Shown in pieces: positions 1 to 64,000 of a stretch of 64,000 nucleotides of DNA. Below the pieces are notes generated by a model that was not told the DNA's origin, did not search any database, and saw only the letters and a program-made list of their open reading frames with translations. Positions within the stretch are counted from its first letter, which is position 1, and the number at the start of each line of letters is the position of its first letter. The position numbers and the translations under genes were made by a program. Where the stretch lies: contig JANXOV010000082.1 in assembly GCA_025357635.1 (NCBI GenBank), positions 1-64,000 of the forward strand, written 5' to 3'. Source of the stretch: Pseudomonadota bacterium (GTDB lineage Bacteria; Pseudomonadota; Gammaproteobacteria; Steroidobacterales; Steroidobacteraceae).

Positions 1-24
1 CCGCTCAATAGAACGACGCCAGCC

Positions 25-1251
25 GTGGATCAAATAGCAGTAAAGAATCAGACAGCCGACCCGATAGAAAACACCGCCTACACCGTCATTTTCGCCATCG
101 CGTTTTGCCACTTGCTCAACGACATGATGCAGTCGTTGCTGCCGGCGATCTATCCGAATCTGAAGGCGGCCTATGGGCTGAACTTTGGCCAGATCGGTGT
201 CGTAACCCTCGTCTATCAGACCACCGCGTCATTGTTACAACCGATGGTGGGTTCGTACGCCGATCGCCGACCGATGCCGTTTTCATTGCCGGCCGGCACC
301 TTGTTTACACTGGGTGGACTCGTTGCGCTGGGACTGGCGCGCAACTATCCGTCGCTGTTGGTGGGAGCCTGCCTGCTCGGTGTGGGTTCATCGGTGTTCC
401 ATCCGGAATCCTCGCGCGTTGCCCGCATGGCGGCGGGCGGCCGGCACGGCTTGGCGCAATCGGTGTTTCAGGTTGGCGGCAATACAGGCACGGCCATCGG
501 TCCGTTATGCGCCGCATTGGTCGTGGTGCGCTGGGGACAATCCAGCCTGGTCGCATTCGCGATGCTCGCGCTGATATCCACGGTAATCCTGTGGAATGTG
601 GGTCTGTGGTATCGACGCCATGGACTGGCTCGCCTCGTCCGCGCAAAAGCACTGCGGCGAACATCAGGGCAACTGCCGCGACGTCAGATAATCATCGGGA
701 TGACGATGTTGCTGGTGCTGATCTTCTCCAAGTATTTCTATCTGACCTCTCTAACCAACTACTACACGTTCTATCTGATTCATAAATTCAACGTATCCGT
801 GGTGGATGCGCAATTGTACTTGTTCGCATTCCTTGCTGCCGTCGCCGTAGGCACGATGGCGGGCGGCCCTTTGGGCGATCGCTTCGGCCGAAAGACGGTG
901 ATCTGGTTCTCCATCCTGGGCGTTTTGCCATTTACCCTGATGCTGCCCTACGCCAGCTTGTTCTGGACCGGTCCGCTGACCGTCGTGATCGGCGTGATTC
1001 TCGCATCCGCCTTTCCCGCCATGGTGGTTTATGCCCAAGAGCTGGTCGTCGGCAAAGTCGGCATGGTCTCCGGACTCGTGTACGGATTTTCGTTCGGCAT
1101 GGGTGGACTTGCCGCCGCCATGCTCGGGGAATTGGCGGATCTGAAAGGAATCGAGTTTGTTTTCTGGGTCTGTTCATTCCTGCCGAGCATCGGAATGCTG
1201 GCGCGCTGGCTGCCGGACGTGCGTGCTGAAGAGAAAACTATTGCACGGTAG
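25..1251 (+). CDS. MFS transporter, fosmidomycin-resistance (Fsr) type
   Basis: Inner-membrane major facilitator exporter of 408 residues, close to the usual length of E. coli Fsr, which pumps out fosmidomycin and related compounds. The protein has about 12 hydrophobic segments. A cytoplasmic-loop motif GSYADRRP lies near residue 76, its second-half counterpart GDRFGRK near residue 285, and a VFHPESSRVA stretch near residue 129 is characteristic of the Fsr branch. The first start codon inside the window is GTG at 25, but the frame stays open back to base 1, so the true start may lie outside and the gene may be 5'-truncated here. It is not obviously coupled to the acyltransferase 63 bases downstream. 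Family assignment is confident; the natural substrate is unknown. Confidence 0.85.
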   Translation: MDQIAVKNQTADPIENTAYTVIFAIAFCHLLNDMMQSLLPAIYPNLKAAYGLNFGQIGVVTLVYQTTASLLQPMVGSYADRRPMPFSLPAGTLFTLGGLVALGLARNYPSLLVGACLLGVGSSVFHPESSRVARMAAGGRHGLAQSVFQVGGNTGTAIGPLCAALVVVRWGQSSLVAFAMLALISTVILWNVGLWYRRHGLARLVRAKALRRTSGQLPRRQIIIGMTMLLVLIFSKYFYLTSLTNYYTFYLIHKFNVSVVDAQLYLFAFLAAVAVGTMAGGPLGDRFGRKTVIWFSILGVLPFTLMLPYASLFWTGPLTVVIGVILASAFPAMVVYAQELVVGKVGMVSGLVYGFSFGMGGLAAAMLGELADLKGIEFVFWVCSFLPSIGMLARWLPDVRAEEKTIAR

Positions 1252-1314
1252 AATACCCCCCCGACACGACGAACTGATCCAAATAATGATCCCTGCTCCT
1301 GGCGTCTTGCCCCT

Positions 1315-1911
1315 ATGATCGATGGTTTCCCGGTCCTCCCGCCGCTCGTGCCGCAGTCGAAGAGCTGGTGGCGCCGCGCGGTCGGCGTGCTCGGGCTGCT
1401 CGTCACCGGCTGGCGTGTCGCCGGCAACATGCCGAACATCCCGAAGTTCGTTCTCATCGTTGCGCCGCACACATCGAACTGGGATTTCTTCTACGGGGCG
1501 CTCGCCTACTTCACGCTGCGCCTCGAAACCGTCTGGCTCGTCAAGGATTCGGCGATCAAAGGATTCTCAGGCCGGCTCGCCCGCCATTTCGGCGCCTCAC
1601 CCATCGATCGCAACCACGCCCACAATGTTGTGCAGGCCAACATTGCCGAGTTCGCAAAGCGTGCGGAGATGATTCTCACGATCACCCCCGAAGGCACGCG
1701 CAAGAAGGTGCCCGATTGGAAGCGCGGCTTTTATCATGTGGCGGTGGGCGCCAAGGTGCCGATCGTACCGGTCGCACTGGATTTCTCCACGCGACGCATC
1801 GTCATCCTCCCGCCCTTCACACCAACCGGCAGGATCGAGCAAGACCTGCCCCAACTCAAAGGGCTTTACCGACGGCAGATGGCGCGGATTCCGGAAAATT
1901 TTTGGGACTAA
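1315..1911 (+). CDS. 1-acyl-sn-glycerol-3-phosphate acyltransferase-like protein (PlsC family)
   Basis: Membrane-associated acyltransferase of 198 residues. The catalytic HX4D motif is present as H52 to D57 in PHTSNWDFF, and the second family block PEGTR spans residues 125-129. PlsC enzymes transfer an acyl chain to lysophosphatidate in phospholipid synthesis. This protein is shorter than housekeeping PlsC (about 240 residues) and resembles stand-alone paralogues whose acceptor is not known. The ATG at 1315 is used; no strong ribosome binding site is visible. The gene ends 33 bases before the glutamine synthetase-like gene, so the two may share a transcript, but nothing links their functions. 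Confidence 0.82.
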   Translation: MIDGFPVLPPLVPQSKSWWRRAVGVLGLLVTGWRVAGNMPNIPKFVLIVAPHTSNWDFFYGALAYFTLRLETVWLVKDSAIKGFSGRLARHFGASPIDRNHAHNVVQANIAEFAKRAEMILTITPEGTRKKVPDWKRGFYHVAVGAKVPIVPVALDFSTRRIVILPPFTPTGRIEQDLPQLKGLYRRQMARIPENFWD

Positions 1912-1944
1912 AGACTCGCAAGTGCCCAATGTGTACTAAGGTAG

Positions 1945-3339
1945 TTGGCCGAACCAGCGTGGAGCAAGCCCATTAAAACGCCGCCCATTGAGCAGAAAGT
2001 CGATCTTGGTGCCGCCCTGAAGGAACGTGGGATCGAGCACGTCAGGATCGGTGTCGTCGACACCGACGGAATCCTGCGCGGGAAACATCTCAGCCGCGAT
2101 AAATTCGCATCCGCGCTCGATAAGAACCTCGGATTCTGCGATGTCATTCTGGGCTGGGACTCGAACGACCAGCTCTACGACAACACCCAGTTCACCGGAT
2201 GGCACACGGCCTATCCCGATGCCACTGTGCGCGTACTGCCGCAGACGCAGCGGGACATTCCCTTTGAGCCGAAAACCGTGCTGTTTCTGGCTGAGTTTGC
2301 CGGCCGCGCCGAATCGATTTGCCCGCGCGGCACGCTGCGGCGGGTACTCGAGCGGGCCGCGAACATGGGGTATCGGGTGAGCGCGGCGGCGGAATTCGAG
2401 TTCTTCATGTTCCAGGAAACGCCGCAGTCCGTCCGTGAGAAGGGATACCGGCAACTCAAGACGATGACGCCCGGCAATTTCGGTTACTCGGTATTGCGCA
2501 GTTCCGTGCATTCGGATCTGTATCAGGAGCTTCTGGATCTGGGTCAGTCCATGCGATTCCCGATCGAGGGACTGCACACCGAAACCGGTCCGGGCGTTCT
2601 CGAAGCGGCGCTGACCTACTGCGATGCATTGGAGGCGGCGGATCGCGCGGCGCTTTTCAAGACTTACACCAAGGTACTCGCGCAGCGCCGCGGCCTGATG
2701 GCTACGTTCATGGCCAAGTGGTCCAACAGCGTGCCCGGCCAGAGCGGCCACCTGCATATCTCGATGCGCACGACGAACGGAGAGAGCGTATTCCACGACC
2801 CGTCCAAGCCGCATGACATGTCCGATACGATGCGTTGGTTTGTCGGCGGCCAGCAAGCCTTGATGCCTGAGCTGCTGGCGATGGTTGCGGGCACGGTGAA
2901 CAGCTATTCTCGGCTTGTGCCAGGGTATTGGGCACCCACGTCTGCGACCTGGGGAGTCGAAAACCGCACGACCGCGTTGCGCGTGATCCGCGGCGGACCG
3001 TCGAGTCAGCGCGTCGAGTATCGGATCGCCGCCGCCGACATCAATCCGTACATCGCGCTCGCTGCGGCAATTGGCTCCGGCTTGTGGGGCATCGAGCATC
3101 GCATCGAACCGGCGGCCCCGATCGCGGCCAATGCCTATGCCATGGCGCATCCGCCGCACCAGCAGCTGCCCGCCACACTCTTCGAAGCCGCTGAACGCCT
3201 TGCAGCGTCCAAGCCGGCGCGCGCACTGTTTGGCGATGCGTTCGTGGAGCATTACGCCGCCACACGGCAGTGGGAGGAGCGCGAGTTTCGCAAAGCGGTC
3301 ACCGACTGGGAACTTGCCCGTTACTTCGAAATCATTTGA
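1945..3339 (+). CDS. Glutamine synthetase-like gamma-glutamyl-amine ligase (PuuA/GlnA4/IpuC type)
   Basis: ATP-dependent ligase of 464 residues from the glutamine synthetase superfamily. The fold blocks are recognisable: AAEFEFFMF with glutamate metal ligands near residue 150, the ETGPGVLE and SGHLHISM blocks, and the late GVENRTTALRVI block. Family members that sit beside an aldehyde dehydrogenase, class I amidotransferase and amine permease attach glutamate to an amine (putrescine in PuuA, ethanolamine in Streptomyces GlnA4, isopropylamine in IpuC). The start is TTG at 1945: an in-frame TAG lies directly upstream at 1942-1944 and AAGG lies at 1938-1941. It heads a run with the dehydrogenases, hydrolase and permease downstream. 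True nitrogen-assimilation GlnA is unlikely given the context. The substrate (ethanolamine or N-methylethanolamine) is inferred. Confidence 0.85.
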   Translation: MAEPAWSKPIKTPPIEQKVDLGAALKERGIEHVRIGVVDTDGILRGKHLSRDKFASALDKNLGFCDVILGWDSNDQLYDNTQFTGWHTAYPDATVRVLPQTQRDIPFEPKTVLFLAEFAGRAESICPRGTLRRVLERAANMGYRVSAAAEFEFFMFQETPQSVREKGYRQLKTMTPGNFGYSVLRSSVHSDLYQELLDLGQSMRFPIEGLHTETGPGVLEAALTYCDALEAADRAALFKTYTKVLAQRRGLMATFMAKWSNSVPGQSGHLHISMRTTNGESVFHDPSKPHDMSDTMRWFVGGQQALMPELLAMVAGTVNSYSRLVPGYWAPTSATWGVENRTTALRVIRGGPSSQRVEYRIAAADINPYIALAAAIGSGLWGIEHRIEPAAPIAANAYAMAHPPHQQLPATLFEAAERLAASKPARALFGDAFVEHYAATRQWEEREFRKAVTDWELARYFEII

Positions 3340-3344
3340 GCTTC

Positions 3345-4739
3345 ATGATGACAGAGACACTCAAGACCATCAGTCCGGTCGACGGCCGCATCTACGTCGA
3401 ACGGCCGCTTGAAACCGGGGCCGGCATCGATCGGGCGCTCGACGCCGCCCAATCTGCGCAGCGCGCCTGGGCTTCGCTGCCGCTGACGGCACGCTGCGCG
3501 ATTCTGGGGAAGGCGGTTGACGCCTTCGTTGCCAAAGCGAACGACATCGCTGCCGAGATCACCTGGCAGATGGGCCGCCCCATTCGTCACGCCCCCGGCG
3601 AGGTCCGGGGCTTCGAGGAGCGCGCGCGCCATATGCTCAGCATCGCCGCCATGGCGCTCGACCCGGTGCGGCCCGATGACAAGACTGGCTTCCAGCGGCA
3701 GATCAAGCGCGTGCCGCTCGGTGTGGTCGCCGTCGTCGCACCCTGGAACTATCCCTATCTGACAGCGGTGAATGCCGTGCTGCCCGCGTTGATCGCAGGC
3801 AATGCGGTCATTCTCAAGCATTCGCATCAGACCCCGCTGTGCGCGGAGCGCTTCGGCGAGGCCTTTGCCAGCGCCGGTGTTCCGACCGGCGTGTTCCAGT
3901 ACCTGCATCTGTCGCACCAGAATACCGCACGGCTGATGGGTGACCCGCGCATCGCCAACGTCTGCTTCACCGGCTCGGTGTCCGGTGGTCGCGCGGTCGT
4001 CGCGGCGACGGCCGCGGGATTCGCCACCTCCGGTTTGGAACTCGGGGGTAAGGATCCCGCCTACGTGCGCGCCGACGCCGATCTTGCGCACGCCATCGAA
4101 ACGCTCACCGACGGCGCCTTCTTCAACGCCGGCCAGTCGTGTTGCGGCATCAAGCGCATCTACGTGGCGGCAACGCTGTACAAAGGCTTCGTTGCCGGCG
4201 TGGTGGATCTGACGAAGACGTACCAGTTAGGGTCCCCGCTCGACCCGGAAACGACGCTCGGGCCGGTGCTGCGCAGTGCCGCAGCCGAGGCGGTCCGCTC
4301 GCAGGTGCGCGAGGCCAAGGCGCGCGGGGCGCGCCAGCTCATCGACGAAACAGGATTCCCGGCGAGCGTCACCGGCACGCCCTATCTTGCGCCGCAAGTG
4401 CTGGTCGATGTCGATCACTCGATGGCGATCATGCGCGAGGAGACCTTCGGGCCCGCGGTCGGCATCATGAGTGTCGCCTCGGACGACGAAGCAGTGCGCC
4501 TGATGAACGACAGCGAGTTCGGTCTGACGGCCGCCATTTTCTCGGCTGACGCGGCGCGCGCCGAAACACTGGGCGATGCACTGGAGACCGGCACGGTTTT
4601 CCTGAACCGCTGCGACTATCTGGATCCCGCGCTGGCCTGGACCGGCGTCAAGAACTCGGGACGAGGCTGCACCCTGTCGCCGGTCGGTTTTGAGCAAATG
4701 ACGCGGCCCAAGTCCTATCACTTCAAGGTCACGACATGA
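3345..4739 (+). CDS. NAD(P)-dependent aldehyde dehydrogenase
   Basis: Aldehyde dehydrogenase of 464 residues. The general-base glutamate lies in ELGGKDPAYV and the catalytic cysteine in NAGQSCCGIK, which carries two adjacent cysteines; the cofactor-binding APWNYPYL block is also present. Two consecutive ATG codons at 3345 and 3348 follow the ligase stop by a few bases, so either is possible; the open frame extends further upstream inside the ligase gene but has no reason to be used. In the proposed pathway it oxidises the gamma-glutamylated aldehyde made by the next gene to the acid, the role PuuC plays in putrescine breakdown. It overlaps the alcohol dehydrogenase by four bases (ATGA), which implies translational coupling. 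Confidence 0.88.
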   Translation: MMTETLKTISPVDGRIYVERPLETGAGIDRALDAAQSAQRAWASLPLTARCAILGKAVDAFVAKANDIAAEITWQMGRPIRHAPGEVRGFEERARHMLSIAAMALDPVRPDDKTGFQRQIKRVPLGVVAVVAPWNYPYLTAVNAVLPALIAGNAVILKHSHQTPLCAERFGEAFASAGVPTGVFQYLHLSHQNTARLMGDPRIANVCFTGSVSGGRAVVAATAAGFATSGLELGGKDPAYVRADADLAHAIETLTDGAFFNAGQSCCGIKRIYVAATLYKGFVAGVVDLTKTYQLGSPLDPETTLGPVLRSAAAEAVRSQVREAKARGARQLIDETGFPASVTGTPYLAPQVLVDVDHSMAIMREETFGPAVGIMSVASDDEAVRLMNDSEFGLTAAIFSADAARAETLGDALETGTVFLNRCDYLDPALAWTGVKNSGRGCTLSPVGFEQMTRPKSYHFKVTT

Positions 4740-5911
4740 GCGCAGTGTTACGCGGCAATTGGAATTATCCGACCACGATCTGGGCCGGACCGGGCCGTAT
4801 CGCCGAGCTTGCGGAGGCGTGTTCGCGCACCAGCATCCAGCGGCCTCTGATCGTCACCGATGAGGGGTTGGCCACTGCGCCGATGATCACGAGCGCGCTC
4901 GCCGCCCTCAAACATGCCGCGCTGTTCGCTGCCGTCAGAGGCAACCCCGCCAGCAGCCACGTCGAGGCGGGCCTGCGCGCTTATCGCGCCGGTGGCCACG
5001 ATGGCGTCGTGGCATTCGGCGGTGGATCGGCGCTCGATGCCGGCAAGGTTGTGGCATTCATGTCCGGACAGACGCGCCCGCTGTGGGACTTCGAGGATAT
5101 CGGCGACTGGTGGACGCGAGCGGACCCCGCCGGCATCGCGCCGGTGGTTGCGGTCCCCACCACCGCGGGCACCGGCTCGGAAGTCGGCCGCGCCGGCGTC
5201 ATCCTCAACGAGGAGACCCACCAGAAGAAGATCATCTTCCACCCTCAGATGATGCCGCGCATCGTGATTGCCGATCCGGAACTCACCATCGGCCTGCCGC
5301 GTGCCGTGACCGCCGCCACCGGCATCGACGCCTTCGTGCATTGCTTCGAGGCATTCTGTGCACCCGGATTTCATCCGCTCGCCGATGGCATTGCACTCGA
5401 AGGCATGCGCCTTATCCAGCGCTTCCTGCCGCGCGCCTTCGCCGACGGCAACGACATCGAGGCCCGAGCGAACATGCTGGCCGCCGCCTCGATGGGCGCC
5501 ACGGCCTTTCAGAAGGGTCTGGGCGGCGTGCACGCAATCGCCCACCCGGTCGGTTCGTGGTTCAACACACACCACGGATTGACGAATGCCGTCATCCTGC
5601 CCTACGTCATGGAGTTCAACAGGCCTGCGATTGCCGACAAGACGGACGTGATCGCGCGGGCGCTCGACCTGCCTGCGCGCGGCTTCGACGGTTTCATGGA
5701 ATGGGTGCTGCAGATGCGCCGCGACCTCGGAATACCGCATTCGCTGGCCGACATCGGGGTAAGCGCGGAGAAGGCGGCGATCATCGGCCGCGAGGCGGCG
5801 CTGGATCCATCGGCGGCGGGCAATCCGATACCGGTCGACGCCGCGCAACTGGAGCGAATCTTCCGCGCCGCGGTCAGTGGAAAACTCGACGGCGGGGTGC
5901 GCGGCCCATGA
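4736..5911 (+). CDS. Iron-containing (group III) alcohol dehydrogenase
   Basis: Alcohol dehydrogenase of 391 residues in the iron-dependent family. The nucleotide-binding GGGSALDAGK block is near residue 97, TTAGTGSEVGR near residue 139, and the metal ligands are supplied by the GIDAFVHCFEAF block and by histidines in the HAIAHPVGSWFNTHHG region. It starts at an ATG overlapping the aldehyde dehydrogenase stop and ends in an ATGA overlap with the amidotransferase-like gene. A hydroxyl-oxidising enzyme is not part of the standard Puu putrescine route, so its presence points to an amino alcohol such as ethanolamine, whose glutamylated form would need oxidation first to an aldehyde and then to an acid. 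Confidence 0.9.
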   Translation: MSAVLRGNWNYPTTIWAGPGRIAELAEACSRTSIQRPLIVTDEGLATAPMITSALAALKHAALFAAVRGNPASSHVEAGLRAYRAGGHDGVVAFGGGSALDAGKVVAFMSGQTRPLWDFEDIGDWWTRADPAGIAPVVAVPTTAGTGSEVGRAGVILNEETHQKKIIFHPQMMPRIVIADPELTIGLPRAVTAATGIDAFVHCFEAFCAPGFHPLADGIALEGMRLIQRFLPRAFADGNDIEARANMLAAASMGATAFQKGLGGVHAIAHPVGSWFNTHHGLTNAVILPYVMEFNRPAIADKTDVIARALDLPARGFDGFMEWVLQMRRDLGIPHSLADIGVSAEKAAIIGREAALDPSAAGNPIPVDAAQLERIFRAAVSGKLDGGVRGP

Positions 5912-6753
5912 GCGGCCCTCGGATCCTGATCATCGACGGCAACGTTGCCGCGATTCGCGCGCGGCAGATGGCGGCGCTCGGCTACGACTCGGGCACCGGT
6001 TACGCCCGCGTCCTGCATCGCATCGACGCCTCGCTGCACATCGATGTCCTGACGGCTGCAGACGGCGCTTCGCTCCCAACCGGTGTGGGGCTCGACAGTT
6101 ACGACGGCGTCACCATGACAGGGTCAGCGCTCAATATCTACAATGGCGGCGAACCCGTCACCCGGCAGATCGAACTGGCCAAGGCCGTGTTGTCCGCCGG
6201 CGTGCCGTTCTTCGGAAGTTGCTGGGGACTGCAGGTCGCGGTCACCGCCGCGGGCGGTGATGTTCGCGCCAATCCGCGCGGCCGCGAGTTTGGTTTCGCG
6301 CGGCGCATTCTGCTCAGCGATGCCGGCCGCGAGCACCGCTTGTTCGCTGGCAAGCCCGTCGCGTTCGAGGCGCCGACGATTCATCGTGACGAGATTGCCT
6401 CGCTGCCGGCCGGCGCAGTGACACTGGCGGCCAATGACTTCGGTGTGCAGGCGGCCTCCTTCACCCACGGACCCGGCACGTTCTGGGGCGTGCAGTACCA
6501 CCCGGAGTATGACTACATCGACATCGCCGCCGCAGCCGAGCGCTACGGCGAGACGCTGGTCACTGAAGGCATGTTTCGCGACGTTGCGGCGCTGGCGGCA
6601 TTCGCCGCTGAACTTCGCGCCTTGCAGACGAACCCATCCGACGCGCCGCTGCTGTGGAAACACGGCCTGGGTCCGGCCATGCGCAGCGAGGCGCTTCGCC
6701 TGCTTGAAATCCGCAACTGGCTGGAAGATGTCGTGCGGCCCCGCATCGCATGA
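5908..6753 (+). CDS. Class I glutamine amidotransferase-like hydrolase
   Basis: Protein of 281 residues with a class I amidotransferase fold. The nucleophile is C105 in FFGSCWGLQ and the remaining triad is H198 and E200 in VQYHPEYD. In the amine context the likely job is hydrolysis of a gamma-glutamyl amide to release glutamate and the oxidised amine, as PuuD does, rather than ammonia transfer to a synthetase. The ATG at 5908 overlaps the upstream stop (ATGA); the frame continues upstream antisense-like inside the dehydrogenase, but that extension has no family similarity. The carboxy-terminal 60 residues extend beyond the minimal domain. A GMP-synthase-type amidotransferase role cannot be excluded from sequence alone. 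Confidence 0.82.
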   Translation: MSGPRILIIDGNVAAIRARQMAALGYDSGTGYARVLHRIDASLHIDVLTAADGASLPTGVGLDSYDGVTMTGSALNIYNGGEPVTRQIELAKAVLSAGVPFFGSCWGLQVAVTAAGGDVRANPRGREFGFARRILLSDAGREHRLFAGKPVAFEAPTIHRDEIASLPAGAVTLAANDFGVQAASFTHGPGTFWGVQYHPEYDYIDIAAAAERYGETLVTEGMFRDVAALAAFAAELRALQTNPSDAPLLWKHGLGPAMRSEALRLLEIRNWLEDVVRPRIA

Positions 6754-8135
6754 CGCAAATCGCGGTCGGACTGAACAGAACGCTCAGCGGCCTGCACCTG
6801 TGGGGCATCGCCGTCGGGCTGGTGATTTCCGGGGAATATTTCGGCTGGAGCTACGGCTGGGCGCAGGCCGGGACCCTCGGCTTCCTGGTCACCACGACGT
6901 TCATCGCTGTGATGTACACGACATTCATTTTCAGTTTCACCGAACTCACGACCGCGATACCGCATGCGGGCGGTCCATTCGCCTACAGCTACCGCGCCTT
7001 CGGTCCGGCCGGCGGCTATGTGGCGGGCTTTTCGACGCTGATCGAGTTCGTGTTCGCGCCACCGGCCATCGCCTTGGCGATCGGCGCATACCTGAACGTG
7101 CAGTTTCCGCAAATCGACGCGCGTACTGCCGCGGTCGGCGCCTACTTCGTTTTCATGTCCCTCAACATCGCCGGTGTGTCGGTCGCGGCAACCTTTGAGC
7201 TGGTCGTGACAGTGCTTGCGATCGGCGAGTTACTGGTCTTCATGGGTGTGGTGTCGAGCGGCTTCTCGTGGTCGAATTTTGCGCACCATGGATGGGCCGG
7301 CGCTGACCACCCCACGGCAGCGACCATCAGCGGAATTTTCGCCGCCATCCCCTTCGCGATCTGGTTCTTTCTCGCTATCGAAGGAGCCGCCATGGCCGCC
7401 GAGGAAGCCAAGGACCCCACGCGAACCATTCCGCGCGCCTACATCGGCGGCATTTTGACGCTCGTGGCACTGGCATTCGGCACCATGATTTTTGCCGGCG
7501 CGGTCGGGGACTGGAAATCCCTCGCCAACATCAACGATCCCCTGCCGCAGGCGATGAAGATCGTCGTCGGCGCCAGGAGCGGCTGGCTGCATCTGCTGGT
7601 GTGGATCGGCCTGCTCGGACTCATTGCCTCATTCCACGGCATCATCATGGGCTACTCGCGCCAGATATTCGCACTTGCCCGGGCAGGCCTGCTGCCAAGG
7701 ATGCTCGCCGCGATTCATCCGCGCTGGCGGACTCCGCACCGGGCGATCCTCGCCGGCGGTGCGATTGGCATCGCCGCCATCTACTCCGACAAGCTCGTCC
7801 GCATTGCCGGCCAGCCGCTCACCGCCAGCATCGTGACCATGTCGGCGCTCGGCGCAATCGTCATGTACATCATGAGCCTGCTGAGCCTGATGCGGCTGAG
7901 GCGCCTTGAACCGAACCTTGAACGGCCGTTTCGCGCGCCGTTATATCCCTGGTTTCCGCTCACGGCGCTGGCCATTGCATCCGTTTCGCTGGTCGCGATT
8001 GTTTATTACAACCTGCTCGTTTCGCTTTCGTTTGCAGTTCTCGGGGCCGCCGGCGCGATCGTGACCTATTGGCGGACAATGCGGGGATTGAATGAACAAA
8101 CCGATCCAATGCTGCGTCGCCCCGAAGGCGCCTAG
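6750..8135 (+). CDS. APC-family amino acid/amine permease, ethanolamine-permease-like
   Basis: Inner-membrane transporter of 461 residues with about 12 hydrophobic segments. The amino-terminal part, including ISGEYFGWSYGWAQAG and the following HAGGPFAY block, resembles proteobacterial ethanolamine permeases (Eat/EutP group of the APC superfamily), which import ethanolamine by secondary transport. It starts at an ATGA overlap with the hydrolase gene and is the last gene of the plus-strand amine run; the facing FAD dehydrogenase gene ends 23 bases beyond it. The resemblance to ethanolamine permeases is the best substrate clue in this locus, but other small amines or amino acids remain possible. 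Confidence 0.85.
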   Translation: MTQIAVGLNRTLSGLHLWGIAVGLVISGEYFGWSYGWAQAGTLGFLVTTTFIAVMYTTFIFSFTELTTAIPHAGGPFAYSYRAFGPAGGYVAGFSTLIEFVFAPPAIALAIGAYLNVQFPQIDARTAAVGAYFVFMSLNIAGVSVAATFELVVTVLAIGELLVFMGVVSSGFSWSNFAHHGWAGADHPTAATISGIFAAIPFAIWFFLAIEGAAMAAEEAKDPTRTIPRAYIGGILTLVALAFGTMIFAGAVGDWKSLANINDPLPQAMKIVVGARSGWLHLLVWIGLLGLIASFHGIIMGYSRQIFALARAGLLPRMLAAIHPRWRTPHRAILAGGAIGIAAIYSDKLVRIAGQPLTASIVTMSALGAIVMYIMSLLSLMRLRRLEPNLERPFRAPLYPWFPLTALAIASVSLVAIVYYNLLVSLSFAVLGAAGAIVTYWRTMRGLNEQTDPMLRRPEGA

Positions 8136-8158
8136 GCCGCCCGCTCACACCCTCCGGA

Positions 8159-10588
8159 TCAGGCGCGCAAGCGCACGTTGTCGGGATCGAACAGCGGCTC
8201 GCGGCCCACGACGGCGCAGCGGCGCTCACCGAGGATTTCCACTTCCAGTTCCGTTCCCGCCTTCGCAAGATCCGTGCGCACATAAGCAAGCGCAATGCTC
8301 TTCCCGAGTCGATAGCCGTAGCCGCCCGAGGTGACGAGCCCCACGGTTTCGTCGCGATGAAAGACAATCGAGACAGCGGCCGCGTCCGCATCCGCTGCAT
8401 CCACGATCAAGGGAACGAAGCGCTCGCGCGGACCTGCCACGGCTTCACGCCGCAGCGCCTCTTGCCCGATGAAGCCGCCGGGCTTGTCGAGTTTGACGAA
8501 GCGATCCAGCGAGGCCATGAACGGCGTGTACTCGGTGGTCAAGTCCGCTTTCCAGGAGCGGTAGCATTTCTCCAGGCGCAGGCAATCCATGGCGTACAGC
8601 CCGTAGTCACCGATGCCGAGGCTCTCGCCGGCATCCATAAGCAAGTCGTAGACCGACAACAGGTGCTCCACCGGCAAATGCAGTTCCCAGCCCAGCTCGC
8701 CGACGTAGTTCACGCGCATGGCGATCGCCTGCGTGTAGCCGATCTCCATGCGCCGCATCGCAAGCCATGGAAATGCCGCATTTGACAAGTCTGTATGCGT
8801 CAGACGAGCGAGCAATTCACGGGATTTCGGACCCGCGACGATGAGCGTGCCGTAACGGTTGGAGACATTCGCAAGCTGCACATCGCCCGCGCCGGCCGGC
8901 AGATGCGCCTGCAGCCAGTGCTCGTCATGCCGCTCGCCGGCGGCGGCGCTGATCAGCCAATAGCGATCGGGTCCGAAACTGGTGAGCGTCATTTCGGTGA
9001 CGATGCCGCCGTTCGGAGCGCAAAAATAATTCAAGGCGGTGCGGCCCGGTTTGGGCAGCGAACCGGAGACCATGTGATCCAGCCACGCCGCAGCGCCGCG
9101 GCCGGTAAGTTCGAACTTGGTGAAGCCGGGCAAATCCAGCACGGCGACGCGCTCGTGCACGGCCTGGCATTCGCGCGCAACCGCTGCGTGCCAGGCGGGC
9201 CGGCGAAACGACAGTTCCGGTCCGCTCACCGATGTGTGCGGATCGGGGAAATACACCGCGCGCTCCCAACCGCCGCGCGCCCCGAACCTCGCGCCCTTGT
9301 CCTTCAGCCGTTGATACACGGGCGAGGTCTTTGCCGGCCGGCCCTCCGGCCGCTCTTCGGCCGGATACCCGATGCCGTATTCATGGCGATAGGTCTCCAA
9401 TGCCTTGGCCAGCGTGAATTTCTGGTTTGCGTATTCCAGATAGCGGCGCGAATCCAGCGGCCACATGTCCCATTCCGGCTGCCCGCGGGCAACCCATTCG
9501 GCGATGATCTTGCCTGCCCCTCCGGCCTGAGCGATGCCGAATGTGAAGGCGCAGCAATGGAAAAAATTCGGCAAGCCGGGCGCGGGTCCGATCAACGGAT
9601 TGCCATCCGGCGCATATGGTATCGGGCCATTGATCACGGTCTTGACGCCGATCGTGCCGAGTATGGGCACGCGCTCGCAGGCGTCCTGGATATACGCTTC
9701 CAGCCGGTCGGTCTCATCGGCGAACAATTGATTCGCGAATTCATCCGGAATCTGCTCCAGCCAATGCGCCTTGGGCTGTGACTCGTAGGGTCCGAGGATG
9801 AGTCCGTGGCGCTCCTGCCGCAGGTAATAGCTGATGTCCGGGTCGCGCAGCAGCGGCAAACGATCTGCCCCGCGCGCCACCAGTTCAGGGATGTCCTCGG
9901 TCACCATGTATTGATGCGCCAGGACCACCATCGGCAGATACGCCCCAACCATCGCCGCGACTTCGCCACCCCGATAACCGGCGGCATTGATGACGGACTC
10001 AGCGCGGATCTCGCCGTTGTTGGTGATGATGCGCCACTCGCCGCTGCGCTCGCGCTCAATGGCCGTGACGCGTGTATTGCGATGGATCTCAGCGCCGGCA
10101 TCGCGCGCGCCCTTGGCCAGCGCCTGCGTCAACTGCGCCGGATCGATATCGCCGTCGTAGGGGTCGTACAGTCCCGCCAGAATGTCATGCGTTTCGATGA
10201 ACGGATGGCGCGCGCGGATGTCCGCCGGACTCAGCATCTGAAACTCAATGCCCTGCGCGCGGGCCTGCGACAGCACATGCCGAAACTCATCGACCCGGTC
10301 CTGCGTGTGTGCCAGACGGATGCTGCCGGTGATGTGGTAGTTGATGTCGTAGCCGACGCGCTCGGCAAGTTCAGCATATAGCCGGGTGCTGTGCCGTTGC
10401 AGCTTGATGAGATTCCAGGAGGTGGAAAAATTCGGGCAATTCCCGGCCGCATGCCAGGTGGAACCGGCCGTGAGCTGATCGCGCTCCAGCAACACCGCAT
10501 CGGTGAGCCCGAGCTGAGTGAGGTGATACAAGGCGCTGCAGCCCACTGCACCACCGCCGATGACTACTACTTTCGCGTGCGTTTTCAT
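8159..10588 (-). CDS. FAD-dependent dehydrogenase with GcvT domain, dimethylglycine/sarcosine dehydrogenase-like (copy 1)
   Basis: Protein of 809 residues. Residues 1-380 form a D-amino-acid-oxidase-type FAD domain that opens with VVVIGGGAVGCSALYHL. The histidine in GSTWHAAGN occupies the position that carries covalently bound FAD in dimethylglycine and sarcosine dehydrogenases. The carboxy-terminal half is an aminomethyltransferase (GcvT) domain that binds tetrahydrofolate and traps the released C1 unit. Family members oxidatively demethylate N-methylglycines. The ATG at 10588 overlaps the stop of the upstream paralogue (ATGA), so the longer open frame is not used. It is likely the last gene of the mttB-led operon. 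The exact substrate is not readable; dimethylglycine, sarcosine or N-methylethanolamine are candidates. Confidence 0.87.
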   Translation of the reverse strand: MKTHAKVVVIGGGAVGCSALYHLTQLGLTDAVLLERDQLTAGSTWHAAGNCPNFSTSWNLIKLQRHSTRLYAELAERVGYDINYHITGSIRLAHTQDRVDEFRHVLSQARAQGIEFQMLSPADIRARHPFIETHDILAGLYDPYDGDIDPAQLTQALAKGARDAGAEIHRNTRVTAIERERSGEWRIITNNGEIRAESVINAAGYRGGEVAAMVGAYLPMVVLAHQYMVTEDIPELVARGADRLPLLRDPDISYYLRQERHGLILGPYESQPKAHWLEQIPDEFANQLFADETDRLEAYIQDACERVPILGTIGVKTVINGPIPYAPDGNPLIGPAPGLPNFFHCCAFTFGIAQAGGAGKIIAEWVARGQPEWDMWPLDSRRYLEYANQKFTLAKALETYRHEYGIGYPAEERPEGRPAKTSPVYQRLKDKGARFGARGGWERAVYFPDPHTSVSGPELSFRRPAWHAAVARECQAVHERVAVLDLPGFTKFELTGRGAAAWLDHMVSGSLPKPGRTALNYFCAPNGGIVTEMTLTSFGPDRYWLISAAAGERHDEHWLQAHLPAGAGDVQLANVSNRYGTLIVAGPKSRELLARLTHTDLSNAAFPWLAMRRMEIGYTQAIAMRVNYVGELGWELHLPVEHLLSVYDLLMDAGESLGIGDYGLYAMDCLRLEKCYRSWKADLTTEYTPFMASLDRFVKLDKPGGFIGQEALRREAVAGPRERFVPLIVDAADADAAAVSIVFHRDETVGLVTSGGYGYRLGKSIALAYVRTDLAKAGTELEVEILGERRCAVVGREPLFDPDNVRLRA

Positions 10589-13044
10589 TTCATGCGTTCG
10601 TTGTTCGGATCGTACCAGGGCTTGAGTTGGACATTGGCCGCGTAGCGTTCGCAGGCCACTTCGACCTGCCATTTCCCGCCGGCGAGCCACTCGGGCGTGA
10701 CGCCTTGCGGACAGCTCACATAGCCCATGCCGATGGAGCGATCAAGACGATGACCCCATGCGCCGGAGCGGATCGAGCCCACGATGGCCCCGTCACGAAT
10801 GAGGGGCTCCTCGTGATACAGCATGGGCGAGGTGGCGGATGAGTCCTCGAGCATCACCTGCACCAGGCGGCGCGTGGCGGGAGCGGAGGCTTTGCGCCTG
10901 GCCAATGCCTCACGTCCGAGAAAGCCGCCGGGCTTGTCCCAGGCCACGGTGAAGGCGAGTCCGGACTGGATGGGATCGTCTTCATCCGCGATATCGTGGC
11001 CCCAATGCCGGTAGCCCTTCTCCACGCGGCAGGCAGCCATCGCGTGATAGCCCGCGTGCTTCAGGCCAAGCGCCGCGCCCGCCGCCAGCAGGCGCTCGTA
11101 GACATCCAGGCAATGCTCGGTGGGCAGGTACAACTCCCAGCCGAGTTCGCCGACATAACTGATACGGCTGGCTCGCACTGTGGCATAGCCGATTTCGATC
11201 TCTCGCGACCAGCCGAAGGGATGCGCAGTGTTGGAAAGATCCGCGCCCGACAAGCCCTGCAGCAGCTCGCGGCTTCGCGGACCCATCACGCCCAGCATGG
11301 CGATGCCCGACCCCACGTCCGTCACCGTGCAGCGCGCATCGCGCGCCGCGATGTGGCGCCGCAGCCAGGCAAGATCGCGCGTCTGACACACAGCCGAGGT
11401 GACCACCCAGAACACCTCCTCGCTGATGCGCGTGATGGTGAGGTCAGCCTCGATACCGGCTCGCTCGTTGAGCCATTGCGTGTAGACAATGCGCCCCACC
11501 GGCACATCAACCGAGGCGGTGCACAAATAGTTCAGCAGTGAGCAGGCTTGCGGGCCCTGCACCAGAAACTTGGCGAAGCTGCATTGATCAAATAGCGCGA
11601 CGTGATCGCGTGCAGCCAGACACTCGGCGCGCGTGGCGTCGAACCAGTTTTGCCGGCCGAAGGAATATTCGTAGGCGGGACTCTCACCAGGCGCCGCGTA
11701 CCAGTTCGGCCGCTCCCAACCGGCGGTCTCGCCCATGCACGCGCCCGCCGCGACCAGCCGGTCATGCAGCGCGCTGCGGCGCGCGCCGCGCGCCGTGCGG
11801 TACTGATAGTAAGGCCAGTGCATCGCATACAGCAGGCCGAGCGTCTCAACAGTTCTGTCGTGCAGGTATTTGCGATTGGCCTGAAACGGCATCACGCGCC
11901 GCACGTCGACATCGGCAAGATCCATCGGCGGGTGCCGGTCCCGGATCCACTCCGCCATGACCTTGCCCACGCCGCCGCTGGCCGCGATGCCGACGGAGTT
12001 GAAACCCGTGGCCACGAACAAATCACGGACCTCGGGGGTTTCTCCCAGGTAGTAGCGGTCATCGGGCGTGAAGCTCTCGGGTCCATTGAAAAACAGCTGG
12101 ATGCCGGTCTGCGCCAGCGCCGGTACGCGCTGCACCGCAGCTTCCAGGATGGGCTCGAACTGCTCGTGATCCGCCGGCAGCGAGTCGAAACAAAATCCCT
12201 CCGGGATGCCCTGCATACCCCACGGTTTGGCGATGGGCTCAAAACATCCCAGCAGCAGCTTGCCCGCGTCTTCCTTGTAATAGGCGCACTCATCCTGCGC
12301 CCGCAGCACCGGCAGATTCTTGGGCAGATCAGGGATCGGCTCGGTGACGATGTAGAAGTGCTCGGCGGCGTGCAATGGCACGGCCGCACCGCAGTCGGCC
12401 GCAAGACGGTGCGACCACATGCCCGCGCACAACACCACCGTATCGGCGGCGATGAATCCGTCCTGCGTCTCCACGCCGGTAGCGCGGCCACCTTCGATGC
12501 GGATTTTTTTGACAGGCGTGTTCTCGAAAATCTTTGCGCCGCGCAGCTTGGCGCCCTTGGCGAGCGCCTGAGTCGTATCGATCGGATTTGTCTGGCCATC
12601 TTTGGCGATGAAGATCCCGCCCGCCAGGTCATCAGTCCTCACCAGCGGCCAGCGCTCCTGAATCTGTTCCGGCGAGAGCACGTCGATCTCCAGGCCGAAG
12701 CCTTTGCCCATGGAAGCGCCGCGCTTCAGTTCCTCGAAGCGCGCCACCGTCTTGGCCAGGCTGATGGAGCCGTTCTGTTTGAACCCCGTGGCTTGTCCGG
12801 TCTCGGACTCCAGCGAAAGAAACAGATTCGCGGTGTACTGGGCAAGTTCGGTGAGATTGCGCGTGGCCCGCAGCTGCCCGACCAGCCCGGCCGCATGCCA
12901 GGTGGTGCCGCAGGTAAGCTGGCGGCGCTCGAGCAGCACCACGTCCGTCATGCCCAGCTTCGCCAGATGGTAGGCGATCGAGCAACCGGCAACTCCGCCG
13001 CCCACGATGACGACGCTCGCGCGGCTGGGAATCCCTTGAGACAC
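10585..13044 (-). CDS. FAD-dependent dehydrogenase with GcvT domain, dimethylglycine/sarcosine dehydrogenase-like (copy 2)
   Basis: Second DAO plus GcvT protein, 819 residues from GTG 13044 or 832 from ATG 13083. The GTG start leaves a 7-base gap after mttB; the ATG start would overlap mttB by about 30 bases. The domain order matches the neighbouring copy: an FAD motif SVVIVGGGVAGCSIAYHL, the covalent-FAD histidine in GTTWHAAGL, and a tetrahydrofolate-binding GcvT half. The sequences differ widely outside the motifs, so this is not a recent duplication and the two copies probably act on successive methylation states of one substrate. Its stop overlaps the next gene by four bases. Confidence 0.87.
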   Translation of the reverse strand: MSQGIPSRASVVIVGGGVAGCSIAYHLAKLGMTDVVLLERRQLTCGTTWHAAGLVGQLRATRNLTELAQYTANLFLSLESETGQATGFKQNGSISLAKTVARFEELKRGASMGKGFGLEIDVLSPEQIQERWPLVRTDDLAGGIFIAKDGQTNPIDTTQALAKGAKLRGAKIFENTPVKKIRIEGGRATGVETQDGFIAADTVVLCAGMWSHRLAADCGAAVPLHAAEHFYIVTEPIPDLPKNLPVLRAQDECAYYKEDAGKLLLGCFEPIAKPWGMQGIPEGFCFDSLPADHEQFEPILEAAVQRVPALAQTGIQLFFNGPESFTPDDRYYLGETPEVRDLFVATGFNSVGIAASGGVGKVMAEWIRDRHPPMDLADVDVRRVMPFQANRKYLHDRTVETLGLLYAMHWPYYQYRTARGARRSALHDRLVAAGACMGETAGWERPNWYAAPGESPAYEYSFGRQNWFDATRAECLAARDHVALFDQCSFAKFLVQGPQACSLLNYLCTASVDVPVGRIVYTQWLNERAGIEADLTITRISEEVFWVVTSAVCQTRDLAWLRRHIAARDARCTVTDVGSGIAMLGVMGPRSRELLQGLSGADLSNTAHPFGWSREIEIGYATVRASRISYVGELGWELYLPTEHCLDVYERLLAAGAALGLKHAGYHAMAACRVEKGYRHWGHDIADEDDPIQSGLAFTVAWDKPGGFLGREALARRKASAPATRRLVQVMLEDSSATSPMLYHEEPLIRDGAIVGSIRSGAWGHRLDRSIGMGYVSCPQGVTPEWLAGGKWQVEVACERYAANVQLKPWYDPNNERMK

Positions 13045-13051
13045 GGTGTGT

Positions 13052-14620
13052 CTAGGCCTTGCGGCCGGGCAGCATGGAATCACGCGGCAGCTTCACCGGA
13101 AACTTGCTGCGTATCTCGGCATCCACCGCTCCTGCGATGTGCGAGGGGAAGTGCGAGGTGAGGATCTCCTCGACCTTGCGGTGGGCGCGCTGCGTGACAT
13201 CCAGACCGCCCTGCTCGAGCCATTCGTTCGGGCTCTTGCGGTCACCCACTGCCGGATACAAGTATTCCGTCTGCATCAACTGCAAGGTCTGATCGCTGCC
13301 TAGGAAATGACCCGGTCCGTTCAGGCACACGTCCTTGATGACATCGAACGACAGGCGCTCTTCACTGACCTCGATGCCTTTGATGGTTCGCTGCGCCGAG
13401 CCGATGATGTCATTGTCGATGATCAGACTCTCCAGCGAGAAACCCAGCAGACTTGCATGCATGCCGGCGGACTCGTAGATGAGATTCGCGCCGGAGTTTC
13501 CGACCAGCGCATGATTGAGCCCCTTCTCGGCGCCCGATTGCGCATCGGGAACCTTGGCATCCGTCATGCCGGAGGCCGTGCCGCCGGTCAGATCATAGAA
13601 CTGCGCCATTTGCGCAGAAGCCGAGGACAGCAACGCCTGCTCCGGACTGCCACCGGACATCGCGCCCGTACGCAGATCGGACACGAAACACCAGGTTCCG
13701 AAAATAGCAGGATGTCCGGGCTTGATCGCATTGACGTAGACCAGACCGGCGAGCACCTCGGCAACTTCCTGCGCGAGCGCCCCTGCCAGCGCCGCCGGCG
13801 CCGTGGCGCCGGCCTGCCCCGCCGACAGCAGCAACACCGGCATGCCGCCAGCGACCGCCAGTTCAAGGCAGCGGCAGGCATCGGTTGCGAACTTCATCGG
13901 GGGAACCACGAAGCAATTGGACTGGCTGACAAAGGGACGCTCGCGCCATTTATCTTCCCCGCCGGCAATGCTGTGCAGCATCTGAAACGAGGCGGCCAGG
14001 TGCTCGGGTTGAACCCAGCTGCTGCCCACATGCTTGGTGGTGCTCGACACCGCGGCATAGCAGGTGTTGAAGTCCATCTCGTAAGGATCAGGAATGTCGC
14101 GCGGCACCACCGCTCGCTGGAAGAAATGGATGTGGTCCATCAAGTCCACGATGCGGCCGATGTCGTACAGATCCTGAATGGTCGAACCGCGATATGCGTT
14201 GTGCACATCGACCATGTTCACGGCGGCGCCCGCCGTACCGAAATAGGTCCGGGTGCCCCAAGGCTCCAGATCGTGGCGGGGATCCTGGGCGAACAGTGGG
14301 AAACGGCGCGCCGCCTTGGCCAGCGTGTCTTCCACCAGGGACTGCGGAAACAGCAGCCGGCCCCGATCGTTCAGCGTGCACCCGGCGCGGGTCAGAAGCT
14401 CCACCCCCGTGTCGGGCGCGTCCGCAAACCCGACCTCGCTTAGCAAACGCAAGGCGGTGGCGTGAATGGCCGCAATGTCGGTTTCGCTGAGCGGCCGATA
14501 GCGGCCTCCGGACATGCCGGGGCGCACCGGCCGCAGATGATCCGGAAGCGGTGCGGCTCGCTGCGCGCGGCGCAGGTCCCGGCTGGAGGGTCGTCGCGCT
14601 ATGCAGCCTTTGTCATTCAC
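13052..14620 (-). CDS. MttB-family (trimethylamine methyltransferase) protein without pyrrolysine
   Basis: Corrinoid-dependent methyltransferase family protein of 522 residues. The family includes pyrrolysine-containing trimethylamine methyltransferase of methanogens and non-pyrrolysine relatives such as the glycine betaine methyltransferase MtgB. There is no in-frame amber codon here, so it belongs to the second kind. GTG at 14620 is chosen because AGGAGA lies 8 bases upstream; the longer frame beginning at 14719 lacks such a site. It is first in the minus-strand operon with two demethylating dehydrogenases. No corrinoid carrier protein or activating enzyme is encoded in the window. The substrate is probably a quaternary or tertiary amine. 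Confidence 0.85.
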   Translation of the reverse strand: MNDKGCIARRPSSRDLRRAQRAAPLPDHLRPVRPGMSGGRYRPLSETDIAAIHATALRLLSEVGFADAPDTGVELLTRAGCTLNDRGRLLFPQSLVEDTLAKAARRFPLFAQDPRHDLEPWGTRTYFGTAGAAVNMVDVHNAYRGSTIQDLYDIGRIVDLMDHIHFFQRAVVPRDIPDPYEMDFNTCYAAVSSTTKHVGSSWVQPEHLAASFQMLHSIAGGEDKWRERPFVSQSNCFVVPPMKFATDACRCLELAVAGGMPVLLLSAGQAGATAPAALAGALAQEVAEVLAGLVYVNAIKPGHPAIFGTWCFVSDLRTGAMSGGSPEQALLSSASAQMAQFYDLTGGTASGMTDAKVPDAQSGAEKGLNHALVGNSGANLIYESAGMHASLLGFSLESLIIDNDIIGSAQRTIKGIEVSEERLSFDVIKDVCLNGPGHFLGSDQTLQLMQTEYLYPAVGDRKSPNEWLEQGGLDVTQRAHRKVEEILTSHFPSHIAGAVDAEIRSKFPVKLPRDSMLPGRKA

Positions 14621-14712
14621 CGTGCTCTCCTGAGTCTGATATCGAACAACGAACAGATGGCCAGCACAGCACGTGAATTTGCACCGCTGATCGGAACACC
14701 ACGCTGAATTAT

Positions 14713-14740
14713 TTGCCATTCCACAGACATTGGCTAGTGT
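14713..14740 (+). promoter_or_regulatory. Possible promoter for the GNAT gene in the mttB-GNAT divergent region
   Basis: The 283 bases between the GTG of the MttB gene (14620) and the ATG of the acetyltransferase (14904) must hold both promoters. A sigma70-like pair reading rightwards is TTGCCA at 14713-14718 and TAGTGT at 14735-14740 with a 16-base spacer. The match is imperfect and the leader would be long, so this is a weak call. No clear repeat or riboswitch fold was recognised in the region. Confidence 0.25.
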
Positions 14741-14903
14741 GGACTGTCCGCCGGCGCTCGCGCGGTGGATTTGACCGATTGCGACCCGAAATGCGACTCG
14801 GAATTCTTCAATTACGACACGCGAATGCCGCGGACAGCACCCGAACCGCCCTCAGGATCGCCGCGTCAAGATTTCAGACTTGGCGCGTGATACATTTTTC
14901 AGG

Positions 14904-15503
14904 ATGGTCATCCCAGACGGCTACTCCGAGGTTCCCCCAGGCAAACTGGCATCCGTGGTTACTTGCCTGCACATGCTGGCGTGCGCGCCGATTCGCGCCG
15001 AGCGGGCGGACCCGCCCTGGCAACTGCGCCGGGTAACCTCCCCCGCCGCCGACTGGTATCGGGCGCTGTTTGCGCGTGTCGGCGAAGAGTGGATGTGGTT
15101 TTCACGCCTCACTCTGCCGGTCACGTCGCTCGAGGCGATCCTGCGAGATCCCGCCGTCGAGGTCTACGCGCTATCAGCTGGTGGTCGGGACGAGGGGCTG
15201 CTCGAACTTGACCTTCGTGAGGCCGGCCAGTGCGAGCTGGCGTTCTTCGGACTGACCCATGCAATGCTCGGCCAGGGTGCGGGGCGCTGGCTGATGAATC
15301 GAGCACTGGAATTGGCCTGGGCACACCCGATTAAACGCCTTTGGGTGCACACCTGCACGCTCGACCATCCGAATGGGCTTTCCTTCTACCTGCGTTCGGG
15401 ATTTAAGCCTTACGAGCGGCGCATCGAAGTCGCCGACGATCCACGCATCCTCGGGCTCGTGCCACGGACCGCCGGCCCGCACATCCCGATCATCGAAACA
15501 TAG
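14904..15503 (+). CDS. GNAT-family N-acetyltransferase
   Basis: Acetyltransferase of 199 residues. The acetyl-CoA pyrophosphate-binding motif is seen as GQGAGRWL in the central part, preceded by a beta strand ELAFFGLTH and followed by the common carboxy-terminal pattern SFYLRSGFKPYER. GNAT enzymes acetylate amines of small molecules or proteins. ATG at 14904 is preferred over TTG at 14880; an AGG precedes the ATG closely. It stands alone between the divergent MttB operon and a convergent SnoaL-like gene. The substrate is unknown. Confidence 0.8.
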   Translation: MVIPDGYSEVPPGKLASVVTCLHMLACAPIRAERADPPWQLRRVTSPAADWYRALFARVGEEWMWFSRLTLPVTSLEAILRDPAVEVYALSAGGRDEGLLELDLREAGQCELAFFGLTHAMLGQGAGRWLMNRALELAWAHPIKRLWVHTCTLDHPNGLSFYLRSGFKPYERRIEVADDPRILGLVPRTAGPHIPIIET

Positions 15504-15548
15504 CGCAGTCCCAGCCCGCCACGCGAAACCTGCGCGGGAAATTTCGGA

Positions 15549-15926
15549 TTACGGATACTTGTTCGCGACGACGCCGCGCACCGGCTGCGTGTCGTACACC
15601 AGCACGATGGATTCGATCCGGCCCGTCGAGCCATCGAAATTGAACACGTCGGCGCATTCGAACGACACATTCGATCCGTCCTTCAGCGTCCAATCGTACA
15701 GATAGTAGGCCACGGCGCGCAGGTGGCCTTCCGCGCTGACGAGAACGTCGTGAACCGTGAGCTTGGCGCCGCGCGATGAACCGGCGACCTTGGAGACGAA
15801 GTCGCGCACCGGCAGTTGCCCCAGGAAGGGCGATCGAACCCAACCGCCCGGAACGAACAATGAGGCGGCCTTCTCGACATCGCCCGCTTCGAGCGCGGAC
15901 AGGTATTTTCGTACGGCTTGCTGCAT
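15549..15926 (-). CDS. SnoaL-like / NTF2-fold protein
   Basis: Small cytoplasmic protein of 125 residues with the alpha+beta cone pattern of the SnoaL/NTF2 superfamily: an amino-terminal helix RKYLSALEAGDVEKAASLF, then strands ending in RIESIVLVYDT. Members bind or isomerise small hydrophobic ligands, and many act as unknown-function accessories. The ATG is preceded by a run of seven G bases within AAGGGGGGG, a strong ribosome binding site. It lies 79 bases downstream of lldD on the same strand but has no evident functional tie. Function is not assigned. Confidence 0.7.
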   Translation of the reverse strand: MQQAVRKYLSALEAGDVEKAASLFVPGGWVRSPFLGQLPVRDFVSKVAGSSRGAKLTVHDVLVSAEGHLRAVAYYLYDWTLKDGSNVSFECADVFNFDGSTGRIESIVLVYDTQPVRGVVANKYP

Positions 15927-16005
15927 GTGCCCCCCCTTAATTCTTGTACTGATTCAACCTTATACGCCGGCCGGCCCGATATTTGTACATCGTTGACCCG
16001 GACCG

Positions 16006-17151
16006 CTAACCCGAAATCAGACTATCTCGCCCGATATCGGCTATGCGCTTACACCCCGTCAACGCCATGGCAACCCGAATTTCGGACTCGATGATCTGCA
16101 GCACATGCGCAACCCCGGCCCCGCCCGCGCCGGCCAGCGCGTAAGCCCAGGCTCGACCGAGAAGCACGCCCCTGGCGCCGAGCGCGAGCATGCGCACCAC
16201 GTCCAGTCCGCTTCTGACGCCGCCATCGGCGAGTATGGTTAATCGATCGCCCACCGCATCGGCGATCGCAGGCAAGGCCCGCGCGGTCGAAGGGACCCCA
16301 TCGAGTTGACGGCCGCCGTGATTCGACACCACGAGGCCATCGGCGCCAAGCGCTGCGGCACTGCGCGCATCGTCGGCATCGAGAATGCCTTTGATGATGA
16401 GCGGCTTCGTCCATTGCGCGCGAATGAAATCCAGGTCCTGCCAGCTGATCGAGGGATCGAAGTTCTCCCCAACCCAGCGGAAAAAATCATTCAGACCGGC
16501 TTTGTTTCCCATCGCGGGCGCCACGTTGCCCAGACTGTGCGGGCGGCCCCGCAGCCCGACGTCGATCATCCATCGCGGCCGGCATAGCGCCTGACCGAAG
16601 CGGCGCGTAGCGCCCACCAAACCTGGAGCCCCCGCGAGACCCGAGCGGTAGTCGCGATATCTGACACCAGACACCGGCATGTCTACCGTGAACATCAGGG
16701 CGTCGCAGCCCGCCTCCAGCGCCCGGGCGAGCAGGTCCCGCATGAAGCCTCGGTCGCGGATCATGTACAGCTGAAACCAGATCGGCTTGTGAACCTGAGT
16801 CGCCACTTCGCCCAGTGCGCAGACCGACACGGTCGACAACGTGAACGGCACGCCGGCCGCCTGCGCCGCTCTGGCCGCCTGCACTTCACCGCGGCGCGCA
16901 TTCATGCCGGCGATGCCGATCGGCGCGAGCGCCACCGGCATCGAAACTTGGCGTCCGAACAGCGTGGCCGACAGATCCAGGTGCGCAACGTCGCGCAGCA
17001 CCCGTTGACGCAGCTCCACCTGCCGCAGGTCGCTCAGATTGCGGGCGAGAGTCAGTTCATCGTACGAGCCGCCGTCGATGTATTCGAATAAAAACCGCGG
17101 CAATCGACGACGCGCAAGCTCGCGATAATCGGATACGGAAACGGCTTTCAT
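16006..17151 (-). CDS. lldD: L-lactate dehydrogenase (FMN-dependent, quinone-linked)
   Basis: FMN-dependent alpha-hydroxy acid dehydrogenase of 381 residues, closely similar along its whole length to E. coli LldD. Shared blocks include [12 protein letters not shown] at the start, [30 protein letters not shown], the FMN/substrate block [10 protein letters not shown] with the catalytic histidine, and [20 protein letters not shown]. It oxidises L-lactate to pyruvate at the inner membrane and passes electrons to quinone. No lactate permease or LldR regulator is adjacent, unlike the enterobacterial lldPRD operon. The outer-membrane-like gene upstream ends 15 bases before its start and may be cotranscribed. 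Confidence 0.9.
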
Positions 17152-17166
17152 GCGCCTGGCATTCTC

Positions 17167-18159
17167 CTAGAATCCAACGCCGAGGGATAGCAGCCAACTG
17201 CTGTCGATGCCTTTGTGAATGCGCGGCTCGAGTAATTGCTGCGTCAGAACAGCACCGATATCCATCGTGACGTGCCAGGGCAGATACCCGACGACCAGTC
17301 CGGCAGCAACGAAGGGATCGCCAAAATGTTTGCCGTTGCCAGCCGAATCGGTATCGCCGGACACATCGATGCCGGGCGCAGTGATGCGGCCCGCCACGCC
17401 GCGCACCGGACGGGGAATGGCCGCCAGCAGATGCGGCGTCCAGCTCCATGCACCGCGCTGGCGCGGCCACGCGAGTCCGGCGAGCGGCGTGAAGTGACTG
17501 TAGTCATGCGAATAGTCGACCAGGCCGGTTACGCCCGCATCCGCACCGCTGAGGATTTCAAAGCGGCTTGCATAGTCGCGCAGTTCGAGCCGCTGCCATT
17601 GAATGCCGAACAGCCATTCGTGCCGGCCCAGCCATGCGCCGTCGGATTGACGGCGCAACAAAACACCGCCCCCCAAGTCGCGAGCTCGCCCGCGAAGACC
17701 ACTCACCAAGGCCTCAGCCGGCAACTGCAACGGCACGTCCCGGCTGAACCCGACGGCCAGCGGCCGCTGCTCCGGCGAACCGCGAAACTCCAGATCGTCG
17801 AAAAACGCAAACAGCGAGACGCTCCAGACAGGATTCAAGCGCCGCTCGACGCCGATGGAAAACAGTGCGCCGCTGAGTTGCTCAGATCCACTGCGGGTAC
17901 GCGACAACCCCAGACCGAGCTGCCAGGCGTTGGCCTGGCCGTCGCTTTTTCCGCCAAACAGCGGCAGCGCGCTGAAGCGCTGATCCATGGCCGTTTCGGG
18001 CAGATGCTCGGCGACGAACTCGAGGTCTTTGGTGTCCGCGAACGCACTATTTGGCGTGCCTGACAAGAACACGGCAATAGCGGCTACCCGATGAATCGGC
18101 AATGACAAGCGCACCTGAACACTAAGATCATTTTTCAGCTCGGAAAGCAATACGTACAC
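17167..18159 (-). CDS. Putative outer-membrane beta-barrel protein
   Basis: Protein of 330 residues that I cannot assign to a named family. A hydrophobic stretch at about residues 20-42 ending SGTPNSAFA looks like a signal peptide, so the translated start could be slightly later than residue 1. The mature part is rich in alternating polar/hydrophobic strands with aromatic residues, and the last residue is phenylalanine (SLGVGF), both usual for outer-membrane barrels. It lies between the Ser/Thr kinase gene and lldD on the same strand, 41 bases after the kinase stop. It could be a transporter, a porin-like protein or a structural barrel; no function is claimed. Confidence 0.6.
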   Translation of the reverse strand: MYVLLSELKNDLSVQVRLSLPIHRVAAIAVFLSGTPNSAFADTKDLEFVAEHLPETAMDQRFSALPLFGGKSDGQANAWQLGLGLSRTRSGSEQLSGALFSIGVERRLNPVWSVSLFAFFDDLEFRGSPEQRPLAVGFSRDVPLQLPAEALVSGLRGRARDLGGGVLLRRQSDGAWLGRHEWLFGIQWQRLELRDYASRFEILSGADAGVTGLVDYSHDYSHFTPLAGLAWPRQRGAWSWTPHLLAAIPRPVRGVAGRITAPGIDVSGDTDSAGNGKHFGDPFVAAGLVVGYLPWHVTMDIGAVLTQQLLEPRIHKGIDSSWLLSLGVGF

Positions 18160-18200
18160 GCCGAAACCCCTTCATCCCTCCCACTGTATGAGCAGCAGCG

Positions 18201-20915
18201 TCAGAGCGACCCCGAGAGTTCGAGGGCTGCGCGTGTCACCGGATTCCCCGCGTCCAGCGTGGTGCTGAACTGATCCGCAGCCAAACGAGCATTTGCGCGT
18301 GACGCCTCAGCCGCGCCCAAGGAACGCTGCGCCTGCGCCAATGCCAGATAGGCGCGGCCCAGATTGGTGGAAGTTGAACCGGGCAGCATGGTCGGGGTGA
18401 GAATGCGGATCACCGCGCTTGCATCCGCTTCGGCAGCGGCTGGTTCATTCGCATTCAACAGCACCTGCGCTCGACGCAGCAACGTATTCGCCCATATTCG
18501 CACGCCGTTCGCTCCCGACTTGGCCGTCGTCTCGCCCATCGTCACGGCCTCGTCCGCAAGCAACTTCGCACGCGAAAAATCACCTTGCGCAGCGGTGATG
18601 AGGGCACGCTGCGACAGTAGATGCGCAATCGAATAGTGGCCCGGGGGATATGTGTTGCGTAAGCGAGGTTCCAGATCAATCAGCATCGCAGCGGCGCGCG
18701 AAGTATCGCGCTGATCCAGATAGATCTGGGAGCGCAACATCATAGCTTGGTTGACGACCAGCGCGGAGCCCGCCTGAGTGGCTAGCGCACAGCCTCGTTC
18801 CGCGATCTCCGCCGCCTCACCCAGCCGCCCGATTTGGCGCAGCGAACGCGCATAATTGACGAGCAGCATCGGCGACACGGATTGCTCGAAGGGACCGGTC
18901 TTTGCGATGTCGATCGCACGGCGGAAAATCTGTTCAGCTTGCAAGGGCTGGCCGTATAGATCCAGCATAAGTGCCCAATTGTTGAGCAGCGTGCCGGCCG
19001 TCTGCGTGTCGCCGCGCCCCAGCTTGGTCATCAGAGCAAATGCCTGCTGAAACAACGGAACGGCCAACTCGAATTGCCCCGCCTCTCGGTAGGCTTCCGC
19101 CACATCCATCACAGTTCGCAATTCCATCAGGTCGGTGTCGAAGGCCGACGTTCTCAATTCGCGCAGAGCACGCTCCGCCAGGTCGACGGCTTTTCCGCCC
19201 TGGCCCGAAAGCCGTGCAATCGAGCTGGCGTCGCGCAGACAAAAAACTCGATCCAGAGCGAACTGCGGCTCATCGGAAAGCTCCGCAAGTCCTTGCACGA
19301 TCAACTGTTCGGCGCGAGGCAGGTCGACTTTGTAGGCCGACTCCAATCCCAACGCGCAGGCCGCTTTTGCCCGGACAGAAGAATCGCGTAACGCGCGCGA
19401 CTCCCGATAGGCTCGCTCAAGCAGGCGCAGCGAAGTGACGACTTCTTCCTGTTGGCCGTATTGTATGCCGATGAAAATCATCAACTCGATCTGCGTCGCA
19501 TCGTGCGGACCCTGCTGCCGATCGACGATATGCTCTGCTCGTTGCAACAGCTCATTGACCGTGAACGGTTTGCCGGACGGCGCCGCATCCGATAGCAGAA
19601 ACGTGTTCAGATCGGACACCGCCTCCACTCGTGAGATCTGGTCGAAAGCGAAATCGCGTTGAACTTTTGCCTGGTGCGCCTGCCGCAGCATTCCAACGAT
19701 GCCGGCGATAGCGGCCACCAGAGCCAGCGCAGACAGTGCAGCACCGCCTCGATGCCGGCGCACGAACTTGGCGGCGCGATACGTCACCGTGTCAGGCCGC
19801 GCCTGAACGGGCTCGTGCGTGAGGTAGCGCCGCAGATCATCCGCAAATGCATCGACGGAAATATAGCGCTCCGCGGGCGCCTTCTTTAGTGCCTTGCCAA
19901 GAATATTGTCGATGTCACCCTGGAGCATCCGCCGACGTGTGAGCGCCAGACCGGCAACACACGAGGGGCGAATCAATTCTTCGTTGAGAACCACTTGTAG
20001 AAATTGCGCACCCGAACCTGAGCCGACCGTAACCGGATGTGTCCCCGTGAGCAGCAAATACAATACAAGCCCCAAGGAATAAACGTCGGTCGCAGTCGTA
20101 ACCGGCTGGCCCAGCAACTGCTCCGGCGCCGCATACTGTGGAGTCAACGGTGTGGCGCATGATTTCGTCAGAGCGGCCCCTGCGTCGCCGTCGAGCAGCT
20201 TGGCAATTCCAAAATCCAGCAACTTGACCACGCCATCATGCGTCACGAAGACATTCGCCGGTTTGATGTCCCGATGCACGATCAGATTGCTGTGGGCGTG
20301 CGAAACTGCACCGAGCACATTGAGAAACAACCGGATTCGTGCCTCGACCGAGAGTTCGTGCCGCTCGCAATAGGTGTCGATGGGTGCACCCTCAACATAT
20401 TCGAGGACTAGATACGGATATCGGCAATCCAGAACGCCCGCATCTTTGAGCCGCGCGATGTTCGGATGATCGAGCCGGCCGAGCAGATTTCCTTCGATTT
20501 GAAATCGCTGCTCGCCCGCGCTGCCGATCCAAGCGGCGTGCACGAATTTGATCGCGACCTTTCCCTCGAAGCGGCCATCGGAGCGCCGGGCGCGCCATAC
20601 ACTGCCCATTCCGCCGTGCCCGACCTCCGCTTCGACTATGTAAGGTCCGACTGTCCGGCCCACGAACCGCACCGAAGCCAACCCTTCTGCCGGCAGCGGC
20701 GCGGCTCCTTGCAGAAAATCGGAGAAGCTCGCGTTTTCACGCGCCGCTAACAAATCGGCAATGCGGGATGCCATCGCGGCATCAGACTGTCGCAAGACAG
20801 TCAGCCAATGCGTGCGCTGCGCCTCATCCATCTCCAGGGCTTGATCCAACAATCCGCTAAATGCTTGCCAATGGGAGCCCGCGTCGACCGGCAGAGTGCT
20901 ACCAGGCTCATTCAT
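18201..20915 (-). CDS. Serine/threonine protein kinase with transmembrane segment and TPR-rich sensor region
   Basis: Protein of 904 residues. An amino-terminal helical segment of about 100 residues precedes the kinase domain (roughly 100-370), which has VAIKFVH for the ATP lysine, the catalytic loop HRDIKPANV and the DFG motif in LLDFGIAKLL. A single membrane helix near residue 405-425 follows, and the carboxy-terminal half is built of tetratricopeptide-like helices. This is the standard layout of proteobacterial kinases coded next to ECF sigma factors of the TIGR02999 type. ATG 20915 overlaps the sigma factor stop (ATGA), so the two are translationally coupled. By analogy with PknT of Vibrio parahaemolyticus, the kinase probably activates the sigma factor by phosphorylation; that is inference. 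Confidence 0.88.
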   Translation of the reverse strand: MNEPGSTLPVDAGSHWQAFSGLLDQALEMDEAQRTHWLTVLRQSDAAMASRIADLLAARENASFSDFLQGAAPLPAEGLASVRFVGRTVGPYIVEAEVGHGGMGSVWRARRSDGRFEGKVAIKFVHAAWIGSAGEQRFQIEGNLLGRLDHPNIARLKDAGVLDCRYPYLVLEYVEGAPIDTYCERHELSVEARIRLFLNVLGAVSHAHSNLIVHRDIKPANVFVTHDGVVKLLDFGIAKLLDGDAGAALTKSCATPLTPQYAAPEQLLGQPVTTATDVYSLGLVLYLLLTGTHPVTVGSGSGAQFLQVVLNEELIRPSCVAGLALTRRRMLQGDIDNILGKALKKAPAERYISVDAFADDLRRYLTHEPVQARPDTVTYRAAKFVRRHRGGAALSALALVAAIAGIVGMLRQAHQAKVQRDFAFDQISRVEAVSDLNTFLLSDAAPSGKPFTVNELLQRAEHIVDRQQGPHDATQIELMIFIGIQYGQQEEVVTSLRLLERAYRESRALRDSSVRAKAACALGLESAYKVDLPRAEQLIVQGLAELSDEPQFALDRVFCLRDASSIARLSGQGGKAVDLAERALRELRTSAFDTDLMELRTVMDVAEAYREAGQFELAVPLFQQAFALMTKLGRGDTQTAGTLLNNWALMLDLYGQPLQAEQIFRRAIDIAKTGPFEQSVSPMLLVNYARSLRQIGRLGEAAEIAERGCALATQAGSALVVNQAMMLRSQIYLDQRDTSRAAAMLIDLEPRLRNTYPPGHYSIAHLLSQRALITAAQGDFSRAKLLADEAVTMGETTAKSGANGVRIWANTLLRRAQVLLNANEPAAAEADASAVIRILTPTMLPGSTSTNLGRAYLALAQAQRSLGAAEASRANARLAADQFSTTLDAGNPVTRAALELSGSL

Positions 20916-21478
20916 TCCGCGACATCGCTCAATTGCTGAAACAGAAGAACGCGCGCCTTCTCCCAATCGCGCTGCACGGTACGCAAGGCTACACCGCGCA
21001 TCGCGGCAATGTCGTGCAACGAAAACCCGCAGAAATAGCGCAGGTCCACGACCTCGGCAAGCCGTGAGTCGTGAACCGCCAATTCATCGAGCGCGTCGGA
21101 CAATCGAGTCAGAGTCTGTTGCTCGCCGTCCGGCTCGGGGATCTGTTCGGCCAGTTGATCATTGAGCTGGGTGAACTGAAATTCGCCGCCTCGCTTGTGG
21201 GCACAGCGCTGGCGCGAAAAATCGATGATGAGCCCGCGCATGACGCGCGAAGCGTAACCCATGAACTGGTAGCGATCGGGGAAGACCGCCTGACCCTGCA
21301 CGATGCCCAGATAGGTCTCGTGGAGCAATGTCGTGGGGCTGATGGCTGCCGCGCCGTCGTTTTGCAGATGCCGCTTGGCCAGCCGGTGTAATTCGACATA
21401 AAGCGTGGAAAACAGCTTTTCCTTCGCACCTGGCGCGCGCGACTCGACTTCGGCCAACAGCGGCGCCAAAGAGTCCAT
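20912..21478 (-). CDS. ECF-family RNA polymerase sigma factor (TIGR02999 / ECF43-like)
   Basis: Sigma factor of 188 residues with sigma-2 and sigma-4 regions. Typical blocks are ISPTTLLHETYLGIV, FMGYASRVMRGLIIDFSRQ in region 2, and SLHDIAAMRGVALRTVQRDW in the region 4 helix-turn-helix. ATG 21478 is chosen over ATG 21493 because GAGGAG, the ribosome binding site, lies between them. No anti-sigma factor is adjacent; instead the overlapping next gene is a Ser/Thr kinase, as in the EcfP-PknT pair where threonine phosphorylation switches the sigma factor on. Its regulon could include the barrel protein downstream, but no promoter motif was demonstrated. Confidence 0.88.
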   Translation of the reverse strand: MDSLAPLLAEVESRAPGAKEKLFSTLYVELHRLAKRHLQNDGAAAISPTTLLHETYLGIVQGQAVFPDRYQFMGYASRVMRGLIIDFSRQRCAHKRGGEFQFTQLNDQLAEQIPEPDGEQQTLTRLSDALDELAVHDSRLAEVVDLRYFCGFSLHDIAAMRGVALRTVQRDWEKARVLLFQQLSDVAE

Positions 21479-21612
21479 CCGCACGCTCCTCATCAGCCCT
21501 TTGCTGAATATTACACACGAAAGCCACTCCTGCGTGTCGTGTTTGGGCCGCCGATTACGATTTAGGGTATATAGGGCCGGTTATCGAGCCCGCTGGAATG
21601 GGAGAGGCACGA

Positions 21613-23097
21613 ATGAAGACGAAACGATTCGCAATTGTGGCCTTGGTCAGCGCGTTGGGAATGACCGGCGCTGTGCATGCCGATCCGCAGCGATTGAGCA
21701 ATCGCCTGATCATCGGCGTCAATGCCAGTGGGCTGATGGGCACGTTCAAGGCCGACGGACCTATCGACAAACGCAACGAATTCTTCAAGAGCCTGGGTTC
21801 CAACGGACGCAGCTGCGCAACCTGCCATGACGCAGCACAGGCCATGAGCTTCACGCCCGCGCATGCACAACGACTGTTCAAGGAAACGCGCGGCGCGGAT
21901 CCGCTGTTTGCAAGCGTGGATGGCGCCAATTGCAGCAACGTCGTGCGCTCGGATCGTGCCGGCCACAGCCTGCTGCTCAAGAGCGGCTTGATCCGTATTC
22001 CCACACCGGTCCCCGTCAATGCGGAATTTTCGATTTCCGTGGTACAGGACCCTTACGGCTGCGCGCTGCAAATAGACCCGAAGACCCATGTACTGACCGC
22101 TTCGGTCTATCGCCGGCCGCTGCCAACCGCAAATCTCACCTTTCTAAGCGCCATCATGTTCGATGGGCGTGAGACACTCGCGCCGCTAAACAGCGCCGAT
22201 ACGCTCGCGGCCAATCTGCGTACGGGTCTACTACATCAGGCGATGGATGCCACATTGGGTCACGCCGAAGCTGCCGCCTCGCCAACGGATGCGCAGCTCA
22301 AATCCATCGTCGACTTTGAACTTGCGATGTTCTCGGGACAGCTTTGGGACAACCGTGCGGGCTTGTTGAGCGGCGCGGGCGCCGGCGGCGGACCGATGAA
22401 CTTGTCCAACCAGCTCTACTACCCTGGCATCAACGATACCTTGGGCGCTGACCCCAACGGCATTCCCTTCACCGCGGTCAGCATGACCTTGTATTCGGCC
22501 TGGGAGCAATCATCGGCCACTCGCCGCGGTGAGAGCAATGAAGGCGACGCACGCGCCGAGATTGCAGCCGGCGAAGCGCTGTTTAACAGTGCGCCGATGA
22601 CGATCAGCAACGTGCGCGGCTTGAACGACAATGCAGCGCTCGGCAGACCGTCAGCCTTCGCCGGAACCTGCGCAACCTGTCACGACACACCCAATATTGG
22701 CCATCATTCCCTGCCCTTGCCGCTGGATATCGGCACGGGACACACCGCAAACGCCAATTTCGAATCCGACGCCGTGGTCGCGGCCGCCGTGGCTGAATTG
22801 AGCATGCCGGACCTGCCGGTGTTCCTTGTCTCCGGCTGCCCGAATCCATTCGATCCGGGGCAAGCAGCCTCGTTTTACACGACGGATCCGGGTCGAGCGC
22901 TCATCTCGGGACACTGCGCGGATTTCAATCGCCTCAAGGGTCCGATTCTGCGCGGTCTCGCCGGGCGCGCACCGTATTTTCACAATGGCGCGGCTGCGAA
23001 TCTGCGCGAACTGGTCAACTTCTACAATCAGCGCTTCAAAATGGCTTTGAGCGAGCGCCAGAAGGATCAGTTGGTCGCCTTCCTCAACGCACTGTAG
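21613..23097 (+). CDS. Secreted di-haem c-type cytochrome, cytochrome c peroxidase (MauG/CCP) family-like
   Basis: Exported protein of 494 residues with a signal peptide (residues 1-23, ending GAVHA). Two CXXCH haem c attachment motifs occur: C68-C71-H72 (CATCHD) and C353-C356-H357 (CATCHDTP). A C-terminal block LRGLAGRAPYFHNGAA matches the family of di-haem cytochrome c peroxidase-like proteins, which reduce peroxide or carry out other periplasmic oxidations. ATG 21613 follows GGGAGAGG by several bases and is preferred to the upstream in-frame start at 21598. It is divergent from the sigma factor gene. It is far longer than classical CcpA (about 330 residues), so the reaction is uncertain. 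Confidence 0.82.
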   Translation: MKTKRFAIVALVSALGMTGAVHADPQRLSNRLIIGVNASGLMGTFKADGPIDKRNEFFKSLGSNGRSCATCHDAAQAMSFTPAHAQRLFKETRGADPLFASVDGANCSNVVRSDRAGHSLLLKSGLIRIPTPVPVNAEFSISVVQDPYGCALQIDPKTHVLTASVYRRPLPTANLTFLSAIMFDGRETLAPLNSADTLAANLRTGLLHQAMDATLGHAEAAASPTDAQLKSIVDFELAMFSGQLWDNRAGLLSGAGAGGGPMNLSNQLYYPGINDTLGADPNGIPFTAVSMTLYSAWEQSSATRRGESNEGDARAEIAAGEALFNSAPMTISNVRGLNDNAALGRPSAFAGTCATCHDTPNIGHHSLPLPLDIGTGHTANANFESDAVVAAAVAELSMPDLPVFLVSGCPNPFDPGQAASFYTTDPGRALISGHCADFNRLKGPILRGLAGRAPYFHNGAAANLRELVNFYNQRFKMALSERQKDQLVAFLNAL

Positions 23098-23098
23098 A

Positions 23099-23542
23099 TC
23101 AGTCTGCTCGTACCAGCAGAACGGGCACGGGAGTCGCGCGGAGCACTTGCTCGGCATCGCTACCCAGGGCGAGCCGGCGCAAGCCGCGCCGGCCATGGGT
23201 GCCCATCACGATCAGGCCGGCTCCCGAGTTCCTGGCCTCGGCGACGATGGAAGTCGCGGCAGGCCCGCCGATGACCTCCAGAAGGACCCGTTCGGGCGTG
23301 AGCCCCGCCTTTCGAACCGCGTTTTCCGCGTCGTCGAGAATCTGCTTGCCACCCTCGCGCAGTGAATCGATCACGGTGCCAGCGTAAAGACCTGACCCGT
23401 AGGAGTAATCCAGGATCAATTCGTTGACCACGTGCACCAGACGGATCACGCCACCACGTTCACTCGCCAGCCGGATGGCCTCGTTCAGACCTCGATTGGA
23501 TGCGGCGCTTCCATCCACGGGGACCAGTATCTTGTCGTACAT
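23099..23542 (-). CDS. Universal stress protein (UspA family)
   Basis: Single-domain universal stress protein of 147 residues starting KILVPVDGSAASNRG. The ATP-binding motif typical of nucleotide-binding Usp proteins is seen as GTHGRRGLRRLALGSDAE near the carboxy end. Start ATG 23542 begins the conserved first strand; the longer open frame upstream has no similarity and would overlap the FNR gene. It is convergent with the cytochrome gene, with a single base between stops, and divergent from the FNR-like regulator 55 bases away, so FNR may control it. Confidence 0.88.
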   Translation of the reverse strand: MYDKILVPVDGSAASNRGLNEAIRLASERGGVIRLVHVVNELILDYSYGSGLYAGTVIDSLREGGKQILDDAENAVRKAGLTPERVLLEVIGGPAATSIVAEARNSGAGLIVMGTHGRRGLRRLALGSDAEQVLRATPVPVLLVRAD

Positions 23543-23597
23543 TAGCCAATGATAGCCCGACGGCAGCCGCAGCCAACACGAGGAAACCCGTAGATCA

Positions 23598-24383
23598 ATG
23601 CGTTTGAGCGCAACTCGCAGGATGCGTAGAATTGCCACAGTGCTGCGACCCCACTCACGCCTCAAGATCGCCAGTGACGATGGCGACGAACTGCAATTTT
23701 GCAGCAGCTGCGCATTTTCCGCCGCCTGCCTCGGCACCGGCTACGATAAAGCCCGCCTGGCCGAATTGCATGTCTTGGTTGAACACGTAGGACCGTTCGA
23801 CGCGGGCGAGGTGATTTTTCGCGAGGGCGAAGCCTTCACCTCGATTGCGGCGGTGCGCTCTGGCACCGTCAAAACTTTCGTCACCGACGCATCCGGCCGC
23901 GAGCAGGTTCTCGGTTTCTTCCTACCGGGCGAAATTATCGGATTGAATGCCATCTCGGTCGGGCGCTACCCGTGCAATGCGGTGGCCCTGGACAACGTGG
24001 GCCTGTGCCGCTTTGCGTTTCCCCTCATGGCGACACTGGCTCTGCGCATGCCCGTCCTGCAGCAGGAATTGTTTCGCCTGCTCAGTCACGACATCGGTAA
24101 GGCGGCGCTGCTGGGCGGCGATTTCACCGCCGATGAACGCATGGCAGCCTTTCTCATCACGCTGTCGCGGCGCCTTGCAAGCCGAGGATTCTCCGCCACC
24201 CGGCTGCACCTGGCGATGTCGCGGACGGACATCGGCAACTACCTGCGGCTGGCACCGGAAACCGTGAGCCGCGTGTTGCGGCGTCTGCAACAAACGAACG
24301 TGGTGCGCATCGAGCGCCGTGAGATCGAGTTGCTCGATCCGGGCCAGCTGCACGTCATGGGCCGCGCGATATTGCGCGAATAG
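23598..24383 (+). CDS. fnr: FNR-type Crp/Fnr transcriptional regulator with 4Fe-4S cysteines
   Basis: Oxygen-sensing regulator of 261 residues. C35, C38, C44 and C137 have the same spacing (2, 5 and 92 intervening residues) as C20, C23, C29 and C122 of E. coli FNR, the four ligands of its oxygen-labile 4Fe-4S cluster. A cyclic-nucleotide-binding-like barrel follows, and the carboxy-terminal helix-turn-helix reads DIGNYLRLAPETVSRVLRRL, in which the E and SR residues contact FNR boxes. GAGGAAA sits about 13 bases before the ATG. It is divergent from the universal stress gene and upstream of an NnrS gene, an arrangement fitting an anaerobic or nitric oxide response. No clear TTGAT-N4-ATCAA site was found nearby. 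Confidence 0.88.
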   Translation: MRLSATRRMRRIATVLRPHSRLKIASDDGDELQFCSSCAFSAACLGTGYDKARLAELHVLVEHVGPFDAGEVIFREGEAFTSIAAVRSGTVKTFVTDASGREQVLGFFLPGEIIGLNAISVGRYPCNAVALDNVGLCRFAFPLMATLALRMPVLQQELFRLLSHDIGKAALLGGDFTADERMAAFLITLSRRLASRGFSATRLHLAMSRTDIGNYLRLAPETVSRVLRRLQQTNVVRIERREIELLDPGQLHVMGRAILRE

Positions 24384-24408
24384 CCGCTCCAGCGCCGGAT
24401 ACAAATCC

Positions 24409-25653
24409 TTGCAGCACCCAAAGGCAGACAACTTACGCGAATCTTCGTTGTGGCTGCGCGATGTGCTGTCCGCGGCCCCGCATCGCCTGCTGTTTTTCGT
24501 CGGTGCCACCCAGGTGCTGGCGGCGATGACCTGGTGGACGCTGTGGCTGATCGATGCCCGGTGGCAGGGGCTGAACTTGCCTCTGTCACCGGTTCCAGCA
24601 GGCTGGCTGCACGCCATCATCATGCAGTATCAGTTGCTGCCGCCTTTCATGTTCGGGTTTCTGCTCACCGTCTTTCCCCGCTGGATGAATCTTGCGCCGC
24701 TCACCCGCTGGCACTACCTTCCGGTGGCCGTGTTCTTTTTCCTGGGTCAGGCATTGACTTTGACCGGCGCGCTGGGTTCGCTGCCGCTATTGCAGGCGGG
24801 CGTTGCCTGCACGCTCGCCGGCTGGGGCGTCGGATTGGTTCATCTAGGCCGGCTGCTGCTGAGCGAAGCCGGACGCACATGGCACGCGCTGAGTTGTTTT
24901 GCGGCATTGTGCATCGGCATGTCCGGCCTCGCCTTGTTTCTCTGTTTTCTGCTGTTCCTCGATGCGCAGCTGTTGTACGTGGCGCTGCAGCTCGGCGGCG
25001 CGACGTTCCTGTTGCCGATTTTCTTTACGGTCTGCCATCGCATGATCCCCTTCTTCACCGGCGCGGTGTACGGCGACTATCCGCTATACCGGCCCCTGTG
25101 GACGTTGGCGGCATTCTGGCTACTGCTGCTCATGCATACGATTCTGACTCTGCTGCACGGCTATGCCTTGCTCTGGATGCCGGATCTTGCCATCGTCGCG
25201 CTATCGGCGTGGCTGCTGTGGCGCTGGTGGCCGCGCGCCGCGCGCAGGCCGCTGCTGCTGCTCGTTCTGTTCGCCGCATTTGCCTGGCTTCCCATCGCGT
25301 TTTCCCTGTTCGCTGCGCAAAGTATTTGGTATCAATGGAAGGGTGAGTTCATTCTGGGACGCGCACCGGCACATGCCCTGTTCATCGGCTTTTTCAGCAG
25401 CATGCTGGTGGCGATGGTGACGCGCGTGACGCAGGGACACTCCGGGCGCCCGCTGCAGTTGGGACGCGTCGCCGGCTTCGCATTCATCCTGGTGCAAGCC
25501 GTATCGATACTACGCGTCGCCGCCGAAACGCTTCCCGATTCGCGCGCGTGGTTTGCCGTCGCCGGGACCGGCTGGCTGATCGCCTTTCTGCCCTGGGTTG
25601 TTCGCTCGGCCTGGATCTTTCTCACGCCGCGCATCGACGGCGCCGCTGGCTGA
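24409..25653 (+). CDS. nnrS: NnrS family haem/copper membrane protein
   Basis: Integral inner-membrane protein of about 414 residues with roughly 12 hydrophobic helices. The amino-terminal SAAPHRLLFFVGA block and the central TVCHRMIPFFTGAVYG block are hallmarks of NnrS, a haem- and copper-containing protein made under control of nitric-oxide-responsive FNR-type regulators and thought to protect cells from nitrosative stress. The start is uncertain: TTG 24409 or TTG 24448 fit after the FNR stop at 24383, and no ATG precedes the conserved block in frame outside fnr. The next gene begins 3 bases after its stop. Confidence 0.83.
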   Translation: MQHPKADNLRESSLWLRDVLSAAPHRLLFFVGATQVLAAMTWWTLWLIDARWQGLNLPLSPVPAGWLHAIIMQYQLLPPFMFGFLLTVFPRWMNLAPLTRWHYLPVAVFFFLGQALTLTGALGSLPLLQAGVACTLAGWGVGLVHLGRLLLSEAGRTWHALSCFAALCIGMSGLALFLCFLLFLDAQLLYVALQLGGATFLLPIFFTVCHRMIPFFTGAVYGDYPLYRPLWTLAAFWLLLLMHTILTLLHGYALLWMPDLAIVALSAWLLWRWWPRAARRPLLLLVLFAAFAWLPIAFSLFAAQSIWYQWKGEFILGRAPAHALFIGFFSSMLVAMVTRVTQGHSGRPLQLGRVAGFAFILVQAVSILRVAAETLPDSRAWFAVAGTGWLIAFLPWVVRSAWIFLTPRIDGAAG

Positions 25654-25656
25654 GCG

Positions 25657-26058
25657 ATGTTCGAATACTACTGGCCGGCCAAGTGGATTCACGTCGGTGC
25701 GGTGCTGGCCAGCGGTACGCTGTTTTTACTTCGCGGGCTCGGCGTACAAGCGCGGCATCAATGGCCGATGCATCCGGCGGCTCGCTACCTCAGCTACAGC
25801 ATAGACACGGTGTTGCTCGGCGCTGCGCTCACGCTCGCGGCCCTGCTGCCGCAGGGCGCATTCTCCAACGGCTGGCTCGCGGCCAAACTGCTGCTGCTCG
25901 CAGGCTACGTGATACTGGGCAGCTTCGCGCTGAAGCGAGCGAGGACGCCGCGCATGCGGCTGACTTGTTACATCGCCGCATTGCTGAGCTTCGCGTTCAT
26001 GGTGTCCATCGCGTACGCCCATGATCCGCTGGGCATACTGCGCCGCCTTTTACGCTGA
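25657..26058 (+). CDS. SirB2-family membrane protein
   Basis: Small integral membrane protein of 133 residues with four hydrophobic helices. The opening FEYYWPAKWIHVGAVLASGTLF and the later WLAAKLLLLAGYVILG stretches match the SirB2/invasion regulator family, whose function is poorly defined and which often lies next to respiratory genes. It begins 3 bases after nnrS and presumably belongs to the fnr-nnrS transcript. The link with oxygen or nitric oxide metabolism is inferred only from this position. Confidence 0.78.
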   Translation: MFEYYWPAKWIHVGAVLASGTLFLLRGLGVQARHQWPMHPAARYLSYSIDTVLLGAALTLAALLPQGAFSNGWLAAKLLLLAGYVILGSFALKRARTPRMRLTCYIAALLSFAFMVSIAYAHDPLGILRRLLR

Positions 26059-26106
26059 TTGAAGCAGACGGACTCCGCCGGTCGCTGGTGCATGTTCATC
26101 GCCAGC

Positions 26107-28038
26107 TCAGGGCTTCGACACCTCGGAAACAACCCGCAGCAATTCGCGCGCCACACGTTCATCAATCTCCGCGGCGTGTTGCAGGTGCACCGGATAGCGA
26201 ACCAGAGCTTCCACACCGTCCACTGAGAATTTCAACTGTACCTGCGGGTGCGCATCGGCGGCGGACTCAGACGCTGTGTTCTTTTGAATCTCCCTGGTCT
26301 GCCGATCGATCTCCACACGATACTCGTTGATGACTTTGGCGACGGCCTCCAGAATCTTGGTTTTCACCGCGGCTGAATCGCAGCCGCTGGGCAGCTTCAT
26401 GGTGGTTTCATGCCAGGCGATGTTCACTCCTGGGATCTGCTTGAAGAGGCCGCTGGAGGACTGAAACACGATCGAGTTGGCGAATGCGACCACCCTGCCG
26501 GTGGGTCCAAGCAAACCATGATCGTTGAGTTCCATCAGTTGCATCCGCACCAGACCCAGCTCGATCACCTCGCCCGTCACGTTGCCGATCTGCACGCGAT
26601 CGCCGACGCGGAGGCCGTATTTTCCGATCAGGATAAAATAGCCGACCACGGATACCAGAATGCTTTGCATGGCCACTGCCAGACCCGCGGTGATCAGGCC
26701 GGCGAATGTCACCAGTGAACCCAGTTCGCTCGCAAATGAGGACCCGACGATGGCGATGACCAGCCCCCAGAGCACGGCCCGGCGAACCAACAGCATTTGA
26801 AAGCGCCGGCGTGGCTCGTAGGCGTAGCGGATCACCACGCGGCGCCACAATTCTGCCATGCCGAACACAATGGCCAGCAAGGCCGCAAGAATGCCGACAC
26901 GAGCGCCCAATACTTTCAACGCATCAACGTATTGCCCCTGAAGAGCCCCGCGCCAATTGCCCAGGTTATGGCGATATTGCTTGAGCAGCACGTCTTCTTT
27001 GCTCAAAGGAATCAGGATCGAAGAGGTCTGCTTGAACAGCCATGCCAGCGTATCGAACTGATCCCGCACGCCGCGCAGGCCCGCACCGCTGGCGTTGTCC
27101 GCCTGTGCAGCGAGCGCATCGCCGCGGGCAGCCAGCGCCTGCAGGTGTTCGAGCGGAGGGGTGCGGATTGTAGTAAACATCGACTGCAGTGCTGCCGTAC
27201 GTTGATCGATCGCATTGATGGTGGCGATCTTCTGCCGCAGCTTGAATACGTTGGCGGCAACGGCCCAGATACCCCGACGCGTCGATACATCCACAGTGGC
27301 GGTTTCCAGAACGGGCATTGCCGCCGCGGCAGCGGCCGGCGCCGATCCGTTCGCAGGCACTGCAGCGGCTCCCAGCGAAGGAATCGAGTTGGCGATGGCC
27401 TCGATCTGGGCCTTCAACGCGCGGGCGTCGGCGCCGTGGACATCGTTGGCGCTGGTAAACTCCGACATGGTGTCGAGCAGGTTGCGTCGCGCGCTGACCA
27501 TATCCATCTCGCCTTGCAGCTCGGCGAGCTTATCTTGAAGGTTGGCCTTGCCCTTCGCCGGCGCCGCAGCCAGAAGCCGGCGGCTCGAATCGATTTCCGC
27601 CTGCAGTTCCTGACGCTGCGCATCCAGCGTTTTTTGCGATTGCGCGAGCGTGTGCGCAGCAGAGGAGGTATCGCCCTGCTCCTTTGCCAAGTCCGCCTCG
27701 CTGCTCAGGAGTTCCGCATTCGCGCGGGCGATGTCGAACGCCAGCGCCATGACCTTGTCCGCCGTCTGACGGTTGGCGAACAGGATCAGCAGATCGCTGG
27801 GTTGACTGGCCGTTTGCTGCTGCGCTCCCAGCGTGCGATACCAATCAACCGTTTGATCCAGTATTTGAACAATCTGCTCGGCCGGCAGCACAGCGCGATG
27901 GACGGCGACATCGTTCACGGTGGGGTCGACCGCCCCGGCGGTGCCCAAACTCGTGCCGAATACGGCCAGCGCGGCGATTCTTAATCTCCGCGCCCTGGCA
28001 GATTGTCGAGCCCTCTTCATGCGGGAATCGTACCGCAT
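26107..28038 (-). CDS. Mechanosensitive ion channel protein (MscS family) with large periplasmic region
   Basis: Protein of 643 residues (637 if ATG 28020 is used; neither has a clear ribosome binding site). A signal-like hydrophobic segment near residues 22-38 is followed by a long helical, coiled-coil-prone region (about 90-210) and a further helical domain, then membrane helices at about 375-470. The glycine/alanine-rich pore helix GLITAGLAVAMQSILVSVVG leads into the MscS beta domain with GKYGLRVGDRVQIGNVTGEV. Family members open under membrane tension to release solutes. It stands between sirB2 (convergent) and the ArsR gene. Confidence 0.85.
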   Translation of the reverse strand: MRYDSRMKRARQSARARRLRIAALAVFGTSLGTAGAVDPTVNDVAVHRAVLPAEQIVQILDQTVDWYRTLGAQQQTASQPSDLLILFANRQTADKVMALAFDIARANAELLSSEADLAKEQGDTSSAAHTLAQSQKTLDAQRQELQAEIDSSRRLLAAAPAKGKANLQDKLAELQGEMDMVSARRNLLDTMSEFTSANDVHGADARALKAQIEAIANSIPSLGAAAVPANGSAPAAAAAAMPVLETATVDVSTRRGIWAVAANVFKLRQKIATINAIDQRTAALQSMFTTIRTPPLEHLQALAARGDALAAQADNASGAGLRGVRDQFDTLAWLFKQTSSILIPLSKEDVLLKQYRHNLGNWRGALQGQYVDALKVLGARVGILAALLAIVFGMAELWRRVVIRYAYEPRRRFQMLLVRRAVLWGLVIAIVGSSFASELGSLVTFAGLITAGLAVAMQSILVSVVGYFILIGKYGLRVGDRVQIGNVTGEVIELGLVRMQLMELNDHGLLGPTGRVVAFANSIVFQSSSGLFKQIPGVNIAWHETTMKLPSGCDSAAVKTKILEAVAKVINEYRVEIDRQTREIQKNTASESAADAHPQVQLKFSVDGVEALVRYPVHLQHAAEIDERVARELLRVVSEVSKP

Positions 28039-28112
28039 GTCCCGGCTTCGTGCCGTCTTGCGACGTAGCCAGGGTTCAGTCTAGGTGCGATCAATGGACC
28101 CGACGTTTGCGT

Positions 28113-28442
28113 TCATGACTTCCCTTCCTTGCTTTTCGACGGCTTGCAAAAAGCCGAATACAGCACTTCCATGACTTGCAGCGCAGGTCCCGGCGTCAGT
28201 GCATAGCGGATGGTCTGCGCAAGACGTTTCGTGGAAACCAGCCCCGCATCGCGCAGCACGCCCAGATGCTGCGACAGCGCAGACTGACTCAAGGGTACGC
28301 GGGCATTGATCTCGCCCACGGTCAGCGCGCCGTCGAGCAGGCTGCAAAGTACCAACAGCCGCTGTTCGTTCGCCAACGCCTTGAGAAACGCCGCCGCTTC
28401 AGGCGCATGTTCCTTCATCGATTTCACGTTAGTCAGCTTCAT
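28113..28442 (-). CDS. ArsR-family repressor of the BigR/SqrR/YgaV persulfide-sensor type
   Basis: Winged-helix regulator of 109 residues. The recognition region SQSALSQHLGVLRDAGLVSTKR is typical of ArsR proteins. It lacks the metal-binding ELCVCDL motif and instead has exactly two cysteines, C33 (LLVLCSLLDG) and C99 (YSAFCKPSK). Their separation of 66 residues equals that of C41 and C107 in Rhodobacter SqrR, where they form a polysulfide bridge when reactive sulfur is present and release DNA. The gene is divergent from a YgaP-like membrane gene, an RND pump and an sqr gene, which supports a sulfur role. The start could be M1 (28442) or M9 (28418). Confidence 0.85.
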   Translation of the reverse strand: MKLTNVKSMKEHAPEAAAFLKALANEQRLLVLCSLLDGALTVGEINARVPLSQSALSQHLGVLRDAGLVSTKRLAQTIRYALTPGPALQVMEVLYSAFCKPSKSKEGKS

Positions 28443-28478
28443 CTTTCAAGTCTGCGCATGCAATCAGTATATTCACGT

Positions 28479-28495
28479 ATTACTAAATTAGCAAT
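28479..28495. promoter_or_regulatory. Candidate operator palindrome for the ArsR-type repressor
   Basis: An AT-rich 17-base imperfect palindrome, ATTACTAAATTAGCAAT, lies between the divergent regulator and membrane-protein genes. Its core CTAAATTAG (28483-28491) is perfect around a central A, and three more pairs match outside one mismatch. A second inverted pair, ATCAGTA at 28463-28469 and TACTGAT at 28496-28502, encloses it. ArsR-family dimers bind AT-rich inverted repeats of this size, and the site covers the likely promoter spacer. Confidence 0.5.
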
Positions 28496-28507
28496 TACTG
28501 ATATATT
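28480..28507 (+). promoter_or_regulatory. Possible promoter of the YgaP-like/RND/sqr operon
   Basis: TTACTA at 28480-28485 and TATATT at 28502-28507 form a sigma70-like pair with a 16-base spacer reading toward the membrane-protein gene. The pair overlaps the palindrome at 28479-28495, so a bound repressor would block polymerase. The -35 element is a weak match. Confidence 0.4.
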
Positions 28508-28559
28508 GGCGGAATTCGGAGCAGGATCAGGCTCCGTCCCGCAGGAACCGAAGGAGAAA

Positions 28560-28766
28560 ATGATGAGCATCGACCGCTGGGTTTTCCGGTTCGCCGGCTT
28601 GATGATATTGACCAGTCTTTTGCTGGCTCATTTCGTCAGTCCAAACTGGCTTTGGCTCACCGCATTCGTCGGTGCGAATTTGCTCCAATCCTCGTTCACC
28701 GGATTTTGTCCGCTGGCGCTGGTGTTGAAGCGTTTGGGCTTCCAGCCCGGCCAGGCTTTTTCTTAA
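28560..28766 (+). CDS. DUF2892 / YgaP-like inner-membrane protein
   Basis: Protein of 68 residues with two hydrophobic helices and the pattern SIDRWVFRFAG...GANLLQSSFTGFCPL, where the FTGFCP block is the family hallmark. It corresponds to the membrane domain of YgaP without the rhodanese domain. YgaP-type proteins are associated with sulfur or cyanide handling and are commonly controlled by BigR/YgaV repressors. Start ATG 28560 has AAGGAG immediately upstream; ATG 28563 is an alternative. It is first in the divergent operon, 14 bases before the RND adaptor gene. Confidence 0.85.
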   Translation: MMSIDRWVFRFAGLMILTSLLLAHFVSPNWLWLTAFVGANLLQSSFTGFCPLALVLKRLGFQPGQAFS

Positions 28767-28780
28767 GGGCAGCACCCGCC

Positions 28781-29842
28781 ATGCTCAGGATCCGTGGCGC
28801 GCCGGCGATTGCCGCGCTGTTTCTCGCCCTTGCCGCCTGTGGCGGCAAATCATCGGCCCCCGCCGCGTCGGATGCGTCAGGGATCGCCAGTGTGCAGATC
28901 CAACCGGTGCGCACACCGCTGGAACGCATGGTCGATGGCACCATCGAGGCGGTCAATCAGGCCACTGTTTCGGCGCAGACCAGCGGCCGCGTCGCCGAGA
29001 TTCTGTATGACGTCAACGACGTCGTGCCCGCCGGCGCCGTCATCATGCGACTGAAGGCTACCGAACAGAGGGCCGGACTGCAGAGCGCGCAGGCGGCATT
29101 GGGGGAGGCCAGAGCGAGGAGCGCCGAGGCCGGCACCACGTTCCAGCGGATTTCGGATCTGTACGATCGGCGCGTCGTATCGAAGGCGCAACTGGATCAG
29201 GTAACCGCGAATCGCGATGCCGCGATCGCGCGCTTGAGCGCGGCCAACGCGGCGCTGACAAGCGCGCGGGAAGGTGTCGGCTATACGGAAATCCGCGCCC
29301 CCTATGGCGGCGTGGTGACCAAGCGGCTGGTCGAGATCGGCGAAACCGTCAGTCCCGGAACCGCGTTGATGACGGGGCTGTCGCTGCGGGATCTTCGCGT
29401 GAACACCAATGTCCCGCAAAGCATCGTGACGCAGGTGCGTCAGCTCAAGCGTGCTGCCGTGTACGTGGGCGCTGCGCGCATCGAAGCTGCGAAGATCACG
29501 ATTTTCCCGGAAGCGGCATCTCCATCCAGCACCTTCCGTGCGCGGATCGATCTGCCGCCGGGTGCGTTGGATCTCGCTCCCGGCATGTACGTCAAGGTGG
29601 GCCTGGTGATCGGCGAAGCTGACCGGCTGCTGGTGCCTCAGTCGGCGCTCGTTCAGCGCAGCGAGGTCACCGGCGTCTACGTCATCGGCCCCGGATCGGG
29701 GGTCTCCCTGCGCTACGTGCGGCTCGGCCATCGCTTCGGCGACATGGTCGAGATCCTCGCCGGCATCGTAGCCGGTGAACGGATTGCGACCGACCCAACC
29801 GCAGCCAGCAGGAAAATTGACACCGCCCGGGTTGGTTCATGA
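28781..29842 (+). CDS. RND efflux periplasmic adaptor (membrane fusion lipoprotein)
   Basis: Adaptor of 353 residues linking an inner-membrane pump to an outer-membrane channel. A lipoprotein signal ends in the lipobox LAAC near residue 20. The biotinyl-lipoyl block QTSGRVAEILYDVND and its partner YTEIRAPYGGVVTKRLVEIGE flank an alpha-helical hairpin rich in alanine, followed by beta-barrel and membrane-proximal domains. ATG 28781 starts the signal peptide. It overlaps the pump gene by four bases (ATGA), so adaptor and pump are coupled. Confidence 0.88.
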   Translation: MLRIRGAPAIAALFLALAACGGKSSAPAASDASGIASVQIQPVRTPLERMVDGTIEAVNQATVSAQTSGRVAEILYDVNDVVPAGAVIMRLKATEQRAGLQSAQAALGEARARSAEAGTTFQRISDLYDRRVVSKAQLDQVTANRDAAIARLSAANAALTSAREGVGYTEIRAPYGGVVTKRLVEIGETVSPGTALMTGLSLRDLRVNTNVPQSIVTQVRQLKRAAVYVGAARIEAAKITIFPEAASPSSTFRARIDLPPGALDLAPGMYVKVGLVIGEADRLLVPQSALVQRSEVTGVYVIGPGSGVSLRYVRLGHRFGDMVEILAGIVAGERIATDPTAASRKIDTARVGS

Positions 29843-32800
29843 CGGCATCCATGGGAATCAGCGGCCGGATCGCCCGCTTTTTTCTGGAAAACCAGCTCAC
29901 GCCACTGCTGGCGCTCACCGCGCTGTTGATGGGCGTGTTCGCCGTTCTGGTCACTCCCCAGGAGGAGGAGCCGCAAATCGACGTAACCTTCGCGAACATT
30001 CTGATTCCGTTTCCGGGCGCCAGTTCCGAGCAGGTCGAGAATCTGGTGGCCACGCCGATGGAAAAAGTGTTGGGAGAAATCGCAGGGGTCAAACACATTT
30101 ATTCGGTATCCAGGCCGGGCATGGCCGTGCTGACCGTGCAATATGAGGTCGGCCTGCACCGCAACGATGCCATCATCCGGCTCTACAACGCGGTCTATTC
30201 CAATCAGGACTGGCGGCCACCCGGCTTGGGCGTGTTGCAGCCGCTGATCAAACCAAAGGGGATAGATGATGTTCCGATCGTCACCCTGACGCTGTGGAGC
30301 CGCGATCCCACCCTGGGCGCGCATGAACTCGGACAGGTGGCGCGGGCCATCGAAAGCGAAATCAAGCGGGTCCCCGGAACCCGCAACGTGTACGCCGTCG
30401 GCGATACGGAACCTGCCGTTCACGTTGAGCTGGACCCGGCGCGCCTCGCGGCAGCCGGACTGACCGCAAGCGATCTTGCCGCCGCGTTGCAGGCGGCCAA
30501 TCTGGTTCGCCAGGCCGATGCGGTCGTCGACGGCGGCAAGCTGGCGCCGGTGCAGGTCGGTCAATTCCTTGCCAATCGCGATGAGGTCGGCGGCCTGATC
30601 GTCTCGGCACGCGACGCAAAGCCCGTCTATCTCGATGACGTCGCCAACGTGACGGACGCGCCGCGCGCGCCGACGCGATACGCGTGGTTCGGCACCGGTC
30701 CGGCCGCGATAAAGCAAGGCCGGCTCCCCGTCGACCACGCGCCTGCGGTTACCCTGGCCATCGCGAAGAAGCCCGGCAGCAATGCCATCGACGTCGCGAA
30801 CACCATTGTTCGCCGTGTCGAACAGCTCAAAGGCATCGCAATTCCCGCCGGGGTCGAGGTGACCGTCACGCGAAACTACGGCGTGACCGCACATGACAAG
30901 GCGACGAAGCTGATCGAGAAACTTCTGTTCGCAACCGCTTCGGTGGTGCTCCTGGTCCTGCTCGCCGTCGGGAAGCGTGAGTCGCTGGTGGTCGGCGCCG
31001 CGGTCGTCGTGACATTGGCGGCCACGCTGTTCGCATCCTGGGCCTGGGGCTTCACGATCAACCGGGTGTCGCTGTTCGCCTTGATATTCGCCATCGGAAT
31101 CCTGGTCGACGATGCCATCGTGATCGTCGAAAACGTCCATCGCCATCTCGGAATCGACCGAGGCTCCGTTGCGCAAATCATCGCGCACGCGGTGGACGAA
31201 GTCGGCGGACCCACGATACTTGCAACATTCACGGTCATTGCGGCGCTGCTGCCCATGGCCTTCGTATCCGGGCTGATGGGCCCGTACATGAGCCCGATCC
31301 CCATCAACGCCAGCATGGGCATGGTGATTTCGCTCGCCGTGGCGCTGATCTTCACGCCCTGGATGTGTCGCAAGTTCCTGGCGGGCGCTGTTCACTCACC
31401 GGCGCACGCCTCCAGCGCCGAGTCGGGACTGCACCGATGGTTCGAGCGCATGATGAGCCCCTTTCTGCTCGGCGAGCGCGCTCAGCGGCTGCGACACCGG
31501 CTGTACCTGAGCACCGCCGCTGCGATTCTCCTGGCCGTGTTGCTGGCGGTCGTGCAGCTCGTCGTCCTCAAAATGCTGCCCTTCGACAACAAGTCGGAAT
31601 TTCAGGTGGTCGTGAACATGCCGGAGGGTACGCCGGTGGAGGGCACCGCGCGCGTGCTGACAGAGCTGGCGGCAATCGTCAGACAAGTTCCCGAAGTCAC
31701 GGATTTCCAGGCCTACGCAGGCACTGCCGCACCGATCAACTTCAACGGACTGGTGCGTCAGTACTACCTGCGCGGCGACCCCAATCAAGGCGACCTGCAG
31801 GTCAATCTGGCCGACAAACACGAACGCGACCGCAAGAGCCACGACATCGCCCGGGCGATCCGCCCGGCGCTGGCCGCCGCCGGCAAGCGGCTCGGCGCAG
31901 CGTCGGTACAAGTGGTCGAAGTTCCCCCCGGGCCGCCCGTGCAGGCACCCTTGGTGGCGGAGGTCTATGGTCCGCTTTACGCTACTCAGAAGGCCATGGG
32001 CCGTGCACTGCGCGCGCTGTTCGATTCGACCGCCGACATCGTCGACACCGACGATACGTTGAACGCACCGACGCTTCAATACGAAGTGGCGCTTGACCGC
32101 GCGAAGGCCGCGCTGATCGGCGTGCCGCAAAGCGCCGTCACCGACACGCTTGCAGGCGCGTTGGTCGGGCTGGATGCGTCCTACGTGCACGAGGGTCGTG
32201 AGCGCGATCCGATCGCGATTCGACTCGAGCTGGGCGCGGCCGACAAACAAGGCTTGCAGCAGGCGCTGTCACTGCCCGTGCGCGCTGCCGGTGGCGCGCT
32301 CGTCCCGCTATCGGAGCTGGTCACGGTGACGCAGAAACCCTGGGACGGCGCCATCTATCACAAAGATCTTCTGCCCGTCGTATTCGTCACCGGCGACATG
32401 GCCGGGCGGCTCGACAGTCCGCTGTACGGCATGTTCAGCCTGGTGTCCCGGATCGGCAAGACGCCGCTCGCCGGCCAGCCTGTGGTGCAGCGATTCATCA
32501 ATCCACCGGAAGATCCAGGCGAGTTCAGCGTCAACTGGGCCGGCGAGTGGACCATCACCTACGAAACGTTTCGCGACATGGGCCTGGCCTATGCCATCGG
32601 GCTGGTGTTCATCTACCTGCTGGTGGTGGCGCAATTCCGATCCTATGCGGTGCCGCTCGTCATCATGGCGCCCATCCCTCTGACGATCATCGGCGTCATG
32701 CCCGGGCACGCCTTGCTCGGAGCGCAATTCACCGCCACTTCGATGATCGGCATGATCGCACTGGCCGGCATCATCGTGCGCAACTCGATCCTCCTGGTCG

Positions 32801-33060
32801 ATTTCATCAACCAGGAAGTGGCCTCGGGACAGGCCCCGGCGCAAGCCGTGATCCGTGCAGCCTCCGTCCGCGCCCGCCCCATCATTTTGACAGGCCTGGC
32901 AGCCATGATCGGCGCGTTTTTCATCATCGATGACCCCATCTTCAATGGGCTCGCCATCTCGCTCATTTTCGGCATTCTGGTGTCGACGGCGCTGACCCTG
33001 CTGTTGATTCCGCTTCTGTACTACGGATACCTGCAGCGCTCCGAAGCCGCCGCTCACTGA
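29839..33060 (+). CDS. RND-family efflux pump, inner-membrane permease
   Basis: Proton-driven pump of 1073 residues, the full length for the AcrB/CzcA superfamily, with 12 expected membrane helices and two large periplasmic loops. Diagnostic stretches are NILIPFPGASSEQVENLV near the start, the helix-4 motif FAIGILVDDAIVIVENVH with acidic proton-relay residues, and the late VVAQFRSYAVPLVIM region. The heavy-metal branch motif is not evident, so organic or sulfur compounds are more likely cargo. It sits between its adaptor and a sulfide:quinone oxidoreductase gene under a probable persulfide-responsive repressor; the cargo is unknown. Confidence 0.9.
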   Translation: MTASMGISGRIARFFLENQLTPLLALTALLMGVFAVLVTPQEEEPQIDVTFANILIPFPGASSEQVENLVATPMEKVLGEIAGVKHIYSVSRPGMAVLTVQYEVGLHRNDAIIRLYNAVYSNQDWRPPGLGVLQPLIKPKGIDDVPIVTLTLWSRDPTLGAHELGQVARAIESEIKRVPGTRNVYAVGDTEPAVHVELDPARLAAAGLTASDLAAALQAANLVRQADAVVDGGKLAPVQVGQFLANRDEVGGLIVSARDAKPVYLDDVANVTDAPRAPTRYAWFGTGPAAIKQGRLPVDHAPAVTLAIAKKPGSNAIDVANTIVRRVEQLKGIAIPAGVEVTVTRNYGVTAHDKATKLIEKLLFATASVVLLVLLAVGKRESLVVGAAVVVTLAATLFASWAWGFTINRVSLFALIFAIGILVDDAIVIVENVHRHLGIDRGSVAQIIAHAVDEVGGPTILATFTVIAALLPMAFVSGLMGPYMSPIPINASMGMVISLAVALIFTPWMCRKFLAGAVHSPAHASSAESGLHRWFERMMSPFLLGERAQRLRHRLYLSTAAAILLAVLLAVVQLVVLKMLPFDNKSEFQVVVNMPEGTPVEGTARVLTELAAIVRQVPEVTDFQAYAGTAAPINFNGLVRQYYLRGDPNQGDLQVNLADKHERDRKSHDIARAIRPALAAAGKRLGAASVQVVEVPPGPPVQAPLVAEVYGPLYATQKAMGRALRALFDSTADIVDTDDTLNAPTLQYEVALDRAKAALIGVPQSAVTDTLAGALVGLDASYVHEGRERDPIAIRLELGAADKQGLQQALSLPVRAAGGALVPLSELVTVTQKPWDGAIYHKDLLPVVFVTGDMAGRLDSPLYGMFSLVSRIGKTPLAGQPVVQRFINPPEDPGEFSVNWAGEWTITYETFRDMGLAYAIGLVFIYLLVVAQFRSYAVPLVIMAPIPLTIIGVMPGHALLGAQFTATSMIGMIALAGIIVRNSILLVDFINQEVASGQAPAQAVIRAASVRARPIILTGLAAMIGAFFIIDDPIFNGLAISLIFGILVSTALTLLLIPLLYYGYLQRSEAAAH

Positions 33061-33072
33061 CGGGAGAATTTC

Positions 33073-34350
33073 ATGGCACACGCAATTGTCATTGGTGCAG
33101 GATTGGGAGGCGTCCCCGCCGCATTCGATCTGCGCAAGCATCTGGCCAAAGAACACCGGGTGACACTGATCGGTGCGCGACCATATCTCGAGTTCACCCC
33201 GTCCAATCCCTGGATTGCCGTGGGCTGGCGCGCGGCGGAGAAAACCAGGGTCACCATGCAGGAGCCGCTGGAAAAAAAGGGAGTCCAATGGCGCATCAAT
33301 TCCGTCACGCGCATCGAAGCGGAACATTCACGGCTGACGCTGGATGACGCAACCGAACTCGACTATGACTACCTGGTCATAGCCACCGGCCCGCGCCTTG
33401 CCTTCGAAGAAGTCCCGGGGCTCGGCCCTGAGGGGCACACGCAATCGGTTTGCAGCCAGGACCACTCGACGCAGGCGTGGAGCCGATATCAGGAATTCCT
33501 GAAGAATCCTGGCCCGATCATCGTCGGAGCGGCGCCGGGCGCCAGCTGCTTCGGGCCTGCCTACGAGACCGCCATGATCCTGGACGCGGATCTGCGCAAG
33601 CGAAAACTGCGCGATCGGGTGCCGATGACCTATGTCACCAGCGAGCCCTACATCGGCCATATGGGGCTGGGTGGCGTCGGTGACAGCAAAGGCCTGATGG
33701 AATCGGAGTTGCGCGAGCGTCATATCAAATGGATCACGAACGCGAGGATCATGTCCGTGACGGCGCAGGAGATGTTGGTTCACGAACTGGATGAAAACGG
33801 CGCCTTGAAAAAGGAGCACCGCCTGCCCTTCGCCTACAGTGCCGTCATACCGGCTTTCAAAGGAGTCGATGCGGTCGCCGCGGTGCCCGGACTATGCAAC
33901 CCGCGCGGCTTCGTGCTCATCGACAAACACCAGCGCAGCCCCAAGCATAAGAATATCTTTTCGGTCGGCGTGTGCGTCGCGATCCCGCCCGTCGAGGTCA
34001 CGCCGGTGGCCACCGGTGCTCCCAAGACCGGCTACATGATTGAATCCATGGTGTCTGCAACCGCCGCCAACATCGCCGCTGAACTCGCCGGCCAGCCTGC
34101 GACAGCCGAAGCGACCTGGAACGCGATCTGCCTCGCCGACTTCGGCGACACCGGCGCCGCATTCGTGGCTTTGCCGCAGATACCGCCGCGCAACGTCACC
34201 TGGTCCAAGCAGGGGAAGTGGGTGCATCTGGCGAAAATCGCGTTCGAAAAATATTTTCTGCGCAAGGTGCGTACCGGATCTTTGACGCCAGTGTACGAAA
34301 CTTACGTGCTCAAGTTATTGGGCATCGTTTCACTCAAACAGCGGCTGTAG
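33073..34350 (+). CDS. sqr: Sulfide:quinone oxidoreductase
   Basis: Membrane-associated flavoprotein of 425 residues that oxidises sulfide to polysulfide and reduces quinone. An amino-terminal FAD motif AIVIGAGLGGVPAAFDL and a second dinucleotide region follow the SQR fold. C127, C159 and C353 align in position with the three catalytic cysteines C128, C160 and C356 of Acidithiobacillus SQR, which separates it from simple NADH dehydrogenases. It begins 12 bases after the RND pump stop with GGGAG upstream. Its presence in an operon with a BigR/SqrR-type sensor explains that sensor's likely signal. Confidence 0.87.
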   Translation: MAHAIVIGAGLGGVPAAFDLRKHLAKEHRVTLIGARPYLEFTPSNPWIAVGWRAAEKTRVTMQEPLEKKGVQWRINSVTRIEAEHSRLTLDDATELDYDYLVIATGPRLAFEEVPGLGPEGHTQSVCSQDHSTQAWSRYQEFLKNPGPIIVGAAPGASCFGPAYETAMILDADLRKRKLRDRVPMTYVTSEPYIGHMGLGGVGDSKGLMESELRERHIKWITNARIMSVTAQEMLVHELDENGALKKEHRLPFAYSAVIPAFKGVDAVAAVPGLCNPRGFVLIDKHQRSPKHKNIFSVGVCVAIPPVEVTPVATGAPKTGYMIESMVSATAANIAAELAGQPATAEATWNAICLADFGDTGAAFVALPQIPPRNVTWSKQGKWVHLAKIAFEKYFLRKVRTGSLTPVYETYVLKLLGIVSLKQRL

Positions 34351-34376
34351 TGCCGGCGCACCTCGTGAACGCCTGC

Positions 34377-35411
34377 ATGTCGAGGGCATCTCAAGCAGCG
34401 AGTCTCACCCTCCTCGCGATTCTCGCCGCTCCATCGGTCCTGCGCGCCGAGTCGCTGGCCGATGCATGGCAAATGGCGCTGCAGTCCGATGCGACGCTGG
34501 CGGCCACCCGCAGCGATCGGGAGGCGGCTGAGGCAGATCATGCAGCCGCGCGACGCCAACGTTGGCCCGCGCTGGACCTGAACGGCGCATACACGCAGTT
34601 CGACAATGCGCCGATGCTTCAGATCGACATGCCCGGCGCACAGCTGCAGGCGCCACTGTGGAAGCACGACGGGTATGCGATGGCCGGCGCGGACCTGTCG
34701 GTGCCGCTGTGGACCTCCGGGCGCATCAGTGGAGCCGTCGGCGCAGCGGCGGCCGGTGCGCGCGAGGCTGCGGCGCGTGAAATGCTCGGTGCGTCGGATC
34801 TGAAACTGGCCGTCGCTGAATCGTACGTGGCGGTGATCCGGGCCCGCAAAACCCTTGAAGTGGCGCAGTCCAGCGTCCGCAGCCTCACCGGACACGCGAA
34901 CGACGTGCAGATCATGTACGAGAATCAGGCGGTGGCCCGCTCCGACCTGTTGAGCGCGCAGGTGGCGCTCGCCAATGCGACGCTGCAGCAACTGCGCGCC
35001 GCCAACGCGCTGCATCTGGCAACCGCCGCCTACAATCGCTGGGTGAGCCAGCCGCTGGAGCGCGTGCCGGACCTCGAGGAGCCACGTATACCGGCGCCGC
35101 AGCTGGAGGAGACTCCCCTGCAGCAACTGATGGCGCACGCACTGCAGGCCCGTCCGGAAATCGCCGCCCTGGGTGCGCAACAATCCGGCCTGGAACAGGC
35201 GGCGCGCGTACATGCGGCGGCCGCGGCGACCGAGCAGGCTGAAGAAAATCTGCGGATTGCCAAGGAACTCTACGGCAGCGGGCTGGCGAACAGCAATCAA
35301 GTGCTGGATGCCGAGACGCTGCGCGTGGTTGCGCGCTCCAACCAGGACGAAGCCGCCCTCGACATCGTCCTGGCTCATTACAGGCTGGAGCGCGCCGTCG
35401 GCGGTCTATAG
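34377..35411 (+). CDS. TolC-family outer-membrane channel, apparently with an internal deletion
   Basis: Outer-membrane efflux protein of about 344 residues with a signal peptide ending VLRA. The first OEP repeat is intact. In the second repeat, RPEIAALGAQQSGLEQAARVHA runs straight into the normally distant AEENLRIAKELYGSG helix, with no strand segment of the LSLSWPLFDGG kind between. About 85 residues that form the second half's beta strands and ascending helix are missing compared with usual TolC homologues (about 430 residues). The reading frame is intact, so it is either an in-frame deletion or an assembly collapse. GTG 34365 is an alternative start. It closes the RND/sqr operon. Confidence 0.75.
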   Translation: MSRASQAASLTLLAILAAPSVLRAESLADAWQMALQSDATLAATRSDREAAEADHAAARRQRWPALDLNGAYTQFDNAPMLQIDMPGAQLQAPLWKHDGYAMAGADLSVPLWTSGRISGAVGAAAAGAREAAAREMLGASDLKLAVAESYVAVIRARKTLEVAQSSVRSLTGHANDVQIMYENQAVARSDLLSAQVALANATLQQLRAANALHLATAAYNRWVSQPLERVPDLEEPRIPAPQLEETPLQQLMAHALQARPEIAALGAQQSGLEQAARVHAAAAATEQAEENLRIAKELYGSGLANSNQVLDAETLRVVARSNQDEAALDIVLAHYRLERAVGGL

Positions 35412-35514
35412 CATTCAAGACCACGCTGCGGAATCCGGAAGTGGCACGCCGGCGTCGATAATCGACCCACCTGCGGCTACACTGGCACGTTGTTCCCAGC
35501 TCCGGTGAGTCCAC

Positions 35515-36441
35515 TTGTCCGTTTCAAAGGCCATTCCCACGCGCCGTCCGCTGGATATGCGCGCCACCTTGCTCATGCTCATGCTGTGCGTGATCTGGGG
35601 CATTCAGCAGCCCGCCATGAAGATCATCGCCGCGGACGTCACGCCCATCATGCAGCTCGCGATCCGCTTCGGCGGCGCCGCGGTTTTCTTCGGGCTGCTG
35701 TTGATGGTGCGCGAGGGCCGCGGCGCCTTTTCGGACGGGACTCTACGCAGCGGATTGCTGCTCGGACTGTTGTTCTCATTTGAATTCTTTCTGGTCGGCG
35801 TAGCCATCGCTCACACCACCGCCGCGCATACGGTGGTATTCCTCTACACCTCGCCCATCTTCACCGCGCTCGGGCTGCGCTTCCTTCCGGAGGAGCGGCT
35901 CAGCACCGCGCAGTGGACCGGCATCGGTGTCGCCTTTTCCGGCATCGTCGTGGCGTTTCTCGGCTACAGCAACCGCCCGGTCGCCGAACTCATCAAGGGG
36001 GATGCCGTGGCTGTTTGCGCCGGCGCAGTCTGGGGACTGACCAACGTAGTCCTTCGCCGTGGACGCGTCGGCGGCGCGGCAACGGTGAAAACGGTCTTTT
36101 ATCAGGTCGGCATGGCGGCCGTGCTGATCGGCGGATTCGCGGCAATCACCGGACAGACCGCGGTCGTGATCTCGCGGGCGACGGTCCTATCGCTATTGTT
36201 CCAGACCTTGATTATCTCCATCTCCAGCTACCTGATCTGGTTCTGGCTGCTGCGGCACTACCTTACCTCGCGCCTGATGCTGATGACCCTGCTCACGCCC
36301 CTGTTCGGCGTCGTATTCGGCGTGATGCTGCTGCATGATCCGATCGAATGGCGATTTGCCGTCGGCGCGGCGCTGGTCTTGAGCGGCGTGCTGATCGTCA
36401 ACGCACGGCTGGGCCGGCAGGCGCTGCGCGAATCGCCTTGA
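35515..36441 (+). CDS. EamA/DMT-superfamily transporter (copy 1)
   Basis: Inner-membrane transporter of 308 residues with ten predicted helices arranged as two EamA repeats; the first repeat holds LCVIWGIQQPAMKI and the family-typical HTTAAHTVVFLYTSPIFTAL stretch. Members export amino acids, metabolites or drugs. TTG 35515 is supported by GGTGAG 8 bases upstream, while ATG 35557 directly before the first helix is the alternative. It is convergent with the tandem stress protein gene, and the intergenic space is only 15 bases. Substrate is unknown. Confidence 0.83.
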   Translation: MSVSKAIPTRRPLDMRATLLMLMLCVIWGIQQPAMKIIAADVTPIMQLAIRFGGAAVFFGLLLMVREGRGAFSDGTLRSGLLLGLLFSFEFFLVGVAIAHTTAAHTVVFLYTSPIFTALGLRFLPEERLSTAQWTGIGVAFSGIVVAFLGYSNRPVAELIKGDAVAVCAGAVWGLTNVVLRRGRVGGAATVKTVFYQVGMAAVLIGGFAAITGQTAVVISRATVLSLLFQTLIISISSYLIWFWLLRHYLTSRLMLMTLLTPLFGVVFGVMLLHDPIEWRFAVGAALVLSGVLIVNARLGRQALRESP

Positions 36442-36448
36442 GTTGAGC

Positions 36449-36472
36449 GCCGGCGCCTATCGCTTCGCCGGC
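36449..36472. terminator. Hairpin between convergent genes
   Basis: A perfect 7-base-pair stem, GCCGGCG at 36449-36455 and CGCCGGC at 36466-36472 with a 10-base loop, lies where the DMT gene and the tandem stress protein gene meet tail to tail. It covers the last codons of the latter. No T-run follows on either side, so intrinsic termination is unproven. Confidence 0.3.
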
Positions 36473-37386
36473 CGGAACCCCCTGGGTTTGACGATCAACA
36501 TATTGCATTGCATCGCATCGAGGACCCGCTCCGCGGTATTGCCGATCAGCACGCGGCTGAGCGCGGAGCGCGAAACCGCGCCCATGACGACGGTGTCGAC
36601 TTTAAGCGAACGCGCCAGCTCCGGCAGCACGATCCCCGGATCGCCCAATCGCAGATGCACGTTCTGCGGCGCGATCTCGAGCTTTCGCGCTGCGCTTCGA
36701 AAACGATTCCGAATGGCCGCCGTATGCTTCTTCTGCTCGCGCACGGGCACCGGCACCACCACCGGCGCCATGACCGAATCGGTTTCATAGCGCATCAATG
36801 GCGCATGTACGTGCGTGGCGTGCAACTTGCCGCCGAGCGCGCGTGAAATGCTGTGCCCAACCTCCGCTATCCGCGCATCCAGTGCAGCGGGTTTGCCGCT
36901 CTCATGCCACGGATCCAAGGCGGCCAGCACCGCCGGACGGCCCGCGACCGCCACGGACTTGACGATCAGAACCGGCGTCGGACAGCTGCGGATCAACTCA
37001 AAGTCGGTCTGTGACAGCATCACCCGTGACAGCAGGCTGTGTTTATGCGCCTCGACGATCACCAGATCCGGCTTTACAGCCTGTACGCGGCGCAATATTG
37101 CCTCCGCGCCTGAGTAATCCAGCTCCACTGTGCAGGAAATCTTGAAACCCTCCGCGCGTAGTTCCTGCGCCAAAGCCTCCAGCTTGGCCAGCCGCTCTTC
37201 GACATGGGCTCGCGACAGACGCAGCGAGCGCGCTTTGCTGGCCAGGAATGCGGACGTCGGGCGGACCGCACTGAACAACTCGATCTGCGCATTGGACTTG
37301 CGGGCGATGGTGGCCGCGCGGGCAATGGCCTTCTTGGCGGAGACGTCGACGATGGCAAGGAGGATTTTCTTGATCTTGAAACTCAT
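36457..37386 (-). CDS. Tandem universal stress protein (UspE-like)
   Basis: Protein of 309 residues made of two Usp domains (about 1-150 and 155-309). The carboxy-terminal domain has the motif VVMGAVSRSALSRVLIGNTAE, close to the GNTAE signature of E. coli UspE, so at least this half may contact nucleotides. UspE-type proteins help cells through oxidative and stationary-phase stress. The start at ATG 37386 begins KIKKILLAIVDVSAKKA. It is divergent from a hypothetical membrane-protein gene across 121 bases. Confidence 0.85.
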   Translation of the reverse strand: MSFKIKKILLAIVDVSAKKAIARAATIARKSNAQIELFSAVRPTSAFLASKARSLRLSRAHVEERLAKLEALAQELRAEGFKISCTVELDYSGAEAILRRVQAVKPDLVIVEAHKHSLLSRVMLSQTDFELIRSCPTPVLIVKSVAVAGRPAVLAALDPWHESGKPAALDARIAEVGHSISRALGGKLHATHVHAPLMRYETDSVMAPVVVPVPVREQKKHTAAIRNRFRSAARKLEIAPQNVHLRLGDPGIVLPELARSLKVDTVVMGAVSRSALSRVLIGNTAERVLDAMQCNMLIVKPRGFRPAKR

Positions 37387-37507
37387 GTGGCTTCCCCAGT
37401 CAGTGGAATCGGCGTCGGTGACCAGTCATTCACCCGGATATCATGCTCTATTAATACCTGATGGGATGCAGGTTGCCGTATAAGGAATCCTACTTAGACT
37501 GAACGTC

Positions 37508-38065
37508 ATGACCAATACCCTTACATCCAGCCACACACCTGAGGCCATCGAGCTTCGGATCGAGCGCATACAACAGCTCTTCGACACGCTCGATCCGTTT
37601 CCGTTTCACGAGAAAGCCCTGGATGCCGGAGCAGAGGAATACATCGTGTCCTGGGCGCGGGCTCTGGCCCACGATCACCCGCTGCGGATCGTGATTCATC
37701 TGCCTGCGACGCAACTGAACGAGGATCGGCAGCACGAGATCTCAAGCGCCATGAGAAGCTTTTTCAACTACCGCGCCAGCGTGACCTCAGGCGATCTGCG
37801 CGAGATGTTCCGAATAGGACGCCGTTCGCTGTTGATCGGGTTCGTCGTGCTGGTGGCTTGCCTGCTCATTGCTGAAACCGTGCCCGCCGGCGCGCAGGCG
37901 GGCACGTTCGCGCGAATCGTCCAGCAAAGCATTGTGATCCTGGGGTGGGTGGCCAACTGGCGCCCGCTGGAGATTTTCCTCTACGACTGGTGGCCGCTGC
38001 GCGCACGCCGCGACCTGTATCTGCGCCTCGCCGACGCCGAGTTGGAGCTGAAGCCCTACCAATGA
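37508..38065 (+). CDS. Hypothetical membrane-associated protein
   Basis: Protein of 185 residues with no family I recognise. Residues 1-100 are soluble and acidic with the stretch IQQLFDTLDPFPFHEKALD; residues about 106-127 (LLIGFVVLVACLLIAETVP) form one hydrophobic helix and about 140-160 a second weaker one, followed by YDWWPLRARRDLYLRLAD. An amino-terminal cytoplasmic domain with a two-helix anchor is likely. It shares a divergent region with the UspE-like gene and overlaps the convergent MgtC-like gene by 10 bases at its 3' end. Confidence 0.62.
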   Translation: MTNTLTSSHTPEAIELRIERIQQLFDTLDPFPFHEKALDAGAEEYIVSWARALAHDHPLRIVIHLPATQLNEDRQHEISSAMRSFFNYRASVTSGDLREMFRIGRRSLLIGFVVLVACLLIAETVPAGAQAGTFARIVQQSIVILGWVANWRPLEIFLYDWWPLRARRDLYLRLADAELELKPYQ

Positions 38066-39324
38066 GCCGGTAGCAAGCCCGTGGCAACCAGATACCAGCC
38101 AAGCCACAGCGCCATCAGCATGCCGGCATGACTGGGACAAAGGCGCAACGCAAATCCGCGGCCGCCCGCGACAATGGCGGCCGCGATTTTAACCAGCGTA
38201 TTGGCCGTGATGGCGAGCATTGCAGCAAACGCGGCCTGATGCAGGTCCAACGCACCTGCGGCGGCCAGCCGGCCGGCGGACGCGGTCGCGGCATGCGTGT
38301 CAACGAAGCCGCCCATCGCCACCGCAAACTGCGCACCCGACGGCCCCATCCAGCGTTGCAGCAGCGCCGCGACCAGCGACATCAGGGCAAATGCAATGGC
38401 AAATATGACGGCAAACTTAGGCTCAAACGCGCGCCCGGTCACCGCTTCCGCGTGCATCGGCGCCCGTTTCGCGGCAACCACGAAAATGAATCCATAGGCT
38501 GCGGCCACCACGCCCATCGCCGCGATACCCGGCCCCAGAATGGGCAACAGGTTGAGGTTGGTCATGCCCAGGATGATCAGCAACTGGATCGCGGTTGCGA
38601 TGGAGGAAAACGCAGCGCCGGCAACCGCGCCGCTCAAGACCGCAGGTTCGGTCTTGGCCTGGCGGCCAAATGCCGCGATGGTCAGGATGCTGGACACGAA
38701 GCCGCTGCAGAACCCGGCAACCGCCAGACCGACCTGCGCACCGAGCGTGCGCCGCGCCAAATAGCCCAGCGCGTTGACGCTCAGCATGAGCACGGTGAGG
38801 CGCCAGATCACCTGCAGGTTCACCACGCCCAGCAGATCGATGGCTCGGTCCGGCAGCAAGGGCAGCACGATCAGCGCAGCGCCCGCCAGCAGAGTCGCAT
38901 CGTGCAGTTCCTGTTCGGATAGCTGCGACAGCGCGAATCTGTGCAGGCGCGACTTCGAGGTGAGCAGCAAGGCGATCAACACGCCCAGACCCGCGGCCAA
39001 TTCGACCTGCGTGATGGACAAGAATCCGATGGCGAATGTGGCCAGCAGCGCAAACTCCGTCGTCTGACCCGGATGCACGGCCTGCCGGCGCAGATAAGAC
39101 AGCGCGATCAGAACAATGACGCCGGCGCCGGCGACTACCAGCATGAGATCCGATTGCACCAGGGCGGCGATGGCGCCGAGCAGCGAAGTCAGCGTGAAAG
39201 TGCGCAAACCCGCGGTGATGGGACCCGGTTCGGCATGCTTATGTCTTTCGCGATCGACGCCGATCAGCAGACCAACCGCCACTGCAACGATCAACCCGCC
39301 GACATGCGTGCTCAACAGCCTCAT
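38056..39324 (-). CDS. MgtC/SapB-DUF4010 family inner-membrane protein
   Basis: Integral membrane protein of 422 residues with about 12 helices. The amino-terminal third is MgtC/SapB-like (VAVGLLIGVDRERHKH, then TAGLRTFTLTSLLGA) and the rest matches DUF4010. MgtC proteins affect magnesium homeostasis and membrane ATPase activity; the fused form is of unknown function. ATG 39324 overlaps the upstream hydrolase stop (ATGA), so this start is preferred to the one 22 codons earlier. It ends 10 bases inside the convergent hypothetical gene. Confidence 0.83.
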   Translation of the reverse strand: MRLLSTHVGGLIVAVAVGLLIGVDRERHKHAEPGPITAGLRTFTLTSLLGAIAALVQSDLMLVVAGAGVIVLIALSYLRRQAVHPGQTTEFALLATFAIGFLSITQVELAAGLGVLIALLLTSKSRLHRFALSQLSEQELHDATLLAGAALIVLPLLPDRAIDLLGVVNLQVIWRLTVLMLSVNALGYLARRTLGAQVGLAVAGFCSGFVSSILTIAAFGRQAKTEPAVLSGAVAGAAFSSIATAIQLLIILGMTNLNLLPILGPGIAAMGVVAAAYGFIFVVAAKRAPMHAEAVTGRAFEPKFAVIFAIAFALMSLVAALLQRWMGPSGAQFAVAMGGFVDTHAATASAGRLAAAGALDLHQAAFAAMLAITANTLVKIAAAIVAGGRGFALRLCPSHAGMLMALWLGWYLVATGLLPAHW

Positions 39325-40643
39325 TGCGGGGCAGCCCCTGCATGCATCATCCGCATGGCGCTCGCATAGTTGCGCTGAAATCCCTTCCATATCGTGATGC
39401 CGCCGGTCGCGGGACTGTACGAATCAAACGAATGCGGGCCGCTGGCCGGCCACACGCCGTCGTTTGACTCCACGACCGGCACGTCCAGAAAGGCGGCGCG
39501 CGTCTCATCGCCTTTGACATACCGATCCAGAAACGCCGTGATGAAGTGTGCGCTGATCGCGTTGATACGAGACTTTCTCCACACCGGATCTTCGAACCAG
39601 TCCTGATCCCACAATTTGGAACGCATCTCATCGGGCGCCGGATTCAGACCGATGGCGTGACCGCACCCTTCCAGGGTGAGCAGATAGCGATCGGCCCCCG
39701 TCGCTTCGTCGAAAAATGCGCGCGCACCGCTGCCGTAGTTCACGGTGTGATCCTGATCCCCGGAGATCAGCAGCAGCGGCGCGTGCAGCGCACGCAACCC
39801 GTCCGCTCCCCAGGCCGCCTGAGCGCCACCCCAGGGCGCGATGGCGACAACCGCACGCAAACCTTTCACCGTCGCGGCATCGATCGACGCGCCACCGCGC
39901 GCGTACGGCAACAACAATCCGCCGGGCACGAGCTTGGCGGGCGAGGCGGACGGATCCAGCGTCGCGCCGGCAGCGGTGAGGGCGCCATAGCCGCCCATGG
40001 AATATCCGACCAGCGCCACGAGCGCCGCATCGATGAGATGCTCGGATGCGAGCATCGGCGGCAGTGTCCTGGCGACGAAGGCAATATCCAGCGGCCGGCG
40101 CAACAGAACTTGCGAAAAATAGGTTGCATCACTGATCGGAAAGTCTTCATGCCGGATTGCCGCGACCACATAGCCTTTGGAGGCAAGATTTTCGGTCAGC
40201 CATGACATGGCCACCGTTGCATTTCTGTATCCATGCGAGACGACGACCAGGGGATGGTTCGTGCCTTGCGCCGGCGCATCGGCAACGGCGATGCCGGCGA
40301 CGGAAAAGGCGACGGGAACCACCGGCGGCTCACTCGGCACTGTGGCCGTATAGGTGACGCGCGCGGCGCCGCCGGCGATATGCGCCGGATACCACAGATC
40401 CACCACCAGCACGCGGTCCTGTCTGGCGAACCCACCGGCGGCCAGGGGCATCAATGGATTAACCTGCCCGGGTTGCACCAGCCGCAGTGTCTTGTAGCCC
40501 ACGTCGAATGCACCCAGCCGGGCAAGTTCCGGCGCATCGACGCCGGATTGGCTGGGTGGCACCGCTGCGGGCGCCGCTTCGAGCAGCAGCGGCGCGCCAA
40601 CCAGCAGCGCAGCGCATCTCAACACTGCGGCAATACGTTTCAT
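39321..40643 (-). CDS. Secreted alpha/beta hydrolase (lipase/PAF-acetylhydrolase-like)
   Basis: Protein of 440 residues with a signal peptide (about 1-24). The nucleophile elbow is LVGYSMGGYGALTA, with the oxyanion strand HPLVVVSHGYRNA before it; an acid residue (SGDQDHTVN) and a late histidine (EGCGHAIGLN) complete a Ser-Asp-His triad. Domain layout resembles bacterial PAF-acetylhydrolase or dienelactone-hydrolase-like esterases. Its stop overlaps the MgtC-like start, and exonuclease III ends one base before its start on the same strand, so three genes form one run. The substrate is unknown. Confidence 0.82.
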   Translation of the reverse strand: MKRIAAVLRCAALLVGAPLLLEAAPAAVPPSQSGVDAPELARLGAFDVGYKTLRLVQPGQVNPLMPLAAGGFARQDRVLVVDLWYPAHIAGGAARVTYTATVPSEPPVVPVAFSVAGIAVADAPAQGTNHPLVVVSHGYRNATVAMSWLTENLASKGYVVAAIRHEDFPISDATYFSQVLLRRPLDIAFVARTLPPMLASEHLIDAALVALVGYSMGGYGALTAAGATLDPSASPAKLVPGGLLLPYARGGASIDAATVKGLRAVVAIAPWGGAQAAWGADGLRALHAPLLLISGDQDHTVNYGSGARAFFDEATGADRYLLTLEGCGHAIGLNPAPDEMRSKLWDQDWFEDPVWRKSRINAISAHFITAFLDRYVKGDETRAAFLDVPVVESNDGVWPASGPHSFDSYSPATGGITIWKGFQRNYASAMRMMHAGAAPQ

Positions 40644-40644
40644 T

Positions 40645-41442
40645 TCAAAACTCCAGCTGAATGCTGACGGGGCAGTGATCGCTGCCCAGAATATCCGGGT
40701 GAATGTCCGCGGCCGTTACCGCGCCCCGCAATTGCGGCGACACCAGAAAGTAGTCGATTCTCCAACCGATGTTGCGAGCGCGCGAATTTGCGAAGTGACT
40801 CCACCATGTGTAATGCCCATTGCCCTGCTTGAACAACCGGAAGGTGTCGATGAAACCGGCGTCGACGAAACCCTGAAAGCCCTTGCGCTCCTCGTCGGTG
40901 AATCCCTTCTTGCCCTTGTTGGACTTGGAATTGGCCAGATCCAATTCAGTGTGCGCGACGTTCAGATCACCGCAGAAAATCACCGGCTTGCGCTTCTCCA
41001 GCAGTTTGAGGTAGGCGAGAAAGGCAGGATCCCAGTGCTCGAAACGCAACGCGAGACGGCTCAGGTCCTCTTTGGCATTGGGCGTGTAGACGGTGACGAC
41101 AAAGTACGAGTCATACTCGGCGGTGATCACGCGCCCTTCCTCCGCGCTGTCGCGCTCGAGTTCGTCGGCGAACTTGAAGCGGCGCGTGAAATCCTTGGGA
41201 AAGCCGTTGATGACCGACAGCGGTTCGCGCTTGGAGAAAACAGCCGTTCCGGAGTAGCCCTTCTTCACGGCGGAGTTCCAATACTCCTTGTAGCCCGGCA
41301 GGTCGATCTCGACCTGGCCGCGCTCAGCCTTGGTTTCCTGAAGGCACAGAATGTCCGGGTCATGCGCTTTCAAAAACGACTGGAAGACGCCTTTTTTCAA
41401 GACCGCACGAATGCCGTTGACGTTCCAGGAATACAGCTTCAT
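40645..41442 (-). CDS. xthA: Exodeoxyribonuclease III
   Basis: AP endonuclease and 3'-5' exonuclease of 265 residues (E. coli ExoIII has 268), acting in base excision repair. Catalytic blocks are seen in order: LYSWNVNGIRA, DILCLQETKA with the metal-binding glutamate, CGDLNVAHTELDL with the DLN acid pair, and GSDHCPV with the histidine base. ATG 41442 overlaps the stop of a 55-residue gene upstream (ATGA). There is no separate ribosome binding site, so translation probably depends on that coupling. Confidence 0.93.
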   Translation of the reverse strand: MKLYSWNVNGIRAVLKKGVFQSFLKAHDPDILCLQETKAERGQVEIDLPGYKEYWNSAVKKGYSGTAVFSKREPLSVINGFPKDFTRRFKFADELERDSAEEGRVITAEYDSYFVVTVYTPNAKEDLSRLALRFEHWDPAFLAYLKLLEKRKPVIFCGDLNVAHTELDLANSKSNKGKKGFTDEERKGFQGFVDAGFIDTFRLFKQGNGHYTWWSHFANSRARNIGWRIDYFLVSPQLRGAVTAADIHPDILGSDHCPVSIQLEF

Positions 41443-41606
41443 GTGGAGGTGACCGCGGGCGCACAGTAGCGCGACACCACCTCTTCTGGATGTTCGACAT
41501 CGACCACCGCAATCTCCAGCATCCAGCGGTCCTCGCCGGTGATATTGAACGCCGTCACGACTTCGGGCGTCTTGGCGATGACGAAAATATACCATTGATC
41601 TTGCAT
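41439..41606 (-). CDS. Small hypothetical protein translationally coupled to exonuclease III
   Basis: Reading frame of 55 residues, ATG 41606 to TGA at 41439, sharing four bases (ATGA) with the start of xthA. The product begins MQDQWYIFVIAKTPEVV, is acidic overall and ends CAPAVTST; no signal or membrane segment is seen. The exact stop-start overlap and the absence of a ribosome binding site for xthA argue that it is translated. I do not recognise the family. It has no clear Shine-Dalgarno sequence itself, which lowers confidence. Confidence 0.5.
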   Translation of the reverse strand: MQDQWYIFVIAKTPEVVTAFNITGEDRWMLEIAVVDVEHPEEVVSRYCAPAVTST

Positions 41607-41641
41607 GGAATTGGCACGTGTACTTCATTAACCTGCATCCA

Positions 41642-42535
41642 ATGAACAACGCTGCCGCCACCCTGCCCCGTTCCGCCCCACTCTCGACCACGATTCTGGT
41701 CTGCCTGGGCGCGACCTGGCTGATCTGGGGTTCGACTTATCTGACCATCCGCTTCGCATTGGCAGGCTTTGCGCCATTTTTTCTCATGGCCACCCGCTTC
41801 ATCGTCGCCGGCGGTGCGCTGCTGCTGTGGCAGATGGCGCGCGGCGCGCCGCTTCCCACGGCGCGCGAATGGCGCAATGCCGCCATCATCGGCACCTTGA
41901 TGCTGGGCGGCGGCATGGGCGGCACCGCGTATGCCGAACAAAGCGTTGCCTCGGGTCTGGTGGTGGCCTTCATTGCCGTCACGCCGTTGCTGCTGGTCCT
42001 GATCAACATGGCGTTTCGGATCTTCCCCCGCCGCAGCGAACTGCTGGCCGTCTGCGTCGGCCTGCTTGGCGTGCTCATGCTGACCCGGGGCGCCGGATTC
42101 AATGCCTCCCCCGGCGGATTGACGGCCATCTGCGTCGGTTGCGCGGGTTGGTCGCTGGGCAGCGTTCTGAGCCAGCGGCGACTGACGCTTGCGCCCGGCG
42201 CCACCGGCTTTGCCAGTGAAATGCTGTGCGGCGGCGCAGCGCTGCTGCTCGTGTCGGCGCTGACGGGTGAATCATGGCAGCTGCCGTCGCAGGCAACACC
42301 CTGGCTTGCATGGGCCTACCTGGTGGTGTTCGGGTCGCTGATCGCGTTCAACGCCTACATGCTGCTGCTGGCGCGCACGTCCACCAGCCTTGCCTCAAGC
42401 TATACGCTGGTCAATCCCGTCGTGGGGTTGCTGCTGGGCGTTTCGCTGGGACACGAAACCGTCACCACCTGGGAATGGAGTTCCGCAGGCGTGGTGATGT
42501 TCGCGGTCGCGCTGCTGTTCATGGGTCGGCGCTGA
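41642..42535 (+). CDS. EamA/DMT-superfamily transporter, YedA-like (copy 2)
   Basis: Inner-membrane exporter of 297 residues with ten helices in two EamA repeats. The first helix pair reads LIWGSTYLTIRFAL, the stretch AEQSVASGLVVAFIAVTPLL lies at the end of repeat one, and STSLASSYTLVNPVVGLLLG in repeat two is typical of the YedA/RhaT-like branch. ATG 41642 is preferred to GTG 41618. It is divergent from the small gene of the xthA unit and convergent with the amidohydrolase gene 13 bases away. Substrate is unknown. Confidence 0.85.
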   Translation: MNNAAATLPRSAPLSTTILVCLGATWLIWGSTYLTIRFALAGFAPFFLMATRFIVAGGALLLWQMARGAPLPTAREWRNAAIIGTLMLGGGMGGTAYAEQSVASGLVVAFIAVTPLLLVLINMAFRIFPRRSELLAVCVGLLGVLMLTRGAGFNASPGGLTAICVGCAGWSLGSVLSQRRLTLAPGATGFASEMLCGGAALLLVSALTGESWQLPSQATPWLAWAYLVVFGSLIAFNAYMLLLARTSTSLASSYTLVNPVVGLLLGVSLGHETVTTWEWSSAGVVMFAVALLFMGRR

Positions 42536-42548
42536 TAGGCGGCACGCC

Positions 42549-44276
42549 TTACGCCTCGTACACCGTCTTGCCGCCCACCACCGTTCGCTTGACGCGGATA
42601 TCCTTGAGCGTGTCCGGGTCCACCGCATGCGGGTCCTTGTCAAGCAGCACGAAGTCGGCGTACTTGCCGGCGCTGATCGAGCCTTTGACGTCTTCTTCAT
42701 AGGAGGCATAGGCGCCATTGAGAGTGGCGACCTGCAGCGCCTGATCGACGCTGATCTTTTGTGAAGCGCCCCATACGCGCCCCGCATAGTCCTTGCGCGT
42801 CACCATGCTTTGCAGCGCCATCAGCGGATCGAAGGGCCCCGGTGTGTAATCGGATGCGCCGGGCACGCGAATGCCGGCGTCGAGGAAAGACTTGTGCGCG
42901 AACATGCGCTCCAGTTTTTCCTCGCCGTAGGCACGCCATTTTTCCCCGTGATAATAGACGTAGGTCCAGAACGGCGTGGGAATGGAGCCCGTGTCCTTGA
43001 TGCGCTGAACGAGAGACGGCGTGACCAGCGTGCAATGCTCGATGCGGTGGCGCCGGTCCGGCAGCGGCCACAGCTTCAGAACGCGCTCATAGGCGTTGAG
43101 CACCATGTCGATGGCAACATCGCCGTTGGCGTGAATGCCGATCTGCCAGCGGTTGCGGTGCGCATCTTCCACGGCCTCGTGGATCTGCTTCTGGTCCATG
43201 GTCAGAATGCCGAAATCATTGGGCTTGCCCACGAACGGCGTACTCATGCGCATGGTGCGCTCGGATGCCGAGCCGTCCGCCACGAACTTGACCGCACCGA
43301 TGCGCACATGGTCATTGCCAAGACCTGAGTACACGCCGGCATCGCGCAGATTGTGGAACGGACTCGAGGTTGCGATGCGGCCTGCGCCACGCATGCCGAC
43401 GGGCATGATGGTGGCCCGGTGCAGCAGTTCACCAGCCGCATAGGCGTCCTGATAGGCGCGGATCTTATCCACGTCCGCCGCCGCGTCATGCACGGTGGTC
43501 AGGCCCGCCGCCGTCAGCAGTTTGGAGGCATAGGCCATGGCGGCACGGCTGCGTTCGCGCATCTGCTCGGGCGTGAAGCTTTCATGCTCGCCGGCGCGCT
43601 CGATCACATCGCGCGCATTCTCCGCCACCTGGCCTTGCAGATCGCCGTTGGCATCGCGGAAATAGCGGCCATCCTTGGGGTCGGGTGTATCGCGGGTGAT
43701 GCCGGCGAGCTGGAACGCCTTGCTGTTGTACCAGTTGGTGTGCCCGCCGCGATGTGCCACGCCCACGGGATGATCCGCCGAGACCGCATCCAGATCCTGC
43801 CGGCTCAGCGGCCGCCCATCCTTCAACTTGGTGTCGTCGAACTTGAAGCCATTGACCCAACGGCCCGGCGGCGTGGTGGCCACGCGCTTGCGCAGCGCCT
43901 CTTGAATCTGCGCGATGCTGGTCAGATCGCAATTTACATCGAATAACTCGTCCTGCAGGCCAGGGTGACAATGCGCATCGATGAATCCCGGCGTCACAGT
44001 CATGCCAGCGGCGTCGATCACCGCTGCACCAGGCGCCGCCAGTGCGCGGATGTTCTGCGTCGAGCCGATGGCGATGAAGCGGCCGTTTTTGACGGCGAAG
44101 GCCTGCGCCCGCGGCTGCGCGGCATCCATGGTCAGCACATTGCCATTGATCAGAATCAGATCGGCGCCCGCGCCGGATCCCGTATGCGAATACGCCTGGG
44201 CCGCGGATGGCAGGGCCGCGGCCAGCGCGGGCGCTCCTAACAGGCTGAAAAAATCACGTCGAGTGGTCTTGGACAT
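42549..44276 (-). CDS. Tat-exported amidohydrolase (YtcJ/AepA-like)
   Basis: Metal-dependent hydrolase of 575 residues. The amino end has a twin-arginine signal, TTRRDFFSLLG, followed by a hydrophobic stretch ending SAAQA, so the folded enzyme is exported. The HXH metal motif is in GFIDAHCHPGLQDE, and later metal-binding histidines lie in GIHANGD and RRHRIEHCTLV. The family hydrolyses amide or cyclic amide bonds; this branch is poorly characterised. ATG 44276 starts the Tat signal and is 10 bases after the stop of the metallo-hydrolase gene, which would be upstream in one transcript. Confidence 0.85.
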   Translation of the reverse strand: MSKTTRRDFFSLLGAPALAAALPSAAQAYSHTGSGAGADLILINGNVLTMDAAQPRAQAFAVKNGRFIAIGSTQNIRALAAPGAAVIDAAGMTVTPGFIDAHCHPGLQDELFDVNCDLTSIAQIQEALRKRVATTPPGRWVNGFKFDDTKLKDGRPLSRQDLDAVSADHPVGVAHRGGHTNWYNSKAFQLAGITRDTPDPKDGRYFRDANGDLQGQVAENARDVIERAGEHESFTPEQMRERSRAAMAYASKLLTAAGLTTVHDAAADVDKIRAYQDAYAAGELLHRATIMPVGMRGAGRIATSSPFHNLRDAGVYSGLGNDHVRIGAVKFVADGSASERTMRMSTPFVGKPNDFGILTMDQKQIHEAVEDAHRNRWQIGIHANGDVAIDMVLNAYERVLKLWPLPDRRHRIEHCTLVTPSLVQRIKDTGSIPTPFWTYVYYHGEKWRAYGEEKLERMFAHKSFLDAGIRVPGASDYTPGPFDPLMALQSMVTRKDYAGRVWGASQKISVDQALQVATLNGAYASYEEDVKGSISAGKYADFVLLDKDPHAVDPDTLKDIRVKRTVVGGKTVYEA

Positions 44277-44286
44277 GGCGTATCCC

Positions 44287-45270
44287 TCAGTGATCGGCGT
44301 GTAGAGGTGCAAACCCGGCCGGCACCCATTCGTAACCCTGCCCTTGCACGCGGATATGCCCGAGGCCGGGAAAGTTCAGATGCGCGCCGGCGAGCAGCGT
44401 GCGGTCTTTCGCGCTACTCGCAAACAGCTGTTTGCGAGCAGCGACGGCAGCTTTCTGATCGACGTCGAAGGCCACCGAAATATCGGGGCGCGGGAACTGC
44501 ACAGGTCCGAAGTGGATGACATCGCCCAGCACGATCATCTGGCGGCCCTTGGATTCGATCCGATAGCTGCTGTGCCCGGGCGTATGGCCGCCGGGAATCG
44601 CACGCACGCCCGGCACGATCTGCGAGCCGGCCGCAAACGGCTTCCACTGGCCCGACGCGATGTACGGCGCGGCCAGTTTCTGCGCCGTGCGGAAGGAGTC
44701 CTGCTTGTCTTTGGACACCTTGGCCATTTGCGCCTCACTGAGCCAATAGTCGCTCTCCGGCTGGCTTGGCATGAGCTGCGCATTGGGAAAGACGATCGCG
44801 CCATCGGAACTGAGCACGCCGCCGAGATGGTCGCCGTGCATGTGGGTGATGAGCACCTTGTCGACCTTCGCAGGATCGTATCCCGAGGCTTTGAGATTCT
44901 CCACCACAGTTCCCAGCGTCGGCCCGAACAGCTTGCCCGCGCCGCTGTCGATGAGAATGAGTTCGCTGCCGGTGTTGATCAGGTACGCATTGACGGAAGT
45001 TTCGACCTTGTCGCCGGCGGGCAGAAAGGCGCGCGCCAGTCCTCGGGCGATCTCCTCCTTCTTCACGTTCTGCAGCACGTCGGTGCCCAGATCAACGAAG
45101 CCATCGGACAACGCGGTGACCTCGAAATCCCCGAGCATGAACCGGTACCAGCCCGGCGCCTGAATCTTCTGCTGCGGCATTCCGGCGTCGGCGGCAACTA
45201 CAAACGCAGACAAGACGGACAAGGCCACAAAGCGGGATGCGAAACGCGCGCTGATCATGAGGTGAGGCAC
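44287..45270 (-). CDS. Exported metallo-beta-lactamase fold hydrolase
   Basis: Protein of 327 residues (323 from ATG 45258) with a signal peptide ending VVAADAG. The zinc-binding HXHXDH motif is THMHGDHLGG, and further ligands lie in GGHTPGHSSY and in the LGDVIHFG block, as in quorum-quenching lactonases and related hydrolases. It is followed directly by the exported amidohydrolase, so both act outside the cytoplasm and may serve one pathway. Lactonase, esterase and lactamase activities cannot be told apart from sequence. Confidence 0.84.
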   Translation of the reverse strand: MPHLMISARFASRFVALSVLSAFVVAADAGMPQQKIQAPGWYRFMLGDFEVTALSDGFVDLGTDVLQNVKKEEIARGLARAFLPAGDKVETSVNAYLINTGSELILIDSGAGKLFGPTLGTVVENLKASGYDPAKVDKVLITHMHGDHLGGVLSSDGAIVFPNAQLMPSQPESDYWLSEAQMAKVSKDKQDSFRTAQKLAAPYIASGQWKPFAAGSQIVPGVRAIPGGHTPGHSSYRIESKGRQMIVLGDVIHFGPVQFPRPDISVAFDVDQKAAVAARKQLFASSAKDRTLLAGAHLNFPGLGHIRVQGQGYEWVPAGFAPLHADH

Positions 45271-45301
45271 TCCGGAAGAAATGAATCGCAGGATTATAGC
45301 C

Positions 45302-46387
45302 CTACTCTGCCGGCACCAGAACGATCTTGCCCAGATGCCGTTTGGCGAGAAACTGCTCTTGCGCGCTCACGATGTCCTTGAGCGCATACACGCCCGCGAT
45401 CAGCGGCCGGATGCGGCCGGATTCGATGTGACGCACCAGCGCGCTGAAGACACCCTGATCCAGCACTGTGCACCCGAGCAGCCGCAGATCTTTCAGATAC
45501 AGCGTGCGCAGATCCAGCTCCACCAGCGGGCCGGCAATGGCCCCTGCCACGGCGTAACGGCCGCCGCGCCGCAGGACATCGAGCAGGCGCGGGAAGCTTG
45601 CGCCGCCGACGACATCGATGACGGCGTCGACGGACTCGTGTCCCAGCGTCTGCAGCAGGTCCGCGTCACGGTCGATGACCCGCGCGGCCCCGAGCGCAGT
45701 CAGCGCGCCGGCTTTTTCCGCACCCGCCACGGCGAACACACTCGCACCCCGACACCGCGCCAATTGCACCGCCGCCGAGCCGACGCCGCCCGAAGCGCCG
45801 GTGACGAGCACCGTGTCTGTGCCGGTGATCGCAGCGCGCGAGAGCATGTTTTCCGCGGCTGAGTACGCGCAAGGGAAGCTTGCCAGTTCGACATCGCTCA
45901 ACGTGGAGTCGATGGCATGGGCATGAGCCGACGGCACGCACGTGAACTGCGCAAACGCGCCGTCGCATTCGGAACCGAAGTAAATTGCGCCCGCTGCGCC
46001 ATCTGCGGGTGTGCCGCGAAACACAGGCTCGACCAGCACACGCTCGCCGATGCGCGCCGCGTCGACCCCGGCGCCGACGTCGACGATCCGGCCGCAGGCA
46101 TCCGCCCCCTGGATGCGCGGAAACGAAAGCACGCTGCCGCTCCAGCCTGAATCCTGGACGCTCGCCTGCGCATGGCCGGACGCGGCCGCCTCGGCGGTCG
46201 TGCCCTCGGTCACGGAGCGCGAATACCAGGCCGTACGCGTGTTGATGTCGGTGTTGTTGACGCCCGCCGCGCCGACGCGGATTTTGACCTCGCCTGCGCG
46301 CGCGGTGGGCACCGGCACGTCCTGCCGAAACTCGAGCTGCTCGTAGCCGCCGTGGCCTCGCAGCAAAACGGCATTCATGGTGGGCAT
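45302..46387 (-). CDS. Zinc-type alcohol dehydrogenase/quinone oxidoreductase-like protein (MDR family)
   Basis: Medium-chain dehydrogenase/reductase of 361 residues. The GroES-like half carries IQGADACGRIVDVGAGVDA, and the nucleotide-binding half has VTGASGGVGSAAVQLA. The structural-zinc cysteine cluster is absent, which points to the NADPH:quinone oxidoreductase branch rather than a zinc alcohol dehydrogenase. ATG 46387 starts the usual NAVLLRGHGG region (ATG 46378 is also possible); the longer frame upstream reads into the divergent SRPBCC gene. Substrate is unknown. Confidence 0.82.
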   Translation of the reverse strand: MPTMNAVLLRGHGGYEQLEFRQDVPVPTARAGEVKIRVGAAGVNNTDINTRTAWYSRSVTEGTTAEAAASGHAQASVQDSGWSGSVLSFPRIQGADACGRIVDVGAGVDAARIGERVLVEPVFRGTPADGAAGAIYFGSECDGAFAQFTCVPSAHAHAIDSTLSDVELASFPCAYSAAENMLSRAAITGTDTVLVTGASGGVGSAAVQLARCRGASVFAVAGAEKAGALTALGAARVIDRDADLLQTLGHESVDAVIDVVGGASFPRLLDVLRRGGRYAVAGAIAGPLVELDLRTLYLKDLRLLGCTVLDQGVFSALVRHIESGRIRPLIAGVYALKDIVSAQEQFLAKRHLGKIVLVPAE

Positions 46388-46463
46388 GCGCGACGCCTTT
46401 TCAAAAGATTGACTGTGCTTTTCCGACGCGCGCATCATACGCTGCGAACGCTTCGGAGCGCCC

Positions 46464-47261
46464 ATGATCAAGAAAATCATTCTGATTCTGGCCGGCATCA
46501 TCATTGCACTGGCACTGATCGGTTTCCTGCTGCCGCGCAATGCGCACGTGGAGCGTTCGATCCGCATCGACCGCCCGGCCAGCATGGTCTACGCCACCGT
46601 CAATTCGTTCGCGTTGTTTCCTCAATGGTCGCCCTGGCAGCACCTGGATTCGAACATGGTGCAGACCAGCGAAGGACCGCGCGAGGGAGTGGGCGCCAAG
46701 CTCACCTGGTCGGGGAACGACAAGATCGGCACGGGCACCCAACTCATCACCGCATCGATCCCCAACCAATCCGTCAGGAGCGATTTAAGCTTCGGCGCCA
46801 TGGGCACGTCGAAAGCGGCGCTGATACTTGCCGCGGCCGGTTCCGCCACGACGGTCAAATGGACGCTGGACTCCGACATGGGCTTCGGTCCGATCGGCCG
46901 GTATTTCGGGCTGCTGATGGACTCCATGGTGGGCAAGGATTTTGACAGCGGATTGAGGAACCTCAAGAGTCTGGTGGAGTCCATGCCCAACGCCGACATC
47001 GCGGGCTTCACCGTGGAAATCGTCGATCTCAATCCACAATCGGCGTTGCCGGCGACCGGCACTGGTTACGCCGGCAAGGCGCTGAAGGCGACGCATGTCG
47101 GCCCTGACGATACGCTGGATCAGACCGGCGAGAAGCTGATTGCCTACGCAGCGGCACACGGCTACGAATCCAACGGCCCCCGCTTCAGCGTGCGGGTGGA
47201 CGATCCGGTTTCCACGCCGCCGGAAAAGCGGCGCAGCGAGGTCTACTGGCCCGTCAAATAG
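46464..47261 (+). CDS. Membrane-anchored SRPBCC-family protein
   Basis: Protein of 265 residues with an amino-terminal hydrophobic helix (about 4-23) and an SRPBCC/START-like ligand-binding domain beginning HVERSIRIDRPASMVYATVNSF. The remaining part contains a short second region starting near residue 180 that I do not recognise. Members bind hydrophobic ligands; no catalytic residues stand out. It ends 2 bases before the convergent qhpE stop and is divergent from the MDR oxidoreductase. Confidence 0.76.
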   Translation: MIKKIILILAGIIIALALIGFLLPRNAHVERSIRIDRPASMVYATVNSFALFPQWSPWQHLDSNMVQTSEGPREGVGAKLTWSGNDKIGTGTQLITASIPNQSVRSDLSFGAMGTSKAALILAAAGSATTVKWTLDSDMGFGPIGRYFGLLMDSMVGKDFDSGLRNLKSLVESMPNADIAGFTVEIVDLNPQSALPATGTGYAGKALKATHVGPDDTLDQTGEKLIAYAAAHGYESNGPRFSVRVDDPVSTPPEKRRSEVYWPVK

Positions 47262-47263
47262 CG

Positions 47264-47953
47264 TCACCGCCGTTCGCGCCCCCTGAAAGATGCCAACGCC
47301 GACAATTGCGCTCGCGCCTCTGACAGGCGCACGCCGGGCGGCAGGTGCGAGACGATGAATCGGGTGACGTGCGCTGCGCCGATGCTGGCGCCGCGTTGGT
47401 CCGCTGCCGCATCGAACTCGCAGCGCACGCAGCCGCCAAAATCCGCGTGCGGCGCACCCAGATCGGAAATCTGCCCGGACACGCAGCGCGCATCGCCGGT
47501 CGCCGCCAGCACGCCGGCATAAGCGGCCGGAAATGGTTTTGCGCCACGGGCCGGCGCCGAGGCAACGATCAGCGCCCCGCCATTCACCGCGGCGGCGATG
47601 GCCTGCGCCAGTGGCGCCCGATCCTGGCGCAGTCCCAGGCTCAGATGCAGCAACTGGACAGGCTGTTGCAGCAGCCAGTGAATTGCCGCGGCAATGGCCG
47701 CGGGCGTGGAAACGCCGCTCGCATCGATGGCCTGCGCCATGAACAGCTCGCAAGGCTTCAGGGCGCCATGGATCACGCGAGCGACGCGGGTGCCGTGATC
47801 GAAAGTGTCAGGGATCGGCTCCAGTTCATCGACACCGCTTCCAGTGTCAGTGAAGCGGCGCTGCGCCGCCACGGGCACCGTACATTGCGCATTCAGGCCG
47901 CTGTCGACGATGCCGACCCGCCACCGCGATTCAGGCACGCGACGGCTCGTCAT
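47264..47953 (-). CDS. qhpE: Subtilisin-like leader peptidase of quinohemoprotein amine dehydrogenase maturation
   Basis: Small S8-family serine protease of 229 residues with no signal peptide. The triad is D17 (GIVDSGL), H53 (DHGTRVARV) and S190 (GASIGAAHV). QhpE of Paracoccus removes the 28-residue leader from QhpC after the thioether crosslinks are made, before export. ATG 47953 overlaps the qhpF end by 23 bases, which supports cotranslation with the rest of the operon. It lacks the usual prodomain and is among the smallest subtilases, as expected for a dedicated cytoplasmic processing enzyme. Confidence 0.87.
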   Translation of the reverse strand: MTSRRVPESRWRVGIVDSGLNAQCTVPVAAQRRFTDTGSGVDELEPIPDTFDHGTRVARVIHGALKPCELFMAQAIDASGVSTPAAIAAAIHWLLQQPVQLLHLSLGLRQDRAPLAQAIAAAVNGGALIVASAPARGAKPFPAAYAGVLAATGDARCVSGQISDLGAPHADFGGCVRCEFDAAADQRGASIGAAHVTRFIVSHLPPGVRLSEARAQLSALASFRGRERR

Positions 47954-49652
47954 TCATCTCCACAATGCGGCCCGCGTCCAGTCGAACCATGCGATCGGCG
48001 CGCGGCACCTGCCGCGGTGCATGCGTGATCACGATGCGTGTGCATTGGGAAAAATGCTCGTCGATCAGTTCATGCATGCCGGCGATGGCGGCGGCGTCCA
48101 AATTGCTGGTGGCCTCGTCCAGAATCAACACCGACGGCTTGCCGAGCAAGGCGCGCGCGATGGCGATGCGCTGGCGCTGCCCGGCGGACAGGCCCTGCCC
48201 GGCGGCGCCGATCTCGGTGCTGAAGCCCTGCGGCAATTGTTCGACGAACTGATCCACGCCGGCACGGCGCGCCGCCTGCAACACGGCCTCATCGGAAGCG
48301 TCGAAATGCCCGTATCGCAGATTGTGCAGGATGCTGCCGCGAAACAGCGCAGGTTCGGTTTCGAGCACGATCACGGCGCGGCGTAGCGCACTGAGTTCGT
48401 ACTGCGCCACGGAGCGGCCGGCGATCGAAATCCCGCCCGTTGCGGGACCGGTGAAGCGCCGCAGCAGGTCGATGAGTGTGGATTTACCCGCGCCCGAATC
48501 CCCACACAGCACGCTCTTCGACCCCCCCGCAATCACCCAGTCCAGATCGCACAAGACCGGTGCGGTTGCGCCGTCGGGCGTGAATGACAGGCCCTCGAAG
48601 TGGATCTGTGGCGCCAGCGGCACGCTCGCGAACAACGCAGCCGAGGATTCAGGCGACTCGCCCGGCAAGTATCCAGGCACCGGCATCAGCAGTTCGCGCA
48701 CCCGCGTCAGACTCACCGCCGCGCGCTGATAGGCCAGGTACAGATTCATGAGCGAAAGCGCCGAATTGCTGGTGCGCGTGAAGTAGGCGGTGAAGGCCAC
48801 CAGCGTTCCCACGGTCAGGGCGCCCTGCAGCACCTGATAGCCGCCGATCATGAACACCGCCGCCGTGGTCACGTGCGACAGCAGCGAAGATCCGGCGCCA
48901 ATGCCAAACGTGAACAGTTGCTGCGACAGCAGCCGCGCAAGAAACGTGCCGTTGAGGTCGCGCAAACGCTGCGCCTCGAAGTCCTCGGCCGCCGCCGCCT
49001 GCACCGCCTTGGCGGATCCCAGGGTTTCCATCAGAAACTGCGCGATGCTGCCTGACTGCTCACGCACGGCGCGCGTGGTTGTCTGCATGCGCGGCCGCGC
49101 ATAGTGCCGCAGCGCCAATTGCAGTGGCAGTGCGCCGGCCGCGATCAGCGTGAGCATGGGGCTCAAGCGGATCATGATCAGCCCCGTTGCCACCAGCAGC
49201 AACGTGGCATTGACGAAAGCCAGCAGCGTATCGGTGGAAAAGCGCTGGATTTCCGCCACGTCGCCATCCAGGCGCGTCACCAGGTCGCCCACGGAGCGCT
49301 GCCGGAAGAAGGCCGGTGGCAGGCGCAACAGATGTTCGTAAATGTGCTCGCGCAAATGAAACAGGATTCGCCCCGACAGGCGCACATACAGCCAGCGGTT
49401 CAAGCCCCCGAGCAGAGCGCCAAGCAGAGCGAGGCCCACGATGGCGGCGCACAGCCAGCACAACAAGTCGAAGCGCCGGCCGAGCAAACCGTCATCGATG
49501 ATGAGCTTGGACAGGTAGGGTTGCGCCGTGGCCAGCAGGGAGATCAGGCTGGCCAGCCCCAGCACCGCCAGAAGCGCAGCCAGCCGTGGCCGCACATACG
49601 GCCACAGCCAGCGCGCGTGAGCGCCTAGCCGTTGCTCACCGGCGGATGACAC
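47931..49652 (-). CDS. qhpF: ABC exporter of the quinohemoprotein amine dehydrogenase gamma subunit
   Basis: Fused ABC transporter of 573 residues: six membrane helices (about 15-310), then an ATPase domain with Walker A GDSGAGKST, signature LSAGQRQR and Walker B VLILDEAT. In QHNDH operons this exporter is thought to move the crosslinked QhpC into the periplasm. GTG 49652 is used; it overlaps the end of qhpB by 17 bases. General lipid or peptide exporters share this layout, so the assignment depends on position between qhpB and qhpE. Confidence 0.86.
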   Translation of the reverse strand: MSSAGEQRLGAHARWLWPYVRPRLAALLAVLGLASLISLLATAQPYLSKLIIDDGLLGRRFDLLCWLCAAIVGLALLGALLGGLNRWLYVRLSGRILFHLREHIYEHLLRLPPAFFRQRSVGDLVTRLDGDVAEIQRFSTDTLLAFVNATLLLVATGLIMIRLSPMLTLIAAGALPLQLALRHYARPRMQTTTRAVREQSGSIAQFLMETLGSAKAVQAAAAEDFEAQRLRDLNGTFLARLLSQQLFTFGIGAGSSLLSHVTTAAVFMIGGYQVLQGALTVGTLVAFTAYFTRTSNSALSLMNLYLAYQRAAVSLTRVRELLMPVPGYLPGESPESSAALFASVPLAPQIHFEGLSFTPDGATAPVLCDLDWVIAGGSKSVLCGDSGAGKSTLIDLLRRFTGPATGGISIAGRSVAQYELSALRRAVIVLETEPALFRGSILHNLRYGHFDASDEAVLQAARRAGVDQFVEQLPQGFSTEIGAAGQGLSAGQRQRIAIARALLGKPSVLILDEATSNLDAAAIAGMHELIDEHFSQCTRIVITHAPRQVPRADRMVRLDAGRIVEMNDEPSRA

Positions 49653-50727
49653 GCATCGTCGATATGGATTGATCGGGACACCCAGGCAGCTTCATGTTGG
49701 CGCGCTGCTTGAGCGTATCCGGGTCGTAGAAGGCGATGTCGCACGTGGTGCCGCCGAGGAATACTTCCTTGCCGTCGCTGGACAAGTTCACTGTGTAGAA
49801 GGTGTGAGCCAGATCCACGCGGTCAGCCAACACGCCCTTGACGGTGTCGATCTTGGTCAACTGCGTGTACACGCCGAAGGCCTGTCCCTTCACCGGACTG
49901 ATCGCCGTGGAGAAAATCAGCGCCACCGTGTCCTCGAAGTCCTGGTAACTGAGCGCGCCGCTGCCAAGGTCCAGCGTCATGAGCGAGGTGCGCTGCACAC
50001 CCGGCTTGCCCTCGCCCGCACCGTGCATGGAGTACGTGGGCGTGGAAAATACGCCGGTGGGCTCGCTTACGGGCCAGAAGGCCAGCACGTCGGGGAGCGA
50101 ATAATCCGGCCGATTCCAGTCGCGCACGCCGCGCTCCTGCAGCAGCTTGCCGCTGGCGAGATCGAATTCATACAGCTGGAATCCCAGCGCGAAAAAACTC
50201 AAGCCGTCTTTCTTCGGCAAAATCATATGCACGCGGCGCGGCGCCGGGAACTGCCGCACAGGTTTGGCCGCAAGGCCCGCGGACGTGTCGAAAATGGCAA
50301 AGCGCGGCTCCTGCACCTTGTACTCGTTCAACTCCAGCAGCGTTGGCAGCTCGTACACGATGAGCTGCTTGCCGTCGGGCGTGACGTTGATGCCGAAGAA
50401 CGACTTCACGCGCTCGTTGCCTTGCGACAGATCCGCGCGGAACACCTGCTTGCCGGTGGTCAGATCGATGCCGGCGATGCTTTCCATCCGGTTGACCAGC
50501 ACATAGGCCACCTTGCCGTCCGCGGTGGTCGCGATGCTGCCGACCCAGCCGTTGGCCTCCGGAATGCGAAAGTCCGAGGCCACGCTGCGCGACGCGGCGT
50601 CGATCACGAACAAATGATCCGGCTTGGCGCCGGTCAGGATGTAATCCCGCAACGGCGCGCGCGTCGGCGCGCTGCCGCAACCCAACAGCGCAAGGGCCAG
50701 GCCACATAGAATCAAAGGACGGTTCAT
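49636..50727 (-). CDS. qhpB: Quinohemoprotein amine dehydrogenase beta subunit
   Basis: Periplasmic seven-bladed beta-propeller subunit of 363 residues. ATG 50727 has GGGGAG six bases upstream and is chosen over the nearby ATG 50733. The amino-terminal signal ends ALALLGCGSA, which looks like a lipobox and might lipidate the subunit. Repeats such as YILTGAKPDHLFVIDA and NLSSDGKEVFLGG show the propeller. In the known QHNDH structure the beta subunit forms part of the substrate channel against the gamma subunit. The preceding gene qhpC ends 20 bases upstream. Confidence 0.88.
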   Translation of the reverse strand: MNRPLILCGLALALLGCGSAPTRAPLRDYILTGAKPDHLFVIDAASRSVASDFRIPEANGWVGSIATTADGKVAYVLVNRMESIAGIDLTTGKQVFRADLSQGNERVKSFFGINVTPDGKQLIVYELPTLLELNEYKVQEPRFAIFDTSAGLAAKPVRQFPAPRRVHMILPKKDGLSFFALGFQLYEFDLASGKLLQERGVRDWNRPDYSLPDVLAFWPVSEPTGVFSTPTYSMHGAGEGKPGVQRTSLMTLDLGSGALSYQDFEDTVALIFSTAISPVKGQAFGVYTQLTKIDTVKGVLADRVDLAHTFYTVNLSSDGKEVFLGGTTCDIAFYDPDTLKQRANMKLPGCPDQSISTMRVIRR

Positions 50728-50747
50728 GTTCATCTCCCCTGGGCGCC

Positions 50748-51068
50748 TCATTTTTTCGGAAACACCGCATCCAGCTCGCGCCAGTCGTTCCATGCGGACG
50801 CGGACCCGGCATCCCAGTTCGGATACGTGGTCAGCGTGTCGGGCACCTGCGCCGGCCACCAGCACGGATCCGAACAGCCGTACAAATCCGCCTCCATCGG
50901 CTGGCACAGGGAGGCGACGCCGCCAAACGGGTCCACTTCCCAGCCCGGGTCGAACGTCGTGGCACAACCGGCCACGCTTTCCATCGCCACCACTTCCTTC
51001 ACATGGCCCTGATCGGCTGCATCGAGCAGCAGTTCGGCCTTCTTGTTCGTGGGTTTGAAACCATTCAT
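50748..51068 (-). CDS. qhpC: Quinohemoprotein amine dehydrogenase gamma subunit precursor, CTQ-containing
   Basis: Catalytic small subunit of 106 residues. Residues 1-28 fit the cleaved leader, and mature numbering then starts at M29. With that offset C35-E44, C55-D61 and C69-D77 are the three Cys-to-acid thioether pairs (mature C7-E16, C27-D33, C41-D49), and C65 with W71 (mature C37 and W43) form the cysteine tryptophylquinone. These positions are the same as in the crystallised Pseudomonas putida enzyme. ATG 51068 overlaps the qhpD stop (ATGA). QhpD makes the crosslinks, QhpG oxidises the tryptophan and QhpE cuts the leader. Confidence 0.93.
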
Positions 51069-52492
51069 GCGACGGTCCTCCGCGGTTCGATATGGACGCT
51101 GAAAAATTCGGGATTGTTGGCCATGATGTCGGTGTAGATGCGCACGCCGAAGTCCACCCAGCCGCGCAGCAGATCGCAGTAATGGTAAGTACGGTGATGC
51201 GGATCGCCATAGCGCGTGTAGGACTCGTGGTAGCAGCCCCCGGCGCACAAATTGCGGATGCGGCAGGTTTGACAATGTGTGCCTTCGCGATCGGAGGCCT
51301 TTTCCAAAAAGGCGCTCAAGGCCGGTTTGTCGATGCCCGTCTCGACGTTGCCGAACAGGGGCAACTCCGAGCCGGTGAATCGATGGCAGAGGTTCAGACC
51401 ACCATCCTTGTCCACGGCCAGTAGGCCGACGCCGGCGCCACAGGGCAAGGCTTTGCGGCGCCCCTCGTGCAGATCCGTCATCAGCTGATGCATGTTCGAA
51501 AATCCGGTGTTTCGGCCGCGCAGCGCCTGCACGCGGTACTCTTCGCCCATGCGCTCAAAGGCCGCATGCACCTCGTGCAGTTCCGCCGTCGACAGTCCAT
51601 GCCCGGCATCTTCCGTCGCGGTCACCGGCGCATAGCCCACCTCGTGAAAGCCGATCTCCCCGCGCAGATGCGCATGAATGGCTTCGACCTCGGTGGTGCC
51701 GGAGGTCAGCGTCACGCGCGCACCGACGGGCTTCGCGCGGTAGCGATCCAGCAGCATGCGCACCTTGCGCGCCACCACATCGTAGGTGCCGCGGCCGCCA
51801 ACCGTGCGGCGGTTGCGGTCATGGATCAGCTTGGGCCCGTCGATGCTCACCGAGATGCCGAAGCGGTGCTCGTTGAAATAGTCCACGATGTCCGGCGTCA
51901 GCATGGTGGCATTGGTGGTGAGCGAGAAATCGACGATCTTGTCCTGTTCGCGGCCGCGCTCGGCCGCATACTCCACCACCTGCCGGATCAGCGGCATGTT
52001 GGTCAGCGGCTCGCCGCCGAAGAACACAACGCCCACGCGGCTGCGCTGCGCCGCCTGCGTCAGCAGCAGATCCACACTGCGCGAGGCGGTGTCGAAATTC
52101 ATCTTCTTGCCAAGCGCCGGCGTGGCAAGATCTTCCTTGTAGCAATACGTGCAGCCCAGGTTGCAGCCGGTGTTGACGTTCAGCACCAGTGTGCTCAACG
52201 GATAGGCTTCCACCTTGACGCGGTTCGGATTGACGGTGCGGAAGTGTTCCGGCGCCTGCAGGATATCGAGCTGCTCCAGCCGCGCCAGGAAACCCTCGAC
52301 ATCCTGGCGCGCAAAGCGCGCGGCAAGCTGTGCAGACAAGCCTTCGCGGTCCAGCCCGGCGGAACTCTGCGACAAATCCACCGCCGCCCGCCCCAGTTCG
52401 TCCAGCTCGAACAACGCCGTCGTCGGCACATGCAGCAGCATGGCGCGACCGTCAAAGCGCACCACATGGCCGTTGGCGTGATTGAATTTCAT
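51065..52492 (-). CDS. qhpD: Radical SAM/SPASM thioether-crosslinking enzyme for QhpC
   Basis: Radical S-adenosylmethionine enzyme of 475 residues, the normal QhpD length. The 4Fe-4S motif CX3CX2C is C110, C114 and C117 (CNLGCTYC), and the SPASM-type auxiliary cluster cysteines lie in the last 110 residues ([27 protein letters not shown] and YCDLL). An amino-terminal peptide-recognition-like region precedes the barrel. QhpD forms the three Cys-Glu/Asp thioether bonds in QhpC. ATG 52492 is preceded by GAGGAG at 11 bases. It overlaps qhpC by four bases. Confidence 0.92.
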
Positions 52493-52521
52493 TGGCTCGT
52501 TGACTCCTCGTGCCGTCCCCA

Positions 52522-54141
52522 TCAATAGATGGGCGGCGTGTTCCAGCGCTGCACCGTGACGATCAGATGCGAATCGCCCTTCAATTCCTTGCCGCCTTGA
52601 TCAAGGCTGGCGATCACCGACAGATCCCCGGCATTGTTGCTCGCGTACTTGCGCTCGGGGTTCGGGCCGGCAGCGCCGGGCATGAACTGGCCGGATGCAT
52701 CGATGCTGCCGGCAAACTTGACGTCGTCCGCTTTGACCGCCTCTTCGTTGCGCGGCGCGAGCTTCCATCGCACATTCATCGGGCCCAGCGCAATCGGCGT
52801 GCGCACCGCGCTGTCCGGGCGCGGCTCGAGAAATCCGAAGGCCTCGAACTGCGCGGTGACCGGCGCGATCTTGCCGCCACCGACCCGTGCGATGGCATTG
52901 CCGGGAAGCACCTGCAGACGGTCGACCTGATCGTACACCACGGCCATTTGCGCCGCGGCCGTCTTGCCAACCGATACGCTGCGCTCACCGATGGCCGCCT
53001 TCGCATCGACACTGACGGATACGCGCAGCATTCCCGGCGCGGTGGCCAGCGTCGTCGCCTTCGTGCCGGGGCCGAAACTGACCGCGCCCTTAAGACCACG
53101 GCCCGCGATCACCACCTCCTGCGTGGTGCCCGCTTTCAACGCGCGCGGCGACACCGCCAGGATTGCGGCGGGCCCATCGGCGCGCTCAGCCGTCAGATCG
53201 CCGCCAATTTCCGCGCGCTGCGCATCGAACCAGCGCCCGCTCAACCGCTGGCCGTCAGCCGACAGCGCGAACACTTCGCGCACCTCGGTGCTTTCCCATT
53301 CTGAGGTGCCGCGCCACTCATAACCGGTGTAGAGGCGGACCTTGGAAGTCGCACGAGATGCCTTGCCGTCGGCATATTGCACGGACCACTGGGCGCTGTA
53401 GGCATCGGGGCCTTGCGAGGCGACGCGCAGCGTGCCGAAATAATCACCGCGGCCCGGCGTGCGCCCGCGCACCAGCCACTCGCCGGTGGGTTGCGCGTGC
53501 GTGCCCGCCTTCCAGTCGCGCCACTCGGGTGTATCGAAGGGGAACAGTCCGCCCAATTTGCCGGGCAGCACGGTGGTCGCCGTCTGCCACCAGTAGCGGT
53601 CTCGCGAGGAGGCCTGGTACTCCAGCGATGGAAACTGGCCCACGTGCATGTGCATGTGCTTGAGCCACTCGTCGGCATCGCGCCGCTGCAGGGCGACGCG
53701 CGCCAGGCTGTGGCAACGACCGCACATCACCGGCAGATCATCGCCCATCTGCAGATCCGGCACATTGGGCCGGCGTTCCAGGGCGAAGCGGCCCGCCGCC
53801 GACTCCGAGGGCGCAAGGCCCTGCGTGTCCGCCAGATACTTGACGATGGTGTCGCGCGCCTCTTCCGGCAGCGCCAGTCCATGCACATGCTCCATGCGGA
53901 AAATGGTCATCACCCAGCCTTCCGGGGATTTGCGGATCACGCTCAAGCGTTGAAAGTGAGCCGGTGAGCTTTCGGTATGACAGCCCGCGCAATACGTGCG
54001 CGTGGTGGCAAGTCCTGCCGACGCGTCGGCGAGGGCAGGCTCCGCGGCCAGCGCCTGCAGGGGTGCGTAGAGAAACGCAGCGGCGACCAGCGCCGCGGCG
54101 GCGCGCGAACGCGGCTTGCGCTCAATGCCTGATTGAATCAC
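52522..54141 (-). CDS. qhpA: Quinohemoprotein amine dehydrogenase alpha subunit, di-haem
   Basis: Periplasmic di-haem c subunit of 539 residues with signal peptide (about 1-32, ending LQALA). Haem motifs are C51-C54-H55 (CAGCH) and C140-C143-H144 (CGRCH); the rest forms beta domains. Electrons from CTQ in QhpC pass through these haems to an external acceptor. GTG 54141 is chosen because AAGGAG lies 6 bases upstream and the codon overlaps the qhpG stop (GTGA); a much longer open frame upstream lacks family similarity. Gap to qhpD is 29 bases. Confidence 0.92.
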   Translation of the reverse strand: MIQSGIERKPRSRAAAALVAAAFLYAPLQALAAEPALADASAGLATTRTYCAGCHTESSPAHFQRLSVIRKSPEGWVMTIFRMEHVHGLALPEEARDTIVKYLADTQGLAPSESAAGRFALERRPNVPDLQMGDDLPVMCGRCHSLARVALQRRDADEWLKHMHMHVGQFPSLEYQASSRDRYWWQTATTVLPGKLGGLFPFDTPEWRDWKAGTHAQPTGEWLVRGRTPGRGDYFGTLRVASQGPDAYSAQWSVQYADGKASRATSKVRLYTGYEWRGTSEWESTEVREVFALSADGQRLSGRWFDAQRAEIGGDLTAERADGPAAILAVSPRALKAGTTQEVVIAGRGLKGAVSFGPGTKATTLATAPGMLRVSVSVDAKAAIGERSVSVGKTAAAQMAVVYDQVDRLQVLPGNAIARVGGGKIAPVTAQFEAFGFLEPRPDSAVRTPIALGPMNVRWKLAPRNEEAVKADDVKFAGSIDASGQFMPGAAGPNPERKYASNNAGDLSVIASLDQGGKELKGDSHLIVTVQRWNTPPIY

Positions 54142-55520
54142 GTCGAACTCCTTGCCATTGGCGCACCGACCGGTTCGGCACGCCTGAAACCGCTTGCGCC
54201 GCCCGCGGGCAGCGCACCCTGAACGCTCAACCACTGCATCGCCGCCCGCACCGCCGCCTCGGGCCGCCGCAGCTGCGCCGCAGCGCGCCCGGCATCCCGC
54301 TCGCCTAGCGAGCAGCAGTCGAGCAATTCGGCGATCTCGATGTCGCCGTAGCGCCAGAGGCCGCGCGGCCACTGCGGCGCCACCAGCACCCGGCGCATTT
54401 CGATGCGAGTGCCGTTCAGCACGGGGCGCGATTGGATCCGCGTAACCGGATCATGCAACATTCCGGCGCGCGCGGCGAGTTCCGCATAGCCGCGCGACAT
54501 CGTTGACCAGAAATCCCCGCTGTTCGAGCCGGCCGCCTGCTCATAAAAAGAACCGGCTGCGACGGCCTTGCGCGCCCACAATTCCTGCGCCCGTTCATGC
54601 ATGAAGCGCTGCACCGTATTCCAGTCTCCGCCCTGCAGATGCGTGTTGATGGCGGCGACGGTGGCATCGGCCGAAGCCAGTGCTTCATAGATGCCATGAC
54701 CCGACAGCGGGTCCAGCGCCATGGCGGCGTCGCCCGCCAGAACCCGGCCGGCGTCTTGCGCAGCCCGGCGCAGAAAGGCCCCGGCCGCGCGGGCGCGCAA
54801 TTCGCCGACCGGTGTTGCCGATTCGAGCCTCGCGGCAACGCTCGACGGCAGGCGCGAACCGTCGGTCAGCAGCGCTCGCAGCGCCGGCCGCGAGCCCGCG
54901 TGCAACGGCGCGCAGACCACTTGCACGTCGAGGTTGCCGCGGCCATCTTGCGCAACCCAACACCAGCGATCATCGCCCATGACGATTGCAGTCCCAGGTT
55001 CTGCGCCCGGAGGCGTCGAAAATCGCTGTGTCAGTGCCAGCAGTGACGGACCGCGCTGCGAAAAGCCCCGCACCTTGCGGCCGCGGGCATCCACCACGGC
55101 GCAAAATGTCTCGTGTCCGGCATCGCCGGCTTGGTGGATTGACCAGGCACCATCGCGGGCCTCACAGCGGCGAACCCAGCCCGGTTCAAGTGTGGCGCCC
55201 GCCCGGGTGGCATCGCGGCGCAGCGCCTGATCGAACTGCGCGCGGTCAATGAGGTACTCCGTGCCGTTGACGGAGCTCAGCCCGGCCCATTGGCGCGATC
55301 GCGGACCGCGGACCTGCATCGTGGCGGCCGCCTCGTGCAACTCAAGACGCTCAAGCAACTGCAGCAGGCGCTCCGAGGCGCCCTCGATGCCGCGGCGCGC
55401 GGCACCTGCGTAAAGGCGCACGGCATGGCCCAATCGCGCAAGCCCCACAGCAGCGGCCACACCGGCCGGACCTGCGCCCAGCACGGCCACATCGCGAGAT
55501 CCCGCACTGGCACCGTTCAC
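54138..55520 (-). CDS. qhpG: FAD-dependent monooxygenase for CTQ formation
   Basis: Flavoprotein monooxygenase of 460 residues with the dinucleotide motif [22 protein letters not shown] and the later GD motif in [17 protein letters not shown]. In Paracoccus, QhpG dihydroxylates the QhpC tryptophan that becomes CTQ. ATG 55520 overlaps the acyl-CoA synthetase stop (ATGA). The position of qhpG before qhpA matches the role, and sequence alone would only give a tryptophan halogenase-like or hydroxylase-like flavoprotein. Confidence 0.88.
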
Positions 55521-57223
55521 GCCGTTGCCTCCGCCCGCAGATTCAACTCGCGCTGAACGATATCGCGTATGAGGAATTTTTGAATCTTGCCCGTCACCGT
55601 CATCGGGAACTCATCGACGAAGCGCACATAGCGCGGCACCTTGAAGTGTGCGATCTGACCCTGGCAGAAAGCCTGGATTTCCTCATCGGTGGCCTGCACA
55701 CCGGCGCGCAGGCGCACCACCGCGCACACTGCTTCACCGAAGCGTGAGTCGGGCACGCCCACCACCGCCACGTCCAGTATCTTCGGATGCTTGAACAGAA
55801 ACTCTTCGATTTCACGCGGGTAAACGTTCTCGCCGCCGCGGATGATCATGTCCTTCACCCGGCCGACGATGTTGCAATAGCCCTGGTCATCGATCACCGC
55901 AAGATCCCCGGTGTGCATCCAGCCGTCCGCGTCCACCGCCTCTGCAGTCCGCTCCGGCTCGTCCCAGTAGCCGCGCATCACGCTGTAGCCGCGCGTGCAC
56001 AATTCGCCGGCGACGCCACGCTCCACCGTGTCGCCGTGCGCCTCGATGATCTTGACCTCGACATGGGGATGTATACGGCCGACGGTGCCCACGCGCCGCT
56101 CCAGCGGATCATCGGTGCTGGACTGGAAGCTGACCGGGCTGGTCTCTGTCATGCCATAGCAGATGGTGATCTCGCGCATGTGCATCGAGTCGATGACCTT
56201 GCGCATCACGGCAATGGGACAGGGCGCGCCGGCCATGATGCCGGTGCGCAGACTCCCCAGGTCGAATTCGGCGAAGCGCGGGTGTTCCAGTTCGGCGATG
56301 AACATCGTCGGCACGCCGAACAGCACCGTGCAGCGCTCCTTGGCCACGCAGGTCAGGACACTCTGCGCCTCGAAACTGGGTCCGGGAAAAATCGCCGCCG
56401 CACCGTGCGTCACGGCCCCCAGTACCCCCATGGCCATCCCGAAGCAGTGATACAAGGGCACGGGAATGCAGACACGGTCCGCATCGGTGAGACGCATTCC
56501 CTCGCCGACAAAGAACGCATTGTTCACCAGATTGTAGTGGGTAAGCGTTGCGCCCTTGGGCGTGCCGGTGGTGCCGCTGGTGAATTGAATGTTGATGGGA
56601 TCGTGCGGCGAGAGCGCCCCGCCGATTTCGAGCAGTTCCTGCGATGACACGGCGGCGGCACGCGCCATCAATGCATCGAAGGGCAGGAAGCCCGGTGCGC
56701 GCGCGGCGCCCAGATTGACCAGCAGCCGCAGGTCAGGGAATTCTTCGCTCAACAACAATCCCGCGCGCTCCAGTGCCAGCTCTGGAATGATGTCGCGCAA
56801 CATACCCAGATAGTCGCTGCTCTTGAATGAATCCGCCAGCAGCAGCGCGCGGCAACTGGTCTTGCGCAAGGCGAAGCGCAACTCGAACACGCGATATGCA
56901 GGATTGAGGTTGACCAGAATCAACCCGGCCTGCGCGGTCGCGAATTGCGTCAGCACCCACTCGGCGCAATTGGGCGACCAGATGCCGACACGATCGCCGG
57001 GGCGAAGCCCCGAGGCGAGAAACGCGCACGCCAACTGCTCCACGCGCGCAGCCAGCTCTTCGTAGGTCCAGCGAACGTCCTGCCCGACCACGACCAGCGC
57101 CGTGTGCGTCGGCCATCGCTCCACCGCAGCCGCCAGCGTCTCGCCCACCGTGCGATGCTGCAGCGGGACCCCGGTGGGTCCCGCCACATGGCTCAATGCA
57201 ACTGGCGCGCACTGCGTTGCCAC
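55517..57223 (-). CDS. AMP-binding acyl-CoA synthetase
   Basis: Adenylating ligase of 568 residues that activates a carboxylic acid to its CoA thioester. The phosphate-binding loop is [15 protein letters not shown], the A5 motif is YGMTETSPV, the hinge region holds [20 protein letters not shown], and the catalytic lysine is in TGKIQK. Coupled by ATGA overlap to qhpG and 8 bases after the TonB receptor, it should act on the acid formed when amine-derived aldehyde is oxidised. A medium-chain or aryl acid is plausible. Such a ligase is not a core member of described qhp operons, so the coupling is noteworthy. Confidence 0.87.
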
Positions 57224-57231
57224 GGCAGTGG

Positions 57232-59613
57232 TCAGAATCGATACGTCGCGTCGAGACCGTACATGCGTGGCAGACCCCGATGCCGGTAGTCAAAGCCGAA
57301 GCCCTGCACGTTGACCGCGTTGGTCAGGTAGAACTTGTTGGCCAGGTTGTTGCCCCAGATACCCACCTCCCACTTTGAATCCGGCGCGCGCACCGCTATG
57401 CGCGAGTTGATGAGGTGATAGGCGCCCTGAGCGATGTTGTCGTCGTTGGGCAGGGCAAGAAACTGCTTGCCCGTGAAGCTGGCGTCGACGTGCAGGGTCA
57501 GTGCCACGGAATCATTGCGCCAGGCATCCCAGTCGCCGGCCAGAGTACCGGATACTGTCGGCGCGTTTGGCAATTGGTTGCCCGCGATACTCCCGCTGGC
57601 CAGCGTGCCCTCTTGGACCTTGGTGTTGAGAAAACCGAGCCCCGCGCGCAACGTAAGCTCGCGCACCGGGCGGGTCACCAGCTCGAGTTCACCACCAGTT
57701 AGCTTGGATTTCCCCAGGTTGATCAACGGCTGCTGGCCGGTGGGGAAGACGTTGATGATCTGCTGATTTTTGTATTGGTAACTGAAAGCGGCGCCGTTCA
57801 GCTGCAGGCGGTTGCCCAGCCACGAGGTCTTGAAACCCACTTCGATCGCATTCAATGTTTCCGGCTTCACCGTGGTGAAATCGGTGGGTGTAAACAAGAA
57901 CTGCGCATTGAAGGCCGCCGCACGATATCCGCGGCTGAGATTGATGTAGATCAGGCTGTCGGGCGTAGGCATGTAATCCAACCCCAGCCGGCCGGTGAAG
58001 TCGGTGTTATGCAGCGCCTGGCTGCGCGAAGTATTGACTGCCGCGTCGTAACCGGGCGAACCGGGCAGGAACAGCAGCGGGCAGATGATGGAAGGATCAC
58101 CGGCAATGCACGAGCCATTGTTGAAAATGCTGGCGATCGGCACGCCATCCGGGCCGCGCAGCTGATTGATTGCATTCTTCTGCACGCCGTTGTCATGATT
58201 GAACCGCAGGCCCGCGCGCAGTTTGAATTGCCCGTTCATGGCATAGCTGCCGTCCGAGTACAGCGCCCAGCTGTTGCGGATTTGATCGAATTGGTTGTAG
58301 TACCTGCACGACAGGTTGATGAACGCGCCATTCACATAACCAAAGCCCGGCACGGGGCTGGGATTGGTGTAGGAGGCATCCGCGCAGTCCTGATAATTGA
58401 TGGCGTTGTCACCGTTGAAATCCAGAAAATTGAAAATCTGATTTTCGTTGGTGTTGAAAATGATTTCATGCTGGTAGTACGCGCCGAGAATAAAACTCAG
58501 CGCATCATTCCCCGTGGTTGACAGGCGCAGGTCCTGGGTAACCTGGCGGGTCTTGCCAAAGTATGGAATTTTCCACACATCCAACGGCGCGCCATCCGTG
58601 CCTTCCGGATTGAACAACTCACCTTGATCCCAGGAGGTGATCGAGGTCAATGCGTATTTGTCCGTGACGTTCCACTGCGCGGTAAGCGACGCAGACTTGT
58701 TCTCCTGGCGACGGCGCGGCGTGTAGTTTTGGGCAACTTCGTCATCCGCCAGCGGCGTGCCGGTTGCAGTTCCATCGGAAGTTCGGTAATACCCGACGCC
58801 ACCGATGCCCGCCTCACTGACCCGACCCGCGATGATCGCGTAGTTGGTCGGGTTTTGTTTGCTGGCAGCCAGACGCAGAGTGAAATCCAAATTGTCGGTG
58901 GCTTTGTAGAGCAGGCCCAGGCGTACACCGTACTGGTCCAGCCCTTCCATGGGGTCCTTGCCCGGCAGTATGTTTTTGATGAAGCCATCCGCCTTGGAGT
59001 AGGTGAAAGCCAGCCGTGCGGCCAGCTTGTCGGCGAGCAGCGCGCCCTGCACGGCGCCTTCGGCTTCCTTGCGGCTGTAGTTGCCCGCGCCGACTTTGAC
59101 ATATCCGGACGTGTCGAACCCAGGCTTGTGCGTGATGAAATTGATGGCCCCGCCGGTGGTGTTCTTGCCGTAGAGCGTCCCCTGCGGCCCGCGCAGCACC
59201 TCAATGCGCTCCAGGTCGTACATTTCCACACCGAAGATCACAAAGTTGCCCTTGTAAACCTCATCAAGGTAACTGGCCACCGGACCGGACTGGCTCAGGG
59301 AATAGTCGAACATGGAAATGCCGCGCAAGGAAAACAGCGGCGAGCCTTGGCCGACGATGCCATTGACCTGAAGATTGGGGATCTGGGTCGCCAGCGAGGA
59401 AGGACTGTCCAATTTCAGTTCGCCCAATTGGCTGCCGGTTAGTGCCGTCACTGACACCGGCACGCGCTGCAGACTTTCCTCGCGCTTCTGCGCCGTGACC
59501 ACGACCTCTTCGAGGACCGCAGAGGAATCCGTGGCTTCCTGCGCATGCAGGCCGCCCATCGCTGCCAAGCCGATCCATCCGAGCATCAGCCTGGCGAAAT
59601 TTCTCGACCTCAT
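57232..59613 (-). CDS. TonB-dependent outer-membrane receptor
   Basis: Receptor of 793 residues with signal peptide (ending GGLHA). The TonB box is [15 protein letters not shown], followed by the plug domain ([14 protein letters not shown] region and the [16 protein letters not shown] block) and a 22-stranded barrel ending in an aromatic residue (ATYRF). ATG 59613 has AAGGGG 8 bases upstream, so the 15-codon extension is not used. It leads the amine dehydrogenase locus and is 8 bases from the acyl-CoA synthetase start. The cargo could be a substrate, iron or a siderophore; the position favours a substrate. Confidence 0.88.
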
Positions 59614-59744
59614 AAGATATCCCCTTTCATTTTTTGAATTAGCCCAATACCGATGCACGGCCCGGCCCTTGGGTGCATTGTATCCCTACCCTGAAGCGGA
59701 GCCCAGGCAAGAGCACTGCGTCTCAATTGCAATTGCCCCGCGCG

Positions 59745-59750
59745 TATGAT
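59745..59750 (+). promoter_or_regulatory. Possible -10 element with very short leader upstream of ddaH
   Basis: TATGAT at 59745-59750 is a good sigma70 -10 hexamer 12 bases before the ddaH ATG at 59763, so a transcript from here would have a leader of about six bases. The expected -35 position carries a poor hexamer (TCTCAA). No ribosome binding site is seen. Confidence 0.3.
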
Positions 59751-59762
59751 ATTCGCGCTGCC

Positions 59763-60536
59763 ATGCAATACACCCGCGCCCTGGTCCGAAACCCCGCCCC
59801 GAGCTTTGCGCTCGGCCTGACCCAATCCACCGAAGGGAGGCCGGATCTGAACACCGCCCTGCTGCAGCATCGTCGCTATTGTGAAGCGCTGGTCGAGTGT
59901 GGATTGCAGTTGACGCAACTGCCCTGCGACCCGGCGTTCCCGGATGGGACCTTCGTTGAAGACACCGCGCTGCTGTTTCCCGGATTTACCGTGCTGACCC
60001 GTCCTGGCGCTGCGAGCCGCCAGGGCGAAACCGCCAGCACGCTGGCGGCCCTGCGAAGCTTTTTTGATCGCATCGACACCATCGAAGCGCCCGGCACGGT
60101 CGACGGCGGGGATATCTGCGTCGCTGAGAATCATGTTTTCGTCGGCATCTCGGCACGTACCAATGAAGCGGGCGCCGCGCAGTTGACACAGATTCTGCGC
60201 GCGCACGGATACTCGGTGAGCCCCATCGACATTCGCAGCAGCAAGACGCTCCTGCACCTGAAGTCCGGCCTCACCTATCTGGGCGAGGGATTGATGATCC
60301 TGAGCACCGATGCGCCGAAGAGCGATGCGATCGCCGGATTCGAGATCCTCGAACTTGCGCAAGCGGAGAATTATGCCGCCAATTGCCTGAGCGTCAACGG
60401 CCCGGTTCTGATTGCCGACGGCTATCCCGGTCTGGCGGCCGCACTGCACAAGCGCGGCCGCCGAACGCTCGCATTGGACATGTCCGAGTTTCGCAAGATG
60501 GACGGCGGCCTGACCTGCCTGTCACTGCGGTTCTAG
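59763..60536 (+). CDS. ddaH: Dimethylarginine dimethylaminohydrolase (amidinotransferase family)
   Basis: Hydrolase of 257 residues that converts N-methylated arginines to citrulline and a methylamine. The start RALVRNPAPSFALGLT is typical, the catalytic cysteine is C252 near the end (GLTCLSLRF), H165 sits in the LLHLKSGLTYL block, and the substrate-binding TVDGGDICV block lies between. This agrees with the Cys249/His162 pair of the Pseudomonas enzyme. It is divergent from the TonB receptor and convergent with the FMN reductase gene. It would release dimethylamine or methylamine, a possible feed for the amine-oxidising systems, but that link is inferred. Confidence 0.87.
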   Translation: MQYTRALVRNPAPSFALGLTQSTEGRPDLNTALLQHRRYCEALVECGLQLTQLPCDPAFPDGTFVEDTALLFPGFTVLTRPGAASRQGETASTLAALRSFFDRIDTIEAPGTVDGGDICVAENHVFVGISARTNEAGAAQLTQILRAHGYSVSPIDIRSSKTLLHLKSGLTYLGEGLMILSTDAPKSDAIAGFEILELAQAENYAANCLSVNGPVLIADGYPGLAAALHKRGRRTLALDMSEFRKMDGGLTCLSLRF

Positions 60537-60561
60537 AAACCTCGCGGATGAACCCGTATGA

Positions 60562-61128
60562 CTAGAATTTGCGCACGGGCCTGACGAATCCCACCACTTC
60601 CTGCCCGATCATCTCGAGCATGTCGGCGACGCGCGGCACCAGGCAATGCCCCTGGGCATCGAACACCTTTTCACTCGAATTGATGGCGGCGCCCATCGGC
60701 GTGGGCCAGCCGCGCAAGGCATGCACGATGTCCCGAAGCGCGCCCAGCGTGTTCACGGCGCCCGGCCACCCGCCTGCCGTTGCAACGCAACCCACGGCAC
60801 GCCCGCTGAAATAGGGCCGCACATCGCCGCGCAGATCTTCGGCATAGTCCAGCGCGTTCTTCACCAAACCCGAGATGCTGCCGTGATATCCGGGCGATCC
60901 GAGAATGATGCCGTCGGCCAAGGCCATCTCGGCCACCAGGTCCCGGGCTTCGGCCGAGCGTTCGGTGATTTCCGGCTGATAGATCGGCATCTGCAGCGCG
61001 GAGCCGCAGATGAGCCGGGTGCGCGCGCCGGTACGTTCCGCCGCCGCCAGCACCAGGCGCATGGCCTTTTCGGTGGAGGAACCGGCACGCAGCGTGCCGC
61101 CGATGGCGATGATGTAGGGTGAATTCAC
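60562..61128 (-). CDS. NADPH-dependent FMN reductase
   Basis: Flavodoxin-fold reductase of 188 residues. The FMN phosphate loop is GGTLRAGSSTEKAM, and the LGSPGYHGSISGLVKNALDY block is the characteristic second signature. Family members reduce FMN or quinones with NADPH, and some pass reduced flavin to monooxygenases. It lies alone, convergent with ddaH, and 347 bases from the divergent Rieske oxygenase, for which it is a conceivable but unproven helper. Confidence 0.85.
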   Translation of the reverse strand: MNSPYIIAIGGTLRAGSSTEKAMRLVLAAAERTGARTRLICGSALQMPIYQPEITERSAEARDLVAEMALADGIILGSPGYHGSISGLVKNALDYAEDLRGDVRPYFSGRAVGCVATAGGWPGAVNTLGALRDIVHALRGWPTPMGAAINSSEKVFDAQGHCLVPRVADMLEMIGQEVVGFVRPVRKF

Positions 61129-61475
61129 GTGTGGATGGACCTCTTCGCAGCGCCAACGGCGGCGCCGTCATGCAACGCAGCCCAGTCTACGCAGATTTGA
61201 CAGCCGGTTCGATTCTGCTCTGGCGATTCTGCTCTGGCTTGATCCGGCAATGAATTCCGTTAACATGTTCACGTCATTGCGCGCCTGCTCAAGGTGCGCG
61301 ACTCGATTCCAACCGGGACTGCATGCCTTGCGAGTGAACAGCAATGGCGCGTGAATCGCACGCCGATTCACGGCGGCTGCTGGTGGAACTTACCCGGCGG
61401 GACGGGAACTGATCGCCGACACCTTGCCGACGGTCAAGAAAATCAGCGGCAACTTGCGCGATTAAAGGGGGTTTC
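61129..61475. other. Intergenic region upstream of FMN reductase and Rieske oxygenase
   Basis: This 347-base stretch separates two divergent genes and should hold both promoters. It contains a perfect 14-base tandem duplication at 61211-61238 and no convincing gene; short open frames here lack codon bias and similarity. The last 15 bases carry AAAGGGGG, the ribosome binding site of the Rieske gene. I saw no tRNA, attachment site or riboswitch. Confidence 0.55.
61211..61238. repeat. Perfect 14-bp tandem repeat
   Basis: GATTCTGCTCTGGC occurs twice head to tail at 61211-61224 and 61225-61238 in the intergenic region before the Rieske oxygenase gene. Nothing else in the surroundings repeats. It looks like a slippage duplication; it could change spacing of a regulatory site. 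Confidence 0.85.
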
Positions 61476-62537
61476 ATGACAGGCATATCCGCGTTCATCA
61501 AGAATTGTTGGTACGTCGCCGCGTGGTCGGATGAGATCGGCGCCAGCGCATTCCTGGCCCGCTCGATCATCGGGATGCCACTGATGTTCTGGCGCGAGGA
61601 CGGCGGGCGGCTGGTCGCGTTCGAGGATCGCTGCTGCCACCGTGGCGCACCCTTGTCCCTGGGCCGGCGCGAGCCCGCGGGCATCCGCTGCATGTATCAC
61701 GGCATGCTGTTCGAGGGCAGCGGAAAGTGCATCGAGATCCCTTCGCAGGAATTCATCCCTGAAGCGGCGCGGGTGCGCACATTTCCCGTGGTGGAACGGC
61801 ACAAGTGGGTATGGGTGTGGATGGGTGACCCGGCCCACGCTGACCAGAGCCTGATTCCCGACACGCATTACCTGGACGATCCGGGCTGGCGCGGCACGCC
61901 CGGCTACATGCATTACCGGGCCAACTACCTGCTGATCGCCGACAACCTGCTGGATTTTTCGCATCTTGCCTACGTGCACGAAAAAACCCTCGGCGGATCT
62001 TCGAAGTATGCGCAGATCCGGCCGAAGATCACGCGCACCGCACGCGGCATCCGCGTGGAGCGCTGGCTGCTGGACGATGAGCCCGCGCCCTTCTTGAAAA
62101 CCATCAAGACCTGGCCCGGCAACGTCGACCGCTGGAACATCTATGACGTCGTGATGCCCGGCGTGCTGCTCATGGACTCGGGCAGCGCACCGGTCAACAG
62201 TGGCGCACCGCAGGGCAATCGCCAGGATTGCGCCGAGTTCTTCGGTTGCCAGGCCATCACGCCGGAGACCGCGACCACATCGCACTATTTCTTCCAGCAA
62301 TCGCACAACTTCGCGCTGCATGATCCGCAGGTTACGGAGAACCTGCGCCTGGCGGTGCTGGCTGGCTTTCAGGAGGACAAGGACATGATCGAGGCACAGC
62401 AGCGCGTGCTCGACATGGATCCGCAGTTCCGAATGCTGGGCCTGCGCATGGATACGGCGCTGGGAAATTTCCGGCTGCTGGTGGAGAAGACGATTGCCGA
62501 TGAACAGCGCGCGCCCAGCGCGGCATCGGCTGCGTGA
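61476..62537 (+). CDS. Rieske non-haem iron oxygenase alpha subunit (VanA-like)
   Basis: Oxygenase of 353 residues. The Rieske 2Fe-2S ligands are C53, H55, C72 and H75 (CCHRG and CMYHG blocks). The mononuclear iron site is carried by the N157-D160-H163-H168 motif (NLLDFSHLAYVH). Length and arrangement fit the VanA group, which demethylates aromatic ethers and needs a separate reductase; other members act on N-methyl or sulfonated substrates. ATG 61476 has AAAGGGGG upstream. No VanB-type reductase is encoded in the window. An aldehyde dehydrogenase follows at 44 bases. Confidence 0.86.
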   Translation: MTGISAFIKNCWYVAAWSDEIGASAFLARSIIGMPLMFWREDGGRLVAFEDRCCHRGAPLSLGRREPAGIRCMYHGMLFEGSGKCIEIPSQEFIPEAARVRTFPVVERHKWVWVWMGDPAHADQSLIPDTHYLDDPGWRGTPGYMHYRANYLLIADNLLDFSHLAYVHEKTLGGSSKYAQIRPKITRTARGIRVERWLLDDEPAPFLKTIKTWPGNVDRWNIYDVVMPGVLLMDSGSAPVNSGAPQGNRQDCAEFFGCQAITPETATTSHYFFQQSHNFALHDPQVTENLRLAVLAGFQEDKDMIEAQQRVLDMDPQFRMLGLRMDTALGNFRLLVEKTIADEQRAPSAASAA

Positions 62538-62581
62538 GACGAACATCAATGATCAAATCAAGAGAATCGAGGACTTAAATC

Positions 62582-63994
62582 ATGGCGAACTTCGCACTGA
62601 CGATCGGTGGCAAGCGCATCGAAACCGCGCAAACCTTCAAGGTTTTGAACCCGGCCGACGAAAGCGTCGTGGCGGAGGCGCCGCAAGGCACGGTGGCGCT
62701 GCTGGATCAGGCCGTCGAGGCGGCTCGCAAGGCGCTGCCGGGCTGGTCGGCGCTGAGTTCCGAGGCGCGTGCGGCGAAGTTGATGGAAATCGCGGAGGTG
62801 ATCGAAAAGCATCACCCGGAGCTGGCGGAACTCGTGACCCGCGAACAGGGCAAGACGCAGAGCGGGCCCGGCGCCAACATGGAAGTGGGCGGCGCGGTGG
62901 CCTGGACACGCGTAACCGCCAGCCTGTCGCTGCCGGAGGAGACCATTCAAGACGATGCGAAAGGCAAGATCCTGCTGCGTCGCAAGCCGGTGGGAGTGGT
63001 AGGCTCGATCACACCGTGGAACTGGCCGCTGATGATCGCCGTGTGGCATATCATGCCGGCCATCCGCATCGGCTGCACCGTCGTCATCAAGCCCTCCCCG
63101 TACACACCGCTGAGCACGTTGCGTCTGGTGGAGCTCATGAACACGGTGCTGCCGCCGGGCGTCATCAACGTCGTGACCGGCGATGCCGAAGTGGGCAGTC
63201 GCATGGTCACGCATCCGGGCATCAACAAGATCGTCTTCACCGGGTCGATCAACACGGGTAAGAAAGTCATGGGCGGCGCAGCCGACACGCTCAAGCGTCT
63301 GACGCTGGAGCTGGGCGGCAACGATGCCGGCATCATTCTGCCCGGCACCAAGATCGAGCCGCTGCTGGAAAAGCTGTTCTGGGGCTGTTTCATCAATGCC
63401 GGACAAACCTGCGCTGCGCTGAAGCGCCTGTACGTGCACTCCTCGCAATACGAGGAAGTCGTGTCGAAATTCGCCGACTACGTTTCCAAGATCCCCGTCG
63501 GCAACGGCATGGACGCGAAGTCGCTCATCGGACCGCTCACCAACAAGATGCAGCTGGATAAAGTGGCCTCTTACGTCGATGAGGCCCGCGCCCGCGGCGC
63601 GCGCATCGTCACCGGCGGCGTGCGGCCCAAAGGCCCGGGGTTCTTTTATCCGCTCACCGTCATCGCCGATGCAACCGACGACATGCTGGTGGTGAAGGAA
63701 GAGCAGTTCGGTCCCGTGATTCCCATCGTCAAATACGAAACGGTCGATCAGGCCATTGCCAAGGCCAATTCTCTGGAGGTCGGATTGGGCGGATCGGTGT
63801 GGGGCGATGACTCAGCGGCCGCGGCGACCACGGCGGCGCGCCTGGAATGCGGCACGGCCTGGGTGAATCAGCATGGCGGCCTGCACCCGATGGCGCCCTT
63901 CGGCGGCGTGAAGTGCTCGGGCATCGGCGTGGAGTTCAACGTCGACGGATTGAAGGAATACACCACGGTACAGGTGCTGAATATCGCCGTGTGA
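62582..63994 (+). CDS. Aldehyde dehydrogenase (copy 2)
   Basis: NAD(P)-dependent aldehyde dehydrogenase of 470 residues. The general base is in ELGGNDAGIIL, the catalytic cysteine in NAGQTCAALKR, and the cofactor block in ITPWNWPLM. AGGA lies upstream of ATG 62582. It differs clearly from the enzyme at 3345-4739. Following the Rieske oxygenase gene in one run, it may handle an aldehyde released by that enzyme or by the amine dehydrogenase; both uses are inference. The stop falls 6 bases before the window end. Confidence 0.9.
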   Translation: MANFALTIGGKRIETAQTFKVLNPADESVVAEAPQGTVALLDQAVEAARKALPGWSALSSEARAAKLMEIAEVIEKHHPELAELVTREQGKTQSGPGANMEVGGAVAWTRVTASLSLPEETIQDDAKGKILLRRKPVGVVGSITPWNWPLMIAVWHIMPAIRIGCTVVIKPSPYTPLSTLRLVELMNTVLPPGVINVVTGDAEVGSRMVTHPGINKIVFTGSINTGKKVMGGAADTLKRLTLELGGNDAGIILPGTKIEPLLEKLFWGCFINAGQTCAALKRLYVHSSQYEEVVSKFADYVSKIPVGNGMDAKSLIGPLTNKMQLDKVASYVDEARARGARIVTGGVRPKGPGFFYPLTVIADATDDMLVVKEEQFGPVIPIVKYETVDQAIAKANSLEVGLGGSVWGDDSAAAATTAARLECGTAWVNQHGGLHPMAPFGGVKCSGIGVEFNVDGLKEYTTVQVLNIAV

Positions 63995-64000
63995 GAATGA

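Follow-up and report, generated by a model that had tools for sequence, protein, structure and literature searches.

An operon predicted to use ethanolamine

Ethanolamine from phospholipids is an abundant source of nitrogen and carbon, and its use is usually mapped via EutBC or, in the sea, via EtoX and its operon. Five genes in a 64,000-nucleotide stretch of Steroidobacteraceae DNA (the whole stretch analysed, called the window here) raise the question of which amine is degraded when a glutamine synthetase (GS)-like ligase is encoded together with two dehydrogenases, a hydrolase and a permease. The genes present, their key residues and relatives, and their synteny and linkage indicate that this is probably an ethanolamine-utilization operon that works without EutBC.

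The five consecutive genes of the original prediction, with their coordinates and families, were borne out by profile matches, and all lie on the plus strand (Table 1). The predicted order, with the alcohol dehydrogenase before the aldehyde dehydrogenase, was incorrect: the ligase is followed by the aldehyde dehydrogenase (ALDH), the iron-containing alcohol dehydrogenase (Fe-ADH), the amidotransferase-like hydrolase and the permease. ATGA overlaps had also been described, and three of these (at 4736, 5908 and 6750) do join the last four genes, but the ligase and ALDH genes are 5 bases apart. The start of the ligase is predicted; TTG at 1945 is the sole in-frame common start upstream of the conserved region. 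Position 1 of the window is the start of the contig, 1.9 kb upstream of the operon, and a promoter and terminator scan of 1–8400 gave fewer matches than were found in shuffles. Two dimethylglycine-dehydrogenase-like genes and one MttB-family gene adjoin the operon. We rejected a chance run of genes, as ligase, ALDH and Fe-ADH occur in this order on one strand in 41 of the 53 genome loci with enough flanking sequence.

Table 1. Genes of the operon, with their profile matches and predicted roles
Gene product	Position	Strand	Profile match	Predicted role
GS-like gamma-glutamyl-amine ligase	1945–3339	+	PF00120, 327.9 bits	Gamma-glutamylethanolamide synthetase
Aldehyde dehydrogenase (ALDH)	3345–4739	+	PF00171, 401 bits	Gamma-glutamyl-aminoacetaldehyde dehydrogenase
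Iron-containing alcohol dehydrogenase (Fe-ADH)	4736–5911	+	PF00465/PF25137	Gamma-glutamylethanolamide dehydrogenase
Class-I amidotransferase-like hydrolase	5908–6753	+	PF00117	Gamma-glutamylglycine hydrolase
Ethanolamine permease, Eat family, APC superfamily	6750–8135	+	TIGR00908, 583.5 bits (cut-off 381.75)	

In the proposed pathway, the permease would import ethanolamine, and the ligase, using ATP, would link the amine group of ethanolamine to glutamate at the gamma-carboxyl. The Fe-ADH would oxidize the hydroxyl of gamma-glutamylethanolamide to an aldehyde, which the ALDH would convert to gamma-glutamylglycine, and the hydrolase would cleave this product into glutamate and glycine. The N-acyl tag would keep the amino-aldehyde's amine unreactive. 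Glutamylation, two oxidations and release of glutamate and glycine had all been foreseen. Good support for them, at the level of sequence, comes from the family of the permease, the kinship of both dehydrogenases with those of known-type operons, the gene order, the loss of a ligase flap residue and the hydrolase fold.

The catalytic Cys and Glu motifs of the ALDH and the D/H/H/H metal-ligand motifs of the Fe-ADH are present. The hydrolase motif SCWG...YHPE is intact, and its Cys-His-Glu motifs are invariant across 24 rows. Its best solved fold was gamma-glutamyl peptidase 1 (Z 26.0, rmsd 2.9, 242 aligned residues, 19% identity), and its best profile match was also 9k7i (E 2.2e-17), level with GMP synthase.

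The ligase has lost the ammonium-site flap residue

In an alignment with residue roles as given in passages of PMC6529630, the ligase kept the metal, glutamate and ATP residues. A tryptophan occupies the column of the GS flap glutamate (E327 of Salmonella GS), so that the ammonium-site flap residue is lost. The GSI-like paralogue in the same genome (L006) retains this glutamate, and PauA7 likewise has a tryptophan in its place, according to passages of PMC6529630. We also found that the ligase scores below every NCBIfam cut-off for GS and for gamma-glutamylputrescine synthetase: it reached 227.1 bits against the curated GS model TIGR00653 (cut-off 429.15), 207 and 87.4 bits against two further GS models (cut-offs 469.6 and 845) and 195.8 bits against NF045547 (gamma-glutamylputrescine synthetase, PuuA; cut-off 650). 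An ordinary glutamine synthetase lying by chance beside unrelated dehydrogenases would account for the GS fold and for the conserved metal, glutamate and ATP residues. However, the sub-cut-off GS scores, the flap tryptophan where the paralogue keeps glutamate and the conserved operon with ADH and ALDH make this extremely unlikely, and we rejected a plain glutamine synthetase on these grounds. A gamma-glutamylputrescine synthetase was rejected on its NF045547 score.

The AlphaFold model of the ligase (pLDDT 88.3) had 5dm3 (Csal_0679) as its best solved match (Z 45.1, rmsd 2.4, 373 aligned residues), although fold comparison does not separate the GS-like families, with known-type ligases, GmaS and true GS all at Z 39–45.

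The dehydrogenases match known operons and the ligase belongs to another clade

We compared the operon with ten known-type ethanolamine operons (nine plasmid loci and one Pelagibius locus, chosen for holding ligase, ALDH and ADH). The window ALDH was 51.3–54.6% identical, and the Fe-ADH 54.6–58.5% identical, to their counterparts in all ten. In trees that included every second window-type row (37 for Fe-ADH and 43 for ALDH), the ten known-type ALDHs joined a window-type subgroup (SH-aLRT 100), and the ten known-type Fe-ADHs formed one clade among window-type rows, joining a similar subgroup (SH-aLRT 89). A single clade of window-type ALDHs was not rejected by an AU test (p 0.348), so that the ALDH tree is compatible with more than one root and with a ligase exchange in either direction.

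The window ligase, by contrast, shares only 30–34% identity with the ligases of the ten known-type operons, too little for its sequence to reveal its substrate. In a tree of 27 ligase rows, the window-type and Csal_0679 (5dm3) ligases formed separate clades (SH-aLRT 95 and 99), and we therefore rejected the ligase as a plain member of the published ethanolamine ligase clade, which the tree disallows. The nearest named ligase was pTC1 ipuC (38.6% identity), in a grouping with support 91 that was not starred. The ligase of locus L137, which is 57.7% identical to 5dm3 and lies in a locus without ALDH or ADH, was excluded from all trees, and L131 and L133 were left out of the analysis. The window-type clade is widespread, with at least 578 relatives, and no description of it appeared among the papers listed by searches of the open-licence PMC literature. 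The first enzyme of this operon thus belongs to a branch of the glutamine-synthetase family that is uncharacterised and differs from the one used in known ethanolamine operons. The ligase clade is the new element; the hydrolase family also differs from that of known-type operons.

An apparent in-place exchange of the ligase

We examined genome loci of the best 80 of the 578 relatives, whose ligases resemble that of the window because of this selection. Fe-ADH was present in 58 of the 80 loci, and an ALDH match in 66, although some of these matches are distant (25–33% identity) and may be unrelated ALDHs. The hydrolase was of the GAT type only in 24 loci, of the NFGH type only in 15, of both types in 1 and of neither in 40; RpiR was matched in 14. 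The Roseiarcus locus L105, which carries a window-type ligase, has the gene order RpiR–NFGH–permease–ligase–ALDH–ADH, shared with the known-type Sinorhizobium operon of S. meliloti L135. Identities between the two loci were 40% (RpiR), 43% (NFGH), 68% (permease), 58% (ALDH) and 65% (ADH), and 33% for the ligase. Since the same six-gene order is kept and every other protein is 40–68% identical, the differing ligase seems to have been swapped in place for one from another GS-like clade.

Some loci have a different context. Two plasmid loci with ligases of this clade (L027 and L028) lack an Fe-ADH and encode spermidine/putrescine-type ABC transporters as well as a class-III aminotransferase, PotA/PotD-like genes lie downstream in L036, L056 and L057, and a match to the PotA reference occurred within the stretch in 18 of the 80 loci. 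From L027, L028 and the PotA matches, some members of the clade may use diamines. That the window ligase itself acts on diamines or polyamines, making the operon a Puu-like polyamine route, is nevertheless very unlikely: the partner that is conserved is Fe-ADH, not an amine oxidase or transaminase (a class-III aminotransferase occurs in 6 of the 80 loci), the gamma-glutamylputrescine synthetase score is far from its cut-off, and a diamine offers no role for an alcohol dehydrogenase.

The permease is linked to the ligase

We searched 98 genomes (that of the window and its relatives) at E ≤ 1e-100 and found the ligase in 18 and TIGR00908 in 10. Nine of the 10 genomes with the permease also carry the ligase (Fisher p 2.8e-7; 2.8e-5 within the family alone; both uncorrected for kinship), and 8 of these 9 have the two within about 7.4 kb of each other. 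Half of the relatives with the ligase (9 of 18) have no TIGR00908 permease at this threshold, and the window's own genome has a second one with no ligase adjoining.

The original prediction had noted that EutBC is missing from the window and called for a genome search. For EutB this now extends to the whole genome (4.29 Mb, 182 contigs, rated 100% complete), which gave 0 matches to PF06751, with a positive E. coli control. EutB was found in 4 of the 98 genomes, none of them with the ligase, a non-overlap that alone is not significant (Fisher p 1). We also checked 25 of the 80 genome loci for a known-type ligase; only 1 of these 25 window-type genomes had one, as would be expected if both ligases do one job.

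Ethanolamine is the likeliest ligase substrate, a reading that we consider probable from sequence comparisons. The same chemistry could instead degrade another small amino alcohol, such as L-alaninol, 3-aminopropanol, serinol or N-methylethanolamine, with the ligase differing because the substrate differs. A rhizobitoxine-biosynthesis-like cluster, whose amino alcohol is presumably serinol, has a ligase of the window type in L026 and one of the Csal type in L137. The alignment also revealed that acceptor-site columns differ between the two ligase clades, and the dimethylglycine-dehydrogenase-like and MttB-family neighbours fit such a substrate as well. Moreover, pTC1 ipuC is a closer relative of the window ligase clade than the ethanolamine clade is, and the Ipu route passes through gamma-glutamyl-L-alaninol, as described in part of PMC6776027. 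Against this stand the ethanolamine permease family, the match of L105 to known-type operons in gene order and all other proteins, the lack of a known-type ligase in 24 of 25 genomes and the absence of a P450 from the operon (no P450, ferredoxin or reductase was found among the ten genes scanned at 25–14719). We regard another amino alcohol as rather unlikely.

We lean towards a broader reading, in which the window-type ligases would be a second gamma-glutamylethanolamide synthetase clade, nearer to IpuC than to Csal_0679, that was exchanged in place and supplies the ethanolamine ligase in much of the Proteobacteria (Microvirga, Thalassospira, Inquilinus, Bradyrhizobium, Labrys, Photobacterium, Legionella and many uncultured lineages). 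If so, widespread bacteria use ethanolamine through genes annotated merely as glutamine synthetase, and surveys seeking EutBC, EtoX or Csal_0679-type ligases would miss this second clade. Two ligase clades in otherwise matching operons are also a clean case for studying amine choice in GS-like ligases.

Comparison with known systems

The EutBC ethanolamine ammonia-lyase pathway shares the starting compound and differs in its chemistry, and its EutB is not in the window's genome. The E. coli Puu putrescine pathway also has a ligase, an ALDH and a class-I GATase-type hydrolase acting on gamma-glutamylated intermediates. It uses an FAD oxidase where the window has an ADH, and the window ligase lies far below the GGputSyn cut-off. 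The Ipu pathway for isopropylamine (IpuC; Pseudomonas KIE171 and Paenarthrobacter TC1) has the nearest named ligase and a gamma-glutamyl amino-alcohol intermediate, but it needs a P450 to introduce the hydroxyl, and hydrolysis precedes alcohol oxidation, according to part of PMC6776027.

For the Streptomyces coelicolor GlnA4 cluster (SCO1610–SCO1615), passages of PMC6529630 propose a route to gamma-glutamylglycine and describe a GS-like ligase, an ALDH and an amidotransferase, as in the window, with an ethanolamine/amino-acid permease in other streptomycetes. That cluster encodes a short-chain dehydrogenase where the window has the Fe-ADH. An Arthrobacter locus (L165; GS, SDR, ALDH and gamma-glutamyl hydrolase), placed in the tree for its GlnA4-like gene set in lieu of SCO1613 itself, carries a ligase that falls on the side of Csal_0679 and not on the window's; the L165 ALDH was excluded from the ALDH tree.

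A proteobacterial operon with both the alcohol and aldehyde steps had been put forward as less described, but one is already published: the gamma-glutamylethanolamide operon of Phaeobacter sp. MED193 (ETAGA, GAADDH, GETADH, GGAH and EtoVWX), described in part of PMC10132767, which also cites counterparts in Chromohalobacter salexigens and Agrobacterium tumefaciens from Vetting et al. 2015. The window operon differs from this type in its Eat permease in place of a TRAP transporter and in its GATase-type hydrolase in place of one of the N-formylglutamate-amidohydrolase type. No RpiR regulator was seen among the neighbours scanned in the window, where the contig starts 1.9 kb upstream of the operon and may cut one off. 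The two operon types share the inferred chemistry, ALDH and Fe-ADH families with 51–59% identity to the ten operons, and a ligase gene that adjoins ALDH and then ADH, whereas the window ligase itself comes from another clade.

Operon layout and active sites

The five-gene operon that had been predicted is real, and all of its genes lie on the forward strand, although the two dehydrogenases had been given in reverse order: aldehyde dehydrogenase (ALDH) precedes iron alcohol dehydrogenase (Fe-ADH). The ligase and ALDH genes are separated by five bases and three ATGA overlaps link the last four genes. Position 1 of the window is also the first base of its contig, which belongs to a genome of 4.29 Mb. 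We found that the permease scored 583.5 bits against the ethanolamine permease model TIGR00908 (curated cut-off 381.75), and the four enzymes matched broad families, with none of the listed NCBIfam models passed.

Features of the operon and of other gene groups in the window
Feature	Position	Strand	Remark
Glutamine synthetase (GS)-like ligase, ALDH, Fe-ADH, class-I amidotransferase-like hydrolase, APC permease	1945-8135	+	Consecutive
Two FAD oxidoreductase–GcvT fusions (dimethylglycine/sarcosine dehydrogenase kind), MttB-family methyltransferase	8162-14719	-	Convergent neighbours of operon
Probable quinohaemoprotein amine dehydrogenase cluster	47931-54372	-	
ABC transporter of cluster	47931-49652	-	
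Radical-SAM protein of cluster	51065-52525	-	
Amine dehydrogenase alpha subunit	52522-54372	-	Four Qn_am/haem domains

Judged from their motifs, the enzymes look active. The Cys and Glu motifs of ALDH, the Asp and His metal motifs of Fe-ADH, and SCWG and YHPE in the hydrolase are present, and the hydrolase Cys, His and Glu are invariant across 24 aligned rows. The ligase retains the metal, glutamate and ATP residues and carries tryptophan at the flap position where true GS, like the GSI-like paralogue in its own genome, has glutamate; PMC6529630 gives Trp there for the polyamine ligase PauA7 and Phe for GlnA4. For the ligase, the AlphaFold model (pLDDT 88.3) came nearest to 5dm3, the Csal_0679 structure of C. 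salexigens entitled glutamine synthetase, at Z 45.1 (rmsd 2.4, 373 aligned); other GS and GS-like folds scored slightly lower. For the hydrolase, the structure closest to the model (pLDDT 95.3) was γ-glutamyl peptidase 1 of Arabidopsis, at Z 26.0 (rmsd 2.9, 242 aligned); the next different protein had Z 23.4.

A separate ligase clade

We compared the window with ten loci of the published γ-glutamylethanolamide type. Identities were 54.6-58.5% for Fe-ADH and 51.3-54.6% for ALDH, as against 30.3-34.2% for the ligase. The ligase tree separated the window clade (27 rows, support 95) from the known clade (ten loci, 5dm3 and one Brucella structure; support 99) and placed pTC1 ipuC and a Shinella ligase with the former (support 91, not starred). 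A tblastn search of plasmids showed this gap too, with ten records at 54.5-61.4% and the next at 42.5% and below. In the dehydrogenase trees, the ten loci formed one clade that joined a Microvirga-containing window-type subgroup (support 100 for ALDH, 89 for Fe-ADH). Together, these identities and trees show that the two operon types have their dehydrogenases in common but not their ligase.

Loci from Roseiarcus and Labrys share the order of the known-type S. meliloti locus: regulator, N-formylglutamate-amidohydrolase-type (NFGH) hydrolase, permease, ligase, ALDH and ADH. Identities in that order were 40, 43, 68, 33, 58 and 65% for Roseiarcus and 41, 47, 47, 33, 62 and 67% for Labrys, all to S. 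meliloti except the Labrys NFGH match, which is to a Ruegeria protein. These are the clearest cases of a different ligase in an otherwise matching operon.

The genome-contig scan found at least 578 ligase relatives. Among the best 80, ALDH was present at 66 loci, Fe-ADH at 58 and both at 54; amidotransferase (GATase) and NFGH hydrolases occurred at 25 and 16, a window-like permease at 23 and RpiR at 14. Ligase, ALDH and Fe-ADH kept the same order and strand in 41 of the 53 of these loci with sufficient flank.

Predicted substrate

The chemistry originally proposed, from ethanolamine through γ-glutamylethanolamide to glutamate and glycine, is very likely right as a prediction from the genes, and ethanolamine is the likely substrate of the predicted ligase. 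The strongest point for ethanolamine is the apparent ligase swap inside otherwise matching operons. Across 98 genomes (its own and relatives), 18 had the ligase and ten a TIGR00908 permease at E<=1e-100; nine of these ten also had the ligase (p 2.8e-7, uncorrected for kinship), within about 7.4 kb in eight and on separate contigs in the ninth. All 30 aligned permeases matched TIGR00908, a match that is not independent because they were retrieved with the window permease. One of 25 window-type genomes checked, Pelagibius, also has a known-type ligase (66%).

Counting against ethanolamine are two loci with ligases of the same clade (L027:6768-16989 and L028:7492-15474). Each combines its window-type ligase with a class-III aminotransferase and a spermidine/putrescine-type ABC transporter and lacks Fe-ADH, possibly as a diamine offshoot of the clade.

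Neighbouring genes and other contexts

FAD oxidoreductase-like genes recur near the operon at three further loci (L034, L035 and L106); genes for the breakdown of choline/betaine and of ethanolamine may therefore lie side by side, each route ending at glycine. The amine dehydrogenase cluster is probably a second amine-oxidising system of the window. The genome also holds a second ethanolamine-permease-family gene (L167:3921-5732; G000:C103:4398-5705). It scores 519.8 bits and shares 62% identity with the operon's permease; genes for an FGGY kinase and for Fe-ADH_2 and NmrA-like proteins lie nearby, and no ligase adjoins it.

Elsewhere, GS-like ligases, window-type in Rhizobium (L026:1021-11753) and Csal-type in Paraburkholderia (L137:2859-10338), lie with an aminotransferase, a PLP-dependent transferase, a fatty-acid desaturase, a gamma-glutamyl hydrolase and a LysE exporter. 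We take these clusters to resemble rhizobitoxine biosynthesis, in which case an amino-alcohol precursor might be tagged with glutamate. Known-type operons on Aminobacter and Paracoccus plasmids adjoin beta-hydroxyaspartate-cycle genes, bhcRABCD or bhcBCD (L160:12010-17335, L161:12023-15110), which hints at what becomes of the C2 unit.

Comparison with the published pathway

The original prediction called a proteobacterial operon with both alcohol and aldehyde steps less described. This does not hold, because such an operon is published: PMC10132767 describes, in Phaeobacter MED193, a single operon induced in growth on phosphorylethanolamine and encoding RpiR, γ-glutamylglycine amidohydrolase, the TRAP transporter EtoVWX, ethanolamine γ-glutamylase and aldehyde and alcohol dehydrogenases. 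A Ruegeria plasmid locus has the same gene order, with a ligase 75.3% identical to 5dm3. The Phaeobacter paper also cites Vetting et al. 2015 for the pathway in C. salexigens and in A. tumefaciens, and it names Csal_0678 as the EtoX homologue, which gives 5dm3 (Csal_0679) the next locus tag. Known-type operons have an NFGH-type hydrolase, whereas the window's own group has a GATase-type one. The pathway is thus already known, and the new part is the ligase clade.

Follow-up and report, generated by a model that had tools for sequence, protein, structure and literature searches.

A conserved mttB and dimethylglycine-dehydrogenase-type gene trio in Steroidobacteraceae as a candidate aerobic N-demethylation module, with choline as the leading candidate substrate

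Three adjacent genes in a Steroidobacteraceae genome form a conserved operon that, on balance, we believe encodes a three-step aerobic N-demethylation module, with choline as the leading candidate substrate and ethanolamine as the product that would be handed to a ligase encoded by the facing operon. The genes lie in the window, the 64,000-nucleotide stretch of DNA that was analyzed, and comprise an MttB-superfamily methyltransferase gene and two genes for dimethylglycine-dehydrogenase-type flavoproteins, DH2 and DH3 (Table 1). An initial sequence-only reading of the window had described them as a single minus-strand operon, and this description stands: the tightly packed operon spans 8159-14620, DH2 starts with a GTG around 13044, only a few bases past the MttB stop, and the ATG of DH3 at 10588 overlaps the DH2 stop (ATGA). 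The MttB start at 14620 is likewise retained, as a GTG with AGGAG upstream. The operon lies tail to tail with a plus-strand operon, only 23 bp separating the permease stop (8135) from the DH3 stop (8159). An L-lactate dehydrogenase-like gene at 16006 was also considered as part of the module; its homologues (45-47%) lie by mttB in some loci, and we make no case for including it.

Table 1. Features of the two tail-to-tail operons in the window.
Feature	Coordinates	Strand	Basis
Glutamine-synthetase-like (GS-like) ligase, proposed gamma-glutamyl amine (ethanolamine) ligase	1945-3339	plus	PF00120 328 bits
Aldehyde dehydrogenase (ALDH)	3345-4739	plus	Pfam; open frame
Fe-alcohol dehydrogenase (Fe-ADH)	4736-5911	plus	Pfam; open frame
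Class I glutamine amidotransferase (GATase)	5908-6753	plus	Pfam; open frame
APC permease, ethanolamine permease family	6750-8135	plus	NCBIfam TIGR00908 583 bits, cut-off 382
DH3, FAD/THF dimethylglycine-dehydrogenase-type demethylase	8159-10588	minus	Same four domains as DH2; 669 bits to human DMGDH
DH2, FAD/THF dimethylglycine-dehydrogenase-type demethylase	10585-13044	minus	DAO+FAO_M+GCV_T+GCV_T_C; key residues present
MttB-superfamily methyltransferase, non-pyrrolysine, 'E-type' clade	13052-14620	minus	PF06253 371 bits, solved-structure homology, clade support, residue signature

The first enzyme is a member of the MttB superfamily, as indicated by a full-length match of its open frame (13052-14719) to PF06253 (MTTB; positions 3-489 of 500, cut-off 25) and by homology to the solved MtgB/MttB structures in the PDB (E about 5e-63). 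It carries Met at the column of the M. barkeri pyrrolysine and has no in-frame stop, in agreement with its earlier description as a non-pyrrolysine homologue; together with a TIGR02369 score of 358 bits, well short of the cut-off (525), this rules out a pyrrolysine trimethylamine methyltransferase. A tree of 66 MttB proteins unites the window MttB with its orthologues in one group, apart from the other sampled paralogues (support 100/100); the Methanosarcina MttB falls on the side of this group, on a long branch. We know of no assayed enzyme from this E-type clade.

A known function of this superfamily is glycine betaine demethylation, and the module could in principle be a second such pathway, with MttB acting as MtgB and with DH2 and DH3 as dimethylglycine and sarcosine dehydrogenases. 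The dehydrogenase families fit this assignment, and the related module of f7 genomes is flanked by genes for carnitine 3-dehydrogenase, a BKACE enzyme and a BCCT transporter, a set that would lead to glycine betaine. However, docking to the Desulfitobacterium MtgB, rather than any ligand-bound structure, predicts that Tyr94, Asn199, Arg309 and His345 bind glycine betaine (PMC6855144), and in the window MttB these four residues are replaced by Gly, Phe, Gly and Glu. This signature is found in nearly all orthologues of the window clade, apart from a single Ala and three outlying members that have different residues. In contrast, all four predicted residues are present in the MttB encoded on contig C136 of the same genome and in six of its orthologues. 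Three other genomes (G060, G034 and G068) carry exactly two mttB genes each, one canonical and one E-type; in G068 and G034 the canonical gene shares an island with genes for DMGDH, sarcosine oxidase and RamA, and in G060 it lies with DMGDH and RamA genes. The window genome, too, already has DMGDH- and sarcosine-oxidase-type genes on another contig, C54. Such separate sets of MtgB, DMGDH and sarcosine oxidase genes indicate that the canonical glycine betaine pathway has genes of its own. Because the predicted binding residues are absent throughout its clade and a canonical MtgB is encoded elsewhere in the genome, the window MttB probably does not serve as the glycine betaine enzyme, and we regard a second glycine betaine pathway as quite improbable.

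The two flavoproteins had been described as divergent dimethylglycine/sarcosine dehydrogenase-type proteins, and both prove to be complete. Their open frames (10585-13083 and 8159-10690) contain full-length DAO, FAO_M, GCV_T and GCV_T_C domains, the architecture of dimethylglycine dehydrogenase, and DH2 scores 464 bits against human DMGDH (5l46), the lower value of the pair. Both proteins retain the FAD-linking His in the WHAAG motif, as well as the catalytic residues that correspond to His225 and Tyr259 in the dimethylglycine oxidase (DMGO) of Arthrobacter. At the folate-site position, Asp552, DH2 has Asp and DH3 has Glu, as does human DMGDH. In entry 3gsi, position 552 is Ala. With all four domains, the FAD-linking His and the catalytic His and Tyr present, DH2 and DH3 are predicted to be intact members of the dimethylglycine/sarcosine dehydrogenase family.

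The sequence-only reading had also placed all demethylating steps at this locus, and here it has to be revised. The window genome contains six PF06253 genes and a single PF02607 corrinoid protein, a stand-alone protein of the MtgC type. This protein is encoded not in the window operon but on C54, where its neighbors are genes for DMGDH, a sarcosine oxidase alpha subunit, a betaine-type transporter and an AraC-type regulator; SoxB-, SoxG-, BetA-, BetB- and PurU-like genes were recognized by eye on the same contig. On C136, genes for a RamA-type protein (RACo), a Pterin_bind protein (MtgD-like), an MTHFR (MetF-like) and a DUF1638 protein lie beside the best-scoring MttB gene. A multidomain MetH was not found in the genome, where matches to PF02607, PF00809 and PF02574 fall in separate short frames. 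The genome thus has a corrinoid protein, a corrinoid:THF methyltransferase and a reactivase, divided between C54 and C136. Since the corrinoid protein and the MtgD-, RamA- and MetF-type genes are all elsewhere, the step assigned to the window MttB needs partners encoded outside the window, and we infer that it pairs with the MtgC of C54. In several relatives, the E-type mttB orthologue adjoins mtgC, which supports corrinoid dependence.

Conservation supports the view that the three genes belong together. The mttB-DH2-DH3 trio recurs within the same family, mostly at 74-85% identity, and the number of genomes with such orthologous trios makes a chance association untenable. Trios also occur across Gamma-, Beta- and Alphaproteobacteria in differing gene orders, including lower-identity examples in Comamonadaceae-like, Dongia-like, Sinorhizobium and Shinella records; in the Sinorhizobium record, DH2 is split in two frames. 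Some Rhizobiales keep mttB without the dehydrogenases nearby, and several loci of genus g6 keep DH2-DH3 without mttB, which would be the expected pattern if MttB contributes the quaternary step alone.

The facing operon matches, by its predicted gene content, known ethanolamine gamma-glutamylation pathways. It encodes a GS-like ligase, an alcohol and an aldehyde dehydrogenase, an amidohydrolase-type protein and a transporter, the gene set reported for the ethanolamine gamma-glutamylation pathway (PMC10132767); a similar set is described for the Streptomyces glnA4 cluster (PMC6529630). The models for GlnA, type III GS and gamma-glutamylputrescine synthetase all score the ligase below their cut-offs, and the gene order of the operon is the same in relatives.

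Whether the two operons work together is a separate question, and a model in which the demethylation module is real but the operons are functionally unrelated neighbors is plausible, though less probable than not. The tail-to-tail layout, with 23 bp between the stops, leaves no promoter region common to both, and the exact facing arrangement was found in the window only. In a family survey of 217 genomes, DH3 orthologues were detected in 61 (62 with G241, whose DH3 is cut by a contig end) and GS in 73; the ligase is missing from 28 of the 62 DH3 genomes, and in most genomes with both operons the trio and the ligase lie on different contigs. Nonetheless, 34 genomes carry both DH3 and GS (p 4e-5), and 15 of the 17 genomes with the permease also have DH3 (p 1.5e-7), neither p value being corrected for phylogeny. 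Co-localization also recurs in a second genus in another layout: GS lies within about 15 kb of DH2/DH3 in five genomes, the window and four of genus g6 (G241, G281, G327 and G118). In G241, the order is DH3-DH2-MttB-AptA-IclR, followed by Xsc, permease, PhnX-like, PhnW and transporter genes and then by GS and ALDH. The expectation of conserved synteny is therefore borne out for proximity in the g6 genomes, but not for the facing arrangement.

The neighbors common to both operons, AptA among them, also speak against mere adjacency. In G118, DH3 and GS have a choline sulfatase gene between them (807 bits, cut-off 433), and a homologue (73-74%) is directly divergent from GS in G158 and G355. Likewise, PotDABC genes are shared by the two sides in sister genera: they lie 3' of the permease in 9 of 11 permease-bearing g10 genomes (in one, the set is cut after PotD by a contig end), and in seven g7 genomes they are tail to tail with DH3, the position held by the permease in the window. 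The value of PotDABC as specific proof of a link is weakened by G187, where these genes accompany a GS-like, FAD and aminotransferase set with the look of polyamine use. In G265, an Xsc-IclR-AptA set lies directly upstream of GS. A first view based on 40 regions had suggested no link between ligase operon and trio, a conclusion that the family-wide searches and neighbor analysis partly reversed. Given these repeated, differently arranged neighborhoods, a functional link between trio and ligase operon appears likely, although not certain, and we consider it real but loose. What the neighborhoods share is the theme of small amines that carry a two-carbon tail (ethanolamine, choline, taurine and 2-aminoethylphosphonate).

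A rival reading keeps the mechanism but changes the substrate. Demethylation of N,N,N-trimethyltaurine (taurine betaine) or of beta-alanine betaine could give taurine or beta-alanine, which would then be transaminated; on this view the ligase operon is only a fellow amine-use module. In the g6 genomes, a same-strand AptA-type omega-aminotransferase gene (592 bits, cut-off 500) adjoins the module and a true Xsc gene (904 bits, cut-off 676) lies divergently by it, and the Ruegeria pomeroyi megaplasmid has a similar set in the order mttB, class III aminotransferase, two dehydrogenases and Xsc-like gene. These sets, with AptA and Xsc next to DH2/DH3 in g6, favor taurine betaine in the genomes concerned. 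In f12, another family, the position of MmsA after DH2 suggests beta-alanine. MmsA follows DH2 by 33 bp in G068 and lies next to it in G060, and G311 has both AptA and MmsA facing its trio. However, AptA and MmsA homologues were not found near the window trio, where Xsc-like genes were probed with the distant Ruegeria gene only, and the choline sulfatase and PotDABC neighbors seen elsewhere suggest that the compound is cationic. For the window, we consider taurine betaine or beta-alanine betaine unlikely. The clade may have more than one substrate.

A choline-type compound is thus the most likely substrate of the window module, as judged from gene context and residue content. Three features favor the conversion of choline to ethanolamine: the choline sulfatase genes, a ligase operon of the ethanolamine type, and the loss of residues predicted to bind a carboxylate. 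In the proposed order of steps, MttB would take the first methyl from a small trimethylammonium compound and load it onto the single corrinoid protein of the genome, from which the MtgD-type protein would pass it to tetrahydrofolate. DH2 and DH3 would then oxidize the tertiary and secondary amines in turn, their GcvT domains delivering the methyls to tetrahydrofolate as methylene, so that three demethylations would end in a primary amine. Choline, perhaps in an activated form, would yield ethanolamine, which the facing operon would glutamylate, oxidize and hydrolyze to glutamate and glycine. Ethanolamine had been offered as an example product in the earlier reading; we infer it rather than observe it, and taurine-type genes cluster with DH2 and DH3 too. 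The fullest version of this scheme is an aerobic pathway that runs the whole way from choline to ethanolamine, combines one corrinoid-dependent and two folate-dependent flavin demethylations, is coupled to gamma-glutamylation, bypasses glycine betaine and yields three one-carbon units. We put it forward tentatively, as something less probable than the module itself. The BetA- and BetB-like choline oxidation genes recognized by eye would make it a second choline route in this genome.

Several features of the proposed system are shared with characterized ones. MtgBCD(E) of Ruegeria pomeroyi demethylates glycine betaine in an aerobic proteobacterium, and aerobic bacteria encode many MttB paralogues without a known substrate, up to seven per genome, with further PF06253 paralogues predicted to act on other methylated compounds (PMC12478193). 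As in R. pomeroyi, the window genome combines a PF06253 enzyme with one stand-alone corrinoid protein and with MtgD, RamA and DUF1638 genes, and DMGDH-type enzymes follow. Unlike MtgB, however, the window MttB belongs to a distinct clade that lacks the predicted glycine betaine residues, and what is new relative to MtgB-type demethylation is the dedicated demethylase pair in the same operon and the recurrent link to amine glutamylation. The MthB/MthC/MthA system of the gut acetogen Eubacterium limosum demethylates choline via phosphocholine (PMC12155760). By its description, it resembles our proposal in using an MttB-superfamily enzyme, corrinoid and THF, and a choline-derived substrate, but it yields the dimethyl compound and has no DMGDH steps. 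The ethanolamine gamma-glutamylation operons share the GS-like ligase, alcohol-oxidizing and aldehyde dehydrogenases, amidohydrolase or glutamine amidotransferase and transporter, although their transporter types differ from that of the window and the available portions of the two reports mention no MttB or demethylase pair (PMC10132767, PMC6529630). Finally, DH2 and DH3 share the four-domain architecture and aligned catalytic residues of mitochondrial dimethylglycine dehydrogenase and Arthrobacter dimethylglycine oxidase, but differ in being two diverged paralogues that travel as a pair. Our literature search found no description of aerobic choline demethylation by MttB together with DMGDH-type enzymes.

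Because the window MttB clade brings its own demethylase pair and informative neighbors, its substrate is directly testable. If choline is the substrate, it would gain a further fate besides being oxidized to glycine betaine or cleaved to trimethylamine, and would be tied to one-carbon metabolism and ethanolamine use. If true, our model would describe a previously undescribed aerobic way of using choline-type molecules.

The metabolism of the window genome is strongly N-methyl-oriented, as indicated by an MtgBCD-type glycine betaine gene set with split methionine synthase genes on two other contigs, C54 (L167) and C136 (L162), together with 21 matches in total from the GCV_T searches, the majority of them in large frames.

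The L-lactate dehydrogenase-family gene of the window (see table) has homologues (45-47%) that adjoin mttB at L057, L075 and L133-L135. At L080, L117 and about ten further loci, window-type mttB repeatedly has neighbours that resemble cobaltochelatase CobS/CobT genes, judged on visual inspection alone. The truncated MttB opposite the ligase operon in genome G155 is of the kind found on C14, another contig of the window genome. In g6, another genus of the same family, one large locus combines four gene groups, for taurine, 2-aminoethylphosphonate, N-demethylation and amine glutamylation.

Features of the window and of compared loci
Locus	Position	Feature
Window	16006-17151	Gene of the L-lactate dehydrogenase family, on the upstream side of mttB
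L197 (G155)	2656-5894	Different DMGDH-like gene and truncated MttB, both opposite the ligase operon
L159 (Ruegeria pomeroyi megaplasmid)	7944-17264	Consecutive MttB, class III aminotransferase, two FAD/GcvT proteins, Xsc-like TPP enzyme
L297, L288-L291 (g6)		Taurine: AptA, Xsc
L297, L288-L291 (g6)		2-Aminoethylphosphonate: PhnW with PhnX-like, or PhnA and PhnY

The gene row at L159, preceded by a divergent LysR gene, is a candidate taurine-betaine-type pathway, and one that sits in a model organism.
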